Part shown: positions 1 to 64,000 of the stretch, piece after piece | How positions within the stretch are numbered: position 1 is the first letter of the stretch | Layout of the letters: each line of letters starts with the position of its first letter | Assembly: GCA_029263015.1 (NCBI GenBank) | Contig: JAJCYI010000210.1 | Coordinates: 1-64,000 of the forward strand | From: Saprospiraceae bacterium | GTDB taxonomy: Bacteria > Bacteroidota > Bacteroidia > Chitinophagales > Saprospiraceae | Direction of reading: 5' to 3' | Length of the DNA: 64,000 bases | Notes under the pieces: model-generated | Databases searched by the model: none | What the model saw: only the letters and a program-made list of their open reading frames with translations | What the model was told of the DNA's origin: nothing | Position numbers and translations under genes: made by a program

Positions 1-112
1 CAATAAATTTAAATTTAGTTTTGTAATTGATTGGTAATCAATTTTTAATGAATAATTATTTATATTCTACGAAAATATAAAATTCAATTTATTAAAATAT
101 TTTATTCGTAAT

Positions 113-1447
113 TCATTGATCCTCATAGTGAAACAAGTCTAATGTATAACTGTCCCAAACATCCTTTTTGTTATGTTGCTCTTTCATTTGCGCCATCGTC
201 AATGTCTTACCATTGCTCCGCAAATTTATCAACCCATAATGGGTGCCTGAATTACTATTGGCCCGCGCCAGTTCGGTTGAAAAAAACAAGGGATGGTTGC
301 CACGGGTATGCCTGCACGATGCACCAACCGCATCCGACATGGGATGATCAAATGATTTATTGTCACCAGAAGAAATGACATTGGCAATTGGTCTTACTTT
401 TTTAAGATAGTCAATCAGGTAATCTGACGATCCATGGTGGCATGCCTTTGCTACATCTACACGAAATGGATTATCTTTTCCGTAGTGCTCCAATAAGTGA
501 AGTTCCGCTGGGATATTAAGATCACCTCCCATCAAAATAGAATGTTTTCCATAAAATAATTTTAATACAAGCGAGTGCCCGTTAATCGTATGGGAATCAC
601 TTGTTCCAGGGTTGTCGCCGGCAATGCCTTCTGCGTCAGGGAAAGTAACATATTCCAATTTTTCGCCTTTGCCGCCAACAGGAACGGGGCCAAGTATTTC
701 GATGCGCAACCCATCTTTGGGATCGTTGTCAAACCCTGATATAGTCTGGTCGTGAATGGTCAAACATTTAGCCCCTTTTAATCGTCCTTCTGCTTTCGCA
801 TCAATGGCCGCTTGCCAAAATTTCCTAAAACTGCTCATTAGGAATCCACCATCAATCAATTTTTTTGCATTTGCGAGGGTATTGTAAGTTTCTATAAGTA
901 CGGTTCTATTTTTACCATTAATTGTGCGCTTAGTTGTTTTTCCCATTTCGGTTTGTCGCCCAGGAGGCTTGCCATCATATCGGATAATCCCATTGTGATA
1001 AATATGTCCAATATGAAAACGTTTGTCTTTTATTACCGCAGTCAGCCCGTTGAAATGATCCCAGTCGGGATGGCTCATAATAATGGCCTTTATATTGACC
1101 TTCCCTTCCTCTTTTAAAATACGCCTATATCGATATTTCAAAAACTTATAGAAATTGGTGGAAGGGCCGCCGTCCACAAGCACAACACCTTCGGGCGATT
1201 CAACAATGGCCCCATCGCCCTGGCCAACATCCACAAAAAATATTTTTAACACGGGCTTGTCCCGCACATCTTCTTTTTTGACCCATCCTGATTTGCCCCT
1301 GCCACGGGCATCTACTTGGTAAGCATTGTCGGTTTCGCTGATTACATCCAACCTGGTGCCCAAAAGCACATGGTTCACGATCTTTCTCAGTTTATCCGTT
1401 TTATAAATAAGGGTCTCGGATTGGTTGCCGTACATGGTTGTTTTCAT
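113..1447 (-). CDS. ComEC/Rec2-like metallo-beta-lactamase-fold hydrolase with N-terminal SH3-like domain
   Basis: A 444-residue protein. Residues about 8-60 look like a bacterial SH3 domain (ending in GWVKKED), followed by a metallo-beta-lactamase fold that opens with FFVDVGQGD (70-78). The metal-binding motif HPDWDH is at 126-131. Later signatures are ILMGGDLN (304-311), ACHHGSSD (335-342) and a final ISSGDN...HP block near 358-369. This set is typical of the ComEC C-terminal hydrolase group, usually phosphodiesterase-like or nuclease-like. There is no signal peptide and none of the ComEC membrane channel, so it is probably a soluble enzyme rather than a DNA-uptake protein. Substrate unknown. 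The stop lies 112 bases from the window edge, in very AT-rich DNA with no further gene visible. Confidence 0.8.
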   Translation of the reverse strand: MKTTMYGNQSETLIYKTDKLRKIVNHVLLGTRLDVISETDNAYQVDARGRGKSGWVKKEDVRDKPVLKIFFVDVGQGDGAIVESPEGVVLVDGGPSTNFYKFLKYRYRRILKEEGKVNIKAIIMSHPDWDHFNGLTAVIKDKRFHIGHIYHNGIIRYDGKPPGRQTEMGKTTKRTINGKNRTVLIETYNTLANAKKLIDGGFLMSSFRKFWQAAIDAKAEGRLKGAKCLTIHDQTISGFDNDPKDGLRIEILGPVPVGGKGEKLEYVTFPDAEGIAGDNPGTSDSHTINGHSLVLKLFYGKHSILMGGDLNIPAELHLLEHYGKDNPFRVDVAKACHHGSSDYLIDYLKKVRPIANVISSGDNKSFDHPMSDAVGASCRHTRGNHPLFFSTELARANSNSGTHYGLINLRSNGKTLTMAQMKEQHNKKDVWDSYTLDLFHYEDQ

Positions 1448-1506
1448 AATTGATTGATTTTATTGAGTAGCGACAGTCTTGAGTTTTTGAGGAGAATTAA
1501 AACACA

Positions 1507-2088
1507 TCATTTTATCCGCCAAGTCGAGGTGTGGCCTTTAAATCTATATTTTTTGGAGCTACTCATTATCAAAAATCCAATTCCAGTCCCTACCTGTATC
1601 GCCCCTGATTGTAAAATAGTTTTTTTGCTATCATCATCTGACAAAATAATATAATTGCCAGCGGTTGCAATTCCTGTAAAAAGCAAAAGACCTCCTACTA
1701 TGATGAATGCTGTTTTCCGTTTTTTGCTTTTTAGTGATTTGAAATTTTTGAGTGCAAATACATCCTCACGTGTAAAACGACCAAAGTTGGTGGCGTCCTT
1801 AGCATATAGGTCATGTTTTAGTTTTATCCCATCTATGACCATTTTACGAGTATAGCTGTTCATTTCCATAAAGAGGCTGTCTTCCGTTACCGAATACAAC
1901 GTCCCCACCAACTCTGACCAATCACAGCAATATCCTTCACCAGCGATGGGGCCTTCGCCCAAATTTATTTCATAAACAGAACCCGACTTGAAAGTTTTTT
2001 CTTTGCTACCGTTGGTGATGGTCAGTGTTTGTCCAAATGTATTAATGCTGATAAAGCAGCATAAAAGTGAAAGATGTTTGAGGTGCAT
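1507..2088 (-). CDS. Hypothetical exported protein with one central membrane segment
   Basis: A 193-residue protein that I do not recognise. It starts with a signal-peptide-like segment ending near TFGQ (about residue 20). A beta-rich region with a CC pair (GEGYCCDWSE, about 52-61) follows, then a basic stretch (KSLKSKKRK) directly before a hydrophobic helix near 126-146. A second weakly hydrophobic stretch lies near 165-177. The pattern fits a small envelope protein of the kind common in Bacteroidota, whose extracytoplasmic domain may sense or buffer stress, but no function can be assigned. It shares direction with the ComEC-like gene about 60 bases downstream and may be co-transcribed with it. 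Confidence 0.6.
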   Translation of the reverse strand: MHLKHLSLLCCFISINTFGQTLTITNGSKEKTFKSGSVYEINLGEGPIAGEGYCCDWSELVGTLYSVTEDSLFMEMNSYTRKMVIDGIKLKHDLYAKDATNFGRFTREDVFALKNFKSLKSKKRKTAFIIVGGLLLFTGIATAGNYIILSDDDSKKTILQSGAIQVGTGIGFLIMSSSKKYRFKGHTSTWRIK

Positions 2089-2221
2089 GATTATTTATCT
2101 TAGCCGTTTTCCCAAAGATAGAATAGCCTCCTGTAAATCCAAACTTGCTATTGGTTGCCCAACCTCTTATTTTTTAAAATAGATTTTACAAAATACCTCC
2201 CTCCATTTCAAAACGTATTTT

Positions 2222-2229
2222 TAGCTTCG
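2222..2229 (+). promoter_or_regulatory. Candidate Bacteroidota -7 element of the PhoD-like gene
   Basis: TAGCTTCG lies 21 bases upstream of the ATG chosen for the phosphatase gene. It resembles the phylum's -7 consensus TAnnTTTG, and a near-identical box (TACCTTCG) precedes lipB. No clear TTG -33 box is visible. Confidence 0.4.
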
Positions 2230-2250
2230 CCCCAAACAAACATTCAAGCC

Positions 2251-3573
2251 ATGAAATACACTCGCAATTTTTTCATCTTCCTAATCTCAACCATCTCAGC
2301 CACGCAGGTACTTGCCCAAAAAAGCTTCCTCCAGTCTGGCCCCATGCTTGGCTATACCGACATGATGGAAACCATGTTATGGGTGCAGACCAACAGCGCC
2401 GCCAAGGTGCAGATCGCTTATTGGGAAAAAGACACCATTTCGGAACGAAAACTCACGGAGGTTTATACCACTGGAAAGAAATATGGTTTTACAGCACACC
2501 TCTTGGCCGACCAAGTCGAACCTGGTAAGATGTATGAGTACCAATTGCTTCTCAACGATATCCCTGTGAAATTCGACTATCCGACCACGTTTCAAACACA
2601 GTCTCTATGGCAGTGGCGCAGCGATCCCCCTGCATTTAAAGTAGCACTGGGCAGTTGTTTTTATGTAAATGAAACAAAATATGATCGCCCCGGCAAACCC
2701 TATGGAGATGGCTACCACATTTTTAAAGCCATCCATGCCGAACAGCCCGACTTGATGCTTTGGCTTGGCGACAATACTTATCTGCGGGAAGTCGATTGGT
2801 ACACCAGAACAGGTTTTATCCACCGATATACTCATACCCGCTCGCTGCCGGAATTGCAACCGTTATTGGCTTCCACGCACCACTATGCTATTTGGGATGA
2901 CCATGATTTTGGGCCAAATGACAGTGACGGTAGTTCTGTCCACAAAGGCATGGCAAAAGATATATTCCAGCTTTTCTGGGGCAACCCAACTTACGGCTTA
3001 CCAGGAAAGGAAGGCATCACGACTTGGTTCAAGTTTGCCGATATGGAATTTTTCATGCTCGACAACCGAACCTTCCGCAACCCCAACCGCCGCAAAACAG
3101 GCGAGCAGGCTTTGCTGGGAAAAGATCAAATGGAGTGGTTGATCGACGCACTTGTATCGAGCAGCGCACCATTCAAATTAGTGGCTATCGGTGGACAAGT
3201 GCTAAACACCAATGCTGCTTATGAAACTTATGTGAACCTCTGTCCTGAAGAGCGCACCTATTTGCTTAAACGGATCGGTGAAGAAGGTATTAAAAATGTG
3301 GTTTTCCTAACTGGGGATGTCCACCATTCGGAACTGAGCAAATTGGAAACTGAAAACGGCTCTGCCATTTATGACCTTACCATTTCACCACTCACCTCAG
3401 GCGTATATGAATCAGATGGAAAAAATCTTTTGGTAGAGGAAGGCACCACCGTAAACGAAAGGAATTTTGGCATTCTGGAATTTTCAGGGCCGAGAACAGA
3501 GAGGATAATGACCATCAGGGTCATTAATAGCGATGGCGCAGAAATGTGGCGGAGAGTGATTGAGGCGCAATAA
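2251..3573 (+). CDS. PhoD-like alkaline phosphatase family protein, exported
   Basis: The open frame extends upstream to 2155, but the ATG at 2251 begins a clean signal peptide (MKYTRNFFIF... cleaved near VLAQ) and follows a -7 box, so the mature gene encodes 440 residues. A small fibronectin/purple-acid-phosphatase-like N-domain (about 27-120) precedes a calcineurin-like metallophosphatase core. Core motifs are LGSCF (133-137), WLGDNTYL (171-178) and WDDHDFGPND (215-224), with DVHHSE in the C-terminal part. These are the metal ligands of the PhoD family, which hydrolyses phosphomonoesters or phosphodiesters outside the cytoplasm. The protein probably scavenges phosphate or processes extracellular phosphoesters. 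It stands alone and is followed by a hairpin shared with the convergent lipoprotein gene. Confidence 0.85.
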   Translation: MKYTRNFFIFLISTISATQVLAQKSFLQSGPMLGYTDMMETMLWVQTNSAAKVQIAYWEKDTISERKLTEVYTTGKKYGFTAHLLADQVEPGKMYEYQLLLNDIPVKFDYPTTFQTQSLWQWRSDPPAFKVALGSCFYVNETKYDRPGKPYGDGYHIFKAIHAEQPDLMLWLGDNTYLREVDWYTRTGFIHRYTHTRSLPELQPLLASTHHYAIWDDHDFGPNDSDGSSVHKGMAKDIFQLFWGNPTYGLPGKEGITTWFKFADMEFFMLDNRTFRNPNRRKTGEQALLGKDQMEWLIDALVSSSAPFKLVAIGGQVLNTNAAYETYVNLCPEERTYLLKRIGEEGIKNVVFLTGDVHHSELSKLETENGSAIYDLTISPLTSGVYESDGKNLLVEEGTTVNERNFGILEFSGPRTERIMTIRVINSDGAEMWRRVIEAQ

Positions 3574-3598
3574 CCAGAACTGCCTTTTGAAGATGTTG

Positions 3599-3658
3599 GT
3601 CATATTGGCCTTGTCAAGGTTTCGGTTTTCACCAAAGTCCTAACAAGACCAATATGAC
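3599..3658. terminator. Intergenic hairpin between convergent genes
   Basis: Two 16-base arms (3599-3614 and 3643-3658) pair with a single C/A mismatch around a 28-base loop. The site is 25 bases after the phosphatase stop and just before the end of the convergent lipoprotein gene, as expected of a bidirectional terminator. No strong T-run follows, so efficiency is uncertain. Confidence 0.5.
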
Positions 3659-3675
3659 TAAGGAATGAATTCTAA

Positions 3676-4185
3676 TCACCAATCCGCCTTTTTCTTTTCT
3701 TTCTTTTTATTAGGGCCCTTGTTCGTTGCAATTGTTTTTCCATTTGTTTTCACGACCTCCTGCTCTTTCGCCAATTTATGCAAATCTTTGTAGACCGCAA
3801 TAATTCCTTGTGGCGGCAGATAATCCCCTGCCCCCCAAGTGACCCGACTGTCAATAGTTTCATTAACTTCCTGTAAAAAATAATACAGGTTGCCGGGTTT
3901 TTCAATATCCATTTTATAGAGTTGAAGGGATGCCACTTTTTCAAAAAATACTTTGGCCTCCTTCCTGTTGATAGCTTTCAATTCTTTGTAGCTATTTTCT
4001 GTCCCCACCTGTTTGAATATCTGCCCATTCTCAAGTAAGGTAAAGGAGGTTTCTATGCCAGCAAAACCGCCACCATCACCAAAAAGAATCTGTTTGGTCG
4101 GTAGTTTATCGGGGGTGTATTTTACTACTTTGCATTGGGTAAAAACCAAAACAGCAAGGACAATGATCGGTACTATGTTTTTCAT
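3676..4185 (-). CDS. Putative lipoprotein, domain shared with the protein at 5197-6231
   Basis: The frame is open from 4203, but the Met at 4185 gives a compact lipoprotein signal (MKNIVPIIVLAVLVFTQCK, Cys18), so 169 residues are called. The mature part contains a GDGGGFAGIE turn, an LLENGQIFK strand, a helix around FFEKVASLQLYKMDIEKPG and a C-terminal helix ending KDLHKLAKEQ, then a Lys/Asn-rich tail (KKKEKKKADW). The same order of elements (GGG..GI, then D/NG-L/I-K, then a helix ending in YxM, then a terminal amphipathic helix) appears in the C-terminal half of the protein at 5197-6231. Function unknown. Confidence 0.6.
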   Translation of the reverse strand: MKNIVPIIVLAVLVFTQCKVVKYTPDKLPTKQILFGDGGGFAGIETSFTLLENGQIFKQVGTENSYKELKAINRKEAKVFFEKVASLQLYKMDIEKPGNLYYFLQEVNETIDSRVTWGAGDYLPPQGIIAVYKDLHKLAKEQEVVKTNGKTIATNKGPNKKKEKKKADW

Positions 4186-4275
4186 ATTCAAAATTTTAAA
4201 CATGGCCTAAATCAAGAACACCCAGCAGAGAAAAATACTGCGTAGGATCCATCATATTTAAAACCAAAGATAGTA

Positions 4276-4437
4276 AGGGAGTAGGTAACAAATAACCTAC
4301 CCATTTTGGCTCGTTCTTTTTCCTTCTAAAAACACTTGAAAAAATAACCATAGCCCCACTATTCTTAGTTTTTCAAGCACTTTTACAAGAAAAAATAACT
4401 TCGCAAAATTAGGTAGCTTATTTATTGCCTACTCCCT
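4276..4437. repeat. Foldback (long inverted-repeat) element of about 162 bases
   Basis: The outer arms are nearly identical when one is reverse-complemented: GGGAGTAGGTAACAAATAAC from 4277 on the left, against GGGAGTAGGCAATAAATAAG read inward from 4436 on the right. Similarity continues with small gaps to the centre (CTTGAAAAA then ATAG on both arms), where a few C residues form the loop near 4354-4358. Each arm is about 80 bases. It contains no ORF. This may be a MITE-like remnant or a structured RNA. Confidence 0.7.
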
Positions 4438-4529
4438 AATTTCAATGTTCCATAATACCTTGCCATTTTTCAGCAGTAAATTTTCAAAAAAAAGGTTAAA
4501 AAACTGCTAAAGGTCGAAGAGGTATAGTA

Positions 4530-4555
4530 TTGCGTTGATAGAATTTCTAAATTTG
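4530..4555 (+). promoter_or_regulatory. Candidate promoter of the Cys-rich protein gene
   Basis: TAAATTTG at 4548-4555 matches the Bacteroidota -7 consensus TAnnTTTG exactly. TTG at 4530-4532 could be the -33 element, with 15 bases between, slightly shorter than usual. The expected transcript would carry a leader of about 70 bases before the ATG at 4633. Confidence 0.45.
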
Positions 4556-4632
4556 GCATTGTCTTCTCAGAAACAGATTTTCGGGTTTACTCCCTACTCA
4601 CAGTTTACCAATCAGTTTAAAACTAAATTCAC

Positions 4633-5130
4633 ATGAAAAAATTATTCTTTCTGTTTGCATTTATGGGTTTGTTTGCATTTGGTGTCTCAGCTCAAAAAAA
4701 GGCCTGCTGCGCTTCCAAAAATGCTTCTTCTTCAAAATCTTGCTCAGCTATGGTTGATAAAGCCGCCTCTGCTGACAAGAACATTGTAAAGCAAGTTTCC
4801 AATACCGGGGATATAAATTATGTTCGTAAAGAAGTTGACTCAACCAACGGCAAAGTAATGTTGACATCGGTTGAATACTGCACCAAGTCGGGCAAGTTTG
4901 TAAATGTTTCTCCAACGGATGGAATGAAGACTTCCTGCACTAAAAAAGGTGTGGCGACAAAAGTTTCTTCTACCGACAAAAAGGCTTGTTGCGAAAAGGG
5001 GAAAGAAAAAGCCTGCTGTGCCAAAGGGGAAATGAAATCTTGCCATGGCAAAGGCGAAAAAGCTTCCAAATCCGCCAAAGTTTCTAAAGAAGCTAAAGTG
5101 AAATTGGTCAGTAACACAAACGACCAATAA
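4633..5130 (+). CDS. Cysteine- and lysine-rich secreted protein
   Basis: A 165-residue protein with a clear signal peptide (MKKLFFLFAFMGLFAFGVSA, then QKK). The mature chain has ten cysteines, six of them in adjacent pairs inside Lys-rich motifs (KKACCASK, KKACCEKG, EKACCAKG), plus single Cys in KSCSAM, EYCTKS, TSCTKK and KSCHGK. The centre (DINYVRKEVDS...VMLTSVEYC) looks like a short folded segment; the rest is low-complexity Lys/Ala/Ser. Paired cysteines in an exported basic protein suggest metal binding or disulfide cross-linking, but no family was recognised. The gene has its own promoter candidate and a strong terminator, so it is monocistronic. Confidence 0.7.
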   Translation: MKKLFFLFAFMGLFAFGVSAQKKACCASKNASSSKSCSAMVDKAASADKNIVKQVSNTGDINYVRKEVDSTNGKVMLTSVEYCTKSGKFVNVSPTDGMKTSCTKKGVATKVSSTDKKACCEKGKEKACCAKGEMKSCHGKGEKASKSAKVSKEAKVKLVSNTNDQ

Positions 5131-5151
5131 CGACTCTTTTCAGTTTCAAAT

Positions 5152-5190
5152 AAAAAAACTACAACACAAACATAGTGTTGTAGTTTTTTT
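5152..5190. terminator. Bidirectional intrinsic terminator
   Basis: A perfect 16-bp stem (5152-5167 with 5175-5190) around a 7-base loop starts with seven A and ends with seven T, so it works as a Rho-independent terminator on both strands. It lies between the ends of the convergent genes at 4633-5130 and 5197-6231. Confidence 0.9.
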
Positions 5191-5196
5191 TATTTG

Positions 5197-6231
5197 CTAT
5201 TTTTTCACAACTGGATCGTCTGGCCGATGCGCCATTTTTTGTATCGCATCAATAATATGATCCAAGGCTGGGGGGTAATCCACATATTTCGTTTTTAAAT
5301 TATCTTCTCCCCAGATGGCAAGGGTAATAACTTTTTTACGGTCACCATAAGCAACCGAAAGGCGTAAAGGAACTGGCCGTGGTTTATGCCTTTTCCTCTT
5401 CATACAAGCAGACGCCGTGCAGTCATAGACTCGTTCCATATCATAAAACCCTTGTTTTACAATATAATCTGCAAACATTTCCAGCTCCAATCTAGGTATA
5501 TATTTTTTGGTGACCAGCAGGCCGTGGTTTACACTTTGGAATTCTTTTATCAACCTACCATCTGATTTTATCATAATAAAATCCTTGACCACTGGATCAA
5601 TGCCACCGTAATACCCCCCACCGTTCAATTCGATATTTATATAGGTAAGCGTTTCTTCTGGGACATATATTTCCCGCAGTTTGTTCCTCTTGAATAGAGA
5701 TAAAAGCCATCCTCTTTTTCTCTTCTTAGGCCGAGTTGCAGGTTTATTGGGATTGTCAGCTTCCACAATGACCTCGGGTAGCTCATTGTCCGGTTTTGGA
5801 AATGGAGAACTTTTGCTGTCCACCTTTACAAAGTGATATTGATATGTGCCCTTGCTATTGCGCTGAGTAAACTCCAAGATCAAGACCGACTTATTTAATT
5901 GGACTATTTCAAATTTGTCAACATTCTTGAAGCTGTAAAAAAGGGTGTTTCCATCCAAGCTCCAATTGCCGCGGTTTAGGCGGTCGTTCAAAAATTCCTG
6001 ATAAGAATAGTCATATCTGAAATAGAGGTAATAGTCGTAGTTGTTTTTAGACTTATGGATGATGGTGTTGGACTCTGTATGAAGTGTATAGGTATATCGC
6101 CATCTCGATTCAATTAAAAGTCGCTCATCCGGTTGGAAGAAACCGAACTCTCCCTCTTTCTGGGCACTCGTATTTACAGCTGTAAACAGAGCAATAAGCA
6201 AGATAGCCCTTTTAAAGAAAGTCATCGACAT
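5197..6231 (-). CDS. Hypothetical exported protein, two-part, C-terminal domain shared with 3676-4185
   Basis: A 344-residue protein with a signal peptide (cleaved near NTSAQ, about residue 23). The N-terminal part (about 28-140) is rich in Tyr and aromatic beta-strands. A Pro/Lys/Arg linker (KPATRPKKRKRGWL) follows, then a C-terminal domain from about 195 with GGGYYGGIDP, KSDGRLIKEF, a helix ending FYDMERVYDC, a basic MKRKRHKPRP insert with a CTASAC pair of cysteines, and a final helix (ALDHIIDAIQKMA). The C-terminal order of elements parallels the lipoprotein at 3676-4185. Function is unknown; envelope location is inferred from the signal peptide. Confidence 0.65.
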   Translation of the reverse strand: MSMTFFKRAILLIALFTAVNTSAQKEGEFGFFQPDERLLIESRWRYTYTLHTESNTIIHKSKNNYDYYLYFRYDYSYQEFLNDRLNRGNWSLDGNTLFYSFKNVDKFEIVQLNKSVLILEFTQRNSKGTYQYHFVKVDSKSSPFPKPDNELPEVIVEADNPNKPATRPKKRKRGWLLSLFKRNKLREIYVPEETLTYINIELNGGGYYGGIDPVVKDFIMIKSDGRLIKEFQSVNHGLLVTKKYIPRLELEMFADYIVKQGFYDMERVYDCTASACMKRKRHKPRPVPLRLSVAYGDRKKVITLAIWGEDNLKTKYVDYPPALDHIIDAIQKMAHRPDDPVVKK

Positions 6232-6310
6232 GAATTCATTAGTTTTCTCAACAAAGTAAAAGGAAAGATATATAAGTTTTTTTACAAAACAAACCGCACG
6301 CCAGCTTTAA

Positions 6311-6348
6311 CGTAAAATGCCCAAGCAACTTTGCCTGGGCATTTTACG
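6311..6348. terminator. Hairpin downstream of the FadL-like gene
   Basis: A perfect 13-bp stem (6311-6323 with 6336-6348) lies 34 bases past the stop of the minus-strand gene at 6383. The outer stem is A/T-rich, giving a short U-run on the transcript. It separates this gene from the next minus-strand gene. Confidence 0.7.
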
Positions 6349-6382
6349 GTTAAGATAATTGCTTATCCTGAATGGAATCCAA

Positions 6383-7882
6383 TCAAAGCTTAAACCCAAA
6401 TGTCACCATGAACCTATTTCTATGTTCGTCAATACTGACTACTTGCTCAAGGTTAATAAAGTCTGCGCTTAGCAAATAAGGCCTGTATTCGCTTTGATTG
6501 TTCGATCGCTTGAAAGCAAAATCAACAAAAAAACCTTCCCCTCTGAAACCAGCTCCCACACTAAAAGCTCCGTTGGTTAGGTCGTCACCCAAATAAGGCG
6601 ATGCTATCAACGAATACCCTGCACGAAACCGTAAGACTTCGAAAGCATACTCTCCACCAAAACGGATGTTCAAGGCCGAACCAAGTTCATTGTTTATTTC
6701 ATCGTTCAATTCTCCCTCCCGCTGGAGGTCTCCTTGATCGGAAGTATTGTTGAATTTGAACCTTGCAGATGCATAATCCACATATTCAATTTCTGCACTC
6801 AAGAACCCTGTCTTATCAACAATGACCCCCCCACTTCCAATAAAGCGCCACGGTGTACGGATACGGTATTGGAACGAACCATCAGGGGAAGATTCTTCGA
6901 GTCGCTGTATCCCATTGGCGTCTTCAAATCTATATGACAGTTCTGTTGAAAACTGATCTTCCAACCCAAAGCTAGATGGAGTATGTATTGCTGCCCCAAG
7001 TCGGACCATTTGGCTCATCCGGTAAATAATACCAAGTTTGAAATTGATTCCCGAACCTTTGGATTTCAACCGTTCAATGTATTCCAATTCATCAAAAAAA
7101 GGAATTCGATCGCTCTCATCTGTTTCACTATAAATCTTTGTTTCTTCAAAATTGATGATCGGAATACCTAAAGTAGCCCCGATTAAGAATTTTTCATCAT
7201 AATTGCCAGCATAGGTAAACACAATTTCGTTGAGAGAGCCTTTCCGGTTTATCCGTTGTGATTTGTCCACTAAAAAACTGCCTGGCAACTCCATATCATC
7301 AAGGAAATCTGTTAGGTAGCCCAATTGTGGGTCAAAATCATACAAAGCCCCCGCATCGAAAGCCAGCCCTGTTTCAAAAGCATCTAATTGATCCTCAGGG
7401 GTTGTCCCTGCCAATTCCCACCAACGATCAGTAATGGAACCAAAAGAAGAGCCTTCGTATGCAATATTTTGGTGGTAATTGGCCAACCTGTTGACCCCAA
7501 TCCCAAAAACCGCCGTCCGCCACCTTGAACTTAAAGGTCGTCCCGAAAAGACAATACCAATATTATTGAAATTAAAATTCGATTTATCATCTTCCCTACT
7601 GAAATTGTCAGTCCCTGCTAATCGGGCATCAACCACAGCGCGCTCAAAAGTTGGCGTGAACGTAAATTCAGACCTTCTAAATGCTGCTGCTCCTGCCGGA
7701 TTAGTACTCAATACAGAAAAATCAGCTCCCAACGCACCAAGAGCTCCTCCAACTCCAACCGCCCGCGCTGTACCTCCAATATCCAATACGGAATACCGAA
7801 CGGCATCACTGAGGTTTTGGGCTGTGTTTATCCCCAATAATTGGGAAAACAGGAATAGGCTTAGAATAAATTTTTTCATCAT
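6383..7882 (-). CDS. FadL/OMPP1-like outer membrane beta-barrel protein
   Basis: The frame opens at 7927, but the adjacent Met codons at 7882 and 7879 start a proper signal peptide (KKFILSLFLFSQLLGINTAQ), so about 499 residues are called. The mature N-terminus has the signature of FadL-like/PorV-like barrels: an ARAVGVGGALGALGAD stretch followed by NPAGAA. Alternating aromatic strands run to a C-terminal strand ending in a hydrophobic residue (MVTFGFKL). Members of this group carry hydrophobic solutes across the outer membrane or, as PorV, shuttle T9SS cargo. The full barrel length suits a transporter. Which of the two it does cannot be decided here, and there is no T9SS gene next to it. Confidence 0.7.
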   Translation of the reverse strand: MMKKFILSLFLFSQLLGINTAQNLSDAVRYSVLDIGGTARAVGVGGALGALGADFSVLSTNPAGAAAFRRSEFTFTPTFERAVVDARLAGTDNFSREDDKSNFNFNNIGIVFSGRPLSSRWRTAVFGIGVNRLANYHQNIAYEGSSFGSITDRWWELAGTTPEDQLDAFETGLAFDAGALYDFDPQLGYLTDFLDDMELPGSFLVDKSQRINRKGSLNEIVFTYAGNYDEKFLIGATLGIPIINFEETKIYSETDESDRIPFFDELEYIERLKSKGSGINFKLGIIYRMSQMVRLGAAIHTPSSFGLEDQFSTELSYRFEDANGIQRLEESSPDGSFQYRIRTPWRFIGSGGVIVDKTGFLSAEIEYVDYASARFKFNNTSDQGDLQREGELNDEINNELGSALNIRFGGEYAFEVLRFRAGYSLIASPYLGDDLTNGAFSVGAGFRGEGFFVDFAFKRSNNQSEYRPYLLSADFINLEQVVSIDEHRNRFMVTFGFKL

Positions 7883-7955
7883 TACCTTTCTAAAAATTAT
7901 TTTACCTTGCTCAAAAGATTTGATCAAAAAGAATGAACTCTTCTACCACCACCAT

Positions 7956-7991
7956 AAAAAAGTGGGTGAGCCGTTTACCAACCCACCCACT
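7956..7991 (-). terminator. Intrinsic terminator of the low-complexity protein gene
   Basis: On the minus strand, AGTGGGTG (7991-7984) pairs with CACCCACT (7968-7961) and is followed by a run of T (complement of the A-run at 7956-7961). It lies 23 bases after the stop at 8015. Confidence 0.7.
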
Positions 7992-8014
7992 CTCGTTTAT
8001 GATTCTTTTTGTTT

Positions 8015-9286
8015 TTAGTTTCCCTTCCGAGACCTTGAAGAAGAGGAACTTTTGCTGCTACTTCTACTACCTCCTGAAGAACTACGAGTTGAAGAGCTAC
8101 GGCTTGAGGAACTTCCGCTGCTTTTGAAACCTCCAGAACTGCGGCTTGAAGAACTCCCACTCCTACTTGAGCCACGGTTAATACTTCCACTTGAACGGTT
8201 CCGGCTACTTCCACTATTGGTCTTACTATTATTATTAGAGCGGCTACGGGAACTGCCGTTGTTCAACCCTCCAGAGCGGCTGCGGGAATTACTCTTCTTG
8301 TTGTAATTCTTTGATCGGTTAGGACTTGTACTCCTATTTCTATCCATGTTGCCGCGAGTACGGGAAGACCCTGAATTCTTATAACGGTCTGTACTTGGTG
8401 TAGTAGCTTTTGTGGAGCTACGAGTTGAAGACCGGTTTGAATCAGTTCGGCTGCGTGTATTGCTTTCTGGGGCAACATTGGTACGTGTGCTGTTTTCGTT
8501 AACCGTGCCACGGGTGTTGGTATTTCTGTCAGTAGTACGTCCCCGTGTTGTGCGGGTTCCCGATGAAGACCTGCCTCCTATGGCATTTTCCGTAAATAAA
8601 GAACCACGACTATTGCCTCCTGATGGCCTGCCACTACCTACAGTCCTCGCTCCATAATAGTTATTGTTGGTTGTATTGTTGTAAACGTAGTTATTGTTAC
8701 CCCAAGAAGGTGGGCAATAATAGTTGTTATAACCTCCACCGCCATAATAGTTATTATAACCATAACCTCCTCCTCCATAACCACCACCATAATAGTTGTT
8801 GTAACCCCCATACCGATTACTCCTCCACGGGTTATAGGAAGCATACAAGTTCGGGCCACTCCAAGAATTCCAACCAATCCCCCAATTCCAGCCACTGTAT
8901 CTATTATACCTATTCCAGCTATTGTATCCATAGTTCCTGTCATAGATCAAGACAGTCGTACCTGGTGTCCAAAATGGATCATAATAAGCTGCATCTACAT
9001 AAACAGGATCGTAATAACTGAAGCCATAATAAGGGCGGTGGAAGCGGCGAATTCGGGAAGTGTAGTGATAATTGTAATCATCATAATTGTCATAGCCATC
9101 ATCATCGTAATCATAATCATCATCCTCATAACTAGAATCATCATTGTACGAAGTTGAATTGTCGTAATAATAATCACTGTCGGTATCGGGGTCGTAGTAC
9201 AGATCGTCATATTGAGCCAATGCCAAATTTGACAAGCCAAATGCGAAAAGTGCTACCAGCAATGCATACATTTTATTCCTTTTCAT
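8015..9286 (-). CDS. Exported low-complexity protein: Tyr/Asp, Gly/Tyr/Asn and Arg/Ser-rich blocks
   Basis: A 423-residue protein with a signal peptide (cleaved near NLALAQ, residue 25). Three compositional blocks follow: an acidic Tyr/Asp block (about 26-75), an aromatic Tyr/Trp/Gly/Asn block (about 80-215, with repeated GGYNNYYGGG units), and a long Ser/Arg block (about 220-423) resembling eukaryotic SR domains (repeats such as SSRSRS, SSRSSG). No folded domain is evident apart from a short stretch around FWTPGTTVLIYD. The sequence should be intrinsically disordered, with acidic and basic ends that could self-associate. It may be a matrix, adhesive or wall-associated protein. Its function is unknown. 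It is divergent from proS, with a 281-base spacer between. Confidence 0.7.
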   Translation of the reverse strand: MKRNKMYALLVALFAFGLSNLALAQYDDLYYDPDTDSDYYYDNSTSYNDDSSYEDDDYDYDDDGYDNYDDYNYHYTSRIRRFHRPYYGFSYYDPVYVDAAYYDPFWTPGTTVLIYDRNYGYNSWNRYNRYSGWNWGIGWNSWSGPNLYASYNPWRSNRYGGYNNYYGGGYGGGGYGYNNYYGGGGYNNYYCPPSWGNNNYVYNNTTNNNYYGARTVGSGRPSGGNSRGSLFTENAIGGRSSSGTRTTRGRTTDRNTNTRGTVNENSTRTNVAPESNTRSRTDSNRSSTRSSTKATTPSTDRYKNSGSSRTRGNMDRNRSTSPNRSKNYNKKSNSRSRSGGLNNGSSRSRSNNNSKTNSGSSRNRSSGSINRGSSRSGSSSSRSSGGFKSSGSSSSRSSSTRSSSGGSRSSSKSSSSSRSRKGN

Positions 9287-9567
9287 TTTTCAAATTTTTT
9301 TAGTGTAATTACTTCGACTCTCCAATCGAATTTGCAAACACGAATTTATTAGATTTGCACCACTTTTATTGTTAAGGGGGAGATAAAATTCATTTTTTGC
9401 CCTGTTAAAGTCTTTAATGCAACTCATTCTTAAGACACTCCGTTTAAAAAATGTTATTTAATAATTCCTTAAAATTATAACTAAAGCATCAAAAGCCTGC
9501 TGTTTTAAGTGGTTTTTATGTTAAAAGCTATCTGTTTTTTCTTTTATCCGATAGCATAAGATTATTC

Positions 9568-11034
9568 ATGGCTAAAGTAATTACTGCAAGATCTGAAGAT
9601 TATTCAAAGTGGTATGGTGATATTGTCACCAATGCCAACATGGCCGAACACTCCGCTGTGAGGGGCTGTATGGTAATCAAACCTCATGGCTTTGCCATTT
9701 GGGAAAAGATGAGAGACCAGTTGGACAAAATGTTCAAAGACACTGGTCATGTCAATGCATATTTCCCACTGTTCATTCCAAAAAGTTTCCTAAGCCGCGA
9801 AGCCGAACATGTGGAAGGCTTTGCCAAAGAATGTGCCGTTGTCACCCATCACCGGCTGATGAGCGATCCAAACGGCAAGGGACTTATTGTTGATCCAGAG
9901 GCAAAACTTGAAGAAGAACTGATTGTGCGCCCAACTTCCGAAACCATCATTTGGGACACTTATAAAAACTGGATCAATTCATACCGAGACCTACCGTTGC
10001 TAATCAATCAATGGGCAAATGTGGTACGTTGGGAAATGCGAACCCGCATGTTTTTACGGACTACCGAGTTTCTTTGGCAAGAAGGCCATACCGCCCATGC
10101 TACCCGTGAAGAGGCTGTTGAAGAAGCGAAACAGATGCAAAAAGTCTATGCACAATTTGCAGAGGAATGGATGGCCATGCCTGTGATTCAGGGTTCAAAA
10201 ACCGTCAATGAACGTTTTGCAGGAGCCGAAGAGACCTGGACCATTGAGGCGCTTATGCAAGATGGCAAAGCCTTACAGGCTGGTACTTCCCACTTCCTGG
10301 CACAGAATTTTGCCAAAGCCTTCGATGTCAAATTTTTGAACGAAAACAATAAGGAAGAATACGTTTGGGCAACTTCTTGGGGTGTTTCGACCCGCTTGGT
10401 CGGTGGTCTCATTATGACTCATTCCGACGATGATGGCCTGGTACTTCCTCCTAAATTGGCTCCTACTCAAGTGGTCATTGTCCCAATACCAAAACCAAAA
10501 GTAGAGATTGACGAAGTTGCTGAAAAGATCATGAAAGAACTCCGCGCAAAAGGCGTTTCAGTAAAATACGATACCGATAAGAAAAAACGCCCTGGTTTTA
10601 AATTCGCTGAGCACGAACTTCACGGCGTCCCCGTTCGCCTCGGTATCGGCATGAGAGACATTGAAAATGGGCAAGTGGAAGTTGCCCGTCGGGATACAAA
10701 AGAAAAGACCAGCCAACCTTTGGAGGGGATTTCCTCATATATCGTCGATTTGCTGGACGACATACAAAACAACCTGTTCAACCGAGCCGTACAGTTCCGG
10801 ACAGAGCACACCACATCCGTTGATAATTTCGACGACTTCAAAAACGTATTGGAAGAAAAAAGTGGCTTTATCTCTGCCCATTGGGATGGCTCGACCGAAA
10901 CTGAACTGAAAATAAAGGAACTGACCAAAGCCTCCGCACGCTGCATACCGAACGATTTTGAAGAGGAAGAAGGAAAATGTGTACTGACAGGAAAACCATC
11001 GAAAGGAAGAATATTGTTTGCGAAAGCTTATTGA
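9568..11034 (+). CDS. proS: Prolyl-tRNA synthetase, type 3 (archaeal/eukaryotic-like)
   Basis: A 488-residue class II aminoacyl-tRNA synthetase that charges tRNA-Pro. It starts directly with the catalytic core. The motif 2 loop ([20 protein letters not shown], about 155-174) and a motif 3-like region ([16 protein letters not shown]) are visible. An anticodon-binding domain and the extra C-terminal domain of type 3 enzymes (ending [10 protein letters not shown]) follow. It lacks the YbaK editing insertion of bacterial type 1 enzymes, and its length matches type 3 ProRS, usual in Bacteroidota. It stands alone with a strong terminator behind it. Confidence 0.95.
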
Positions 11035-11054
11035 GCTTTGGTATTCTTGAATTT

Positions 11055-11092
11055 AAAAAGACGGCTCGGCAGTACTGCCGAGCCATCTTTTT
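11055..11092 (+). terminator. Intrinsic terminator of proS
   Basis: The core 9-bp stem GGCTCGGCA/TGCCGAGCC (11063-11071 with 11076-11084, loop GTAC) extends outward through one mismatch into AAAAAG/CTTTTT, giving a long stem with a T-run. It begins 20 bases after the proS stop. Confidence 0.9.
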
Positions 11093-11297
11093 ATTGGCAA
11101 CTATTGATCATCAGAATCACCTGTATCAAAAATAAAGAGAAGCATATAACGAAACTCCATTTCTGCAAATACTCCCAATTGCAACAAGAAGAAATAACAA
11201 CAACCTCCTTATTCCTGAGGTACAGCAGGCTTTCAAATCATTGAATCTGACACCACCCAACTCGCCTCCATTCGTACCAATTTTCCCCCATATTCCT

Positions 11298-11305
11298 TAC
11301 CTTCG
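11298..11305 (+). promoter_or_regulatory. Candidate Bacteroidota -7 element of lipB
   Basis: TACCTTCG lies 22 bases before the lipB ATG at 11328, the same spacing as the TAGCTTCG box before the PhoD-like gene. It supports 11328 as the true start over the upstream in-frame ATG at 11241, since transcription would begin after that codon. Confidence 0.45.
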
Positions 11306-11327
11306 CGGCGCTTTTACAAAAAGGCTT

Positions 11328-12044
11328 ATGCAACAAGTTGTTTTCAAAGATTTAGGTCAAATTTCCTATAAAGAGGCCTGGGATTACCAAGGTCAATTAC
11401 GAGATGGAATTATTGCTATTAAACAGCAAAACAGGGATTTGGGAAAACAGGGCAATCCACTTTTGCCCATCCAGCATTACCTGCTTTTTTGTGAACATTC
11501 TCCTGTTTATACACTTGGCAAAAGTGGATCTTCTGACAATTTGTTGCTCAATGAAAAAGGCCTGAAAGAAAAAGGTGTTGAGTTTTTTAAAACCAATCGG
11601 GGTGGCGATATTACTTATCATGGACCAGGGCAAATTGTTGGGTATCCGATTTTTGACTTGGATGGCTTTTTTACAGATGTCCACCGCTATGTGCGTTATT
11701 TAGAAGAAGCCGTCATTCTTACACTAGCCGAATACGGCATTGAAGGATACCGCATCAAAGAGTACACAGGCGTCTGGCTTCCGCAAAACGACCTACTCCC
11801 AAAGCGGAAAATCTGTGCCATTGGCGTACACTTGAGCCGGTGGGTAACCATGCATGGATTCGCTTTCAACATCAATACTGATTTGAAGTATTTCCGACAT
11901 ATTATACCGTGTGGCATAAACGATAAAGACAAAGATGTGACTTCCCTTTCGTATGAGCTTGGATATCCTGTGACTGAAAACGAGGTGAAAGAAAAGCTAA
12001 AGGGACATTTTGCTGATTTATTCGGCTTTCAGTTCATACAATAG
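11328..12044 (+). CDS. lipB: Octanoyl-[acyl carrier protein]:protein N-octanoyltransferase
   Basis: LipB moves octanoate from acyl carrier protein to lipoyl domains, the first step of lipoate synthesis. From the chosen start (MQQVVFKDLG) it has 238 residues, the usual size. The family signature RGGDITYHGPGQ is at 91-102, the catalytic lysine is Lys161 (KICAIGVH) and the catalytic cysteine Cys195 (IIPCGI). The in-frame extension to 11241 is Pro-rich and unlike the family. No lipA lies nearby. The next gene starts about 100 bases downstream in the same direction. Confidence 0.93.
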   Translation: MQQVVFKDLGQISYKEAWDYQGQLRDGIIAIKQQNRDLGKQGNPLLPIQHYLLFCEHSPVYTLGKSGSSDNLLLNEKGLKEKGVEFFKTNRGGDITYHGPGQIVGYPIFDLDGFFTDVHRYVRYLEEAVILTLAEYGIEGYRIKEYTGVWLPQNDLLPKRKICAIGVHLSRWVTMHGFAFNINTDLKYFRHIIPCGINDKDKDVTSLSYELGYPVTENEVKEKLKGHFADLFGFQFIQ

Positions 12045-12141
12045 TTAAATTGTTGGAACAGAAATCTTTGTGAAATGATATTGCTTCTCAAATAATACTC
12101 ACTTACATGTGAACACGTCCACCCAGTGAATCTGTGAACTC

Positions 12142-12552
12142 ATGAAAAAAGACATTCCTCAATATAAAGTAGCCGATTTGGCCATCGCCATTACTCCAAG
12201 AATAGACAATGGCATCAAAGACGATGACCTCTGGGACGTTTTTGTGATCAACATGAAAGACGCCCCCATTGAAAATGTGCTCGTCAACTCTAAAGGCTAT
12301 GGTGAGCTGGAAGGCGAACCAATGCGAACAACTATTTTACGCCACTTCTTTAATGAAATCGGCCCGCAAACTGCCATGCTGTTGGAACCCATCCAGACCA
12401 AACTTTTTGACATTGCCAACGAGTTCTGGATCAGCTTTTCATTCGGTGGTTACATGTACGACAAAAAGTATGTATTTGTACGAGGTAGCATAACCGAGGA
12501 CAACTTCACGGCTATCCCTTTTTTGGAAAAGAGGGGAGTGATGATAAAGTGA
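12142..12552 (+). CDS. Conserved-looking small cytoplasmic protein, function unknown
   Basis: A 136-residue soluble protein without signal peptide or membrane segment, with a mixed alpha/beta pattern: DDLWDVFVINMKDAPIENVL near the start, a central helix around TILRHFFNEIG and FWISFSFGGYMYDKKYVFVR near the end. I do not recognise a named family. Its stop codon overlaps the GTG start of the thioesterase gene (GTGA, 12549-12552), so the two are translationally coupled and probably act in a related process. Confidence 0.7.
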   Translation: MKKDIPQYKVADLAIAITPRIDNGIKDDDLWDVFVINMKDAPIENVLVNSKGYGELEGEPMRTTILRHFFNEIGPQTAMLLEPIQTKLFDIANEFWISFSFGGYMYDKKYVFVRGSITEDNFTAIPFLEKRGVMIK

Positions 12553-13079
12553 GCTATTTTATGACTGGTAAAAAAACAATCGACTCCGAAACAGTGATGA
12601 CCGAAATGGTCATGCCCAACGATACCAACCCGCTGGGTAATTTGATGGGTGGTAATTTGATGCGTTGGATGGATATTGCTGGAAGTATTTGTGCTGGCAA
12701 ACATTGCGAAGCACATGCCGTGACCGCCTCCGTTGACCATGTTTCATTTCACAAACCTATTCCCCTCGGTGAAATTGTCACACTCAAAGCCAAAGTCACC
12801 AGGTCTTTCAACACCTCTGTAGAAATATTTGTAGAGGTTTTTGCCTCCGATATTAAAGGCCATAATCCACGAAAATGCAATCATGCATACTTCACCTTCG
12901 TTGCACTAAGTGATGAAACTTTGAAGCCGATGCCTGTTCCTCGGGTTATCCCACTTACAGCGGAAGAAGAACAACTGTACGAAAGTGCCATCCGCAGAAG
13001 AGAAGTCCGCTTGGTGCTAAGTGGAAGGATGAAGCCATCGGAAGCAATAGAGTTGAAGAACCTTTTTGAAGCTTTCTGA
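12549..13079 (+). CDS. Acyl-CoA thioesterase, hotdog fold (YciA/BACH-like)
   Basis: A 176-residue single hotdog domain that hydrolyses acyl-CoA thioesters. The motif NPLGNLMGGNLMRWMDIAG (about 22-40) carries the typical N..G..GG..M..D residues of the catalytic helix. TASVDHVSFHKPI and EIFVEVFASD form the central sheet, and the C-terminal extension (AEEEQLYESAIRRRE) is seen in related Bacteroidota enzymes. The GTG start overlaps the previous stop by 4 bases; an ATG four codons later (12561) is the alternative start. The chain-length preference cannot be read from the sequence. Confidence 0.88.
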   Translation: MSYFMTGKKTIDSETVMTEMVMPNDTNPLGNLMGGNLMRWMDIAGSICAGKHCEAHAVTASVDHVSFHKPIPLGEIVTLKAKVTRSFNTSVEIFVEVFASDIKGHNPRKCNHAYFTFVALSDETLKPMPVPRVIPLTAEEEQLYESAIRRREVRLVLSGRMKPSEAIELKNLFEAF

Positions 13080-13089
13080 TTTCAGCCTC

Positions 13090-13218
13090 TCACATACTTC
13101 TGTACATAAGGTACAAAAACAACATTAGCACAAGAACAGAAATACCAACCACTGTAAAAAATTTCTTGGAATCTCTTTTATTTGCTGCTGTCTTTCTCCT
13201 TTTCCTTTTGTTTGACAT
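13090..13218 (-). CDS. 42-residue basic single-pass membrane microprotein
   Basis: This reading frame runs from ATG (complement 13216-13218) to TGA (13090-13092). It encodes a very basic N-terminus (MSNKRKRRKTAANKRDSKK) followed by a hydrophobic helix (FFTVVGISVLVLMLFLYLMY) and a short RSM end. The abrupt split between the positive head and one membrane span of about 20 residues is what a real small inner-membrane protein with its N-terminus in the cytoplasm looks like. It is convergent with the thioesterase gene, ending 10 bases from its stop. No family recognised. Confidence 0.6.
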   Translation of the reverse strand: MSNKRKRRKTAANKRDSKKFFTVVGISVLVLMLFLYLMYRSM

Positions 13219-13360
13219 AATGATTCAACTTTGAGGTTTAGAGCCCAATACTTGAAGGACTGTATAAAAATCCATCTGAGAGTAGAACTGTTAACCGTAA
13301 AATATTCCCGAATTTAGAAATTTGATCTGAAAAGTAAAAGATTGTCAGGTGTCAAAATAT

Positions 13361-13391
13361 AAAAAGGCGGGGCTTTTGGCCTCGCCTTTTT
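13361..13391 (-). terminator. Intrinsic terminator of the OmpA-family gene at 13423
   Basis: AAAAAGGCG pairs with CGCCTTTTT at the base, continuing through a G/T wobble into GGC/GCC, for a 13-bp stem with a T/A-run on both sides. It lies 31 bases after the stop of the minus-strand gene. Confidence 0.85.
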
Positions 13392-13422
13392 AATAAAGCA
13401 GAATAATCGATGTTAGTCGAAA

Positions 13423-14535
13423 TTAGCTACTCAGTACGCGGAATTCAGTACGTCGGTTTGCTTGGTGCTCTTCTTCTGTACATTCTACTCCGTCAATACA
13501 TTTATTCTTAAGCCGGCTTTCGCCATAACCTTTAGCCACCAATCTGCTACGTTGTACACCCCTGGAAACGAGGTAGTTAACAACAGATTCTGCCCTGGCC
13601 TGAGAAAGGCTTTGGTTGGCCTCTGTCGAGCCACGCGAATCAGTATGGGAGCTTAGTTCCACACGGATATTTGGCTTATCCTTCATCAATTTCAGCAGCT
13701 TGCTGTCGATGATACGGCGTGATTCTGACGTCAGGCGAGCACTACCAAAATCGTAAAGGATCGGAAGCACATTGTAGTCTGTCAAGGTGCATTCTATCTC
13801 TTCCCAAACCGGATCACCACCTTTTTCTTCCAGAGTAATTATTGTTTCAACATTAAATTCTTCCGGCACTTCAAATTCTTCTACTGCTTCATCCTTCACC
13901 AATACCCGTTTGGTAATTGTCTTGAATTCAGCTGGTATTTCAATTTCTTCCACACTGGCCTCTTTTACAATTTCCTGCCGGCTGAGCATCATTGTTTTTC
14001 CACCTCGTGGTGCTTTGGTGTAGTTTGCATCTTTCTCAATTGTTTGAGAGGCGATGGTTCTATATTCTGCTGGATGTTCCACATAACAAAGAATCATGCA
14101 ATCCCGTGGATCATCGTGATCACAGTTTTCCAAAGAAGATTGGTATTCAAACTTAGCCACCTTTGGCCGGATTTCGATGGTTTCGGTTTTTACACCGAGC
14201 TCAACAGGCATAATGGTAATTTCATTGTAAGGTTCTTCAATTTGAATTTCCTCCGATACCGTCTTGAATTCGGCTGGAACATATACATATCTTTTGGAAG
14301 CTGGTTTCACCATCAGCGTTTCCTCTACGGTTTTGTATTCGGCTGACGTTTTTTCCAACCGCTTATATGCCGGGCGGGCAAGCATACGTTTTTCTGCAGT
14401 GCCGTAGCGTTCTGGAGTGACGCACTTGATGTAGCACTTACCTGGCGTCGGATTGGACGGAAAGCTATTATTTTGTCCATAGCCAACTGTCGCTATCATC
14501 AATAGGGATAAAAGTAAAATTGTTGGATTTTTCAT
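13423..14535 (-). CDS. OmpA-family outer membrane protein with N-terminal PAEYKTV-type repeats
   Basis: A 370-residue exported protein (signal peptide ending near GYGQ, residue 21). Residues about 35-245 consist of degenerate repeats built around P-A-[EY]-[YF]-[KR]-T-[VI] units (SAEYKTVEETL, PAEFKTVSEEI, PAEYRTIASQT, PAEFKTITKRV, PEEFNVETIIT), preceded by a conserved PGKCYIKC stretch. The C-terminal OmpA domain (about 255-370) carries YDFGSARL, ELSSHTDSRGS and a final NRRTEFRVL, the peptidoglycan-binding signature. It also has the CxDGVxC pair in the last loop, as in the PorE-like proteins of this window. It probably links an extracytoplasmic repeat array to the wall. It is monocistronic, with its own terminator. 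Confidence 0.85.
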   Translation of the reverse strand: MKNPTILLLSLLMIATVGYGQNNSFPSNPTPGKCYIKCVTPERYGTAEKRMLARPAYKRLEKTSAEYKTVEETLMVKPASKRYVYVPAEFKTVSEEIQIEEPYNEITIMPVELGVKTETIEIRPKVAKFEYQSSLENCDHDDPRDCMILCYVEHPAEYRTIASQTIEKDANYTKAPRGGKTMMLSRQEIVKEASVEEIEIPAEFKTITKRVLVKDEAVEEFEVPEEFNVETIITLEEKGGDPVWEEIECTLTDYNVLPILYDFGSARLTSESRRIIDSKLLKLMKDKPNIRVELSSHTDSRGSTEANQSLSQARAESVVNYLVSRGVQRSRLVAKGYGESRLKNKCIDGVECTEEEHQANRRTEFRVLSS

Positions 14536-14769
14536 AAATGAATTGATTTTGATTTGATTAAAAACTGGTCAATTAGTTATTTGAGGTGGAAGGTTACTTG
14601 AATTGACAAAATTGAATTTCTGGAAATCAATAAATTAGGATAAAAGCAAATGTAAAAATTGCTTTGCATTAACAAAAATATTAGCCTGAAAAGACCCAAT
14701 CAAAGATAACAAGCAAATCCATATGAGTTCAGACAGCAGATTGTAAAGAAAGTAACAACCCTTCAAAAG

Positions 14770-15402
14770 TTATTTTTTTATCGCAACCATAAGCCCATCC
14801 CTGATCGGGAGGATAATGTTTTCCACTCGGAGGTCTTGCATTATTTTTTGGTTAAATGATTCTAACACTACGGTATCCTTGTCTTTCAACCCCTTCCCCA
14901 CCTTGCCGCTCCATAGTACATTATCAGTCATAATCACCCCGCCCTTGGAGATCTTTTCTATTACCAAGTCATAATGCAAATGGTAATCGCTTTTCCCTGC
15001 ATCAATATAGACCAAATCAAAAGGTTGGGTGATCGTAGGAATTATATCTTTTGCATCCCCAATATGTTGTTGGATCTTACCGTCAAGCCCTGCTTTTTTA
15101 AAATACTTTTGAGAAATGTAAGAAAGCTCTGGGTTCACTTCTATCGTATGCAAAACACCCTTTTCCCTTAACCCTTTTGCTAAATTGATAGTACCATAGC
15201 CCGTGAATGTACCTATTTCCAAAATGACGGATGGCCGTATCCAAGAACTGATCATTGACAAGAACATTCCCTGGAGCCTGCCGGAAAGCATTTGAGGGGC
15301 AAGTGTTTTTAGGTGGGTTTCCCTTTCCAGTTCAAGCAGCAGTTGCTCAGGTTGTGTTGAGTAGCGCTCACAGTATTTTGACAAATTTTTAAGGTCTTGC
15401 AT
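14770..15402 (-). CDS. SAM-dependent O-methyltransferase (COG4122 type)
   Basis: A 210-residue class I methyltransferase of the catechol/caffeoyl-CoA O-methyltransferase group. SAM-binding motif I is EIGTFTGYGT (about 61-70). The metal and substrate motifs are YIDAGKSDYHLHYD and MTDNVLWSGKV, and the C-terminal IRDGLMVAIK strand is typical. It methylates a hydroxyl on a small molecule or, as proposed for some relatives, on tRNA. The substrate is not deducible here. It is probably transcribed alone. Confidence 0.88.
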   Translation of the reverse strand: MQDLKNLSKYCERYSTQPEQLLLELERETHLKTLAPQMLSGRLQGMFLSMISSWIRPSVILEIGTFTGYGTINLAKGLREKGVLHTIEVNPELSYISQKYFKKAGLDGKIQQHIGDAKDIIPTITQPFDLVYIDAGKSDYHLHYDLVIEKISKGGVIMTDNVLWSGKVGKGLKDKDTVVLESFNQKIMQDLRVENIILPIRDGLMVAIKK

Positions 15403-15449
15403 TTTGAGAGAATCGATTTTGAAAATGCAATATTACCCTAAAAATACAG

Positions 15450-15482
15450 AAGGGATAGCCTATGATAAACAGGCTATCCCTT
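15450..15482 (-). terminator. Hairpin terminator of the receiver-less LuxR gene
   Basis: A perfect 12-bp stem (15450-15461 with 15471-15482, loop of 9) lies 34 bases past the stop of the minus-strand gene at 15516. On that strand a T-rich stretch follows a few bases later. Confidence 0.65.
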
Positions 15483-15515
15483 GTGTTTTCTTTCATTTAG
15501 AAACAAGAGGTGTAT

Positions 15516-15920
15516 TCAATTGAAGTCTATCTGCATTGCAATTTTCAAAAGTTCGACCACATTCGCCACTTCCAATTTTTGTTGAATATTTTTTCTATGC
15601 GTATCAACGGTCAATTTACTGATATTCAAATTGGCGGCAATTTCTTTTGACGTATATCCATTTGCTATAAATTTCAAAACCTCTTTTTCCCTTTCAGAAA
15701 GACGGGCAAATTTCAGTTCGCTCTTTAATCTTTCGTTTTCTTCTGCCAACCGCCTGACAATCTCATCGCTTTTAAATCCCTTGGCAGCTCCCAAAGCAGC
15801 ATGAACCTGTTTGAACACTTTCCGGTGAAATGCCAATTCAGTTGAAAGTGCTTGATTTTGCTCTCTCAAATAGGAAATTTCATTACTCAATTGATCGCTA
15901 TATTTAGGTTGATTAATCAT
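15516..15920 (-). CDS. LuxR-type helix-turn-helix regulator without receiver domain
   Basis: A 134-residue protein. The N-terminal half (about 8-70) is a predicted coiled coil (heptads through ISYLREQNQALSTEL and RLAEENERLKSELK), probably for dimerisation. The C-terminal half is a LuxR/NarL HTH (LSEREKEVLKFIANGYTSKE, then IAANLNISKLTVDTHRKNI). There is no phosphoacceptor domain, so it is not a conventional response regulator. It is divergent from the NarL-type regulator at 16249, and both HTH domains share the THRKNI recognition-helix end, suggesting related operators. Confidence 0.85.
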   Translation of the reverse strand: MINQPKYSDQLSNEISYLREQNQALSTELAFHRKVFKQVHAALGAAKGFKSDEIVRRLAEENERLKSELKFARLSEREKEVLKFIANGYTSKEIAANLNISKLTVDTHRKNIQQKLEVANVVELLKIAMQIDFN

Positions 15921-16248
15921 GGTTCTCAGAATTTTTCCTGAATAATTAGTTATGAAATATTTCCATATAGATTTTCAATGGTTTCATTCGAAACAATCAA
16001 CTTGCTCAAACGTAATTTGCTTAATCATTCGCGATTGAGTAAATTGCGGCACATTTTCCAGGAACCGATTTAATAATAACATCCCACCAGTGGCAGTAAA
16101 CTGTATTTCATGTTATGACTGCTTGTTTTTGTAAGGCACACACACCTGATTTTGCCTAATCCCATACACACACTTTTCGGTTTCTGAATTTGACTGCATT
16201 CACTCTTGAAATGCTCATATTATGTGTATAAACAAAAACTGACTTCCC
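15921..16248. other. Divergent regulatory spacer between two LuxR-type genes
   Basis: The 328 bases hold no ORF or stable hairpin that I can support. The region must contain the promoters of both divergently transcribed regulators, but I see no unambiguous -7/-33 pair. Confidence 0.4.
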
Positions 16249-16908
16249 ATGAACAAACTACAACACATCAAAATCTTCATTGCTGACGACCATCCTGTCA
16301 TTGCTCAGGGGATCGTTTGTATGCTTTCTCGGCAACCCGATATGATCGTGGTTGGTTCTGCCAACAGCGGTCAGGAAATGTTTCAAGCGCTTCCCAAATC
16401 TTGCCCTACCGTTCTGTTACTTGACCTAAATATGCCTGGCACTGACTTCTATGAAAATATTGCATGGGTCAAAAAACATGCTCCGTGGGTCAAGATTATT
16501 GTTTTTTCTGGCTATTATTCACCTGATATTGTCAAATCCTTATTACAGGAAGGGGTGATGGGTTATGTTGCCAAAACCTCCAAACCTAATGACGTAATTG
16601 AAGCCATTCAAACTGTCGTAGAAGGAAAAACCTTTGTTGCTCCTCCGGCCAACTCCCAATCTGACAACCATCTTGCTCCCCAACAATATGAGCGGCAAGA
16701 CGACTTCCGTAAACGCTTGAGCCTTTCACGAAGGGAACAGGAAGTCCTCGAACTCATCAGTAGAGGATTAAGCAGCCAAAGGATCGGTAAATCACTTTAC
16801 ATCAGTAAGCATACAGTTGAAACGCACCGTAAAAATATTTTACGGAAATTAGATTTCAACACAAGCACAGAACTTGTCAAGTTCGCTGTTCAGCAAGGCT
16901 TGGTTTGA
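16249..16908 (+). CDS. NarL/FixJ-family response regulator
   Basis: A 219-residue two-domain regulator. The receiver domain has the acidic pair Asp13-Asp14 (IADDHPV), phosphoacceptor Asp59 (LLLDLNMPG), a Ser in the signalling position (VFSGYY) and the conserved Lys of AKTSKP. The C-terminal LuxR HTH follows (LSRREQEVLELISRGLSSQR through ISKHTVETHRKNILRKL). All residues for phosphotransfer are present, but no histidine kinase is encoded in the window, so it is an orphan here. Its nearest neighbours are the receiver-less LuxR protein and the T9SS locus. Control of that locus is possible but unproven. Confidence 0.92.
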   Translation: MNKLQHIKIFIADDHPVIAQGIVCMLSRQPDMIVVGSANSGQEMFQALPKSCPTVLLLDLNMPGTDFYENIAWVKKHAPWVKIIVFSGYYSPDIVKSLLQEGVMGYVAKTSKPNDVIEAIQTVVEGKTFVAPPANSQSDNHLAPQQYERQDDFRKRLSLSRREQEVLELISRGLSSQRIGKSLYISKHTVETHRKNILRKLDFNTSTELVKFAVQQGLV

Positions 16909-16943
16909 TGGTTGACGGAAATTATTAAGGCTTCCGTCAACCA
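16909..16943. terminator. Bidirectional hairpin between convergent genes
   Basis: A perfect 12-bp stem (16909-16920 with 16932-16943) sits immediately after the response regulator stop and before the end of the convergent OmpA gene. An A-run follows on the plus strand, which is a T-run for the minus strand. Confidence 0.7.
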
Positions 16944-16954
16944 CCAAAAACCTG

Positions 16955-19312
16955 TTACCGCTTCAATACATAAGCATGGATTTGCTGGTTATCCAGTTTT
17001 TTAACCAGCGAAAAGGCACCGTTCTTCGTGTCGTAAGTCTGCACAAATACAGCATAAAGCCCATTGCGTTCTTGCCTAACAATATTGGATTCCATGTAAC
17101 CTTTTTCCATTAAAAAGGAAACCCTTTTTACGGCATTACTGTGATTGGCAAAGGTTCCAGCGATTACAGCAAATGAGCCTTCTTTGTAGAATTCGTCTTT
17201 TAATACTTTTTCGTTAGTAGGACTTTCAATTTCTTCCGGAACTTTCGTCGTGATAAACTCTTGCCCCCCTTTGTCTGCATCAGCATTTCTGTTATCTTCA
17301 AGCGAGGTTGAAGCTGCATAAAATTCCCCTTCACCAGAGATTCCTGCCATTGGGGCTGCACCTCCTGGCGACCCTCCCATTTCAAGGATTTTCACCTCCA
17401 TCCTCCTATTATACTGGTGCTCTGATTCAGAACAAGCTACTCCGTCCGTACAACGGTTTCGTATTTGACTTTCGCCATATCCAAATGGCTCAAGCATACT
17501 TCCTGGAATCCCTTTAGAAGTAATGTATTTATAAACACTTTGTGAACGACGGTATGATAAATCATGATTGTAAGGACTGCTACCACGGGAATCTGTGTGG
17601 GAAGCAAGCTCTAATTTCATACCGTTATATTGCTTCAGCAAAGTAACCACTTCGTCCAAATCCTGATAAGAATCTGGGCGCAAAGAAGCATCGTCAAAAT
17701 TGAAATAAATACTGGGCAGCCTTATGGTCATGCCTGCATAAAATGGAGAGCCACCCAAAAAAAGTGGAAGCTCAATTGCCCCGTTTTCTTGATTACACGG
17801 AACACCTTTAGTACTGATAATACCTGGTGCAGAAGAAATATTATCTTTCTCCGCATATATAGAATAAGTTCTGTTGCACTCAATACAATACTCATAAAAC
17901 CCCGTGGCATCAGCATATACAGTAATTGCTTCTTTAGAATCCACATCCACAATTTTGACTGCTGCCCCAGAAACCGGGTTATTTGTGTTTTCACGCATTA
18001 CATTTCCACTCAGGGCTACACAATTTATCGCTTTCTGTAATGTGATATTCAAATTGTCTAAATCAGTATCAGGTGTTATTACAATATACTTAGGTATATA
18101 TTCTTTTTTTGAAACCTTGACCACATAATTACCTCGGCCTAATTTTAGATCTGATTTTCCATCTTCTTTGGTTTCTGCCACCGCACCCATTCCATTTGAG
18201 TTTACATCAAGGATGAAATTGTCGGTTTCGTTTCCAGGGTTTAATGTGACAATTTGATCGTCAGATGCCGACAAGGATATTTCTTTGAAATTGATAGCAC
18301 TTACCTCCGCTCCAGATAAAGGTTTGCCATCTTCATCAAAAATCACTAAGCCATCCAAATTCTTTTCCGTACCTGCAATAGGCATGTTAGTTTCACCTTC
18401 TATGTAAAATTTGTAAATATCGTCCCCGCCAAAACCACCTTGGCGATCAGAAGAGAAATAGCCGTTCTTGTTGTCCCTGTCAATAATTAACCCGAAATCA
18501 TCATCTGGAGAATTGAACGGTAGCCCAAGATTAATTGGGGTACGCCATTCTTCATTCTGTTTGTTTAGGGTTGAATAAAAAAGGTCAAGATTACCCAAGC
18601 CGCCATGTCCGTCGGAAGAAAAATAAAGTGTCCCATCAGCAGCGATGTAAGGAAATACCTCATTGTTTGATGAATTCACTTTGTCGCCAAGGTTTATCAT
18701 TTGACTCCATTTGTCGCCAACGCGGTAAACGGCATACAAATCCATTCCGCCATACCCCCCTGGAACATCTGATGAGATGAAAAGCACATCTTCATCGGGA
18801 GAAATAGTTGGGTGGCAGTAATTGTAATTCACATTGTTGAACGACAACTTCTGGACATTTTCCCAAACTTCCTCATTTTTTGCCGCTGCATAAATTTGAA
18901 GCTTTTTATACCCATCAGAAGCTTGTTCCTGGCTTTCGTTCCGAGTAAAGAAAATGGCACTTGCTGTTCGGTCAAAAGTCACTGGCCCTTCATGGAGCTT
19001 AAAAATCAATTCATCTGCAAGTGGTTCCGGATAGTCGAGAAATCCTTCTGCATTCCGCTGTGCCTTATAAATGGACATGATGTTCTTTCCATCAATATTC
19101 TTGTCCTTGACATTGAATATAAGGCTCTCATGGCGGGTAGAAATGAATACGATCCCATCTTTGTAAAATACTGGGCTGAACTCTAATTCATCAGAATTGA
19201 CCCCTCTTTCATTGCTCACAACCACCAGCTCTTCAGATAGTGGCAATTGTGCAAAAACCCCTGTAAGGGAGGTAAGCAGTGCGAATTGCAGTAATGCTAA
19301 ATACTTTTTCAT
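16955..19312 (-). CDS. PorE-like OmpA-family protein with PD40 repeats and C-terminal SPOR domain
   Basis: A 785-residue exported protein (signal peptide to about TGVFAQ, residue 22). Domains in order: WD40/PD40-like beta-propeller repeats (about 30-320, with YFSSDGHGGLGNLDL and YFSSDRQGGFGGDDIY), two carboxypeptidase-regulatory-like domains (about 335-440 and 440-525), an OmpA domain (about 540-660, with FNFDDASLRPDS, ELASHTDSRGS and NRRMEVKIL), then a SPOR domain (about 710-785, from FAVIAGTFANHS). PorE-type proteins connect the T9SS trans-envelope complex to peptidoglycan. The added SPOR domain binds denuded glycan strands in other proteins. It is the last gene of the minus-strand surface locus, 81 bases behind PorP/SprF. 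Confidence 0.88.
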   Translation of the reverse strand: MKKYLALLQFALLTSLTGVFAQLPLSEELVVVSNERGVNSDELEFSPVFYKDGIVFISTRHESLIFNVKDKNIDGKNIMSIYKAQRNAEGFLDYPEPLADELIFKLHEGPVTFDRTASAIFFTRNESQEQASDGYKKLQIYAAAKNEEVWENVQKLSFNNVNYNYCHPTISPDEDVLFISSDVPGGYGGMDLYAVYRVGDKWSQMINLGDKVNSSNNEVFPYIAADGTLYFSSDGHGGLGNLDLFYSTLNKQNEEWRTPINLGLPFNSPDDDFGLIIDRDNKNGYFSSDRQGGFGGDDIYKFYIEGETNMPIAGTEKNLDGLVIFDEDGKPLSGAEVSAINFKEISLSASDDQIVTLNPGNETDNFILDVNSNGMGAVAETKEDGKSDLKLGRGNYVVKVSKKEYIPKYIVITPDTDLDNLNITLQKAINCVALSGNVMRENTNNPVSGAAVKIVDVDSKEAITVYADATGFYEYCIECNRTYSIYAEKDNISSAPGIISTKGVPCNQENGAIELPLFLGGSPFYAGMTIRLPSIYFNFDDASLRPDSYQDLDEVVTLLKQYNGMKLELASHTDSRGSSPYNHDLSYRRSQSVYKYITSKGIPGSMLEPFGYGESQIRNRCTDGVACSESEHQYNRRMEVKILEMGGSPGGAAPMAGISGEGEFYAASTSLEDNRNADADKGGQEFITTKVPEEIESPTNEKVLKDEFYKEGSFAVIAGTFANHSNAVKRVSFLMEKGYMESNIVRQERNGLYAVFVQTYDTKNGAFSLVKKLDNQQIHAYVLKR

Positions 19313-19393
19313 AAGTTGTTCTAGTGTGTTTCAATAAACAGACACCCAAATTCAAGAGGGGGGAGTCATGAAAACAGATACCTGAACGCTGAA

Positions 19394-20347
19394 TTATTTT
19401 TTCTTAAAATACCGGGGATTCTCAAGGTTTCCTTTTTCGTCTCTCAGGTCATAGCGTGCAATCACCTCTATTGATCCTGAAGAATGATCTTTAATATCTG
19501 AAAGGGTCGCATCATATGAAATGCCAGCCCCAATTTTTTGATTGAACTGATAAAAAACAAGCAAGTCCACACTATCGCCGCTATTGTTGCCACCTGTCCT
19601 ATAATTCAACCCTGCGGTCAACAGCTTCTTATAACGTACAGAAACATTAACGTCGGCATTTACAGGAGCATGCTCAACCCATTTTATCATCACGTTGGGC
19701 ATCACTTCAAGGTCATCCGTTGCTGGGATTACAGCTCCTAAATTAAAATATCGGTGCGGGAAAGCTTTCGCTTGTTTTGAGACCAAGTCATTAAAACCGA
19801 GAATATTGGGATAAAGTTGTGGGGAAGAGGCTCCGAAGTAAAAAAGGTCTTTGTAAGTGAGGTAAAACCCTACTCCAACATTGCCTGAATAATTGTCGTC
19901 AAAGGCGCCATTGTTGAGCGAAGGATCGTTTTGTGAGACCGTTACAACTTTTGGATCAGAAAATTTAATGCCAAGGTACTCCAATGTGGCCTGTAAACCC
20001 AATCTTAGGTCAATTTCTTGGGTAATTCTAAGATTATATGAGTAAGCCGCAGACCCAAACCATGTATCAGAAACACCGATACTTTGACGTGAAAGAGATC
20101 CTCCTACCCCTGCCCTTTGTTTCATTATCGGTGTTTGAAAGCTAATAACCTGAGAGGTTGGAGCGCCCTCAAAGCCCATCCACTGACTACGGTGTAAAGC
20201 AGTAAAAGAAGCTGTATTCCTGCTTCCGACATAGGCAGGGTTATACAATTGTTGGTTGAAGACAAAATGTGAGAATTGTGACTCTTGTTGCCCAAAGGCG
20301 GTTATTGAAAACAAGATCACGATAGCAAATGTCAATATTTTATTCAT
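19394..20347 (-). CDS. PorP/SprF family type IX secretion system membrane protein
   Basis: A 317-residue outer membrane beta-barrel with a signal peptide (cleaved after FGQ). The family's opening signature is present: QQESQFSHFVFNQQLYNPAY, then GSRNTASFTALHRSQW. PorP/SprF proteins are needed for export or anchoring of cargo with type B C-terminal domains and usually lie directly downstream of that cargo gene. Here the cargo is the 2,919-residue HYR protein. The 79-base gap from its stop is occupied by a 17-bp hairpin. Confidence 0.93.
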   Translation of the reverse strand: MNKILTFAIVILFSITAFGQQESQFSHFVFNQQLYNPAYVGSRNTASFTALHRSQWMGFEGAPTSQVISFQTPIMKQRAGVGGSLSRQSIGVSDTWFGSAAYSYNLRITQEIDLRLGLQATLEYLGIKFSDPKVVTVSQNDPSLNNGAFDDNYSGNVGVGFYLTYKDLFYFGASSPQLYPNILGFNDLVSKQAKAFPHRYFNLGAVIPATDDLEVMPNVMIKWVEHAPVNADVNVSVRYKKLLTAGLNYRTGGNNSGDSVDLLVFYQFNQKIGAGISYDATLSDIKDHSSGSIEVIARYDLRDEKGNLENPRYFKKK

Positions 20348-20373
20348 GACTGATTATTTCGGTTTTGGGCCAT

Positions 20374-20415
20374 TGGTTCATGGTTTTTGGAATGCGAACC
20401 AAAAACCATGAACCA
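20374..20415 (-). terminator. Intercistronic hairpin between giant adhesin and PorP/SprF genes
   Basis: A perfect 17-bp stem (20374-20390 with 20399-20415, loop of 8) starts 12 bases after the adhesin stop and ends 26 bases before the PorP ATG. On the minus strand it is not followed by a T-run. It could be a partial terminator, a 3' stabilising structure or an RNA processing site that sets the ratio of adhesin to PorP. Confidence 0.6.
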
Positions 20416-20426
20416 AAAACCATAAA

Positions 20427-23400
20427 TTAGCGATAGACCATCACAAAACCTTTTTCAGGTTCGGAAGAATTGTCACATCGGAAAACAAAAAAGTACGTGC
20501 CGTCAGGTACATCCCTTCCATTATACGTACCCTTCCAAGTATTATCATATGGTGCTGCTTCAAATACCTTATCTCCCCATTGGTTATAAATGATTAACTG
20601 ATTGTTTGGGCAAGCATCTACTTCCAAGCAGGATATAACAAACTGGTCATTTATCCCATCATTGTTGGGCGTAATCACTGTTGTAGCTATACACTGGTCA
20701 GGCGGATAACGTACTTCAATGGTGACCAACGCTATATCACAAAGTTCAGGACAATCTTTATAGCATATTTCATAAGCCATAATGTCGGTTTCCCTAAAAC
20801 CAGATTGAGGGTTATAGGTAAACACCCCTTCTCCATTATAGGAAACATTACCATTGCTTGGCTGCTGAACAACTGTAATTGTGTAATCGTCATTTGCCAG
20901 CACATCATTCACTACCACATTGAAACTCTGAGGCGCATCGACCACTCCGATAACAAAGTCATCTTTTGCTATGGGTTCCGTAATAATAGTTACCACCGTG
21001 TCATTGCTCGCAGTACATCCATCAATATCGGCAGTTACCGTATAGGCCCCATTCAAAATAGCTGGCGTAACTGGACAACGGTCGTTCGAGAATATATTCC
21101 CGGCAGGGTCTCTCCATGTGTACGTAGCCCCTGGCATAGCAGGTTCAGCACAAAACTCCAAATCTCCCCCATCACAGGCTGAGGACAACAGTTCTGCTGT
21201 AACTGGGCTCAACATTCCCGTTACTTCCAGTTGCAATGTCCCAATATTGATACACTGGCCCAGCGTACCGGTCACCGATACAGAATACAACCCAGAACAG
21301 GAAGCAACAATATTCGGTATTGGCAGATTATTGCCAGATTGTACCCCACACGGGCCATCCCAGACAAATGTATCCCCTCCAGAGACGTTTGCGATCAACG
21401 TGACTTCCGTTGTGCCATCCACGCAATCTACATCCCCATCGACGATTATGCCAATCGGCAATGGGAGTTCTACCGTAACCTCCACTGTGCTCATGTCTGA
21501 AACACATCCATCAGCAGTGATTATTTGCAAACCGTAAGTCGTTGTTGCCGTTGGGCTTACGATAATTGGCAAACCTGGAAAGGTTGGATCAATTGTGCCA
21601 TTTACCGTCCATTCAAATGAAACGCCCAGCGGTATATTCTGACTAAAAATAGTCGTTGAGCCGCCCATGCAGATGACAGAATCTGTGGTTTCGAGTAGTG
21701 GCGTAACAGGCTTATCAGTAATGGACAGGTTTACCGTTTCAGTTGTTGAGCAACCAATTGACGATGTTGCCGTCACCTCATATAGGCCAGAACAATCGGC
21801 AGTAACATTGTTCAATGTAAAAGTGGAATCGTTTTGAACCGGTGTGCAATTTCCATTCACATTAATATTCCAAACCAGTCCAGCAGTACTCGTAACAGCA
21901 GAAATATCAATATTACTGCCTCCATCCACACAGTCCACTTGGCCATCAACACCAAGCGAGAAAGCTGGATCCTCTTGAACCACAACTACCCACTCGGCAG
22001 TATCGGAGACACAGTTACCTTGGGTAATAATATATTTATAAATGTATGTGCCAGGCAATGATGGATTGGCTGCATTATCATGGTTGTTGATGTCAATCAA
22101 CCCACTCCCGATCATTGGCATTGCTGTCCAATGGTAATCAATATTTGGCCCAGCAAATTCTTCACCATCCAAAGCTATTGATTCACCGATACAAGCTTCT
22201 GTCTTATCACCGGTAAGATCAGGTTGTGGAGGTTCGTCATTTATGATAACATTTCTGGACACTTCGCTAACACAACCATTTGCAGTAGTACAAAGAACAG
22301 TATAGACACCTGAATTAGATGATGTTGCGTTGATGATCGTCAAGGTTTCACCAAAAGCAAATGTTCCATCGGGAAGTTCCCAAACACAGTCCACGACTCC
22401 TGCATTGACCGTATCAATTGCTTCTAAAACAAGTGGGATACTGCCATCAGTGCAGACAAGGTCATTGTATTCAATAATAACTTCTGGATTAGCAAAAACC
22501 TCCACATCAACACTAGCCGTAAGCACACAATTGAATGGAAATGTTATGGTCACATTATACGTACCTGTCATGTCCTGCGAGAGGGCAGGTTTTGTGAATG
22601 AAAATGCATTGGAAATGATATTCCCCATCGGATCGACCCACTCATAAGTTGCATTTGCATAATCATCTGTAAAAAACAACACATCCTCTCCTTCACAAGG
22701 ATTGATAGGAAATGCATCAGCAATCGCATTAGGGATTTCCACAATTTCGATATTGAACCCACAAGTTACTTGATTTCCGTTCATATCAGTAATCAAATAG
22801 GTCAATGTATGCATGCCTGCGCTGATCGTACTTCCCGTTGGTGGGCCACCAGTTTGGATAATTGAAGCTATTCCACAATTATCAACGGCAGGCATTGGAT
22901 TGTAATCCAATGCCAAGCTGTCACAAGCGGTAGGTTGAATTCCAGCAATGAACCCTGAAGGGTCATCAACAATTGACCCGTCAACATAAATGGTAATATT
23001 TTCAGGGCAATCTACATCTGGTATTTCATCATCCTGGACAATAACGATAAAGTCTTGCACCGCTCCATTTCCATTTTCATCAACGGCCGTACAAGTAACG
23101 GTATGCATTCCCACAACGAAAAAATCTCCTGAAGAGGCATCACAATAAAAGGTATCGACACCACAATTGTCGTCGGTCAATATCGGTGACCAATTTACTA
23201 TAGCACCACATTCATTCGGGTCGGCATTCACAATAATAGTTGTCGGAACACCTGTCATAGTAGGGAACTCACTGTCAATAACAGTCACATTGAAAGAACA
23301 AACCGTCACATTACCTGCTGCATCTGTAGCCGCAGCCTGCACTTGTGTTGCCCCTACCGGGAATACTGAATTGGGCATAGGCAAAACGATAAAACTAATC

Positions 23401-26400
23401 ACGCCACAATTGTCAGCAGGATTGATAAACGGCCAACTTACTTGTGCCGAACACAGCCCAGGATCGTTGTTCACTGTAATGTTCCCAGGACAAGGATTCA
23501 AACTTGGCGGTTCATTGTCACTTACTTTTACATTAAAAGTACATTCGGTCACATTGCCCACTGCGTCAACTGCAGTGTATGTTACAGGGGTAGTTTCCGC
23601 AGGGAATAAATCGCCTGAAACGAGGGGGCTGGACTCAAGCACAAGAACTGCACAGTTGTCAGTAGCCGTTGGCTCCTGCCATGTTACTATGGCTCCACAA
23701 ACACTGGGGTCCGTATTGACGTTAATGTCAACTGGGCAATTGACGATAACCGGAGGCTCTGTATCTTGCACAGTCAATTGGTAGGAACAAGACGCTGTGT
23801 TTCCGGCAGCATCCGTCGCCGTACATGTAATTGTATTGATTCCAACAGGAACTAAATCTCCAACGGAAAACCCACAGTCAACAATAACTCCTGGGCAATT
23901 GTCAGTAGCAGTTGCCATGAAATCATTGATAAAAATGATACCACAGGAATCCGCTGTATTGTCAACCGTCATCGCTCCAGGGCAAGTAATTGAAGGTGCC
24001 TCATTATCAACGACCGTCACTGTAAAACTACAAGTTGAGGTGTCGTTGGTTATGCTGATGGCCGTGTATGTCGCAGTCGTGGTTCCAATATTGAATACTT
24101 GGGTATCTGGAATACTGTCTGCTCCGCTTCCTGTCGTTGCGTCCGTCAACTCGTAATAAATGGTGTCCAATCCAGCGATTGGGTCAATTCCAGGAGCAGC
24201 TGTATTGATGACAGCAGCGCATTCGCCGGCATCTATATTTTGTGTAATTGACAGTGAGCAATCAAGGTCTATAATAATGTTTTGTAAAATGATTACATTA
24301 AATGAACAACTATCAATATTTCCTGCCGCATCTTCAACATAATAGGTAACAAGAGTAGTCCCTGGAGCAAAGGCAGCGCCACTTGCATCGTCGGCCCCTT
24401 CTCCCGTGGTAGCACCGGTAAGGTGATAATAAGTAGTATCAATACCACAATTATCGGCAGAAGAAACAAGACTGATATTGTTAACAACAGTATCTATTAT
24501 AGCGATTGTCACTAAAAACATGGTGTCAGAAGGGCAAACCAAGGTAGGCGTTTGATTATCAGAAACGGTGACCAAAAATTGGCACATATTCGTATTTCCA
24601 CTCAAATCTTCAACTGTACACGTCACTGTAGAATCGCCAACGGGGAAAACTGTCCCGGATGGAGGAACACAAGTCATCATGGGATCTGGATCACAGTTAT
24701 CACTGACTATCGTTGTCCAAGTTACAACTGCTGTGCATATGTCAGATTCAGTTCCTACTGAAATATTTGTAGGACAGGTAATCGTAGGAGAAGTATTATC
24801 ATCAAACGCAACCATGAAAGAACAGGAGTCTTTGTTGCCTGACAAATCTTCTATAATTATATATACTGTTGTATCACTATTGATAACAACTCCATCAGCT
24901 GGCACCTGAGTGATTTTGATGTCACCAACCGCATCACAATTGTCGCTAAAGACCACTAAGCCAGTATAGTTTGGTAAAGTAGCCTCACAGTTGCCATCTG
25001 CTAACAAAACATCATCTGGAGCACAGGTGGTAATGATTGGAGGAGTTACATCAATAATGCTAACATCAAATGAACAATCTGCCATATTGCCAGCTGCATC
25101 TGTCGCTGTGAAAGTGACTGTGGTTGTCGTATTGATAACTGTTGCAATTACTGGTACTTGGATCAAGCTCAAACCTGGACAGTTATCTGTTGCCGTTACC
25201 AGTCCTGCATAATCAGGTAATGTAGCTTCGCAATTGGCATCAGCATTTAAAGTTTGATTGCCCGGACAAGTGACGACCGGCAGTTCACTATCATCCAATA
25301 TGACTTTAAATGTGCAGGAAGAAGCGTTGCCTTCTTCATCAGTCGCTGTCATTGTCATATCCGTATCGGCAGTGACCACCGTTCCAGCGATTGGAGATTG
25401 TACAATTGTGATATTGGCGATAGCTGTACAATTATCGGAAACAGTTGTCATCACCGTATAATCAGTTATAATCGCTTCGCAGTTTGCATCAATGCTGACT
25501 GTTTGGTTGGCGGGGCAGGTGATAGTCGGCGGAGTTGTATCTACCACATTGAAACTACAAGTTTCAGTATCACTATTTCCAGAACCGTCAGTCGCTGTCA
25601 AGGTCACTGTCTGAACACCCAAATCTGAGCAGGTATATGAATGTAATGGACTAGTCTCGGTAACCGAGCAATTGTCAGTGCTGCTACCATCGCCGATATT
25701 GGCTGCCAATGTGCCGTCACCGTTGGCGTCCAATACCACGTCCGCTATCGTTACTGGGCAGATTGCAACTGGCGCTTCATTGTCAACTACATTGAATGAA
25801 CACGTCGCCGTGCCAATGTTGCCAGAACCGTCAGTCGCCGTCAAGGTCACTGTCTGGACACCAAGGTCTGAACAAGTATATGATTGGGAAGGGCTTGTCT
25901 CGGAAGCTACCGAACAATTGTCGGTGCTGCTGCCATCGCCAATGTTCGCTGGCAATGTCCCGTTGCCACTGCCGTCCAACACCACGTCCGCTATCGTTGC
26001 TGGGCAGATTGCTGTCGGCACTTCATTGTCAACCACATTGAAACTACAAGTTTCAGTATCACTATTTCCAGAACCGTCAGTCGCTGTCAAGGTCACCGTT
26101 TGGACACCCAAATCCGCACAAGTGTATGACTGGGAGGGGCTTGTCTCGGTAACAGAGCAGTTGTCGGTACTGCTACCGTCACCAATATTGGCAGGCAATG
26201 TGCCATTGCCACTGCCGTCCAATACAACATCCGCAATGGATGCCGGGCAGATTGCAACTGGCACTTCATTGTCAACTACATTGAATGAACACGTCGCCGT
26301 GCCACTGTTGCCAGAACCGTCCGTCGCTGTCAAAGTCACTGTCTGGACACCAAGGTCAGCACATGTATATGATTGGGAAGGGCTTGTCTCGGAAGCTACC

Positions 26401-29186
26401 GAACAATTGTCGGTACTGCTGCCATCGCCAATGTTCGCTGGCAATGTGCCGTTGCCACTGCCGTCCAACACCACGTCCACTATCGTTGCAGGGCAGATTG
26501 CTGTCTGCACTTCATTGTCAAACACATTGAAACTACAAGTTTCAGTATTACTATTTACAGAACCGTCAGTCGCTGTCAAGGTCACTGTTTGGACACCCAA
26601 GTCCGAACAAGTATATGACTGGGAGGGGCTTGTCTCTGCAACAGTGCAGTTGTCGGTACTGCTACCGTCACCAATATTAGCAGGCAATGTGCCATTGCCA
26701 CTGCCGTCCAATACAACATCCGCTATCGTTGCTGGGCAGATTGCAACTGGCGCTTCATTGTCAACTACATTGAATGAACACGTCGCTGTGCCAATGTTGC
26801 CAGAACCGTCCGTCGCTGTCAAAGTCACTGTCTGGACACCAAGGTCGGTGCAGGTATATGACTGGGAGGGGCTGGTTTCTGTAACAGAACAGTTGTCGGT
26901 GCTGCTGCCGTCGCCAATGTTGGCGGGCAATGTACCATTGCCGCTGCCGTCGAGCACCACATCCGCTATCGTTGCGGGGCAGATTGCAACTGGGTCTATG
27001 TTGTCAACAACGTTGAACGAACAGCTGGCCGTGTTCGTGTTGCCAGAACCGTCCGTCGCTGTCAAAGTCACTGTCTGCGCACCAAGGTCAGCACATGTAT
27101 ATGATTGGGAGGGGCTCGTCTCGGATGCAACCGAACAATTATCGGTACTGCTGCCGTCACCAATGTTTGCAGGCAATGTGCCATTGCCGCTGCCGTCAAG
27201 CACCACATCCGCTATCGTTGCGGGGCAGATTGCAACTGGGTCTATGTTGTCAACAACGTTGAACGAACAGCTGGCCGTGTTCGTGTTGCCAGAACCGTCC
27301 GTCGCTGTCAAAGTCACTGTCTGGCCGCCCAAATCCACACAAGTATATGACTGGGAGGGGCTTGTCTCGGTAACAGTGCAGTTGTCGGTACTACTGCCGT
27401 CACCAATGTTGGCGGGCAATGTGCCATTACCGCTTGCGTCAAGCTCAACATCAGTTATTGATGCTGGACAGACTGTAGCTGGGTCTATATTGTCAACAAC
27501 ATTGAAGGAACAACTGGCCGTGTTCGTGTTGCCAGAACCGTCGGTCGCTGTCAAGGTCACTGTCTGCGCACCAAGGTCGGTACAGGTATATGACTGGGAC
27601 GGGCTGGTTTCGGTAACAGAACAGTTGTCGGTACTGCCGCCGTCACCAATGTTGGCAGGCAACGTGCCATTACCGGTTGCGTCAAGCTCAACATCAGCTA
27701 TTGACGCTGGGCAGACCGCAACTGGATTTTCTGTATCATTTATTGTTATTGTAAACGAACAAGTAGTTGTCTGGCTTTTAGAATCAGTTGCAGAATAAGA
27801 CACTGTTGTTATACCTACTGGAAAAGTGTCACCATCTCCTAACATGCTTGTTTGTACCAATGCAGGGTCTGGGTTGTCGCAATCATCATCTACTGTTGGT
27901 AAAGTCCATGAAACGACTTTCCCGCAAATACCGGGATCATTACTCATGGTCATATTCGCAGGACAACCATTAATCACTGGAGGATCATCAACTTTTGCAC
28001 CTACGCCATTATTGGTGAGAATAGGTATAGACATGGGCGGGAAGCCTTGTCCTGCAACGATGCTCGTTGGGATATTCGAAAATGAGATATCCGATGCATC
28101 TGTCACATCGGTTAGCGTAGTAAAGTATATCGTAAAAATCGAATCGCCATTTGGAACGGTCTCCCCTGAACCATCGTCATCAATCCAAGCAAAGGTAATT
28201 ATGCCCATACTGGTTTGACTTAAACCAAAATCACCAATATCCAAATGTTGAAGGTTGAAGTTTTTGATACTATCATACCTTATCACCATTTCATCCCATG
28301 TAATGGAAAATGACAGTGCCGAAACATTTGAAAAATTATTTACTTCTATATCAATAGCAAGTACAGAATCTTGGCAAAACGCAGTATCGCTTACAGCAGT
28401 TACTAAAAGGTCGGCAATAACTTGATTTATAGTAACTGTAAATGAGCAAGTACCTGTATTCCCCTTTAAATCTGTAGCCATGTATGTCACGGTTGTAACA
28501 CCACTGTTTGGCATCGAATTAAAAGTACTACCGCTCACATCGTCATTTCCTGCCAAAACAGTCGCTCCTGTAGTTGAATAAGTGACTGCTGGCGTCATAC
28601 AGTTATCACTGAATGATACTGGTGCAATCCCATTTACTACTTCACTTGGATTCATGGTGTTTATCAACACATTTCCAGGGCAAGATATCACAGGGTCAAC
28701 GGTATCGTCAACATCAACCTGTCCATCAGTTGTGGTAACAGGAATGCTCATTGGTGGAAACCCAGATCCAACAACAATTGGTGTAGGTGTTCCATTAAAT
28801 TCAATGGTTGAAGAAGTTCCCATTCCACCTAAAACCGTAAAATAAACCCTGTAGATAATGGTTCCATTTGCAGCTGATTCACCTGAACCATCATTGTCGA
28901 CCCATGCAGCTGTATAAAACCCCATTCCCGTTTGGGTAGTACCAAAATCAGGACCATCTAAATGTTGTAGATTAAAAGCACCAATAGAATCAAACTGTAG
29001 TATCGTTTCATCCCAGTGCATTGAATAGGAAAAAGCCGTGATATTTGTAAAGTCTGTCACTGCAATCGGCACAGACACTGTATCACCGCAAGTTTCGAGA
29101 GTCGGCACAGAAAAATTTACTTGTGCCATTAAATTTCCAACCCATAGTGTCAATACAAAAATGAGTAGTTGTAAAACTTTGCGCAT
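20427..29186 (-). CDS. Giant HYR-repeat surface protein with type B (gliding-motility) C-terminal domain
   Basis: A 2,919-residue exported protein (signal peptide MRKVLQLLIFVLTLWVGNLM, then AQV). Two cohesin-like modules (about 22-165 and 260-400, each with a W-DE-L/I-YDSI strand and a GFPPMSIP turn) alternate with HYR domains. Nine nearly identical HYR-like units of about 80 residues follow (about 487-1214), then divergent HYR domains (VTYTATDxxGNxxxCSF type) to about 2145, then about seven Ig-like modules, a cadherin-like module (VVNDVLANDDYTI) and a CHU_C domain (from VITPNNDGINDQF to the end). Such proteins are exported by T9SS with a PorP/SprF partner and form filaments or adhesins like SprB. 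It is followed by exactly that partner. It may share a transcript with the upstream HYR gene, though 413 bases separate them. Confidence 0.9.
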   Translation of the reverse strand: MRKVLQLLIFVLTLWVGNLMAQVNFSVPTLETCGDTVSVPIAVTDFTNITAFSYSMHWDETILQFDSIGAFNLQHLDGPDFGTTQTGMGFYTAAWVDNDGSGESAANGTIIYRVYFTVLGGMGTSSTIEFNGTPTPIVVGSGFPPMSIPVTTTDGQVDVDDTVDPVISCPGNVLINTMNPSEVVNGIAPVSFSDNCMTPAVTYSTTGATVLAGNDDVSGSTFNSMPNSGVTTVTYMATDLKGNTGTCSFTVTINQVIADLLVTAVSDTAFCQDSVLAIDIEVNNFSNVSALSFSITWDEMVIRYDSIKNFNLQHLDIGDFGLSQTSMGIITFAWIDDDGSGETVPNGDSIFTIYFTTLTDVTDASDISFSNIPTSIVAGQGFPPMSIPILTNNGVGAKVDDPPVINGCPANMTMSNDPGICGKVVSWTLPTVDDDCDNPDPALVQTSMLGDGDTFPVGITTVSYSATDSKSQTTTCSFTITINDTENPVAVCPASIADVELDATGNGTLPANIGDGGSTDNCSVTETSPSQSYTCTDLGAQTVTLTATDGSGNTNTASCSFNVVDNIDPATVCPASITDVELDASGNGTLPANIGDGSSTDNCTVTETSPSQSYTCVDLGGQTVTLTATDGSGNTNTASCSFNVVDNIDPVAICPATIADVVLDGSGNGTLPANIGDGSSTDNCSVASETSPSQSYTCADLGAQTVTLTATDGSGNTNTASCSFNVVDNIDPVAICPATIADVVLDGSGNGTLPANIGDGSSTDNCSVTETSPSQSYTCTDLGVQTVTLTATDGSGNIGTATCSFNVVDNEAPVAICPATIADVVLDGSGNGTLPANIGDGSSTDNCTVAETSPSQSYTCSDLGVQTVTLTATDGSVNSNTETCSFNVFDNEVQTAICPATIVDVVLDGSGNGTLPANIGDGSSTDNCSVASETSPSQSYTCADLGVQTVTLTATDGSGNSGTATCSFNVVDNEVPVAICPASIADVVLDGSGNGTLPANIGDGSSTDNCSVTETSPSQSYTCADLGVQTVTLTATDGSGNSDTETCSFNVVDNEVPTAICPATIADVVLDGSGNGTLPANIGDGSSTDNCSVASETSPSQSYTCSDLGVQTVTLTATDGSGNIGTATCSFNVVDNEAPVAICPVTIADVVLDANGDGTLAANIGDGSSTDNCSVTETSPLHSYTCSDLGVQTVTLTATDGSGNSDTETCSFNVVDTTPPTITCPANQTVSIDANCEAIITDYTVMTTVSDNCTAIANITIVQSPIAGTVVTADTDMTMTATDEEGNASSCTFKVILDDSELPVVTCPGNQTLNADANCEATLPDYAGLVTATDNCPGLSLIQVPVIATVINTTTTVTFTATDAAGNMADCSFDVSIIDVTPPIITTCAPDDVLLADGNCEATLPNYTGLVVFSDNCDAVGDIKITQVPADGVVINSDTTVYIIIEDLSGNKDSCSFMVAFDDNTSPTITCPTNISVGTESDICTAVVTWTTIVSDNCDPDPMMTCVPPSGTVFPVGDSTVTCTVEDLSGNTNMCQFLVTVSDNQTPTLVCPSDTMFLVTIAIIDTVVNNISLVSSADNCGIDTTYYHLTGATTGEGADDASGAAFAPGTTLVTYYVEDAAGNIDSCSFNVIILQNIIIDLDCSLSITQNIDAGECAAVINTAAPGIDPIAGLDTIYYELTDATTGSGADSIPDTQVFNIGTTTATYTAISITNDTSTCSFTVTVVDNEAPSITCPGAMTVDNTADSCGIIFINDFMATATDNCPGVIVDCGFSVGDLVPVGINTITCTATDAAGNTASCSYQLTVQDTEPPVIVNCPVDINVNTDPSVCGAIVTWQEPTATDNCAVLVLESSPLVSGDLFPAETTPVTYTAVDAVGNVTECTFNVKVSDNEPPSLNPCPGNITVNNDPGLCSAQVSWPFINPADNCGVISFIVLPMPNSVFPVGATQVQAAATDAAGNVTVCSFNVTVIDSEFPTMTGVPTTIIVNADPNECGAIVNWSPILTDDNCGVDTFYCDASSGDFFVVGMHTVTCTAVDENGNGAVQDFIVIVQDDEIPDVDCPENITIYVDGSIVDDPSGFIAGIQPTACDSLALDYNPMPAVDNCGIASIIQTGGPPTGSTISAGMHTLTYLITDMNGNQVTCGFNIEIVEIPNAIADAFPINPCEGEDVLFFTDDYANATYEWVDPMGNIISNAFSFTKPALSQDMTGTYNVTITFPFNCVLTASVDVEVFANPEVIIEYNDLVCTDGSIPLVLEAIDTVNAGVVDCVWELPDGTFAFGETLTIINATSSNSGVYTVLCTTANGCVSEVSRNVIINDEPPQPDLTGDKTEACIGESIALDGEEFAGPNIDYHWTAMPMIGSGLIDINNHDNAANPSLPGTYIYKYIITQGNCVSDTAEWVVVVQEDPAFSLGVDGQVDCVDGGSNIDISAVTSTAGLVWNINVNGNCTPVQNDSTFTLNNVTADCSGLYEVTATSSIGCSTTETVNLSITDKPVTPLLETTDSVICMGGSTTIFSQNIPLGVSFEWTVNGTIDPTFPGLPIIVSPTATTTYGLQIITADGCVSDMSTVEVTVELPLPIGIIVDGDVDCVDGTTEVTLIANVSGGDTFVWDGPCGVQSGNNLPIPNIVASCSGLYSVSVTGTLGQCINIGTLQLEVTGMLSPVTAELLSSACDGGDLEFCAEPAMPGATYTWRDPAGNIFSNDRCPVTPAILNGAYTVTADIDGCTASNDTVVTIITEPIAKDDFVIGVVDAPQSFNVVVNDVLANDDYTITVVQQPSNGNVSYNGEGVFTYNPQSGFRETDIMAYEICYKDCPELCDIALVTIEVRYPPDQCIATTVITPNNDGINDQFVISCLEVDACPNNQLIIYNQWGDKVFEAAPYDNTWKGTYNGRDVPDGTYFFVFRCDNSSEPEKGFVMVYR
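25543..27729 (-). repeat. Nine tandem repeats of about 237-240 bp inside the giant adhesin
   Basis: Each unit encodes a CPATIADVVLDGSGNGTLPA block, then NIGDGSSTDNC, SPSQSYTC, LGVQTVTLTATDGSGN and CSFNVVDN. Unit differences are few: CSVTETSPS alternates with CSVASETSPS (units 3, 6 and 8 carry the extra residue), and the unit ends vary between GNTNTAS, GNIGTAT, GNSDTET and GNSGTAT. Units 4 and 8 share the ending GNIGTAT plus DNEAP, so block duplication or gene conversion is likely. The copy number should be prone to change by recombination. Confidence 0.92.
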
Positions 29187-29426
29187 TTTTCAATTATTTA
29201 CCCCAACTGAAGGGAATTGTTTTTGGGAACTACCGTCAGTTGATGTTAATCGGTTAACAGGAATATATTTTTCTCTCAATTCATATCGTCCCCAAACCTA
29301 ATACTTATTTAACTAACTTTTAAAATGTTAGGTCTGATTCTGTAAGTCAACATGCTTTCTGGAGATATTTTTCAGCACTTGCCATTCTCATCTAATCCAT
29401 GTCTTTTTAGCCCCTTGAAAGTTATA

Positions 29427-29470
29427 TTCCTCTCCCCGCTATTCAACTAAGAATAGCGGGGAATGAGGAA
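29427..29470. terminator. Strong hairpin downstream of the type A giant gene
   Basis: TCCCCGCTATTC (29433-29444) pairs with GAATAGCGGGGA (29451-29462) around a 6-base loop. After a 2-base bulge, a further 6 bp (TTCCTC/GAGGAA) extend the stem. It lies about 130 bases past the stop of the minus-strand gene at 29600. No T-run follows, so it may stabilise RNA rather than terminate. Confidence 0.5.
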
Positions 29471-29485
29471 AACTAGTGGGTATTC

Positions 29486-29505
29486 AGTTCCTGTGTGCAG
29501 GAACT
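29486..29505. terminator. Short hairpin next to the long one
   Basis: AGTTCCTG and CAGGAACT pair perfectly (8 bp, loop TGTG). It precedes the longer hairpin on the minus strand, and the two together may act as a composite transcript end. Confidence 0.35.
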
Positions 29506-29599
29506 CTACTACAAGCCTATTGTACTAGATTTTGATAATTCTTAATAGCAAATACTGAAACACCCTACCAACCCAATGTCAGCAAGGTGCCATGCTCTT

Positions 29600-32500
29600 T
29601 TAATCTAGGAGAACCATTTTCCTAACGGCAATCCCTTCTGCTGTTTCCAAAGTATAAAAGAATACTCCTGATGTTGGTAAATCATCAGACGCTACCCTGA
29701 CTTCTTGATAACCAGCAGTGTAATTTCCTTCATAAACCTTAACAATTTTTCCTGAAACATCTATAATTGTAAGCGTTGCTGAAGTAGCATTCTGTAAATA
29801 GAAAGGTATAATCGTTGCCGAGCCAAATGGATTTGGTCGGTTTTGGTACAATGCAAAGGCATCACTTTCAGCTTCATTTATACCAGTAACATTATTAAAG
29901 GTCAAGCCGAGATCAAACTTATCCAGGTTACTGTTCCAAGCATTTGCAACAACTGGTGCAGAAACAATATTCAACAAACTGCTAAGCTTGGCCCCTCCAT
30001 CAATTGCATCAAAAACCAGTGTAAACAATACCTCATTATCTTGCAAAGTAGTTGGCGTATCGTTGTACCAAATAGAAGTAATCTGGCCATCATCAATTCC
30101 ATTCAATCCAAAATGCTGCTCAGACATTCCTGGCAAAGCTCCTAACTCAATATCCTTAAGTTTCAAAACATCAGGATTGAATCCGAAAGTATTTTGGAAG
30201 GCCGACATTTCGACAAAATCTTTTGCTTTAATATCAACTCGGTATTCCTGCCCTGCTGCTACCGTTTGGTCATCTATGCTGAATTGGAGCAAACCATTTC
30301 CACCATCTGAGACATCATCATCGTCGCCAACAATAGATGCTGGGTCAGCATCCAATGTCAGGTCTCCAATTTTCATCCCTATAAAATCTCCTGTCATTGG
30401 GCCAGCCAAACCTGTATATACGATCGACTGAGGAAATGGTGGTGAAAATGGATTCAATGGATCAGGGAACACGTATGAGGCATCGACAAAACGCCATGAA
30501 GTACTATTGGAAAGTCCAATACATGGAATCCCTGCCAATACAATCAGGTGCAGTTCGAGCCTGTCAAGTACATTGATAGATCCATCATTGTTGATATCCG
30601 CTGCTATCCGGCGATATGGTGTCGGAATCTGGTTCATTGGATCACCAAGGATGTGAAGTTGAAGTACCAGTACATCAAGTACATTGATACCATTGCAATC
30701 ATTAATATCCTTGGTTGGTGTAATCGTTTCATTACTGCCCAACGGTACTGAGAAAGCGTAGGTGGCTGTGCCTGGAGGAGTGCCTGTTGTTTGGTTATCT
30801 CCAACGGAACCTGTCATGGCTACGTTTGCCAATTCTACAGGATCACCATTCTCAGTTTCAAGACTTCCATCCAAAAGGACATTCATCGGCGTAGCAACTA
30901 TTGATACCGAACCATTTAATGTTGTAACCGGTACCGTGCTTAGATCACAGCGAACAAACATTTCAGCAATTGGAGTGCCATCTATTGTCACTGTTGTACT
31001 GGTACCAATACCACCCACCAACAGTACGTCAACATTGAAAATGGTTGTGCCGTCAGGTATAGTAACTGGTGCGCCACTTACCCAACTGAATGCAATATCA
31101 TTCGTGAATGGACTATTCGGGAAGAAGTCACTAACCGACATTCCCGGAAGACCAAATCCACTTACGCCAGTCACAGTCGCTACTGCTGGATCATCTACAT
31201 GAATCGAGAATGAAACAGCACATATATCATCAAAGCCAGTCACTGTTACAGGAATGGAAACCGTTGTTCCACTACCTCCTGTTACATCATCGGCACTAAC
31301 TGTACCTCGCTCGATTACTGTTACTGGAGTAGTACACATGCTGGTATTTCCTGAGCCATCGGTAACGGTAAGTTCAACATTTACAATCCCTACGTCATTT
31401 ATATCAAACGTGTTTGGAGAAATACTCAAAGTAACAGCTCCACAATTATCGGTACTTCCGTTGTCAATATCACCTGGAACTAATGAGCCGGTTCCGTTAC
31501 CATCCAAAATCAAAGTAGTAGCTGGCAAACAAACTGCTTGAGGTGCTTCAAGGTCACGAATGCTCAATATAAAACTGATCGGTGTACTATTTCCACAAGG
31601 ATCGGTCACCGTACCTGTAATGGGATAGTCGCCCGGCACATAAACGCCGTTTATATCGTCTGTGCCATTTCCAAAACCATAAGAAGCCAAAGCCGAGTTA
31701 GTAATGGCAAGGAATGCATCTGCCGCACAATCAGTTATAAAATCCAACAAATTCACATTCACCGTAGCAAAACACTCATCTGGATCGGTACCAATAATCA
31801 ATGGATTTGGAATAGAAACCAGTGGGTTGTCATCATCCAACACAGTAATTACTCGCGAATCCATGGTGGAGTTACCACAATCATCTGTTGCTGTCCACGT
31901 CCTTGTAATCGAATAATTATAATGGAGACAATTACTTGGATCACCATTTTGAGTATCCATTTCTGAAAACCCAATAGTCGGACTTAAGTCACAGTTATCT
32001 GTAGATGTTGGCGTTGCCTGAATCGGAATTGAATTGCAATCAACTGTAACATCTGCAGGGACTCCAAATAAGGACGGATTGCTGTTGTCTTCAACTGTTA
32101 TCACTTGCAAACAAGTTGCTGTGCCGCCAGCAGTAGTCGCATCCCAAGTTCTATTTATTACCCTGCAATCCCCTAACCCACTGACTGTTACATCTGTATA
32201 TGTTGTTGTAACAGGGCCACAGGCAGTTGTTGCCGTAGCTGAACCTCCTGAAGTGGCTGGATTATTTTCATCAAAATTCTGGCACAGTACCGTAATGTCC
32301 AAAGGACATACAATAGCTGGTGTGGAAGCATTGGTAATTATAACTTCAGTCGTACAAGTGTTCGAATTTCCAGCAGCATCCGTAACTGTTAAAGTCACGG
32401 TGTGTGGGTTTGGAGTTGTGAAACAATCAAACAGTGCAGGAGATACATTCAAACTGGCAACAAAACAGTTGTCATTACTTCCATTGTTTATTGTTGAAGG

Positions 32501-35500
32501 AGTAATCGTCGCAATGCCGTTGCTGTTCAACGTCAAAGGAATTGGTCCTGGTTGACAAATGGCAGTTGGTGTCTCGTTGTCCAGAATGGTTACTGTTACA
32601 GTATGAGTAGATGAATTGCCACAAGGATCCGTTGCCGTAAATTCGACTGTATGCACACCAACATTGAAATTGCCACTTGCAACTGGCCCGTTGTGGATAA
32701 CCATGTTGCCATCAATTTCATACGTAATAGTCAAATACTGAAAATCAGCACAATCTGTTATAGCATTGGTTACATCAATCGTCGCAAAACCTAAACACTG
32801 GCCTGGCGTATTGCCAACCGTAACAATACTGGTATAGTTAAATACAGGGTCTTGTGTATCTTGTATGATCGCTGTCCGAGATGCTGTAGTTGAATTACTA
32901 CAATTGTCCGTAGCCGTCCAAGTCCTCGTAACAGTGTAATTGTAATAACCGCACTGAGAAGGTAAAAACAACGGTGTTGGAGGGTTTGTACTATTATTGA
33001 AACGGCTATCATTAAATGTACTACTTAAACTAACATTTGTATCACAATTATCAGATGCCGTAACCGTAGGTGCTGTCGGTGGATTACACTGGAATGGATT
33101 CGGATAGTTTGGCACACCAGACAAGATCGGGTTAGTAGTATCGGTAATGGTTATGGTCTGAGCACAAAGGCTTGTATTACCTTCAGTATCCGTTGCTGCC
33201 CAAGTCCGGGTAAAGGTCAAACAATCTGCACCATTCGGAGTAGGGTTTTCATTAAATATCGAAGTTAGCACTGAGCCATCGCAATTGTCAACGGCAGTTG
33301 CAAAGCCCGTGATTGTGGCTGGTGGAGAATTTCCTGCCAACTCACATGCTATAGATGCTGTCGGTGGACAGGAAATAACAGGTGGCAGGTTATCCTGTAA
33401 TTCCAAAGATGTCAAGCAGAACCCCTCATTGCCGAAATTGTCAGTTGCCTTGAAAAATATAGGGATTGGAGGCCCGGTTGCAAGATCCCCGCAATCAAAT
33501 AAAATTGACGCCGAGTAAGGTCCATTTATGCCCGCTGTTGCAATCATAAAATCAAGTGGTCCAGGATCGCAATTATCAATACTCCCATCGTCAAAAGCGA
33601 TAGCATTTACAGTTGCTTCTCCATTTCCATTCAAAGCCACAATCACATCATCACAAGCAGCCAAAGGAGGTTGCTTGTCTTCGACATGCAATTTCACCAA
33701 ACAAGTATCTGATACCTTGCCGTGATGGTCAACTGCACGGACCCATGCATTTACGTAAGCATCCAAAGAGTCACAGAATAGGGAATCACAATTTTGCCAA
33801 GTGACACTATCGAGGGTTATCTGATAATCTAAAGGATCACACATAACAGATGCATCAACAAAGAAGGCTTTGCCATCTGAATTCGTGAAACTTGATGACC
33901 ATTTTGGCTGGCCGAAATCACCCGTGAAAGTCTCACTGAAATTCTTGATCCATACCTCAGCGTTCCCACCTAAGTTGTCAGTTGTACGAGCTACAAAACA
34001 GAATTCCTGCCCAGCATTAAGCGTGACTGTTGCTGTTCCTGATTGCATCAAAGGCGTAATATTGGTCGTCAATTGTTGGAATGCGCCACCGCCAATCGTA
34101 AAACCAAACGGATCCCAGGTCGGGCTACTATTATTCGACTGATAATTCCAATCGAATGAGAAGGTAATGGCATTTGAAACAGTGACACAAAATTCATTGT
34201 CCCCTGAATTTCCAGAGCCGTTATCCCCACTTGAAATATAAATACCCCCATTGATCAACGAGTCAGGGAAGATTTTGCCGAGACCATCTGCATCGAGGCA
34301 CACAGCAATTGTATCGACACAGGTTAGCATTGGACGAAGTGTATCCATTACAGTAATAGTACCTGTACATTGATCCGTGTTTCCACTTGGATCAGTAACT
34401 GTCAAAGTATAAACTCTTGGCTGATTTCCTCCAACATTTGGATTCGTGTCAATGTCATCACAAGTAAACATTGTTTGGCTCAAGTCACCTATTGACGCAC
34501 AGCAATTATCATCAGCACCATATCCGATTAAGGTGTTGTCCCATCTTTGGTAATCGATTTGGAGCGACCAGCTATCTATGAAACCCATAGTGGCGGGTGC
34601 CGCACTTGTGGTGTCGGTGACGGTCAATGTCCAAACCCCATTTACGTCTTCCCCATTGAATGCAGAAAGAGGATTAATGGGTTGAAATGTGCCCGATATT
34701 GCAGGTGAAGGAGTATCACAACTGTTTTCAAAAGCCTCTGCCGGGCTGCTAGCCAAATCATCAAACGAAGCAGATATGTCGGCTTCTTCACATCCAAGCA
34801 TGCTCACAGGAACACCTGGCTGGTCGCCCAGAGTCACAACTGTTCCAGTTGGGCTGGTAAGTGTAATGTTCAAATCACCGATCCTGTCATGCACAATGAG
34901 CATGTTGAGCACATTGACGTCCTTGATTACACCTGTACCATAAAAAGTGATTTCTGATATTGTTGTGTCCACACCAGTAGATATAGTACTGTCAGCACTA
35001 TTCGTTTTTGTACTGTCAATCTGCAAAAAGTCTAACATAAACATGCCAGATTGATCCAAATAAACTGTTTCATTCGAGCAAGCTGAACTTGCATCAGGCG
35101 AAATATTGTCTATTACCTTCACCACTGCAGGACAAGTATTCATGTTTCCTGCATCGTCAGTTACCCTTAGTATTACATTGTTATCACCTGTTTCGGGACA
35201 GAAAAAAGTAGTAGTAGGTCCGTAGGTGTTGCCTCCGTCTTTTGATATCTCAAACGTGTCTATTCCACAGGCATCAAAACTACCTGCATCTATTTCCATG
35301 GCCCCAACGGTCACGTAACCATCAGCATTCAAATTACGGGTAATATTTTGGCAGAACATCGCTGGCGGTGAATTGTCCACAACGTCAATCAGTGAATTAC
35401 ATGTAGCGGAGTTGCCATTGGCATCCGTTACGGTCAAAACAACTGTTTCGGGTATTCCTCCGATATCCCCACAATCAAATGTGTTAGGAGAAAGACTTAA

Positions 35501-36880
35501 TATGAGATCAGCTTGAAGAGTACAATTATCATTACTCCCGTTGTCTATTTGAGAAGGCACCAATGTAGCTGTGCCAGTAGGAGGGATTGATACTGTAATC
35601 AATACAGCATTACAAATTGCTGTTGGTGCAATATTGTCCACCACATTTAAAGTAACCGTATGTGTTCCTTCGTTCTGGCACGGATCGGTCGCTGAGAATA
35701 ATACTGAATATATTCCTGGGAGATAGTTGCCACTAGCATCCAATCCATTTCCTTGATCCACTATCATACCTCCAATATCAAAAACCGTATAAGTAGTAGT
35801 CAGAGAACCGTTCGCACAGTTATCATCTGCTGTCACCACAAGTATTACAGGAGTAAGGCAGCTAGCACTGGCTGGAATGTTGACCAGTATTGGTGCTCCT
35901 GGGAAGGTCGGCACCGTATTGTCGCTCACATTAATTACCTGCGAGCGGGAAGTAATATTTCCACAATTATCAACTGCGTCCCAAATCCTTATAAATGTGA
36001 AATCATAATGTCCACAAACAGACGGATCTGGATCTTGACCATCGATGGTGCTAAAATTAATAGATGGTGTAGTACACCCATCCGTTGCTGTTTGCATGGG
36101 TGGCATTGCCGGTGGAAATGAACTACACTCCACGTTTAAAGGGGAAGGAATAGGCGCAGAAGTGAAAACAGGATTATTGCCATCCTGAACAGTTATCACC
36201 TGGGTGCAACTACCAACATTCATGTTATTATCCTCCGCTGTCCACGTTCTTTCTACCGTGAAACAATTTGCACCTGTTGCACTAATGGTTACATCAGATG
36301 GTGAGGAAATCATTGGAAATAAATCGCAGTTATCTACTGCCGTTGGTGGGCCCGTAGATGGAAGCGAACAAGATACGGTGACGTCAGCTGGACAGGTCAA
36401 AACCGGCGGCAAATTGTCTTCAACTGTCACATTGGTCGAGCAGAAGTTCATGTTCCCTGCTAAGTCAGTAACCGTTAAAGTAATCGCCACTATACCTATA
36501 TCAGCGCAAGTTACCAGGTTCGGCGAAACAGCCAAAGTAACTGCTCCACAGCCATCAAAACTCCCGTTATCAATGTCATCGGGGTCAATACCCGCTTGAC
36601 CTGAGCCATCCAATGCAATTGTATAAGGCCCCACACATACTGCCGTGGGAGGGCTTACATCAGGATTGCACTGCGCAAAAAGAGATGGAGAAGAAAAACA
36701 GCAAAGTAATAATGCTGCCACTATACCGATTTTTAAAGTCTTCGGTATAACTTGGAATTTATTGAAAATCCGTTCAAGGGATTCAAATAAGCAGATAATC
36801 TCCTGCTTAAAAGTGTCAAAATGTACCATAGTAGTAGGCTTGGTTTGTGAATAAATATAATACCCATAATGGCCAAGCAT
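29600..36880 (-). CDS. Giant HYR-repeat surface protein with P-domain, dockerin and type A T9SS sorting domain
   Basis: A 2,426-residue protein with an unusually long N-terminal extension before the hydrophobic signal (KIGIVAALLLCCFSSPSLFA, near residues 51-70). The Met at codon 18 (36829) is an alternative start. Many HYR domains follow. A proprotein-convertase P-type domain lies near 630-776 (DLNITLTSPTGTVVTL, GVWTLTVTDTT, WSLQIDY). Further on come a cohesin-like module (about 1857-1997), a dockerin-like pair of calcium loops (DINDCNGINVLDVL near 2057 and DINNDGSINVLDRLEL near 2094), a second cohesin-like module (about 2190-2310) and a type A sorting domain at the end (ALYQNRPNPFGSATIIPFYL to VRKMVLLD). 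It is exported by T9SS and anchored or released at the surface. A structural or adhesive role is inferred from the repeats; no catalytic domain was seen. Confidence 0.88.
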   Translation of the reverse strand: MLGHYGYYIYSQTKPTTMVHFDTFKQEIICLFESLERIFNKFQVIPKTLKIGIVAALLLCCFSSPSLFAQCNPDVSPPTAVCVGPYTIALDGSGQAGIDPDDIDNGSFDGCGAVTLAVSPNLVTCADIGIVAITLTVTDLAGNMNFCSTNVTVEDNLPPVLTCPADVTVSCSLPSTGPPTAVDNCDLFPMISSPSDVTISATGANCFTVERTWTAEDNNMNVGSCTQVITVQDGNNPVFTSAPIPSPLNVECSSFPPAMPPMQTATDGCTTPSINFSTIDGQDPDPSVCGHYDFTFIRIWDAVDNCGNITSRSQVINVSDNTVPTFPGAPILVNIPASASCLTPVILVVTADDNCANGSLTTTYTVFDIGGMIVDQGNGLDASGNYLPGIYSVLFSATDPCQNEGTHTVTLNVVDNIAPTAICNAVLITVSIPPTGTATLVPSQIDNGSNDNCTLQADLILSLSPNTFDCGDIGGIPETVVLTVTDANGNSATCNSLIDVVDNSPPAMFCQNITRNLNADGYVTVGAMEIDAGSFDACGIDTFEISKDGGNTYGPTTTFFCPETGDNNVILRVTDDAGNMNTCPAVVKVIDNISPDASSACSNETVYLDQSGMFMLDFLQIDSTKTNSADSTISTGVDTTISEITFYGTGVIKDVNVLNMLIVHDRIGDLNITLTSPTGTVVTLGDQPGVPVSMLGCEEADISASFDDLASSPAEAFENSCDTPSPAISGTFQPINPLSAFNGEDVNGVWTLTVTDTTSAAPATMGFIDSWSLQIDYQRWDNTLIGYGADDNCCASIGDLSQTMFTCDDIDTNPNVGGNQPRVYTLTVTDPSGNTDQCTGTITVMDTLRPMLTCVDTIAVCLDADGLGKIFPDSLINGGIYISSGDNGSGNSGDNEFCVTVSNAITFSFDWNYQSNNSSPTWDPFGFTIGGGAFQQLTTNITPLMQSGTATVTLNAGQEFCFVARTTDNLGGNAEVWIKNFSETFTGDFGQPKWSSSFTNSDGKAFFVDASVMCDPLDYQITLDSVTWQNCDSLFCDSLDAYVNAWVRAVDHHGKVSDTCLVKLHVEDKQPPLAACDDVIVALNGNGEATVNAIAFDDGSIDNCDPGPLDFMIATAGINGPYSASILFDCGDLATGPPIPIFFKATDNFGNEGFCLTSLELQDNLPPVISCPPTASIACELAGNSPPATITGFATAVDNCDGSVLTSIFNENPTPNGADCLTFTRTWAATDTEGNTSLCAQTITITDTTNPILSGVPNYPNPFQCNPPTAPTVTASDNCDTNVSLSSTFNDSRFNNSTNPPTPLFLPSQCGYYNYTVTRTWTATDNCSNSTTASRTAIIQDTQDPVFNYTSIVTVGNTPGQCLGFATIDVTNAITDCADFQYLTITYEIDGNMVIHNGPVASGNFNVGVHTVEFTATDPCGNSSTHTVTVTILDNETPTAICQPGPIPLTLNSNGIATITPSTINNGSNDNCFVASLNVSPALFDCFTTPNPHTVTLTVTDAAGNSNTCTTEVIITNASTPAIVCPLDITVLCQNFDENNPATSGGSATATTACGPVTTTYTDVTVSGLGDCRVINRTWDATTAGGTATCLQVITVEDNSNPSLFGVPADVTVDCNSIPIQATPTSTDNCDLSPTIGFSEMDTQNGDPSNCLHYNYSITRTWTATDDCGNSTMDSRVITVLDDDNPLVSIPNPLIIGTDPDECFATVNVNLLDFITDCAADAFLAITNSALASYGFGNGTDDINGVYVPGDYPITGTVTDPCGNSTPISFILSIRDLEAPQAVCLPATTLILDGNGTGSLVPGDIDNGSTDNCGAVTLSISPNTFDINDVGIVNVELTVTDGSGNTSMCTTPVTVIERGTVSADDVTGGSGTTVSIPVTVTGFDDICAVSFSIHVDDPAVATVTGVSGFGLPGMSVSDFFPNSPFTNDIAFSWVSGAPVTIPDGTTIFNVDVLLVGGIGTSTTVTIDGTPIAEMFVRCDLSTVPVTTLNGSVSIVATPMNVLLDGSLETENGDPVELANVAMTGSVGDNQTTGTPPGTATYAFSVPLGSNETITPTKDINDCNGINVLDVLVLQLHILGDPMNQIPTPYRRIAADINNDGSINVLDRLELHLIVLAGIPCIGLSNSTSWRFVDASYVFPDPLNPFSPPFPQSIVYTGLAGPMTGDFIGMKIGDLTLDADPASIVGDDDDVSDGGNGLLQFSIDDQTVAAGQEYRVDIKAKDFVEMSAFQNTFGFNPDVLKLKDIELGALPGMSEQHFGLNGIDDGQITSIWYNDTPTTLQDNEVLFTLVFDAIDGGAKLSSLLNIVSAPVVANAWNSNLDKFDLGLTFNNVTGINEAESDAFALYQNRPNPFGSATIIPFYLQNATSATLTIIDVSGKIVKVYEGNYTAGYQEVRVASDDLPTSGVFFYTLETAEGIAVRKMVLLD

Positions 36881-37894
36881 TGCTTGGTCATAAATTGAAT
36901 GTGTTCTTCTTCAGAGGACTTGTTCGTAAACAAGCCTAAAAAGCGCAAAAAAGCATAGGCGCTCTTTTCTGATTCCGGATGATGATGTCCTTGTTTGTTC
37001 TAGTTCTTGGTCAATACGGAAATTACAGAAAGGATCGGTGTCCTAATTACTTGTTCACGGGAATAACTGTGCGAGAGACCACCAAAAGTTACTGGTAAGT
37101 ATAATCGGATTAATCGGTTTCAGGTAACGTCGTGAGTCCATGTTCAACGGGATTGTAACGGGTCGGATGGCTATATGAGACTGGACCATCCTGAATCGGT
37201 TTATGTTCATGTATGCACCTAGCCATTTCAGCAGGTGAAATATTTGATGCAAAAATAGAAAGGCCATGTGGGGTAAACATCCCTACATTTAGGTATTCTG
37301 GTGGATGTTGAAAAAAATATAATAATTGTGCAAATGTGAGATAATAAACTATACGCCAGCATGTTAAGCATATAAATAACAATAATTTTGTATTGAAATA
37401 ATTTCAATCTGATAGCTTAGCGAACAAAGTCGTTGCGACCGGTATGACTTTTCAATTCAGCACTGGCTGTAATAAAGGGAAGACTTTTTTCTACCGCACC
37501 CTTTTTTGAATTGTACCGAATTCCCCTGGTCGGGGAAACAAAGCAATTTGATACAGGTGCACATCCCTACGCCAATCTAAAGGGCACTAATTCACTGCAC
37601 CAGCTTTGACTTATAGCCCGAATCTCCAATATCAAAAATCTAAAAGTAGGACTTAATTCCCTACTTTCACGCATCTTGAAAACCGCACCAACGGGTCGCG
37701 ACTTAGAGATGCTGTCTATAATTCCATCAATTGGCTACAAGCGGCAAATTTTACCCTGTACTTCGTTAAATTTTTCGGCAGATTGCCCGCATCTGCCGAA
37801 AAATTTGCCTCGTCCAGAACAAAATTTGCTCCCTTTCGCTCAATCATGGAAATCTATACAACTTCTTATTTGATCTCTTAACAAACCTTGTCTT
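36881..37894. other. 1-kb gene-free stretch
   Basis: Only short frames of poor protein character occur here (for example 37110-37382 on the minus strand and 37676-37873 on the plus strand), without matching start signals. I found no tRNA. The last 150 bases contain a foldback element (37740-37832). The region next to 36880 should hold the promoter of the type A giant gene. It may include a remnant of a lost gene, but I cannot identify one. Confidence 0.45.
37740..37832. repeat. Foldback element of about 90 bases
   Basis: The inner arms AAATTTTTCGGCAGA (37768-37782) and TCTGCCGAAAAATTT (37792-37806) are perfectly complementary. The outer arms also match (GCAAATTTT on the left, AAAATTTGC at 37821-37829 on the right). 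Between them is an unpaired block: TACTTCGTT on the left against GACGAGGC on the right. The same pair of mismatched blocks occurs in the element at 41443-41604. It ends 63 bases before the TerB-like gene. Confidence 0.7.
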
Positions 37895-38320
37895 ATGGAT
37901 TTTGGCTCACACGAAGAAGAAATGGCAATGAAACGCTACATCGTTTCCTTGCTCATCAAACAGGCCCAATCGGATGGCCATTTTACCAATTCCGAAAAAA
38001 GATACTTAGCCTTTGCCAGCCGGGCACTCAAAATTTCTGATGCTGAAGTTGCCGCCGTCCGCCAGTCCCCTGCCGACTATGACATTGCGATGCCTCCTGA
38101 CGAGGACAAACGCATGACGATTTTGTATTACCTACTTTTTATGATGCGGGCCGATCAGCAAATCGCACCTGAAGAAGAAACGGTCTGCCATCAAATTGGC
38201 TTCCGTTTAGGGTTTCGGCAGGAGATGGTAACCGATTTGATCGGCTTGATGAAACAATATTTAAAAGAAGAAATGCCGCCGAACGGCATGCTGGAAAGAA
38301 TTAAGCCTTATTTGAACTGA
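37895..38320 (+). CDS. TerB-like helical protein
   Basis: A 141-residue all-helical cytoplasmic protein. The pattern fits the TerB/DnaJ-associated fold: a first helix with LIKQAQSDGHFTNSEKRYL (acidic D-G-x-x-x-x-x-E loop, about 21-39), and a second related half with MMRADQQIAPEEETVCHQIG, in which D/E residues could bind a metal ion. TerB domains occur in tellurite-resistance and stress systems and as lone proteins of unknown role. No ter genes are nearby, so the role remains open. Confidence 0.6.
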   Translation: MDFGSHEEEMAMKRYIVSLLIKQAQSDGHFTNSEKRYLAFASRALKISDAEVAAVRQSPADYDIAMPPDEDKRMTILYYLLFMMRADQQIAPEEETVCHQIGFRLGFRQEMVTDLIGLMKQYLKEEMPPNGMLERIKPYLN

Positions 38321-38435
38321 AGTAAATGTAATCTGCCTCTCAGCTAGCTGGAAGGTAAAATGTGAAAAAAGCGAAATTGTTTTGGAAATAATATTCATGC
38401 GAATTAGGGGTATTATTGTTGAAAATCAATTGATT

Positions 38436-38468
38436 AGCGTTGACAACTTTTGAAAAGTTGTCAACGCT
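38436..38468. terminator. Near-perfect palindrome between convergent genes
   Basis: AGCGTTGACAACTTT and AAAGTTGTCAACGCT face each other with a 3-base loop. It lies between the TerB-like gene and the end of uvrA, 80 bases from the latter. It has no T-run on either strand, so it may be an interspersed palindromic repeat acting as a transcript end. Confidence 0.5.
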
Positions 38469-38547
38469 TGGCTCTGCTCCCATTTGAAACAAAGGTGATT
38501 TTTCAACCCCTGATGTATGATTCACATTATTCCTGTCAGAATATGTC

Positions 38548-41418
38548 TTACAACTCCATTTTCAAAAACTGGCCCGTATAACTATCTTTCTTTTTCGCCA
38601 CTTGTTCTGGCGTGCCTTCACAAACGATCATTCCGCCGCGGTTGCCACCATCTGGCCCCAGGTCAATAATCCAATCAGCCATTTTTACCACATCCATATT
38701 ATGTTCGATCACAAGAATCGTATTCCCTTTATCTACTAACTTGTTCAAAACCTGAAGCAGGCGTCGAATATCCTCAAAGTGAAGTCCTGTGGTCGGTTCA
38801 TCCAATATATATAAGGTATTGCCAGTGTCCCTTTTGGAAAGTTCTTCGGAAAGCTTGACCCGCTGTGCTTCCCCGCCAGAGAGCGTAGTTGCTTGTTGGC
38901 CAAGCGTGATATAACCCAGCCCCACATCATTTAGTGTTTTTAACCTTCGGAAAATTTTGGGGATAGGCTCAAAAAATTCTTTTGCTTCACTCACTGTCAT
39001 ATTCAGCACATCGTTAATACTCTTGCCTTTGTAAAGGACTTCCAGTGTTTCCCGGTTGTACCGCCGGCCCAGGCAGGTCTCGCATTTCACATACACATCG
39101 GGGAGGAAATTCATCTCTATAGTCCGTTTGCCGCTTCCCTGGCAGGTTTCGCACCGCCCGCCTTTCACATTAAAAGAAAACCGCCCCGCCTTGTACCCTC
39201 TGATCATTGCCTCCGGCAACTTGGCAAACAAGCTGCGGATGTCAGTGAACATCTTAGTATAAGTTGCCGGATTGGACCGGGGTGTGCGGCCAATCGGCGA
39301 TTGGTCTATTTCGATCACTTTGTCGAGGTGTTCCAATCCTTTGATTTTGCCGTAAGGCAATGGCCGTTGGAGGCTTTTGTGAAAATGCTGCCGTAAAATC
39401 GGGTAAACCGTTGAATTGATGAGTGAACTTTTGCCACTGCCGCTCACCCCAGTTATGCAAATGAAAGTGCCGAGCGGCAATTTCAAGTCAACATTTTGCA
39501 GGTTGTGGCCACTTGCTTTTTTCAGTTCGAGGTATTTGCCAATGCCTTTGCGTCTCTCTACTGGCACTTCTATTTTCCGTTTGCCGTTGAGATAGTCGGC
39601 GGTCAGTGTTTCTTTTTTGACAAATGTTTCAGGCACGCCATGAGCCACGAGTTCGCCGCCATGTTTGCCAGCGCCAGGACCAAGGTCGATCAAATAATCG
39701 GAAGCCAGCATGATTTCTTTGTCGTGTTCTACAACTAGGACAGTGTTGCCAATTTCGGCCAATTCCTTTAGCGCCCCTATAAGTCGATGGTTGTCGCGAT
39801 GGTGAAGCCCGATGCTCGGTTCGTCCAAGATATAGGTGATGCCCGTAAGCTGCGAGCCGATCTGGGTAGCGAGCCTGATCCGTTGCGCCTCTCCACCTGA
39901 AAGTGTCCGGGCAGTCCTGTTCAAAGTCAGATAATCCAACCCGACGTGCATGAGGAAGCCAAGGCGAAGACGGATTTCTTTCAGGACATCCTTGCCTATG
40001 GCCAGTTGGCGTTTACTCAGGTGCCCATCCAAATTGTTCATCCAATTGTGGAGCATATCCAAGTCCATGCCTGCTAGTTCAGCGATGTTCTTTTCATGTA
40101 TCTTAAAATGAAGGCTCTCTTTTTTCAACCTCATGCCATTACACTCTTCACACTGGGCCACAGTCATATACGCCTCTGCCCATTGGCGGATTTTTTCCGA
40201 AGTGGTTTCCCGGTACCAGCGCTCCAATTGGTTGACAAGACCTTCATACCCAAGGTCGTAAACGTGGTCGTGCTGGAAGTTCATTTCAATTTTAAAAGAC
40301 TCATCACCGCCGTGCAGGATGACTTCCAATGCCTTTTCAGAAATATCTTTGACAGGCGTCTTGAAAGTGAACTTGTATTTTTTCGCTATTTTTTTTAATT
40401 GTTTGAAAACAATAGTATCCCTGGCTTCGCCAAGTGGTGCGATACCCACTTCGTCAATGCTTTTGGTATCATTGGGGATTACCTTCGACATGTCCACCTT
40501 ATTCACTTGTCCAAGTCCTTTGCACTTTGGACATGCGCCATAGGGGGAATTAAAAGAAAATGAATTGGGCGATGGCTCTTCATAACTCAGTCCGGTTTCA
40601 GCATCCATCAAGTGTTTGCTAAAAGCTTTCACATCATCTGAATCCACCTCTAATATAAAAATAAGGCCATTGCCCATTTTCAGTGCGGTTTGCATAGATG
40701 AAATAATGCGCTCCCGGCGGTCATTCGACACCTTTATTTTATCAACCACTAATTCGATGTCGTGTATTTTATAGCGATCTATCTGCATGGCCGGCACGAT
40801 ATCCATTACTTCGCCATCCACCCGGGTTTTAGTATAGCCCTGCTTTCGCATTTGATCAAACAGTTCTCGGTAATGCCCTTTACGACCTCTGATCAGCGGA
40901 GCAAGAAGCATTACTTTCTTGCTGTTGAACTGCCCCATGATTTCATCCATCATTTGATCTTCGGTGTACCGCACCATCTTTTCTCCCGTGGCATAAGAGT
41001 AGGCTTCGCCTGCCCGGGCGAATAGCAACCGCATAAAATCATACACTTCGGTAATGGTGCCCACAGTTGAGCGGGGGTTCCGGCTCGTCGTTTTTTGTTC
41101 TATCGAAATGACAGGGCTGAGGCCGGTGATTTTCTCTACGTCTGGGCGCTCCATTTCACCGATAAACTGGCGGGCATAAGAAGTGAAGGTTTCCATGTAG
41201 CGCCGTTGTCCTTCTGCATAAATAGTATCAAAAGCGAGTGATGACTTCCCACTGCCACTAATGCCTGTAATGACCACCAATTTGTTGCGGGGTATCCGCA
41301 AATTGATGTCCTTCAGATTGTGTTCTCTAGCCCCAATAACTTCAATGACCTCTTCTTCATAGGCGGTCGGTGAATGGTAGGTTGTGGAAGGACTGCCGTT
41401 TTGTGTTGTCTCTGGCAT
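38548..41418 (-). CDS. uvrA: Excinuclease ABC subunit A
   Basis: UvrA is the damage-recognition ATPase of nucleotide excision repair. The 956-residue length is normal. It has two ABC ATPase halves: the first Walker [14 protein letters not shown], the second [13 protein letters not shown], each with a signature LSGGEAQR, and Walker [10 protein letters not shown] and LDEPTTGLH. Zinc-binding CxxC motifs are present in both halves ([18 protein letters not shown] with [10 protein letters not shown]). The first residues ([17 protein letters not shown]) are a short variable leader. The gene stands alone, and the upstream spacer contains a foldback element and a simple repeat. Confidence 0.97.
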
Positions 41419-41442
41419 TATGAAAATGGTTGGGCAAACTTA

Positions 41443-41604
41443 GAGTTTGTTGGGAGTTTGGTTTCCGGCAAAAAAACATTTCTTTTTTGATGATACTTCG
41501 TTAAAAAATCAGTCATGTAGCATGGGCTATACTCCTGATTCTTCGCCTCGTCTCATCAACAAATAGATACTTTTTCCCTCGAAACCCAAACTCCCAACAA
41601 ACTC
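41443..41604. repeat. Foldback element of 162 bases with long terminal inverted repeats
   Basis: The left end GAGTTTGTTGGGAGTTTGG...TTTC and the right end GAAACCCAAACTCCCAACAA...ACTC (41581-41604) are inverse complements with one base gap over about 24 bases. The arms remain similar inward (TTGATGA on both, AATCAG on both, TAGC/GCTA near the centre). The block TACTTCGTTAAA on the left faces GACGAGGC-GAA (read on the opposite strand) on the right. It contains no ORF and sits 25 bases upstream of the uvrA start. Confidence 0.75.
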
Positions 41605-41641
41605 ATACTCCCCAGGAACGGACTGCGGCAGGGTGTTAGCC

Positions 41642-41690
41642 TTTTTACTTTTTACTTTTTACTTTTTACTTTTTACTTTTTACTTTTTAC
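41642..41690. repeat. Seven perfect copies of TTTTTAC
   Basis: A 49-base microsatellite with a 7-bp unit, in the spacer upstream of uvrA. All seven copies are identical, so it is likely to change length by slippage. It lies 224 bases from the uvrA start and 135 bases past the protease stop. Confidence 0.95.
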
Positions 41691-41755
41691 TTGAAATGTA
41701 TATTCTGTGGGTTGGGGTGCGAAGTTAGGTTATTAGAGCATGTTTGTCCAAGAGC

Positions 41756-41802
41756 AAAAAAAGCGATAGAAAATGGTTTTCGCCATTCTATCGCTTTTTT
41801 TT
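41756..41802 (-). terminator. Intrinsic terminator of the CtpA-type protease gene
   Basis: A 16-bp stem (41756-41771 with 41786-41801) begins and ends in A/T-runs of seven and eight bases, with TGG/CCA pairing further inside across a two-A bulge. It lies 23 bases after the stop of the minus-strand gene. Confidence 0.92.
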
Positions 41803-41824
41803 GACATCAATCCCGAGGCGTATG

Positions 41825-43474
41825 TTACTTGCCGTTCTTTAAAATACGCTCATATTTTGCGGGGTCATTAAAAAGTTTCACCGCCTCTTCAATTTCCTTA
41901 TCATTCCGCAGGCCGATCTGGATGCGGCCTTTTTCATAAAAATGACGGCTTGCAATCTCTTTTTCGATCAAATTAATAATGGCGTCCTTGTTTTTATAGA
42001 GGTCTTCTTTTTTGGCCTGAATAATTTTATTTTCCAAACCACTCATATCTACCTCAGTTATATAGCCATCCTCTTTTGATTGCTCTTTCAACTGCTCCAA
42101 AAGTTTTTCGCTTTCGGTATCATAGTTGAATTTTTTGTTTTCCAAAAACTGGACAAAGCCATCCCATTGGTTAAAGTTAAATCCTTCAATCTCGGCCACT
42201 TCAGGGTTTTCCAACATCCACTGGGTCACATAATTGAAAATAAAATTTTTCTCGTTCAAAGTTTGTAAAATATCACTTTCGGAGTTGGGATCAAGCACGA
42301 TATCTGGCCTGACGCCGCCGCCATCAAGCACGGTACGGCCATTACGGGTCTTGAACGGCGTCCGCTTGTCGTCAGAAACATGGACAGGTTCGCCCTCATG
42401 ATATTCTACACTTTGGATGCAGCGCCCACTGGGCACATAATATTTTGCAGTGGTTATTTTCACTTTGGCATTGTAGCCGATGTCTTTTGTGTTTTGCACA
42501 AGCCCCTTACCATAACTGAGTTGCCCGATCAGCACCCCTCTGTCCAGGTCCTGAATCACACCTGAAACTATTTCCGACGCTGATGCAGAGTTCTTGTTTA
42601 TCAAAACCACCACAGGGACTTTTTCGTCAATCGGGATATTTAAAGTTTTGAAGTTGCGGTTCCATTCCTGTACTTTCCCTTTTGTTGAAACAACCAGTTC
42701 ATTTTTTTGGATAAAAACATTGGAAACATTCACAGCTTCAGATAAAAGCCCGCCACCGTTGCTTCGTAAGTCAAGGATCACACCTTTCAAGTTGGGCTGT
42801 TCCACCTTGAGGTCTTTCAATGCATTACCGACGTTACGGCCTGCCTCACGGGTAAAGGTAGTCAGTGCCACATAGCCAACATCCTCCGACACCATGCCCG
42901 AATAAGGCACATTGGCAACACTTACCTCATCCCTCACCAAAGTGATTTCCAAATTCTTTTTTTCACCTGGACGATTGATCGTCAGCGCTACTTCTGTACC
43001 GGGGTAACCTTTCAGGAAAGTGTGTACATCTTTGGCATTTTTGCCTTTGGTGTCTTTGCCATCAATTTTCAAGATTTGATCCCCTGCTTTTAGACCCGCC
43101 TTGTCGGCAGGCGCATCTTTGTAAGGTGCCATCACCGTCGGCAAATCATCGATGATTCGAATATCAGCACCGATGCCATTGTATCGGCCTTCTACCATAA
43201 ACCGATATCCTTCAATCTGCCCTTCTGAAATATAATTGGTGTATGGGTCAAGGCTTTCGAGCATTGCGTCCACCCCTGTCCGCATGAGTTTGGCGGGGTC
43301 AAGCTCATCGACATAATAAGTATTCACCTCTTTGTACAGATTGGTGAATATCTCGATGTTTTTGGCGATCTCGAAGTAATTGCCATTGGTATTGACAACC
43401 GTGGTCGCCACCGTGGTGAAGAGGACCACGACAACGGTCAGTAGTTTGAATGTACGGGATTTAGATATTTTCAT
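41825..43474 (-). CDS. C-terminal processing peptidase, S41 family (CtpA-like)
   Basis: A 549-residue periplasmic serine protease. An N-terminal signal anchor (about 10-27) is followed by a helical segment, a PDZ domain (about 95-180, with YNGIGADIRI and LKAGDQILKIDG) and the S41 catalytic core. The catalytic serine lies in NSASASE (295-301) and the catalytic lysine is Lys323 (SYGKGLVQ). A further C-terminal region of about 130 residues is typical of Bacteroidota members. These proteases trim C-termini of envelope proteins and control cell-wall hydrolases. The gene is 72 bases downstream of the PqqB-like gene and may share its transcript. Confidence 0.92.
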   Translation of the reverse strand: MKISKSRTFKLLTVVVVLFTTVATTVVNTNGNYFEIAKNIEIFTNLYKEVNTYYVDELDPAKLMRTGVDAMLESLDPYTNYISEGQIEGYRFMVEGRYNGIGADIRIIDDLPTVMAPYKDAPADKAGLKAGDQILKIDGKDTKGKNAKDVHTFLKGYPGTEVALTINRPGEKKNLEITLVRDEVSVANVPYSGMVSEDVGYVALTTFTREAGRNVGNALKDLKVEQPNLKGVILDLRSNGGGLLSEAVNVSNVFIQKNELVVSTKGKVQEWNRNFKTLNIPIDEKVPVVVLINKNSASASEIVSGVIQDLDRGVLIGQLSYGKGLVQNTKDIGYNAKVKITTAKYYVPSGRCIQSVEYHEGEPVHVSDDKRTPFKTRNGRTVLDGGGVRPDIVLDPNSESDILQTLNEKNFIFNYVTQWMLENPEVAEIEGFNFNQWDGFVQFLENKKFNYDTESEKLLEQLKEQSKEDGYITEVDMSGLENKIIQAKKEDLYKNKDAIINLIEKEIASRHFYEKGRIQIGLRNDKEIEEAVKLFNDPAKYERILKNGK

Positions 43475-43546
43475 TTTTGGATAGTTTACCGATTCTCTGA
43501 TTTGACCTTCCGGTCATATTTATAATTGCTTTAAATTTTTAAAGTT

Positions 43547-44560
43547 CTACAATACGAATACCTCTCCCTCCTCGCAAATCCCAAATCCACTGCCCATAAC
43601 GTTTTTCCTCGCTCCACTATTCTCCAACAGCACAGGATTGGTATGGTTGAAATGGATAAAATGGATTTTTGTTTTTTGTGTTGTCGAAAGCGCTTTAAAG
43701 ATTTCCATGCTTTCCATAATAAACGGATGAGGAATCTCGCTCATGTCCCTGCCAGGTATTTCACCATTTTGATAAAAAGAACCATCAAGCAAGGAGTAGT
43801 CGGTTTGCCTCACTTCTTTTATAACATCCTTTTCCCACAACCGCCATTTGTCAATATCTGGAATGAAAAGCAGTGACTTTTGCGGCCCCTCTATTTTGAA
43901 CCCAACCGTTTCAGAGAATTCATCCCGATGTGGTACCGGCATCGGCGTTATTTTGACGCGTCCGTTCAAAATGACCGTTGAATCAGCGGCAAGGTTGCGA
44001 ATGGCTATATTTTTCAACCCCACCAATTGGCTCCATGGGCCATTGTCTTCTAAAAATGATCTCATCCTCGGCATTGCGTAAACGGGTGTCTCTTTTGAAC
44101 CCATCACTTCCCTCCCCAAATGCACCAACCCTGTGTAATGGCCGATATGCGCATGAGTGAGAAAAATGCCTGCCAATTTAATGGCCCTGCTGGGCAGCAC
44201 ATTTTCCAATCGTTGTAATTGGTCGCGGAAATCTGGCGTGGCATCGATCATCCAGGCCATACTTTCTTTAGGGTCAACTATTGCAATACACGAAACTAAG
44301 CGCCTTTTATCGGGTCGATCCCAAACCTCTTTGCAGCAATCTTTCTTGCACCCCGCCTGTGGGTAGCCAGCGTCCTGGGCAATTCCCAAAACCACCACAA
44401 ATGGCATATTTTCAGTCAAGGTATGCTGAGCCCCTAAACCAATCTTAGAATCCTCCTTCTTTTCGCAAGAATAAAAAATCAGGCCAGTCGCCAACCATAC
44501 AAGAAGTAAAATTGTTGCTAACAGCCTGGCCCAAACGGTATTTAAATAGGTACTCTTCAT
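43547..44560 (-). CDS. PqqB-like metallo-beta-lactamase-fold lipoprotein
   Basis: The frame opens at 44593, but the Met at 44560 gives a signal sequence with a lipobox-like end (ATGLIFYSCEKK), so 337 residues are called. The fold resembles PqqB: GIAQDAGYPQAGCKKDCC near the start corresponds to the PqqB glycine/cysteine motif, and THAHIGHYTGL replaces the classical HxHxDH (Asp changed to Gly). Later motifs are PVPHRDEFSETVGF, FIPDIDKW and FIHFNHTNP. No other pqq genes are present, so PQQ synthesis is unlikely. An envelope hydrolase of unknown substrate is the best call. The altered metal motif is normal within the PqqB group, as some members have HAQIDH. Confidence 0.75.
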   Translation of the reverse strand: MKSTYLNTVWARLLATILLLVWLATGLIFYSCEKKEDSKIGLGAQHTLTENMPFVVVLGIAQDAGYPQAGCKKDCCKEVWDRPDKRRLVSCIAIVDPKESMAWMIDATPDFRDQLQRLENVLPSRAIKLAGIFLTHAHIGHYTGLVHLGREVMGSKETPVYAMPRMRSFLEDNGPWSQLVGLKNIAIRNLAADSTVILNGRVKITPMPVPHRDEFSETVGFKIEGPQKSLLFIPDIDKWRLWEKDVIKEVRQTDYSLLDGSFYQNGEIPGRDMSEIPHPFIMESMEIFKALSTTQKTKIHFIHFNHTNPVLLENSGARKNVMGSGFGICEEGEVFVL

Positions 44561-44713
44561 AACATGGGCTTTCCAAAGAATGAGAAGCTGCAATCCAATA
44601 TTTGCTACAGGCTCATCTTCCTATTTGATTTGGAGTTGTCGGTGTGCGACCCAAAGAAAAACAATTTGATGAATCTTTGCCTCGGCTTTTTAGAAAAAAG
44701 GGGTACAGCTTGC

Positions 44714-44721
44714 TAACTTTA
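44714..44721 (+). promoter_or_regulatory. Candidate -7 element of the sphingolipid cluster
   Basis: TAACTTTA resembles TAnnTTTG with one mismatch and lies 54 bases before the first ATG of the cluster (44776). No clear TTG -33 box is visible. Confidence 0.3.
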
Positions 44722-44775
44722 CAGCCCATTTCGAATCCTTTTCCCTTGAACCTCAATATTTTGATCCATTAACTC

Positions 44776-45390
44776 ATGAAAAAACTATACGTTTCGAATA
44801 AAGATGAAAGCGTGCGCATGTTCAGATATGGATGGATGGAAATTTTTTCAAAAGTTCACTTCAGTGTGCCTGCTATTCTATACCTACCTGTGATAGGGTA
44901 TTTTTTATACGCCAGTATTATTGACCCAACTATAAGTGGTTTGAAGGTTTTGGGACTTTTTGCTGGCGGTGTATTATCATGGACGTTGACAGAGTATTTC
45001 CTTCACCGATTTGTTTTCCATTACCATCCAAGTAAGGATTTTGGGAAACGCTTGCTTTTTATCATGCACGGCGTTCACCACGATTACCCAAACGACTCCA
45101 AACGATTGGTGATGCCCCCATCGGTGAGCATTCCATTGGCATTCATTTTCTATTTTGGGTACAAAGCATTATTAGGTGCTTCCATGGCAGCACCTTTTTT
45201 TGCAGGTTTTGTGCTAGGATACCTTTGTTATGATATGTTGCACTATGCCGTACACCATGCAAACATTAAAAGCAAATGGTTCATGGACATTAAGGCGCAC
45301 CACCTGAAACACCATTTTAAAGATCCGGACAATGGATTTGGTGTCAGTTCGACCTTGTGGGATAAAATAATAGGTACTGAATATAAGTAG
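44776..45390 (+). CDS. Fatty acid hydroxylase superfamily protein (FA2H-like)
   Basis: A 204-residue membrane di-iron enzyme of the sterol desaturase/fatty acid 2-hydroxylase superfamily. All histidine clusters are present: HRFVFHYH (77-84), HGVHHDYP (98-105), HYAVHH (156-161) and HHLKHH (175-180). Four hydrophobic segments flank them. Relatives (FA2H, Scs7) hydroxylate the alpha carbon of the acyl chain of ceramides. Placement at the head of a cluster with a serine palmitoyltransferase supports 2-hydroxylation of sphingolipid acyl chains. No cytochrome b5 domain is fused, so the electron donor is separate. Confidence 0.88.
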   Translation: MKKLYVSNKDESVRMFRYGWMEIFSKVHFSVPAILYLPVIGYFLYASIIDPTISGLKVLGLFAGGVLSWTLTEYFLHRFVFHYHPSKDFGKRLLFIMHGVHHDYPNDSKRLVMPPSVSIPLAFIFYFGYKALLGASMAAPFFAGFVLGYLCYDMLHYAVHHANIKSKWFMDIKAHHLKHHFKDPDNGFGVSSTLWDKIIGTEYK

Positions 45391-45391
45391 T

Positions 45392-45430
45392 GAGGAGTGT
45401 TGAGTATTGAGTGTTGAGTTTTTACTCCTC
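45392..45430. repeat. Small inverted repeat with internal GTTGAGT repeats
   Basis: GAGGAGT (45392-45398) and ACTCCTC (45424-45430) could pair as a 7-bp stem. The loop carries GTTGAGTATTGAGTGTTGAG-type direct repeats. It lies just after the hydroxylase stop and may be a weak transcript-attenuating structure. Confidence 0.4.
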
Positions 45431-45468
45431 ATTTCATAGCTCAATGTTTTTCATCCACCACTATATAA

Positions 45469-46389
45469 ATGGCTTTTGAGCGGTTTTCAAAAAAAGAAAG
45501 TTTCATTGCACTTGGGTTGGCGCTTCTCTACTTGTTGTGGGTAACTTATGTTGTGGGATACAGAGACGACCATTTAATTACTATAACTCTTTGTTTGGGG
45601 TTGTTTTTTGCTGGGGAAACATCGAGGAAAGTGATAATGGCGTTGTTCTTTTTTATCCTTTACTGGGTCATTTACGACTCTTTGCGCATTTACCCCAACT
45701 ATGAATTTAACCTCGTCCACATACAGGAGCCTTATGATATCGAAAAAGCGCTTTTTGGTTTTGAATACCTTGGACAATTAGTTACGCCCAACGAGTTCTT
45801 TGAACAAAATACCTTCCCGATAGCCGATGTAGCCTCAGGTTTCTTTTATCTGAGCTGGGTTCCGGTACCGATTGCTTTTGCCGTTTGGTTGTTTTTTAGG
45901 GACAAGCGGATGCTGCTCGATTTTTCATTTGCATTTTTGCTGACCAACCTGTTCGGCTTTGTGCTTTATTATGCTTATCCCGCAGCTCCTCCCTGGTATG
46001 TGGAAATGCACGGTTTTGTTGAAAATTTTAGCATTCCGGGCAATGAAGCTGGATTGGCAAATTTTGACAGGATCATGGGCATCCAGCTTTTTCATGGGAT
46101 GTATGCAAAGAACGCCAATGTTTTTGCAGCCATCCCATCATTGCATTCTGCCTATCCAATCCTTCCCTTATATTTTGCTTTAAAAAGAAGGATGAAGTTG
46201 GCAGCCTGGGTGTTTTTCATAATTTGCCTCGGAATATGGGGGACGGCTGTCTATTCCCGGCATCATTATATCATTGATGTAATTTTGGGCGTTTTGTGCG
46301 CTTTGTCCACAATTTTTGTGCTGGAACGTTTGGTGTTGAGGACGAGGGTGGACGGGTGGCTGGATAGGTACGCGAAGTTGATAAATTAA
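45469..46389 (+). CDS. AUR1-like PAP2 phosphotransferase (inositol/ethanolamine phosphoryl-ceramide synthase-like)
   Basis: A 306-residue integral membrane protein with six or more predicted helices. Lipid phosphatase-like motifs are AAIPSLHSAYP (about 222-232, catalytic His) and YSRHHYIIDVILG (about 262-274, catalytic His and Asp), the pattern of AUR1/inositol phosphorylceramide synthases. Such enzymes transfer a phospho-headgroup from a phospholipid to the 1-hydroxyl of ceramide. Together with the hydroxylase and serine palmitoyltransferase, it is the likely headgroup transferase of the cluster. Which headgroup it uses cannot be read from the sequence, and plain PAP2 phosphatase activity is the alternative. 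ATG at 45469; it follows the hydroxylase by 78 bases. Confidence 0.8.
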   Translation: MAFERFSKKESFIALGLALLYLLWVTYVVGYRDDHLITITLCLGLFFAGETSRKVIMALFFFILYWVIYDSLRIYPNYEFNLVHIQEPYDIEKALFGFEYLGQLVTPNEFFEQNTFPIADVASGFFYLSWVPVPIAFAVWLFFRDKRMLLDFSFAFLLTNLFGFVLYYAYPAAPPWYVEMHGFVENFSIPGNEAGLANFDRIMGIQLFHGMYAKNANVFAAIPSLHSAYPILPLYFALKRRMKLAAWVFFIICLGIWGTAVYSRHHYIIDVILGVLCALSTIFVLERLVLRTRVDGWLDRYAKLIN

Positions 46390-46410
46390 TGATCCTAAAT
46401 ATATTATACC

Positions 46411-46617
46411 ATGACAGATAAATTAATTCTGACACAGATTGAACTTTTGCCGAACAACTTAAAAAAAGAAGTTCTTGATTTTATCGGTTACTTGTTGATG
46501 AAGTACAATAAAGAAAACAAGAAAAAGTCTGCTCCAAAATTTGGAAGTGCAAAAGGTAAATATGTGCTTTCACCTGATTTTGATGAACCTTTAGAAGACT
46601 TCAAAGAATACATGTAA
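46411..46617 (+). CDS. DUF2281-type VapB-like antitoxin
   Basis: A 68-residue protein with the arrangement of DUF2281 antitoxins: an N-terminal helix (ILTQIELLPNNLKKEVLDFI) for DNA binding or dimerisation, then a basic linker and the toxin-binding tail PKFGSAKGKYVLSPDFDEPL with DFKEYM at the end. Its stop codon is immediately followed by the ATG of the PIN toxin gene (46618), the normal vapBC layout. The antitoxin frame is intact although the partner toxin is broken. Confidence 0.82.
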   Translation: MTDKLILTQIELLPNNLKKEVLDFIGYLLMKYNKENKKKSAPKFGSAKGKYVLSPDFDEPLEDFKEYM

Positions 46618-48183
<1,566 letters not shown>

Positions 48184-48212
48184 AAGAATAAGGAAACCAC
48201 AAATTAATGGAT

Positions 48213-48249
48213 TAGGCGTCGGACACCTTCGAAGGGTGTCCGACGCCTA
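48213..48249. terminator. Perfect 15-bp palindrome between spt and the GNAT gene
   Basis: TAGGCGTCGGACACC and GGTGTCCGACGCCTA pair perfectly (48213-48227 with 48235-48249) around a short TTCGAAG-type loop. It sits 30 bases after the spt stop and 36 bases before the next start. Without a T-run it is not a standard terminator. It could be an interspersed palindrome or a processing site within the operon. Confidence 0.55.
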
Positions 48250-48285
48250 TATAAGTAGGTGAGTTATCTTTTGAAATCAAGTAAT

Positions 48286-49416
48286 ATGAATACCAGCATT
48301 ATTGAAGTGAAGTCCAACCGAGACAAAAAGCGCTTCATTGACTTTCCACACGAATTATATAAAGACGACCCGAACTACGTTCCCGAAATTTATATCGGCC
48401 AAAAAGAATTGTTGAGCGAAAAGAAAAACCCTTTTTTCCGCCACTCCAAAGTACAGCTTTACCTTGCCTATCAGAATGAGGAAATTGTTGGGCGCATTGC
48501 CGCTATCCGCAACAATGAATACAACAATTTCGCTAATGCCAATGTCGGGTTTTTCGGCCTGTTTGATGTGATCGAAAATTATGAAGTTGCAAAAGTACTT
48601 TTGGACACAGCAAACCAATGGGTAAAAAATGAAAAATTGGATGCGGTCCTCGGACCTACCAATTTCTCCACCAATGATACCGCCGGATTACTGGTGGAGG
48701 GCTTTGATCGACCTCCAGTAGTCATGATGACTTATAATAAACCATACTATGTCACATTCCTTGAGCAGTACGGGTTTGTTAGCCAAATGGACTTGCTGGC
48801 CTACCATGTCACGGAGCAAACAGTCAATACAAAATCCGTCCGCATCGCTAATATGCTGGGCGAGCGCCTAGAGAAAAAAGGCATCACCGTTCGCAGTGTG
48901 AACATGAAGAACTTCAAAACTGAGGTAAACACCATCTGTGATATTTATCAAAACGCCTGGGACAAAAATTGGGGTTTCGTGCCGCCCACCAAGGCCGAGT
49001 TCAACCATTTGGCTGAAGGCCTTAAAATGGTTGTCGATCCCGATTTTGCGCTCATCGCTGAAGACAAAGGAAAAGCCGTTGCGTTTGCCCTTGCCGTGCC
49101 CGACATTAACATCATTGCCCGAACCATAAAAAAAGGCAGGCTCCTACCGACTGGAATTTTCAAACTATTGTTCCAAAAAAAGAAAATCAAACGCTTGCGC
49201 ATTATCCTGCTTGGCGTTTTAGAAGGTTACCGTAAAATGGGGATCGAGGGCATTTTTTACGCCCGCATCATTTCCAGGGGCATGGAAAAAGGATACAATG
49301 AAGCGGAAGCATCTTGGATTTTGGACAATAATGAAATGATGAAAAAAGGGGTGGAAGGCGCTAACATGGTACCGTACAAACGATATCGAATTTATGAAAA
49401 GAAAATAGAGAATTAA
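48286..49416 (+). CDS. GNAT-superfamily acyltransferase, candidate ceramide synthase
   Basis: A GTG at 48259 is in frame, but the ATG at 48286 (MNTSIIEVKSNRDKKRFIDF) gives a typical start, for 376 residues. The N-terminal part (about 20-105) has the GNAT-like pattern VQLYLAYQNEEIVGRIAAIR, followed by LGPTNFSTNDTAGLLVEGFD. A second acyltransferase-like half shows FALIAEDKGKAVAFALAVPD and a C-terminal acceptor region (GVLEGYRKMGIEGIFYARI, then EASWILDNNEMMKKG). Proteins of this type lie next to serine palmitoyltransferase in many Bacteroidota. A GNAT-superfamily protein is the ceramide synthase in Caulobacter, so N-acylation of sphinganine or its ketone is inferred for this one. Confidence 0.75.
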   Translation: MNTSIIEVKSNRDKKRFIDFPHELYKDDPNYVPEIYIGQKELLSEKKNPFFRHSKVQLYLAYQNEEIVGRIAAIRNNEYNNFANANVGFFGLFDVIENYEVAKVLLDTANQWVKNEKLDAVLGPTNFSTNDTAGLLVEGFDRPPVVMMTYNKPYYVTFLEQYGFVSQMDLLAYHVTEQTVNTKSVRIANMLGERLEKKGITVRSVNMKNFKTEVNTICDIYQNAWDKNWGFVPPTKAEFNHLAEGLKMVVDPDFALIAEDKGKAVAFALAVPDINIIARTIKKGRLLPTGIFKLLFQKKKIKRLRIILLGVLEGYRKMGIEGIFYARIISRGMEKGYNEAEASWILDNNEMMKKGVEGANMVPYKRYRIYEKKIEN

Positions 49417-49428
49417 GTAGTGTGAAAT

Positions 49429-49491
49429 GGTTTATTGGTGTAACGGTGTAATGGTTTAACGGCGTCCACTACACCGTTACACCAATAAACC
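49429..49491. repeat. 22-bp perfect inverted repeat before the reductase gene
   Basis: The arms 49429-49450 and 49470-49491 are exact reverse complements of 22 bases (GGTTTATTGGTGTAACGGTG...), with a 19-base loop that repeats part of the arm sequence (ATGGTTTAACGG). It begins 12 bases past the GNAT stop and ends 14 bases before the reductase ATG, so its RNA hairpin would end almost at the ribosome binding region. It could terminate, attenuate or block translation. Confidence 0.7.
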
Positions 49492-49505
49492 AATAAACCG
49501 TTTAA

Positions 49506-50498
49506 ATGAAAAAAATACTCATCACCGGCGCATCGGGCTTTGTTGGCAGCCACCTTGTCGAAGAGGCTTTGGAGCGGAACTTGAATGTATATGCCGGAGT
49601 AAGAAAAACGAGTAGCAGACAATATTTAAAAGGTGACCGTATCCATTTATTAGAAATGGATTTTTCCAATAAAAAAGAATTAACACAAAAATTAAAAGAT
49701 CATAAATTCGATTTTATAGTACACAATGCAGGCGTTGTCTCGGTGCCAAAATTGAAAGATTATTACCGGATAAATTATGAATTTTCAAAAACTTTTATTG
49801 AGGCTATATATGCTTCTGAAAACAGCCTAGATAAATTCACCTATATCAGCAGCCTGGCGTCCTATGGCCCAGCAAACAGTGAAAACCTTTCCGATTTTTT
49901 AAAAGAAGAAGACAATCGAAACCCCATCAATACTTATGGCAAGTCAAAATTAAAAACAGAAGAATATTTAGCACAGCAAAGTGATTTTCCATATATTATT
50001 ATTCGCCCAGGTGGAGTCTATGGGCCAAGGGAAAAAGAAATACTCACTTTTTTTAAATTAATTAATCGAAATATAGAAGGTTACATCGGTAGCCGAGATC
50101 AACACCTTGCTTTTATTTATGTAAAAGACTTGGCGAGAGCCATTGTTGACGCCACTATTTCGCAGCATACTCAAAAAGCTTATTTTATTTCTGACGGAAA
50201 ACATTATACACAATGGGATCTCGGAAAATATGCCAAACGTATTTTAAATAAAAAAACCTTCCGTTTTCATGTGCCCGTTAATTTAGTCAGGAGCATAGCA
50301 TGGCTTTTGGAACAGCCTGCAAAAATAACCGGAAATTACCCAGCATTAAATTTGGAAAAAGTCAGTATTTTGGAAAGCATGAATTGGAAATGCGACATCA
50401 CACCACTGAAAAATGATTTAGGTTTCGAGCCAGAGTATGATTTGGAAAAAGGATTGGAAGACACACTCAATTGGTATAAGGAAAATAAGTGGTTGTAG
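49506..50498 (+). CDS. NAD(P)-dependent epimerase/dehydratase-family reductase, candidate ceramide reductase
   Basis: A 330-residue extended short-chain dehydrogenase. The Rossmann motif is ITGASGFVGSHLVEEA (about 6-21). The catalytic Ser/Thr region is FTYISSLASYGPAN, and the active-site YxxxK is TYGKSKLKTE, followed by PYIIIRPGGVYGPRE. Next to serine palmitoyltransferase and the GNAT acyltransferase, it is the likely counterpart of CerR, which reduces the keto group to give (dihydro)ceramide. Sugar epimerase activity is the alternative on fold alone. It is the last gene of the cluster. Its DNA is noticeably richer in AT than its neighbours, which may indicate separate acquisition. Confidence 0.75.
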   Translation: MKKILITGASGFVGSHLVEEALERNLNVYAGVRKTSSRQYLKGDRIHLLEMDFSNKKELTQKLKDHKFDFIVHNAGVVSVPKLKDYYRINYEFSKTFIEAIYASENSLDKFTYISSLASYGPANSENLSDFLKEEDNRNPINTYGKSKLKTEEYLAQQSDFPYIIIRPGGVYGPREKEILTFFKLINRNIEGYIGSRDQHLAFIYVKDLARAIVDATISQHTQKAYFISDGKHYTQWDLGKYAKRILNKKTFRFHVPVNLVRSIAWLLEQPAKITGNYPALNLEKVSILESMNWKCDITPLKNDLGFEPEYDLEKGLEDTLNWYKENKWL

Positions 50499-50590
50499 CT
50501 GGGAGGATTTATTGGCCGGGGTTCAATAAGTGAAAAGAACAAAATCCGCTTTGACGGTTTTCAACTGCATACTGCCAACTGTATACTGTT

Positions 50591-51994
50591 TTATAAGTAC
50601 CCCAATATCTTCATCATATCTTCTGCCCGCTGTTCTTCCCGATATAATTTATCAACAATATTTCCTTTCGAGTCTTTGTAAATCAGCACCTGCTTGGGCG
50701 ATGGGATCAAGCAGTGTTTTAACCCGCCATAACCACTGAGTGTGTCTTGGTAAGCCCCTGTGTGAAAGAAGCCAAGGTAGAGCGGTTCTTTGTCGTTCTT
50801 GTCAATAGTGGGGAGGTACACCTGGCTTTCGTGAACTTCCGAGTTATAATAATCCGAGTTGTCACAACTCAACCCGCCAATGTTCACCCTGCGATATTCA
50901 TTGTACCATTTATTGATTGGGAGCAGGATGAAACGCTCCCCAATGCCCCAACTATCTGGCATGGTCGTGATGAGCGAATTGTCCACCATGTACCAAACCT
51001 CAGCATCGTTCTGTTGCTTTTGGTCGAGCACTGAAAAGATATGCGCGCCGCTTTCCCCAACTGTATATTTTCCAAATTCAGTGAAAATATCTGGCTCCGG
51101 AATTCCTTCTTCCCGGCAAGCCTGAAGGATCAGGTTGATGATTTCCCGCACCATATAGCTATAGTCGAATTCAAATCCAAGGGAGTTGCGAATGGGCATC
51201 CCGCCTCCAATGTTCAAGGCACTAAGGGATGGGCAAACCTTTTTGAGTTCGCAATACAGTTTGACTGCTTTTTTTAGTTCACCCCAATAATAGATAGAGT
51301 CTTTTATTCCGGAGTCCACGAAAAAGTGGAGCATCGTTACTTTGAATTTCTTGGATTTAGCGAGCCGCTCTTTGTAATAATTTACCACCTCCGATCCGCG
51401 AATACCGAGCCGGGAGGTATAAAATTCAAAGTTTGGATCTTCATCCGTTGCTATCCGGATGCCAATGTCGCACTTACCAGTTACGTATTCTTCAAAGAAT
51501 TCGACTTCATTTTTGTTGTCGAGCACAGGTATTACATTTTCAAAACCATCATTGATGAGTTCACTAATTTTGAAAGCATATTCCTCGGTTTTGAAGCCGT
51601 TGTTGACAATGAAAAGATCTTTGTCAATCCATTTCTTTTCATAGAGTTTCCGTACAAGGTCCACATCAAAAGAAGAAGAGGTTTCGAGTTGTGACCCATA
51701 CTTCAAAACCTCTTTTACCACATAACTGAAATGCGAACTTTTTGTACAATAGCAATAATGGTACGCCCCTTTGTAGCCAAGTGTTTTTATGGCTTTGTTG
51801 AATAAGTTTTTCGCCTTTTTAACTTGGGTGCCTATTTTAGGAACATAAGTCAACCTTAGAGGTGTCCCATATTTTTCAATTAGATAAACCAATGGAATAC
51901 CATTGAATACCAGGCAGTTATCCTCAATATCAAATCCTTCTTGTGGAAAATAGAAGGTCTGGTCAATGAGGTCAAAATAACGGTTTTTTATCAT
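50591..51994 (-). CDS. speA: Arginine decarboxylase, alanine-racemase-fold (fold III) type
   Basis: A 467-residue PLP enzyme. The PLP lysine is Lys85 (YHYCYCTKSSHF), followed by the barrel motifs LETSSSFDVDLV, MLHFFVDSGIK, LNIGGGMP (phosphate-binding Gly cluster) and FTEFGKYTVGESG. The C-terminal region shows GGLSCDNSDYY with the CDNSD element that contributes the catalytic cysteine and aspartate, and GFFHTGAYQDTLSGYGG. Bacteroidota proteins of this type are annotated as arginine decarboxylase and start polyamine synthesis through agmatine. Diaminopimelate or ornithine decarboxylase is the alternative within the fold. It is convergent with the reductase gene and separated from it by 92 bases. 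Confidence 0.82.
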   Translation of the reverse strand: MIKNRYFDLIDQTFYFPQEGFDIEDNCLVFNGIPLVYLIEKYGTPLRLTYVPKIGTQVKKAKNLFNKAIKTLGYKGAYHYCYCTKSSHFSYVVKEVLKYGSQLETSSSFDVDLVRKLYEKKWIDKDLFIVNNGFKTEEYAFKISELINDGFENVIPVLDNKNEVEFFEEYVTGKCDIGIRIATDEDPNFEFYTSRLGIRGSEVVNYYKERLAKSKKFKVTMLHFFVDSGIKDSIYYWGELKKAVKLYCELKKVCPSLSALNIGGGMPIRNSLGFEFDYSYMVREIINLILQACREEGIPEPDIFTEFGKYTVGESGAHIFSVLDQKQQNDAEVWYMVDNSLITTMPDSWGIGERFILLPINKWYNEYRRVNIGGLSCDNSDYYNSEVHESQVYLPTIDKNDKEPLYLGFFHTGAYQDTLSGYGGLKHCLIPSPKQVLIYKDSKGNIVDKLYREEQRAEDMMKILGYL

Positions 51995-52248
51995 TTCAAA
52001 AAAGAAAGTGCATTTTAAGGAGTTGCGCCAATTGGTACAACCAAAACCCAGTTCGAGTTACTGCTTATCCTGCGTTTTTTAATACTTGTGATCGAAAAAA
52101 GAGGGCAAAAATAATAGCTATTTTAAAAACTTCCAGAATTTATCATCAAGTTTTCATCTATCAACTATACCTTCGTTGCATTGGCTTATTCGACGCCCGC
52201 TCTTCCTCTTTTTATAAATTGCCCAAAGCCATTATCCCCAATTCTTCT

Positions 52249-52432
52249 TAAGTAACAAAGGTTGATTATTTGGGTAAATTTTGAGGATAAGATTTTTTCG
52301 ATAGTTGTCTTGAAAAAATCAGTGCATAGCCAAGTTACGGACTTATTTTTTTGAGGAAAACCTGCCTGCCGGCAGGCAGGTAGCGGAAAAAGATATTCTC
52401 AAAATACCCGAATAATTAGGCTTTGTTACTTA
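52249..52432. mobile_element. MITE-like non-autonomous element with TA at both ends
   Basis: The 184-base element begins TA-AGTAACAAAG and ends CTTTGTTACT-TA. The outer arms match for about 50 bases with small differences (ATTATTTGGGTAAATTTTGA on the left, ATTATTCGGGTATTTTGA read inward on the right). The interior carries the perfect palindrome CCTGCCTGCCGGCAGGCAGG (52361-52380). There is no transposase ORF. TA flanks with inverted repeats are what IS630/Tc1-mariner-type MITEs leave, so that origin is inferred. Confidence 0.65.
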
Positions 52433-52527
52433 GTTTTACAGTTGAGAATTCCCACCTATTCATTCAGCCCACCTGAGACAAATTTTCACAAAAATCATTC
52501 AAAATAACATTTTGTTTTAAAAACACG

Positions 52528-52535
52528 TACATTTG
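52528..52535 (+). promoter_or_regulatory. Candidate -7 element of the SRPBCC gene
   Basis: TACATTTG matches TAnnTTTG exactly and lies 44 bases before the ATG at 52580. A TTTG at 52511-52514 upstream is closer than the usual -33 spacing. This site argues for the start at 52580 rather than the in-frame ATG at 52553, which would leave a very short leader. Confidence 0.45.
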
Positions 52536-52579
52536 TTTGTATTTTAAAACAAATGCATTCACCAACTAAATTTTTTATT

Positions 52580-53623
52580 ATGAAAATTCTTAAAATAATC
52601 GGCTTTGTGCTGCTGTCTGTCATTGCCCTTGCACTTATTATTGGGGCTATTCTGCCCACCCATCTTGAATACGAGCGCTCTGCTGACATCAACGCTCCCA
52701 AAGAAGTTATTTTTGCCAAATTGAACGACATGAAAGCCTGGGAGGATTGGGGGCCTTGGAAAGAAGAAGAACCGACCATGGAAATCACTTATGGCGAGAA
52801 GACCGAAGGTGTCGGTGCATCTTATTCGTGGACTACTGAAAGCTCAGGCGGGGGCACGATGACCATCATCGAAAGCACCGCTCCCACCTTCCAAAAAACA
52901 GCACTTGTATTTGACGGAAATGAGGGCGGAAACGGCTGGTTCAAACTGGAAGACGGGGAGGATGGGGCAACCAAAACGGTTTGGGGCTTTGGTATGGACA
53001 TCCCTTACCCATTGAATGCCATGATGTTGTTTACTGGCGGAAGTATGGAAAAAATGATGTACAAAATGTTCGATTCTGGCCTCGCAAACCTGAAAGAATT
53101 GAGTGAAAAAACCGCTGCTGAAAAAACTTATCGGGGCTATACAGTCAAGTCAATGGATTTTCCCGGAAAATCATATTTGACTATTCGGGAAACCATCAAC
53201 TTCAGTGATATATCTGCTTTTTTTGGAAAAAACTTCGGAGCAATCATGGCTTCTGTTGGATCTAACGAGCTTGAAATAGATGGCATGCCTTGTGGCGTCT
53301 ACTACGCATGGGATGAAGAAAACGGCACCACCGACATGGCTGCTGCTATCCCCGTGAAAGCTGGCGCTGGCGCCGCATCTGGAAATATTCAACACTTGGA
53401 AATACCGGAAGGCAAAAGCTTGACCATTGATTATTATGGTGACTACCATGGTGTGGGAGAAGCTCATTACGCAATGGATGACTATATAAAAGAAATTGGG
53501 CTGGAGCCATCAACACTCGTAATGGAGGAGTACGTCACAGACCCTTCCACAGAGCCCGATACCGCCAAATGGCTCACCAGGATCTACTATTTTATGGGAG
53601 GCCCACTGGCTAGCGAAGAATAA
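52580..53623 (+). CDS. SRPBCC-domain plus GyrI-like (effector-binding) protein, membrane anchored
   Basis: A 347-residue protein from the start at 52580 (MKILKIIGFVLLSVIALALI). One N-terminal membrane segment is followed by a START/polyketide-cyclase-like SRPBCC domain (about 30-170: YERSADINAPKEVIFAKLND, then WEDWGPW). The C-terminal GyrI-like/AraC effector-binding domain spans about 185-340 (YTVKSMDFPGKSYLTIRETI, GMPCGVYYAW, LTIDYYGDYHGVGEAHYAMD). Such fusions occur in Bacteroidota and probably bind a hydrophobic or cationic small molecule at the membrane. The ligand is unknown. It is monocistronic. Confidence 0.82.
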   Translation: MKILKIIGFVLLSVIALALIIGAILPTHLEYERSADINAPKEVIFAKLNDMKAWEDWGPWKEEEPTMEITYGEKTEGVGASYSWTTESSGGGTMTIIESTAPTFQKTALVFDGNEGGNGWFKLEDGEDGATKTVWGFGMDIPYPLNAMMLFTGGSMEKMMYKMFDSGLANLKELSEKTAAEKTYRGYTVKSMDFPGKSYLTIRETINFSDISAFFGKNFGAIMASVGSNELEIDGMPCGVYYAWDEENGTTDMAAAIPVKAGAGAASGNIQHLEIPEGKSLTIDYYGDYHGVGEAHYAMDDYIKEIGLEPSTLVMEEYVTDPSTEPDTAKWLTRIYYFMGGPLASEE

Positions 53624-53931
53624 AACGACCGCGACATATATTACCTCAGCATTCCTAAAATACCATCGGCCTTTGACTACCTTTGTCAAAGACCGATGGT
53701 TAAGGAACGGTGACAGATTAACCCACCATTTTTAGAAGTCTCTTTTATTACTGCCCCATAAAATCTGCCTTCCAAAAAAGACCTGTTCGGCGACATTTTT
53801 GCTTTAAAGGTTGTTACAGAATATTGGATTTCCCTTTCTTGCACCATGTTTGCTTGATATTTCGACATACTTGCGCATCATTCAACTACATTTTCCCGTT
53901 TTCCATAGGCACAGAAATAAAATCAGATTCC
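53624..53931. other. Spacer between the SRPBCC and lysozyme genes
   Basis: These 308 bases contain the hairpin at 53662-53700, listed separately. The rest is AT-rich and presumably includes the lysozyme promoter. No ORF of interest was seen. Confidence 0.45.
53662..53700. terminator. Hairpin terminator of the SRPBCC gene
   Basis: ACCATCGG-C-CTTTGAC pairs with GTCAAAG-A-CCGATGGT, a 15-bp stem with one C/A mismatch. The mismatch lies in the same GGCCTT/AAGACC context as in the hairpin at 3599-3658. It begins 39 bases after the stop. Flanking TTCCT and AGGAA add outer pairing. Confidence 0.6.
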
Positions 53932-54675
53932 ATGCTGCGTTATCTTATATTTTTAGGCTTTGCCACTCTTCTTTTTGCTTGCAATGAACAGACCATCCGC
54001 AAGCAAGGGTTTGAGGTACATGGGATTGACGCCTCCCATTACCAAAAAGAAATAAACTGGGAAAAAGTAGTCACCGAGGATATTCATTTTGCATTCATAA
54101 AAGCTACGGAAGGGGAATCGTTCAAGGATTCTTTTTACTGTAAAAACTGGATGGAAATGAAAGCGGCTGGAATCAAGAGGGGTGCTTATCATTTTTTCCG
54201 TCCGACCATTTCTCCAAAAGCTCAAGCCATTAATTTTATCGAAACAGCAGAGTTAGGCAATGGCGACTTTGCCCCTGTACTTGACGTGGAAGTTTTGGAC
54301 GGTGTTGCTTCAGATGAATTACGAAACAATATGGAGGCCTGGTTGCAGATCGTTGAGGACCATTACAAAGTAAAACCCATCCTTTACACTAGTCAAAAAT
54401 TCTTCAACCAACACCTTGCTGGACATTTTCAGGATTACCCGATCTGGATTGCCCGGTATTCATCTTGGAGGAAACCGAACCTTTGTGCTGACCAAGAATG
54501 GGTGTTTTGGCAATACGGCAACCGTGGCAAGCTTTCTGGTGTTAACGGCCCTGTCGATTTTAATGTTTTCAGTGGCAATAAAAACGAGTTGAATGCCCAC
54601 TGCCTCTTCCGGCCAGAGCCATTGTTCAACCCACCACCTATTTCATCTACTGACCTTGCTACTACAAGTCCATGA
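53932..54675 (+). CDS. GH25-family lysozyme, lipoprotein
   Basis: The frame is open from 53824, but the ATG at 53932 begins a lipoprotein signal (MLRYLIFLGFATLLFAC, Cys17), giving 247 residues. The mature part is a GH25 muramidase: GIDASHYQ (31-38) with the first catalytic Asp, FAFIKATEG, GAYHFFRP, the catalytic D/E pair in VLDVEV, WIARYSSW and WQYG near the end. It cleaves the N-acetylmuramic acid to N-acetylglucosamine bond of peptidoglycan. As an outer-membrane lipoprotein it would act in wall turnover or on prey/competitor walls. The short Pro-rich tail is unremarkable. Confidence 0.9.
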   Translation: MLRYLIFLGFATLLFACNEQTIRKQGFEVHGIDASHYQKEINWEKVVTEDIHFAFIKATEGESFKDSFYCKNWMEMKAAGIKRGAYHFFRPTISPKAQAINFIETAELGNGDFAPVLDVEVLDGVASDELRNNMEAWLQIVEDHYKVKPILYTSQKFFNQHLAGHFQDYPIWIARYSSWRKPNLCADQEWVFWQYGNRGKLSGVNGPVDFNVFSGNKNELNAHCLFRPEPLFNPPPISSTDLATTSP

Positions 54676-54721
54676 TGTAGTACCATGCTCTATTAGAGGT
54701 TGTTACTTTTGTCGTTTTGGA

Positions 54722-55699
54722 ATGAAAAAAATCCTCCTCATCCGTTTTTCATCAATTGGTGATATTGTACTGACGACTCCAGTAATCAGGTGCCTAAAAA
54801 ATCAATTGGGCGCAGAAATCCATTTCCTTACCAAACGACCATTCTTGCCTTTATTGGAAGCCAATCCTCATTTGGACAAGATATTTACCATCGAAAATAA
54901 AATTGTAGAAGTGCTGCCCATCCTTAAATCGGAGCACTATGACTACATTATTGACCTGCACAAAAATTTGAGGAGCTTTCAAGTTCAGTGGGCCTTGCAT
55001 TCCAAAACATTTTCATTTGATAAACTCAATTTTGAAAAATGGCTGCTTGTCAACTTTAGAATAAACCGCCTTCCTAAAATCCATATTGTAGATCGTTACT
55101 TTCAAGCGACTAAACCCATTGATGTGGTGAACGATGGACAAGGACTGGACTATTATTTTCCAAAAAACTTTAATGGAAAACTGCCAGCACAAGGTATAAA
55201 ATACATCGCTATCGCAATCGGAGCTGCACACCAGACAAAACGGTTGCCAACCAAAAAAATCATAGAGCTCTGCAAAAAATCAACCCTGCCTGTCCAATTA
55301 CTTGGTGGCAGCGACGAGGCAAATGAAGGCGAGCAAATATCAAAGGATGCAGGTAACCATGTAACCAATTACTGCGGCAAATTGTCGTTGCACGAATCTG
55401 CCAAAATCATCCAACATGCCCATTTGGTCATCACCCACGATTCTGGCATGATGCATATTGCTGCAGCTTTTCAAAAAGAAATCGTTTCCATTTGGGGCAG
55501 TACCGTAACTGATTTTGGGATGACCCCGTACTATGGAGACCAGCTTAATAAAAACCAAACCTTTCAAGTGGAAGGCCTTTCATGCAGGCCTTGTACAAAA
55601 ATCGGTTTTGCCAAATGCCCAAAAGGACATTTCCGATGCATGGTTGATCAAGATACGAATGCAATTGTGCAAATACACCGAAATGTTCAAAGGCTATAA
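54722..55699 (+). CDS. Glycosyltransferase family 9 (heptosyltransferase-like)
   Basis: A 325-residue GT-B enzyme from the ATG at 54722 (MKKILLIRFSSIGDIVLTTP). The open frame upstream (from 54593) overlaps the lysozyme gene and is not family-like. Motifs: RFSSIGDIVLTTPVI at the acceptor site, VDLHKNLRS-like IIDLHKNLRS, THDSGMMHIAAAF and SIWGST for nucleotide-sugar binding. The C-terminal Cys-rich block (GLSCRPCTKIG, then CPKGHFRCM) is common in GT9. The role is probably heptose or a related sugar transfer in lipopolysaccharide core synthesis. It follows the lysozyme gene by 46 bases. Confidence 0.88.
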   Translation: MKKILLIRFSSIGDIVLTTPVIRCLKNQLGAEIHFLTKRPFLPLLEANPHLDKIFTIENKIVEVLPILKSEHYDYIIDLHKNLRSFQVQWALHSKTFSFDKLNFEKWLLVNFRINRLPKIHIVDRYFQATKPIDVVNDGQGLDYYFPKNFNGKLPAQGIKYIAIAIGAAHQTKRLPTKKIIELCKKSTLPVQLLGGSDEANEGEQISKDAGNHVTNYCGKLSLHESAKIIQHAHLVITHDSGMMHIAAAFQKEIVSIWGSTVTDFGMTPYYGDQLNKNQTFQVEGLSCRPCTKIGFAKCPKGHFRCMVDQDTNAIVQIHRNVQRL

Positions 55700-55847
55700 T
55701 TGTCACTCCTTAAGCAAAAACCAATTAAAAGATGTTTGGCACGCAGTATAATAGACCTAACTTGCATTCCATTTTTGTTGATTTTTCTGAAAAATCCTAA
55801 TTTCGGGCTTCCAAAACCCGACCCAAATTTCTTTCAAAAATTTAAAT

Positions 55848-56909
55848 ATGAGATTGACGAAGACACTTATATCCTTTGTTGTAGTACTTGTCGGATTCGT
55901 AAGCCTCCAAGCGCAGGATTTACACAATTCGCTCTTCTATATGAACCCCCTCCACATGAACCCTGCTTTTTCAGGATCATTTGAGGGCACCTACCGAATC
56001 GGTGGGCTGTACCGCGACCAGGCAAGGTCGGCCATCGGCAGTTCTGCCTATTCTACTCCAACCATCTTTGTGGATGTTCCGATCATTATGATTGGCAAGC
56101 GCAACTGGCTGGGTGGTGGCGTTTTGGTTTTCCAAGATCAGGCTGGTGACGGTAAACTAAGGACAACATCTTTGCAGCTTTCCGGTGCCTTTCATTGGTC
56201 AATGGATAAAAAAAGTAAAAATGTACTGACCATTGGTGCTCAGTGGGGAAAGGTCGGCAGGAGTATTGAGGACCTTAGCTCTTTCAATGCCGGTGACTTT
56301 CTCTCTGAAAGACAGAACAATGTTTCAAGCCCAATGACCGCTGACAACCTCCTCATGGGCGGGAGCAGTGGCGGCAATGACAGTGGTCCAAGCACAGATT
56401 TTACAGACATCAACGTGGGCCTCTTGTTGAAATCAAAAGTGAATAAGAATACCGATTTCAATATTGGCTTTTCTACTCGCCATATCACTACACCTGGACG
56501 GGATTTCAACTTTGGCTCATCTAACGAAGACCTCAAAATGCGCCTAATTGCCCATGCCCAGCTCAACAACAAAATCAATGATAAATGGTCGATGTCGCCT
56601 GAAATTTACTTCTCCAATATCAGTCCCCAGACCCAGATACAATTGCATGGCTGGGCGGGTTACATGTTGGATCCAGTAAAAAACATCAAACTGAATTTTG
56701 GCCTTGGTTATCGGGTGGAAGATTCAGGGCAGGTGTTGCTGGGCATTGATTACGGTTCCGTGAAAGCTGCTTTGGCATACGATCTGACTTTGTCAAAATT
56801 GAGTGATATTAACAGTTCGCAAGGCGGTTTTGAAATTGCTGTTTATTACATCGGCAAGATTTACAAAAAACCAGATGTGAAGCCAGCCATCCTTTGTCCG
56901 CACCTATAA
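55848..56909 (+). CDS. PorP/SprF family type IX secretion system membrane protein (second copy)
   Basis: A 353-residue outer membrane barrel with signal peptide (cleaved near SLQAQ). The family start is present: DLHNSLFYMNPLHMNPAFSG, then FEGTYRIGGLYRDQ. It ends in a strand (GGFEIAVYYIG) plus a short Pro/Cys tail (PAILCPHL). It is followed after 63 bases by a PorE-like OmpA gene, mirroring the PorP-PorE order at 16955-20347, but no type B cargo gene lies upstream here. It may therefore serve a cargo encoded elsewhere. Confidence 0.92.
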   Translation: MRLTKTLISFVVVLVGFVSLQAQDLHNSLFYMNPLHMNPAFSGSFEGTYRIGGLYRDQARSAIGSSAYSTPTIFVDVPIIMIGKRNWLGGGVLVFQDQAGDGKLRTTSLQLSGAFHWSMDKKSKNVLTIGAQWGKVGRSIEDLSSFNAGDFLSERQNNVSSPMTADNLLMGGSSGGNDSGPSTDFTDINVGLLLKSKVNKNTDFNIGFSTRHITTPGRDFNFGSSNEDLKMRLIAHAQLNNKINDKWSMSPEIYFSNISPQTQIQLHGWAGYMLDPVKNIKLNFGLGYRVEDSGQVLLGIDYGSVKAALAYDLTLSKLSDINSSQGGFEIAVYYIGKIYKKPDVKPAILCPHL

Positions 56910-56911
56910 AA

Positions 56912-56943
56912 TTGACAATTCTACAATTGCATTTTACGTTTTG
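56912..56943 (+). promoter_or_regulatory. Possible promoter of the second PorE-like gene
   Basis: TTG at 56912-56914 and TACGTTTTG at 56935-56943 are 20 bases apart, within the spacing reported for Flavobacterium-type promoters. It would allow separate expression of the gene at 56973 in addition to read-through from PorP. Confidence 0.3.
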
Positions 56944-56972
56944 ATCGACAACGATCACCTCAATATTAAAAT

Positions 56973-59570
56973 ATGAAAAATTATATAGCCCTATTTATAT
57001 TCTTCTTCTGCGGCATGAGTGCTTTTGCCCAGCCGCTTAACCGCGCCACTTATGCTTCAATGGTTCAAACTGCTGAAGAACAAATGGAAAAGAAGGATTA
57101 CTACCAAGCATTGGTATGGTACAAGCAAGCTTATGATGAATCGAAAGATAAAGACTTGCTAGTCATCATGGCAGACCTGAGTTATATGCTCCGCGACTAT
57201 CGCTATGCTGAACGTTGGTATGGCAGGGCATTGAAAAAGAGCCGCAAGAACTCCAATCCACCTGTGGAAAAACGCTTTGAATATGCCCGATCTTTGAAGA
57301 TGAACCAGAAATACGACGAGGCCATGGAGGAGTTTGACAAATTTATCAGCAGTACAAACGACCCCATCAAAAAAGAACTGGCGGAGTTAGAAAAGGTAGG
57401 ATGCGAATATGCACTTGTAGTTAAGGAAGATGACCAAGCAACGCTGACTCATGCTGGAAAGAAGGTGAACACTAAAATTTCGGAATATTCCCCTTTTCTG
57501 ACCAACGACAACCAAACCCTTTATTTTTCAAGCCTCAATTCTGATGAAGTTATTGAGCTGGAGGAAGGCGACCAGGAATCTTTTGCCAAAATCTATAAAT
57601 CAACCCGCTCTGACAAAGGTTGGTCGGAGGGTGAAGTGTTGGGCGAAAATATCAACCGCCCTGGATTCTACAATACCAACGTCAAATTGTCCTCCGATGA
57701 AAAACGGATGTTCTTCACCCGCTCTATGACATCGGGTTCTATTTTGACAGAAAGTAAAATTTACATGAGTGAAAGCGCTGGCAGTGCATGGGGCGAGCCA
57801 AATGAACTTGCTGGCGTGAATGGTGAATTCATCGCCAAATCCCCTTGTATCGGTGAGCTTTTTGGAAAAGAAGTACTGTTTTTTGTTTCCGATATGGACG
57901 GAGGCGAAGGTGGATATGATGTTTATTATGCCACCTATAAAGGTGGTGGCCAATACGGCGACCCTATCAACCTTGGCCCACAGATCAATACCGTTGGCGA
58001 CGAGGACACTCCTTTTTATCGGGATGGGGTTTTATATTTCAGTTCAAATGCCCACCCTGGCCTGGGGGGCTACGATGTGTTTATGAGCAACTGGAATGGT
58101 ATCCGCTGGAGCAAGCCGCAGAACATGGGGAAGCCCTTTAACTCAAGCGTAGATGACCTTTATTTTATGCTCGACAAAGAAGGCTACCACGGCTCCCTTG
58201 CTTCCAACCGCATCGCAGAAGGTGCTCGTTCGCTGCACAGCAAAACTTGCTGCAACGACATTTATAATGTAAGCCTGAAAAAAATCGAGGCCGACCTTAT
58301 TGCTTTGACATATGACCTCGACACCCAGGAGCCGTTGAATAATGTTACCCTTGAAATTTATGAAATAACAGAAAATGGCAATAAGCTTTTAGAGAAAAAA
58401 ACAAATGCAAACGGCAACAACTTTGCTTATGCGCTTGAACTCGACAAAGCCTACATCATTACTGGTTTTGCTGACAACTACTCAACAGATACTGCAACTT
58501 TCAGTACGGTTAGCCTATTTGATTCCAAAACGTTCAACGAAAAACTGGAGTTGAAACCTGGCGAAATTGTCGAAATTCTCCGCAGGGAAGAACCTTTTGT
58601 ACTGGAAAATATCCTGTATGACTTCAACGATGATAAAATCTTGCCGACCGCCGAACCAGACCTCGAATTCATAAAAGGCCTTATGACCAGGTATCCAGAA
58701 ATGGTCATCGAGCTATCTTCCCATACAGATTCACGAGGTACGGATGCTGCTAATAAAAACCTTTCGCAACGACGTGCAGACTCTGCCCGCCGCTGGTTGG
58801 TAAGGGAAGGAATTGCGCGCAACCGCATCCAAACCAAAGGTTATGGCGAGAGCCAATCTCAAACCATTGATGCCAAAGCCAACGAAAAATTCCCTTACCT
58901 TGAAGTAGGTCAGGTGCTTACGGAGGACTTCATTAATACTTTGTCTGAAAACGAAGAACAGTTCGAGGCTGCCCACCAACTCAACCGCCGTACCGAATTC
59001 AAGATCATTGAGGGGCCGACCAGCATTATCATTGAAGAAGAAAGGCTCATCCAGATCGGCAACCGCAAAGTGGATGGCGCTGAACAAAAACCAACTCCCA
59101 AACCTAAAAGCAAAAAGCAAAAACGCAGGGGGGGAGGAGATAGCATTATTAATTTGCCAACCTACCACCTACAGAAAAATGATCCTCCTTTTGAAATACA
59201 CAAACTGTCTTCCCTATACGGCAAAAAAGACTTGAAGGGGTTGCCCATCATGCATTTTGAAAACCGCGTTTTTGATATGGGGGAAGTAAAAAAAGGGGAG
59301 CTTCGCGAACATACTTTCCATTACACCAATATGGGCGATACCACTTTGGAAATTGACCTCGTACAGGTTTGCGAATGCACCGAAAGGGATTATTCACCAA
59401 TCGTTGTAAAGCCAGGCGAAAAAGGTTGGATCAAGGTTATTCTTGACAGCAACAAAGCCGCAGAAGACCAAAATTTCAGCGATGTGGATATTTACCTGAA
59501 AAACATTGACCCGGAGATTGATGCACCTATTTTTGAAAGAGTGAAATACACTTTTAGGGTAGTTGAATAA
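56973..59570 (+). CDS. PorE-like protein: TPR, PD40, CRD, OmpA and C-terminal DUF1573 domains
   Basis: An 865-residue exported protein (signal peptide ending AFAQ, residue 19). TPR helices (about 28-140) precede PD40 propeller repeats (about 165-410, with YFSSLNSDEV, FFVSDMDGGEGGYDVYYAT, YFSSNAHPGLGGYDVF). A carboxypeptidase-regulatory-like domain (about 445-535) and an OmpA domain (about 540-685, with DFNDDKILPTAEPD, ELSSHTDSRGTD, NRRTEFKII, and an insertion before the last strand) follow. A Lys-rich linker (KPKSKKQKRRGGG) leads to a DUF1573 immunoglobulin-like domain (about 755-865, HFENRVFDMGEVKKGE, VQVCECTERDY). The first four parts match PorE, which ties the T9SS complex to the wall. The DUF1573 tail is an addition. 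Strong terminator behind. Confidence 0.9.
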   Translation: MKNYIALFIFFFCGMSAFAQPLNRATYASMVQTAEEQMEKKDYYQALVWYKQAYDESKDKDLLVIMADLSYMLRDYRYAERWYGRALKKSRKNSNPPVEKRFEYARSLKMNQKYDEAMEEFDKFISSTNDPIKKELAELEKVGCEYALVVKEDDQATLTHAGKKVNTKISEYSPFLTNDNQTLYFSSLNSDEVIELEEGDQESFAKIYKSTRSDKGWSEGEVLGENINRPGFYNTNVKLSSDEKRMFFTRSMTSGSILTESKIYMSESAGSAWGEPNELAGVNGEFIAKSPCIGELFGKEVLFFVSDMDGGEGGYDVYYATYKGGGQYGDPINLGPQINTVGDEDTPFYRDGVLYFSSNAHPGLGGYDVFMSNWNGIRWSKPQNMGKPFNSSVDDLYFMLDKEGYHGSLASNRIAEGARSLHSKTCCNDIYNVSLKKIEADLIALTYDLDTQEPLNNVTLEIYEITENGNKLLEKKTNANGNNFAYALELDKAYIITGFADNYSTDTATFSTVSLFDSKTFNEKLELKPGEIVEILRREEPFVLENILYDFNDDKILPTAEPDLEFIKGLMTRYPEMVIELSSHTDSRGTDAANKNLSQRRADSARRWLVREGIARNRIQTKGYGESQSQTIDAKANEKFPYLEVGQVLTEDFINTLSENEEQFEAAHQLNRRTEFKIIEGPTSIIIEEERLIQIGNRKVDGAEQKPTPKPKSKKQKRRGGGDSIINLPTYHLQKNDPPFEIHKLSSLYGKKDLKGLPIMHFENRVFDMGEVKKGELREHTFHYTNMGDTTLEIDLVQVCECTERDYSPIVVKPGEKGWIKVILDSNKAAEDQNFSDVDIYLKNIDPEIDAPIFERVKYTFRVVE

Positions 59571-59588
59571 GTCTGAGACATATTGAAC

Positions 59589-59628
59589 AAAAAAAGGCGT
59601 GAACCAAGGTCGGTTCACGCCTTTTTTT
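59589..59628 (+). terminator. Intrinsic terminator of the second PorE-like gene
   Basis: A perfect 17-bp stem (59589-59605 with 59612-59628), loop AAGGTC, with seven A at the start and seven T at the end. It begins 19 bases after the stop. Confidence 0.95.
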
Positions 59629-59664
59629 GTTATTTCATGTCGGTAATAAATATTAGCCTTTAGC

Positions 59665-61407
59665 ATGAAATTTCACTTACTTGTGTTATTACTCATATCC
59701 ACCTATTTTCCAGTTATGTCCCAGTGGCACGACAACAATTGGATATTAGGCTATGAAAATGGGGACGGCAACCCTGCCGAAACTATGACAATAAACTTTC
59801 AAACATCCCCACCTGCCGTCAACAGTCACTCTTTCTACGTTGGTTTTGCTGCAACGAACACTGTCATATCAGATGAAGACGGCAATTTTATTTTTTATTC
59901 AAATGGTATCCAAGTAAGGGATCAAGAGGGCCAACTAATGCCCAATGGAGATAGTCTAAATTGGGGAGAAATTGCTATGGCATTTTATGAGTTTGGATAC
60001 CCCGTGCCTGGAGGCATAATAGCTTTGCCAGATCCAAAAAATAATCACGAATACTACTTAATCCATAGAAGAACAACAACAAACAATATGGTTGGGCTCA
60101 ATGTTCCCCATCTTTTATTCTCAAAAATAGATATGGAACTAGGTGGCGGATACGGGGCCGTGACAACAAAGGACAGCCTCATCTGGGAAACCTTTTATTT
60201 TGACTCTTCCAATGCCGTAAAACACGCCAATGGCAGGGACTGGTGGGTGGTCACGCCTGATTATACCGAGGCCAAGTATCACCGGTTCCTGATAGATCCT
60301 GAGGGGATAAAGGACACGCTGACCCAGGAAATCGGCTATAAGCCTCCATTTCCCCAGGTAATGGACTACGGTGGCCAAAATGTATTTTCCCCAGATGGTC
60401 GCTATTATGTGGATTTCGACGCCAAAAACGGGGTGAGGCTTTTCGACTTCGACCGTTGCACGGGGATGTTGAGCAATTTCAGGTTGTTTGAATTTACGGG
60501 GGACATCGTATTTGGTGGCGGGGCCGCATTTTCCCCGAACTCAAGGTTTTTGTATGTCTGTACGAGAAACCATATTTTCCAATTTGATGTCTGGGCGGAC
60601 GACTTTGCCTCAACCCTTGATACTGTTGCCACTTACGACGGGTTCATGTCGCCCCCGCCCTTTCCTACATCGTTCTATTATATGCAGCTCGGCCCCGATG
60701 GGAAAATTTACGTGACCCACAAGACCGGAGCAATGCACCTCCATACCATCAACCAGCCCAACAAAAAAGGGCTGGCCAGCGATGTGAGGCAACACTCCAT
60801 AGCACTGCCAGAATACAAAGGGGGAGAATGGCCCACCTATCCCAATTACCGCCTTGGCCCTATAGATGGGTCGCCCTGTGACACTCTGGGCATTGACAAT
60901 GTTCCTTTGGCGCATTTTACCTGGGAGGCTGATACGTCCAATGATCTATCTATCCGGTTCACCGACAACTCATTTTACGAACCGGCCGAATGGTTCTGGG
61001 ATTTTGGCGATGGTTTTACGAGCCAGGATACCAGCCCTGTCCACCTCTATCAAGGTGGCGGTATTTTCGAAATCTGCCTTACGGTTTCCAATGCCAACGG
61101 CAGTGACATCTTTTGCCGAACTGTGGAAATAATTCTCGTCTCCGCTGAAGAAGCAGTCCAAAATGTATCTGTTGCAATCTTCCCCAACCCTTGCCGGGAG
61201 GACATCAATATAACCCTTCAAGGACACTTGCCCAACGGGGCTTTCATAACCCTTTACGATGCCCTCGGCCATCCATGCTTTCGCTCGCCCCTTTCTGGTG
61301 GCTTGAACAACCTGGACTTGACGCAAATCGCCGCTGGGCTGTATTATTTTGAAATAAAGGATGGCAGGGGACTGCTGAAGAGCGGGAAGTTGGTGCGGAT
61401 GGAGTAA
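59665..61407 (+). CDS. Secreted PKD-domain protein with type A T9SS sorting domain
   Basis: A 580-residue exported protein with a signal peptide (MKFHLLVLLLISTYFPVMSQ). The N-terminal region (about 20-400) has propeller-like repeats, with ISDEDGNFIFYSNGIQVRDQ, FSPDGRYYVDF and LGPDGKIYVTHKTG. A PKD domain follows (about 415-490: FTDNSFYEPAEWFWDFGDG). The last 80 residues are a type A sorting domain (VAIFPNPCREDINITLQG, then GLYYFEIKDG and KLVRME), which directs export by T9SS and cleavage or attachment. No enzyme motif was found; a binding or structural role is likely. It lies directly behind a T9SS gene pair but after a strong terminator, so it is separately transcribed. Confidence 0.88.
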   Translation: MKFHLLVLLLISTYFPVMSQWHDNNWILGYENGDGNPAETMTINFQTSPPAVNSHSFYVGFAATNTVISDEDGNFIFYSNGIQVRDQEGQLMPNGDSLNWGEIAMAFYEFGYPVPGGIIALPDPKNNHEYYLIHRRTTTNNMVGLNVPHLLFSKIDMELGGGYGAVTTKDSLIWETFYFDSSNAVKHANGRDWWVVTPDYTEAKYHRFLIDPEGIKDTLTQEIGYKPPFPQVMDYGGQNVFSPDGRYYVDFDAKNGVRLFDFDRCTGMLSNFRLFEFTGDIVFGGGAAFSPNSRFLYVCTRNHIFQFDVWADDFASTLDTVATYDGFMSPPPFPTSFYYMQLGPDGKIYVTHKTGAMHLHTINQPNKKGLASDVRQHSIALPEYKGGEWPTYPNYRLGPIDGSPCDTLGIDNVPLAHFTWEADTSNDLSIRFTDNSFYEPAEWFWDFGDGFTSQDTSPVHLYQGGGIFEICLTVSNANGSDIFCRTVEIILVSAEEAVQNVSVAIFPNPCREDINITLQGHLPNGAFITLYDALGHPCFRSPLSGGLNNLDLTQIAAGLYYFEIKDGRGLLKSGKLVRME

Positions 61408-61454
61408 TCCGTAAGAGATGTGGCTTGCTTGCTCACTTATTTGGACGGGAAAGA

Positions 61455-61853
61455 TCAGTTCATTTTAAATGGAGGCACCAACTTGAATTCTGGTACTGTC
61501 ACATCAAACAATGCTTCTGTCTCAAAATTTTTCATTTGAAACGTACCATACATTTTACCCATGTCCGTCATCATAGGACACCAAGAAGTGTATTGATGAA
61601 TTTGCCCAGGTTCTAACGTAGGTTGCAAACCAACCACTCCTTCTCCTTCTACTTCGCGCAATATACCATTCGATTCGAGGATATACCAATGCCTCCGCAA
61701 AAGCTGAACAGTTTGTTCACTTTTATTTTCAATTGTAATCTTGTAGGCATGGACATACCGTTGCTCCACTGGTGTGGATTTTTTGGGCAAATAAAAAGAC
61801 TCAACGCTTATCTTGATGCCCAAAGTAGTAAGTGTCTCTATCTGGTGGATCAT
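61455..61853 (-). CDS. apaG: ApaG-domain protein
   Basis: A 132-residue single immunoglobulin/fibronectin-like domain. The ApaG pattern is clear: VEQRYVHAYKITIENKSEQT (29-48), LRRHWYILESNG, VGLQPTLEPGQIHQYTSWCP and MYGTFQM near the end. ApaG is linked to cobalt/magnesium homeostasis in enterobacteria and to nucleotide binding in other work; its biochemical role is not settled. The start overlaps the gmk stop by 4 bases (ATGA), so it is translationally coupled to gmk. Confidence 0.9.
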   Translation of the reverse strand: MIHQIETLTTLGIKISVESFYLPKKSTPVEQRYVHAYKITIENKSEQTVQLLRRHWYILESNGILREVEGEGVVGLQPTLEPGQIHQYTSWCPMMTDMGKMYGTFQMKNFETEALFDVTVPEFKLVPPFKMN

Positions 61854-62452
61854 AGAATATTGGATTTCAAATGTAGGTTTTTACCAGTTTCTTCAAAAAC
61901 GTATTTCTCCATTATCCATTCAGCTTCACTAAGTGCCGTTTCCAAATCATCGTTTACGAGCACAATATCGAATTTTTTTTCAAAAGACAATTCGTAATTC
62001 GCTTTTTCTATTCTTTTTCTCAAACTTTCTTCACTTTCGGACTTTCGGTCCCGCAGCCGATTGGCAAGAGATTCAGGCGTTGGCGGTTTAACAAAAATGG
62101 TAAGCGTTCGATCAGGGTGAACCATTTTTAAGTTCAACGCACCTTTTACATCAATATCAAAAATAACGTGTTTCCCTTCCGACCAAAGTCGTTCCGCTTC
62201 ACTTTTTAAAGTTCCATAAAATTGGTTTTCATAAACCTCCTCCCACTCAAGGAAAGCATCTTCGGCAATTAAAGATTTGAACTTTTCAACTTGGATAAAA
62301 TAGTAGTCTTTCCCTTCCATTTCAGTTTCCCTCTTCGGTCGGGTAGTGGCCGAAACAGAAAAAGCCAGCTTGTTATAAGTGCCAAGCAAATGGCGGACTA
62401 AAGTAGTTTTGCCTGCTCCTGAAGGCGCCGTTACGATAATTAGTTTGCCCAT
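61850..62452 (-). CDS. gmk: Guanylate kinase
   Basis: A 200-residue enzyme that phosphorylates GMP to GDP. The P-loop is APSGAGKTT (9-17). The GMP-binding region includes SVSATTRPKRETEMEGKDYY and FLEWEEVYENQFYGT, and VIFDIDVKGALNLK holds the Walker B-like element. The length is normal. It lies 4 bases downstream of yicC and overlaps apaG, forming a three-gene operon; yicC-gmk linkage is widespread in bacteria. Confidence 0.96.
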   Translation of the reverse strand: MGKLIIVTAPSGAGKTTLVRHLLGTYNKLAFSVSATTRPKRETEMEGKDYYFIQVEKFKSLIAEDAFLEWEEVYENQFYGTLKSEAERLWSEGKHVIFDIDVKGALNLKMVHPDRTLTIFVKPPTPESLANRLRDRKSESEESLRKRIEKANYELSFEKKFDIVLVNDDLETALSEAEWIMEKYVFEETGKNLHLKSNIL

Positions 62453-62456
62453 TGTC

Positions 62457-63332
62457 TCAAACCGAATTAGCGACTTGCTCTTTTATTTTTTCAAGGTCAT
62501 CCTTCATCCTCACGACGATACGTTGAATTTCAACGGAATAAGCTTTTGCGCCAAGTGTATTTATTTCACGACCCATCTCTTGGCTTATGAAACTCAGCTT
62601 ACGACCCTTGCTTGTCTTGTCAGCATCTATTTGTTCTATAAAAAAACTGCAATGCTGTGCCAATCGGACCTTTTCTTCCGTAATGTCTATTTTTTCCAGA
62701 TAGAAAAGAACCTCTTGTTCAAAACGGTTCTCGTCCACATTTTCTTTGCCCATGAATTCTTCAAGGTTTTTCTTGAGCCGGTTGCGCAACCTGGTCACAC
62801 GGCCTGTTTCAAAAGGATCTACCTCTTTGAGGGAGTCATGGATGTTGGACACCCTTAATCTGAGGTCTTTTTCCATAGCCATTCCTTCTGCCTTTCTGAA
62901 TTTATTGAAATTATCAAGCGCCTCTTTTATGGTTTCTTGAATATTTCCCCATCCATCTTCATCCACATCCCCTTCTTCTGAAACGATCACGTTTGGTACT
63001 CGAAGGATCGCTGCAATAATTCCGTCCTTATCCCCGCCAACCTCATCGGCAAGGCCGACTAAGGCTTGGTAATATTTTTTAAAAAGAGGTGCATTCAGCC
63101 CGAATCCATCATCACCCGAAAGTGACTTCACTTCGATTGACAGGTCTATCTTGCCCCGTTCCACTTCTTCGGTGAGGAACTTGCGGAGAAAGTGTTCCTT
63201 TTCCCTAAAATTGGAAGGGATTTTCATTCGTATATCGGTAAATTTACTGTTCAAGGATCGAAGCTCCACGGTGATAGTTTTGGAGCCAAACATTTTAGTA
63301 GAGCGGCCGTAGCCTGTCATAGATAGTAGCAT
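62457..63332 (-). CDS. yicC: YicC/YloC-family endoribonuclease
   Basis: The frame is open from 63518, but the Met at 63332 starts the family signature MLLSMTGYGRS, so 291 residues are called. The upstream extension is not family-like. The N-terminal domain has the SLNSKFTDIRMKIPSNFR motif. The C-terminal DUF1732 region shows RLAQHCSFFIEQI and the strongly conserved GRKLSFISQEMGREINTLGA. YicC proteins are RNases that degrade selected mRNAs or sRNAs. It is the first gene of the yicC-gmk-apaG operon, about 330 bases from the divergent HU gene. Confidence 0.93.
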   Translation of the reverse strand: MLLSMTGYGRSTKMFGSKTITVELRSLNSKFTDIRMKIPSNFREKEHFLRKFLTEEVERGKIDLSIEVKSLSGDDGFGLNAPLFKKYYQALVGLADEVGGDKDGIIAAILRVPNVIVSEEGDVDEDGWGNIQETIKEALDNFNKFRKAEGMAMEKDLRLRVSNIHDSLKEVDPFETGRVTRLRNRLKKNLEEFMGKENVDENRFEQEVLFYLEKIDITEEKVRLAQHCSFFIEQIDADKTSKGRKLSFISQEMGREINTLGAKAYSVEIQRIVVRMKDDLEKIKEQVANSV

Positions 63333-63661
63333 AAATGGGAATTTTCGAGCAATGTTCAATGGTTTTGGGGAGGGTTGGTAATATCGGCTGGCAAATATAG
63401 GCAACCCATTAATATTCAAAACCCTAATTTCAGAGATTCCAAGTAGGCTCATTCTCCTGTCCACTATCACCATACACGTAATTTCCCGATACGCCCCTGG
63501 CCTACAACCCTCAATCATTCATAACACCTTGATAATTAATGAGAAAATATTGAAATTAAATGGTGAATTACTACCACAAAAGGTTTTTTTTCCGAAATTT
63601 GCGCTCCATTTCAAATAAATGGGTATCAATTTCATAACTCATTCTAAACCAGTTATATAAG

Positions 63662-63973
63662 ATGAGAAAAGCTGACCTTGTAACAGCAATTGCAGAAAAA
63701 ACCGGTGTCCCTAAGGTTGACGTACTGGTAACACTCGAAGAGTTCTTTAAGTCCGTCAAGGGTTCCCTTGCTAGCGGCGAAAACGTTTACATCAGAGGCT
63801 TTGGAAGCTTCATTGTGAAAAAGAGGAAGAAAAAAGTGGGCCGCCACATCAAGAAAAACGTCTCGATTGAAATACCCGAACATTTCATTCCTGCCTTCAA
63901 ACCAGCCAAGGTATTCATGGAGCAGGTGAAAGACAACGTGAACAGTCTGCCAAATGAGGAAGACAATAGTTAA
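63662..63973 (+). CDS. HU-family DNA-binding protein
   Basis: A 103-residue histone-like protein. The HU fold is complete: an N-terminal helical part (MRKADLVTAIAEKTGVPKVD), GENVYIRGFGSFIVKKRKKK for the first strands, a beta-arm region (KKNVSIEIPEHFIPAFKPA) including the conserved FxPAFKP, and a short acidic tail. It bends and compacts DNA. The arm starts with GRHIKKN instead of the usual GRNPxTG, a variation seen in Bacteroidota members. It is monocistronic as far as the window shows. Confidence 0.93.
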   Translation: MRKADLVTAIAEKTGVPKVDVLVTLEEFFKSVKGSLASGENVYIRGFGSFIVKKRKKKVGRHIKKNVSIEIPEHFIPAFKPAKVFMEQVKDNVNSLPNEEDNS

Positions 63974-64000
63974 GCGGTTTTCCCACTTGTACTATCTAAC

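Follow-up and report, generated by a model that had tools for sequence, protein, structure and literature searches.

A sphingolipid-type gene cluster and its recurrence

Can a bacterium carry in a single locus the pathway to a complex, hydroxylated sphingolipid? The question is raised by five genes in a member of the Saprospiraceae (Bacteroidota; assembly GCA_029263015.1), found in a window (the whole stretch of DNA analysed here) of 64,000 nucleotides from contig JAJCYI010000210.1 (C210), for which a sequence-only reading had proposed a joint role in making 2-hydroxylated, headgroup-bearing ceramides. All five open reading frames lie on the + strand, between outer limits (44776 and 50498) that this reading had placed exactly: an Scs7/FA2H-like fatty acid hydroxylase (FAH, 44776–45390), an Aur1-like inositol phosphoceramide synthase (IPCS, 45469–46389), a serine palmitoyltransferase (SPT, 46972–48183), a type-A GNAT N-acyltransferase resembling bacterial ceramide synthase (48286–49416), and a CerR-like extended SDR of the epimerase type, a putative 3-ketosphinganine/ketoceramide reductase (49506–50498). 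On either side the nearest gene runs on the other strand, and the five-gene unit therefore ends at 44776 and 50498. Start codons of SPT and GNAT were verified in the DNA, and homology favours ATG 46972 over TTG 46873 for SPT (frame as listed, 46873–48183) and ATG 48286 over GTG 48259 for GNAT (frame as listed, 48259–49416).

Between IPCS and SPT stands an antitoxin-like DUF2281 frame (46411–46617, + strand; PF10047, 72 bits), with a PIN/VapC-like fragment, recognised by eye, 3' of it; together they are a foreign cassette within the operon, outside the pathway. A sequence scan revealed a perfect 15-nt inverted repeat in the SPT–GNAT gap (48213–48249) and another, with 27-nt arms that are 96% complementary, in the GNAT–SDR gap (49428–49492). 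The motif TAnnTTTG had no match in the five gaps scanned.

The arrangement is not peculiar to this genome. IPCS-SPT-GNAT-SDR, co-oriented and in the same order, is present in 9 of 13 other genomes of the genus, so that the grouping is not due to chance; among the exceptions, contig ends interrupt the set in G006 and G010, it is split in G007, and the GNAT contigs of G011 lie outside the data. Larger loci occur among relatives, as in G015 (PIPS-IPCS-SPT-GNAT-SDR-MIPS-PgpA-GtrA-DAGK), and 25 of the 80 named relatives kept, in Pedobacter, Mucilaginibacter, Niastella and other genera, have SPT, GNAT, SDR, MIPS, PIPS, FAH and IPCS all in one locus. SPT, GNAT and SDR follow one another directly in 42 of the 50 named loci that include SPT, and their order recurs in Rubrobacter, a member of another phylum. 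Regular members of the clusters in relatives also include DUF5686, with an Omp85-like model, and DUF4833, which is sometimes fused to PIPS. Some relatives encode DES1-like desaturases; the DES1-like protein compared with PDB chains by sequence had no match.

The probable head group and its supply

IPCS matches PAP2_3 in Pfam (80.9 bits, cut-off 27) and a single NCBIfam model, the phosphoinositol dihydroceramide synthase NF052609, at 333.7 bits, under the equivalog cut-off of 480. Among nine proteins scored with this model the Bacteroides one alone passes (528), the IPCS of relatives with full inositol clusters also falling short (308 and 346). The protein aligns with fungal Aur1 (9ivc, E=9e-19), and H226, H265/H266 and D270, which we take to be the His-His-Asp catalytic residues of an Aur1/PAP2 transferase, are invariant in 7 of 7 sequences.

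The genes that might furnish the head group lie elsewhere in the genome: inositol-phosphate synthase (MIPS; PF07994, 338 bits) and a PgpA-type gene (Pfam 157 bits, cut-off 28; PgpA equivalog 94.5, below its 226) on contig C224, where PgpA- and GtrA-family genes adjoin MIPS, and the PI-phosphate synthase PIPS (NF052561, 338–340 bits, just below the cut-off of 350) on C18. Split in this way over C210, C224 and C18, the window's genome has no single locus of the BT_1522-1526 type uniting IPCS with the inositol genes, and the proposal of a full pathway in one locus does not hold for the window. Across 60 relatives IPCS and PIPS occur together in 15, one alone in 4 and neither in 41; outside the genus both occur in 2 and one in 3 of 46 genomes (p=0.017), at thresholds (160, 240, 350 and 700 bits) set post hoc, with the tables already seen. 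MIPS is absent from G005 and G009 (95% and 98% complete), and G037 and G047, which carry IPCS homologues, yielded neither PIPS nor MIPS.

Could the cluster make sphingolipids to which the PAP2/Aur1-like enzyme adds phosphoethanolamine or phosphoglycerol, the inositol lipids being made independently? The score under the NCBI equivalog cut-off, the state of G037 and G047 and the placing of the inositol genes on other contigs would all fit, but we regard this as improbable: G015 and many named genera have IPCS in operons together with MIPS and PIPS; its homologue Aur1 is itself an IPC synthase; and the protein that typifies the best-matching family, BT_1522, is described in the accessible part of PMC9246714 as making phosphoinositol dihydroceramide, its deletion leaving the phosphoethanolamine form unchanged. 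Of the two heads that the sequence-only reading had entertained, the evidence favours phosphoinositol.

The hydroxylase

FAH is a protein of 204 aa in which Pfam finds PF04116 alone (FA_hydroxylase, 69.6 bits, cut-off 31) and no cytochrome b5 domain. It matches yeast Scs7 (4zr1) with E=3e-31 by phmmer, Scs7 chains being its sole matches in the PDB besides one chance-level hit, and 11 of its histidines align with those of Scs7 and are invariant in 46 of 46 orthologues (the sequences passing a 150-bit, 190-aa filter).

That FAH acts on something else, a sterol, a carotenoid or a free fatty acid, and stands beside IPCS incidentally is unlikely in our judgement. PF04116 is a broad family; FAH adjoins IPCS in only 2 of the 13 other genus genomes (G008 and G010), with 9 of the 13 lacking a match and 1 having a weak one; and in other relatives it is located on other contigs. 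Against this, FAH is directly upstream of IPCS in all 38 of the named loci that carry it (among 80), with overlapping ends in 23; its PDB matches point to Scs7; and myxobacterial FA2H homologues are 2-hydroxylases, tied to sphingolipid formation by the title of Ring 2009, as cited in PMC10002949.

In raw counts 31 of 38 type-A GNAT loci contain FAH and none of the 11 type-B loci does (Fisher 1e-6), over the window and 80 loci less 30 without GNAT, which were omitted, and 2 excluded with IPCS <900 bp from an edge. The association fails phylogenetic correction because the independent contrasts (2 on well-supported branches in either the IPCS or the SPT tree; 4 and 3, respectively, on all branches) are too few for any significance. 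A hydroxylase of this kind needs oxygen, and many Bacteroidales are anaerobic; given this confounder, we keep the association as a lead only.

Candidate ceramide-building enzymes

SPT scores 189.4 bits with Aminotran_1_2 in Pfam (cut-off 19.7) and, at 672 bits, exceeds the curated equivalog cut-off of 640 for NF047600 (SerpalmtaseCFB). Sulfonolipids are known from Bacteroidota and the genome does encode a cysteate C-fatty acyltransferase homologue, but a reading of the locus as one for sulfonolipids of the capnine type was rejected and is scarcely credible, since the window enzyme passes the SPT equivalog and scores 512 bits to SPT (8guh) against 250 to the cysteate enzyme (28eh), the cysteate-type homologue, which scores 627 bits with 28eh and 226 with SPT, is encoded separately on C72, and in G033 the cysteate-type gene has its own adjoining GNAT of another clade.

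No curated family in the NCBIfam search claims either GNAT or SDR, and the Pfam match of GNAT to Acetyltransf_1 is weak (23.9 bits, cut-off 20.7), no single stretch passing alone. Full-length homology is clear with YghO, which adjoins the spt-type region of E. coli (locus L241; 35% identity over 377 aa, E=1.6e-72) and which we infer from its neighbour genes to be CerS; GNATs of Sphingomonas (34%), Rubrobacter (40%) and Roseomonas (35%, by tblastn) also match. The GNAT tree includes a mispicked Roseomonas frame (end branch 7.55; no match in the homology comparison), which forms no part of the argument. The predicted GNAT structure (AF2, pLDDT 89.3) has GNAT enzymes as its top 14 PDB matches (TMq 0.51–0.62), several of them described as tandem GNAT. 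SDR, an Epimerase-family protein (PF01370, 118.3 bits, cut-off 20.9), shares 23% identity with the epimerase-type gene in that E. coli region (E=8e-23) and 27% with the Rubrobacter SDR (E=7e-39); no signal peptide is obvious in it by eye. Homology and synteny put GNAT and SDR with ceramide-type gene sets, not in unrelated pathways. Among relatives, GNATs of distant clades substitute for one another in place.

A proposed pathway

The proposed gene identities and joint role gain support from family models, from the conservation of catalytic residues, from synteny between genera and with one other phylum, and from the inositol-lipid genes elsewhere in the genome, and on this footing the five genes probably cover the sphingolipid side of a pathway to inositol phosphoceramide. 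The reactions, their sequence, the donor of phosphoinositol and the C2 position are all inferred, as follows. GNAT would N-acylate the base and SDR would reduce the 3-keto group, in either order, to give dihydroceramide; FAH, as an Scs7-like di-metal enzyme using O2 and some electron donor, would hydroxylate the N-acyl chain, with C2 the likeliest position; and IPCS would transfer phosphoinositol to the (2-hydroxy)ceramide from phosphatidylinositol, which may be supplied by MIPS and the PgpA-type phosphatase of C224 and the BT_1523-like PIPS of C18. The predicted product is likely a 2-hydroxylated inositol phosphoceramide, and the window locus belongs to a larger system. Counted against the pathway were IPCS below and PIPS just below their cut-offs; IPCS without PIPS or MIPS in G037 and G047; the absence of MIPS from G005 and G009; the small numbers behind the IPCS–PIPS association outside the genus; the 23% identity of SDR to the proteobacterial reductase; and the lack of FAH in most members of the genus.

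More tentatively, and with rather more doubt than belief, we suggest that many free-living Bacteroidota hold a complete yeast-like complex-sphingolipid pathway in one locus, together with its own outer-membrane module and a modular GNAT slot. SPT, GNAT, SDR and FAH, joined in some relatives by a DES1-like delta-4 desaturase, would build a tailored ceramide to which MIPS, PIPS, PgpA and IPCS would attach phosphoinositol; DUF5686, predicted to have an Omp85-like barrel, and DUF4833 would deliver the completed lipid to the outer membrane; and the interchangeable GNAT clades may set which acyl chains enter the ceramide. The clusters offer a candidate gene per step, including N-acyltransferase and hydroxylase, in culturable genera; they draw attention to two unstudied envelope families, DUF5686 and DUF4833, which may transport or insert the lipid; and the DES1-like genes suggest that bacteria might make ceramides with delta-4 unsaturation.

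Comparison with known systems

Literature titles and abstract openings, with most subscription papers beyond reach, gave no description of an SPT-GNAT-SDR-hydroxylase-IPCS cluster and none of DUF5686 or DUF4833. New are the joined cluster with a hydroxylase, the replacement of GNAT in place, DUF5686 and DUF4833 as regular members and the DES1-like desaturases in some relatives; the single steps were already known from Bacteroides, Caulobacter and myxobacteria, so the locus would not define the pathway, contrary to what had been suggested.

The yeast IPC pathway runs through Lcb1/2, Lag1/Lac1, Tsc10, Scs7 and Aur1, and shares with the one proposed here, from genes alone, its overall chemistry, an IPC with a hydroxylated acyl chain; the yeast N-acyltransferase and reductase differ from the GNAT and epimerase-type SDR of the window. 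Scs7 carries a cytochrome b5 domain that FAH, a short protein clustered with IPCS, is without. Both Scs7 and the myxobacterial FA2H homologues (Ring 2009, as reported in PMC10002949) are membrane di-metal hydroxylases with the histidine set of FAH. The ceramide genes of Caulobacter and other proteobacteria (spt, cerR, cerS, acpR, aasR; PMC11324152, PMC11087976) have in common with the window SPT, a GNAT-type ceramide synthase and an epimerase-type reductase, although the five-gene unit is without an acyl carrier protein, an acyl-ACP synthetase or an LptF/LptG gene, and the Caulobacter head is phosphoglycerate. A periplasmic location is reported for the CerR of Caulobacter.

The closest parallel is the BT_1522-1526 inositol phosphoceramide operon of Bacteroides thetaiotaomicron, which, in the sections of PMC9246714 and PMC8791184 (Sartorio 2022) available, comprises MIPS, an Aur1-like synthase, a BT_1523-type PIPS, a PgpA-like phosphatase and a GtrA protein. 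In both systems a protein with a carboxypeptidase regulatory domain is nearby (BT_1527 in Bacteroides). Sphingolipid reactions past SPT in Bacteroidetes were uncharacterised as of Heaver et al. 2022 (PMC9246714, Fig. 1 legend); a ketosphinganine reductase was shown later, namely BT_0972, an SDR whose gene does not cluster with that of SPT, in a paper whose accessible text credits Stankeviciute et al. with a ceramide synthase (Lee et al., PMC9278070). Those excerpts mention neither a GNAT nor a hydroxylase in the Bacteroides cluster, and SPT (BT_0870) and BT_0972 lie away from the inositol operon, whereas in the window FAH is present and SPT-GNAT-SDR is joined to IPCS.

A five-gene unit within a larger cluster

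Family models concur with the gene names that the sequence-only reading gave to five + strand ORFs at 44776-50498, whose positions proved correct: a fatty acid hydroxylase, an Aur1-like inositol phosphoceramide synthase (IPCS), a serine palmitoyltransferase (SPT), a GNAT and an SDR. Both flanking genes lie on the opposite (-) strand, a metallo-beta-lactamase-fold gene ending at 44593 on the hydroxylase side and a decarboxylase-like gene beginning at 50591 on the SDR side. Taking ATG 46972 and ATG 48286 as the starts of SPT and GNAT, the intergenic gaps are 78, 582, 102 and 89 bp. The IPCS-SPT gap holds, at 46411-46971, a DUF2281 antitoxin-like ORF (PF10047, 72 bits) and a disrupted PIN/VapC-like partner, the PIN part recognized by eye; this pair is a cassette inserted into the operon, outside the pathway. 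Strong inverted repeats occupy the SPT-GNAT gap (48213-48249) and the GNAT-SDR gap (49428-49492), and their arms have no further copies in the window at up to 3 mismatches. Elsewhere in the window are two very long - strand ORFs, 20427-29186 (2919 aa) and 29600-36880 (2426 aa).

A profile scan of genome contigs with the IPCS alignment returned at least 590 stretches, 535 of them confirmed, and we analysed the best 80 of these 535, a sample picked by likeness to IPCS, so that the counts hold for the sample alone; it includes some of the relatives' genomes discussed below and one duplicate pair (L200, L201). In these best 80 of 535, PI-phosphate synthase (PIPS) is present at 65 loci, DUF4833 at 52 (18 fused to PIPS by BLAST, with the fusion at L172 confirmed by Pfam), inositol-phosphate synthase (MIPS) at 51, DUF5686 at 51 (weak at L148, opposite strand at L188), SPT at 50, SDR at 49 (L177, L163 and L144 weak), PgpA at 47, GtrA at 42, the hydroxylase at 38, a GNAT of the window's kind (type A) at 37 or of a distant clade (type B) at 11, and a DES1-like (sphingolipid delta-4-desaturase-like) gene at 2. 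All seven of SPT, GNAT, SDR, MIPS, PIPS, hydroxylase and IPCS occur together at 25 of the 80, among them loci from Pedobacter, Mucilaginibacter, Niastella, Chryseosolibacter and Cyclobacteriaceae, and lie on a single strand at 23 of the 25; the exceptions, L168 and L205, also show a distant, weak DUF5686-type match on the other strand. Within the same best 80, SPT, GNAT and SDR are consecutive at 42 of the 50 SPT-bearing loci, and at all 38 loci with a hydroxylase gene that gene immediately precedes IPCS. Given these seven-gene loci and linkage counts, the window shows a single piece of a larger cluster that is widespread and whose genes are scattered over three contigs in the window's own genome. 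MIPS, PIPS and IPCS also occur in a record titled as a Desulfobacterales metagenome-assembled genome (L198), which suggests either that the genes have moved beyond Bacteroidota or that the contig was misbinned.

Putative headgroup synthesis and supply

The window's IPCS matches Aur1 (9ivc) at E=9e-19, and its PSLH and HHY-x2-D motifs are invariant (7/7). It scores below the cut-off of the model for the type of Bacteroides thetaiotaomicron BT_1522 (333.7 bits vs 480), as do one Pedobacter protein (308) and one Niastella protein (346), both of which lie within full inositol clusters; the sole pass among nine IPCS proteins was from an uncultured Bacteroides (528). Elsewhere in the window's own genome, contig C224 carries MIPS with an adjoining PgpA-family gene and, close by, GtrA-family and lipid-kinase genes, while C18 carries a BT_1523-type PIPS (338 bits vs cut-off 350) flanked by DUF5686 and DUF4833 genes (L216, 4308-6887 and 7771-8322). 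A relative from another genus of the family (G015) has PIPS, IPCS, SPT, GNAT, SDR, MIPS, PgpA, GtrA and DAGK in that order at a single locus. Across 60 relatives, the window's own genome included, IPCS and PIPS occur together in 15, one alone in 4 and neither in 41; for the 46 genomes outside the genus the figures are 2, 3 and 41. Counter-cases are G037 and G047, which have IPCS but neither PIPS nor MIPS, and G005 and G009, which lack MIPS. Contigs C138 and C184 of the window's own genome encode four larger proteins, each containing a CDP-alcohol transferase domain (L102, L103, L104, L105; L104 is 808 aa), of which L102 and L103 score 71 and 103, far below the cut-off of 580, on the inositol-phosphate cytidylyltransferase/DIPP synthase model.

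Putative ceramide backbone enzymes

SPT scores 672 bits on the CFB-group SPT equivalog (cut-off 640), and its top PDB matches, 8guh and 3a2b, reach 512 bits, compared with 250 for the cysteate enzyme 28eh. A separate cysteate C-fatty acyltransferase homologue lies on C72 of the same genome (L106, 7988-9244; 627 bits to 28eh), pointing to separate first enzymes for two pathways; the organism is probably also a sulfonolipid maker. Priestia megaterium plasmids (NZ_CP137804.1, CP109762.1) also carry a gene resembling SPT, with 49% identity to the window's SPT, an odd find in a Gram-positive. Hydroxylase residues 20-201 align to yeast Scs7 (E=3e-31), and the 11 histidines matched to Scs7 are invariant in 46/46 orthologues; no cytochrome b5 domain was found in the protein.

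No NCBIfam model matched the GNAT and its Pfam match is weak, but its AF2 model is confident (mean pLDDT 89.3, pTM 0.87), with best PDB matches to GNAT enzymes, several described as tandem. The SDR is epimerase-type; 46 NCBIfam models match it, none close to cut-off (best HpnA, 100 vs 368). Among 44 records from a plasmid search with the GNAT, three contexts were informative: in Rubrobacter radiotolerans (Actinomycetota), SPT, GNAT and an NAD(P)-dependent oxidoreductase follow the window's order (45%, 40% and 27% identity); on a Sphingomonas plasmid the GNAT accompanies an SPT-like gene, LptF and LptG; and on an E. coli plasmid (L241) the GNAT YghO accompanies genes for an aminotransferase, an acyl carrier protein, an epimerase/dehydratase and an acyl-AMP ligase together with LptF and LptG. 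We infer that the E. coli set corresponds to the ceramide genes spt, acpR, cerR, aasR and cerS described for Caulobacter (PMC11324152). Over 377 aa the window's GNAT shares 35% identity with YghO (E=1.6e-72); the window's SDR shares 23% with the plasmid epimerase (E=8e-23).

Probable replacement of the GNAT

Members of the genus have an SPT with 74-91% identity to that of the window; next to it stands a GNAT of type A or of type B, the latter 26-31% identical to A. In a quick tree of 69 of the 87 GNATs and 5 outside sequences, type A (30 rows) and type B together with a second, unlinked genomic GNAT (24 rows) form separate clades, each with SH-aLRT 99; a third clade (8 rows) holds a GNAT that adjoins a cysteate-type gene in G033. 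Such distant clades in the same slot beside a conserved SPT look like replacement in place. A second CerS-like GNAT that groups with type B, on C9 of the window's own genome (L032, 8561-9679), has no SPT nearby, and at least 8 further members of the genus have relatives of it; it is a candidate N-acyltransferase for sulfonolipids. The hydroxylase is commoner in type A loci, an association lost after correction for relatedness, and in the type B members G002, G003, G005 and G012 a DES1-like desaturase gene adjoins DUF4833.

Desaturases and envelope genes

At L137 (7626-8657) and L138 (7836) the desaturase lies between PIPS and hydroxylase, and in several relatives it adjoins PIPS/DUF4833. The L137 protein matches the Pfam signature for sphingolipid delta-4-desaturase at 38.8 bits (cut-off 23); others of this kind are at L220, where the signature is confirmed, L221, L225 and L227. 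A more distant homologue lies on C54 of the window's own genome (L217, 6586-7530; 38% identity, 63 bits to the signature), and homologues occur in 32 of 199 genomes sampled within the family and in 0 of 14 controls. These putative desaturases are a possible source of unsaturated bacterial ceramides.

The AF2 model of the L172 DUF5686 protein (5492-8047; mean pLDDT 79.9, pTM 0.69) finds BamA, Sam50 and TamA barrels as best PDB matches, with E 1e-8 to 7e-7 among the top 50, TM-score by target at most 0.65 and rmsd 7 to 15 A, which is suggestive, though not proof, of an Omp85-like barrel.

Comparison with known systems

Our search of titles, abstracts and passages in the literature covered found no joined cluster with the hydroxylase, no GNAT replacement, no account of DUF5686 and DUF4833 as standard cluster members, and no paper naming either family. 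Already established are ceramide synthesis in Caulobacter, inositol phosphoceramide synthesis in Bacteroides (passages of PMC9246714 and PMC8791184), the presence of ceramide phosphoinositol in a Sphingobacterium (Naka 2003, cited in PMC9246714) and myxobacterial FA2H homologues (Ring 2009, as described in PMC10002949). In a passage of Heaver et al. (PMC9246714), a carboxypeptidase-regulatory-domain protein, BT_1527, appears near both of the clusters described there with no function assigned; a domain of this kind is also present in the DUF5686 proteins that we scanned. For Caulobacter, it is disputed whether N-acylation or reduction comes first (PMC11087976), and for Bacteroides the reduction step is attributed to BT_0972, a different SDR from that of the window (passages of PMC9278070).
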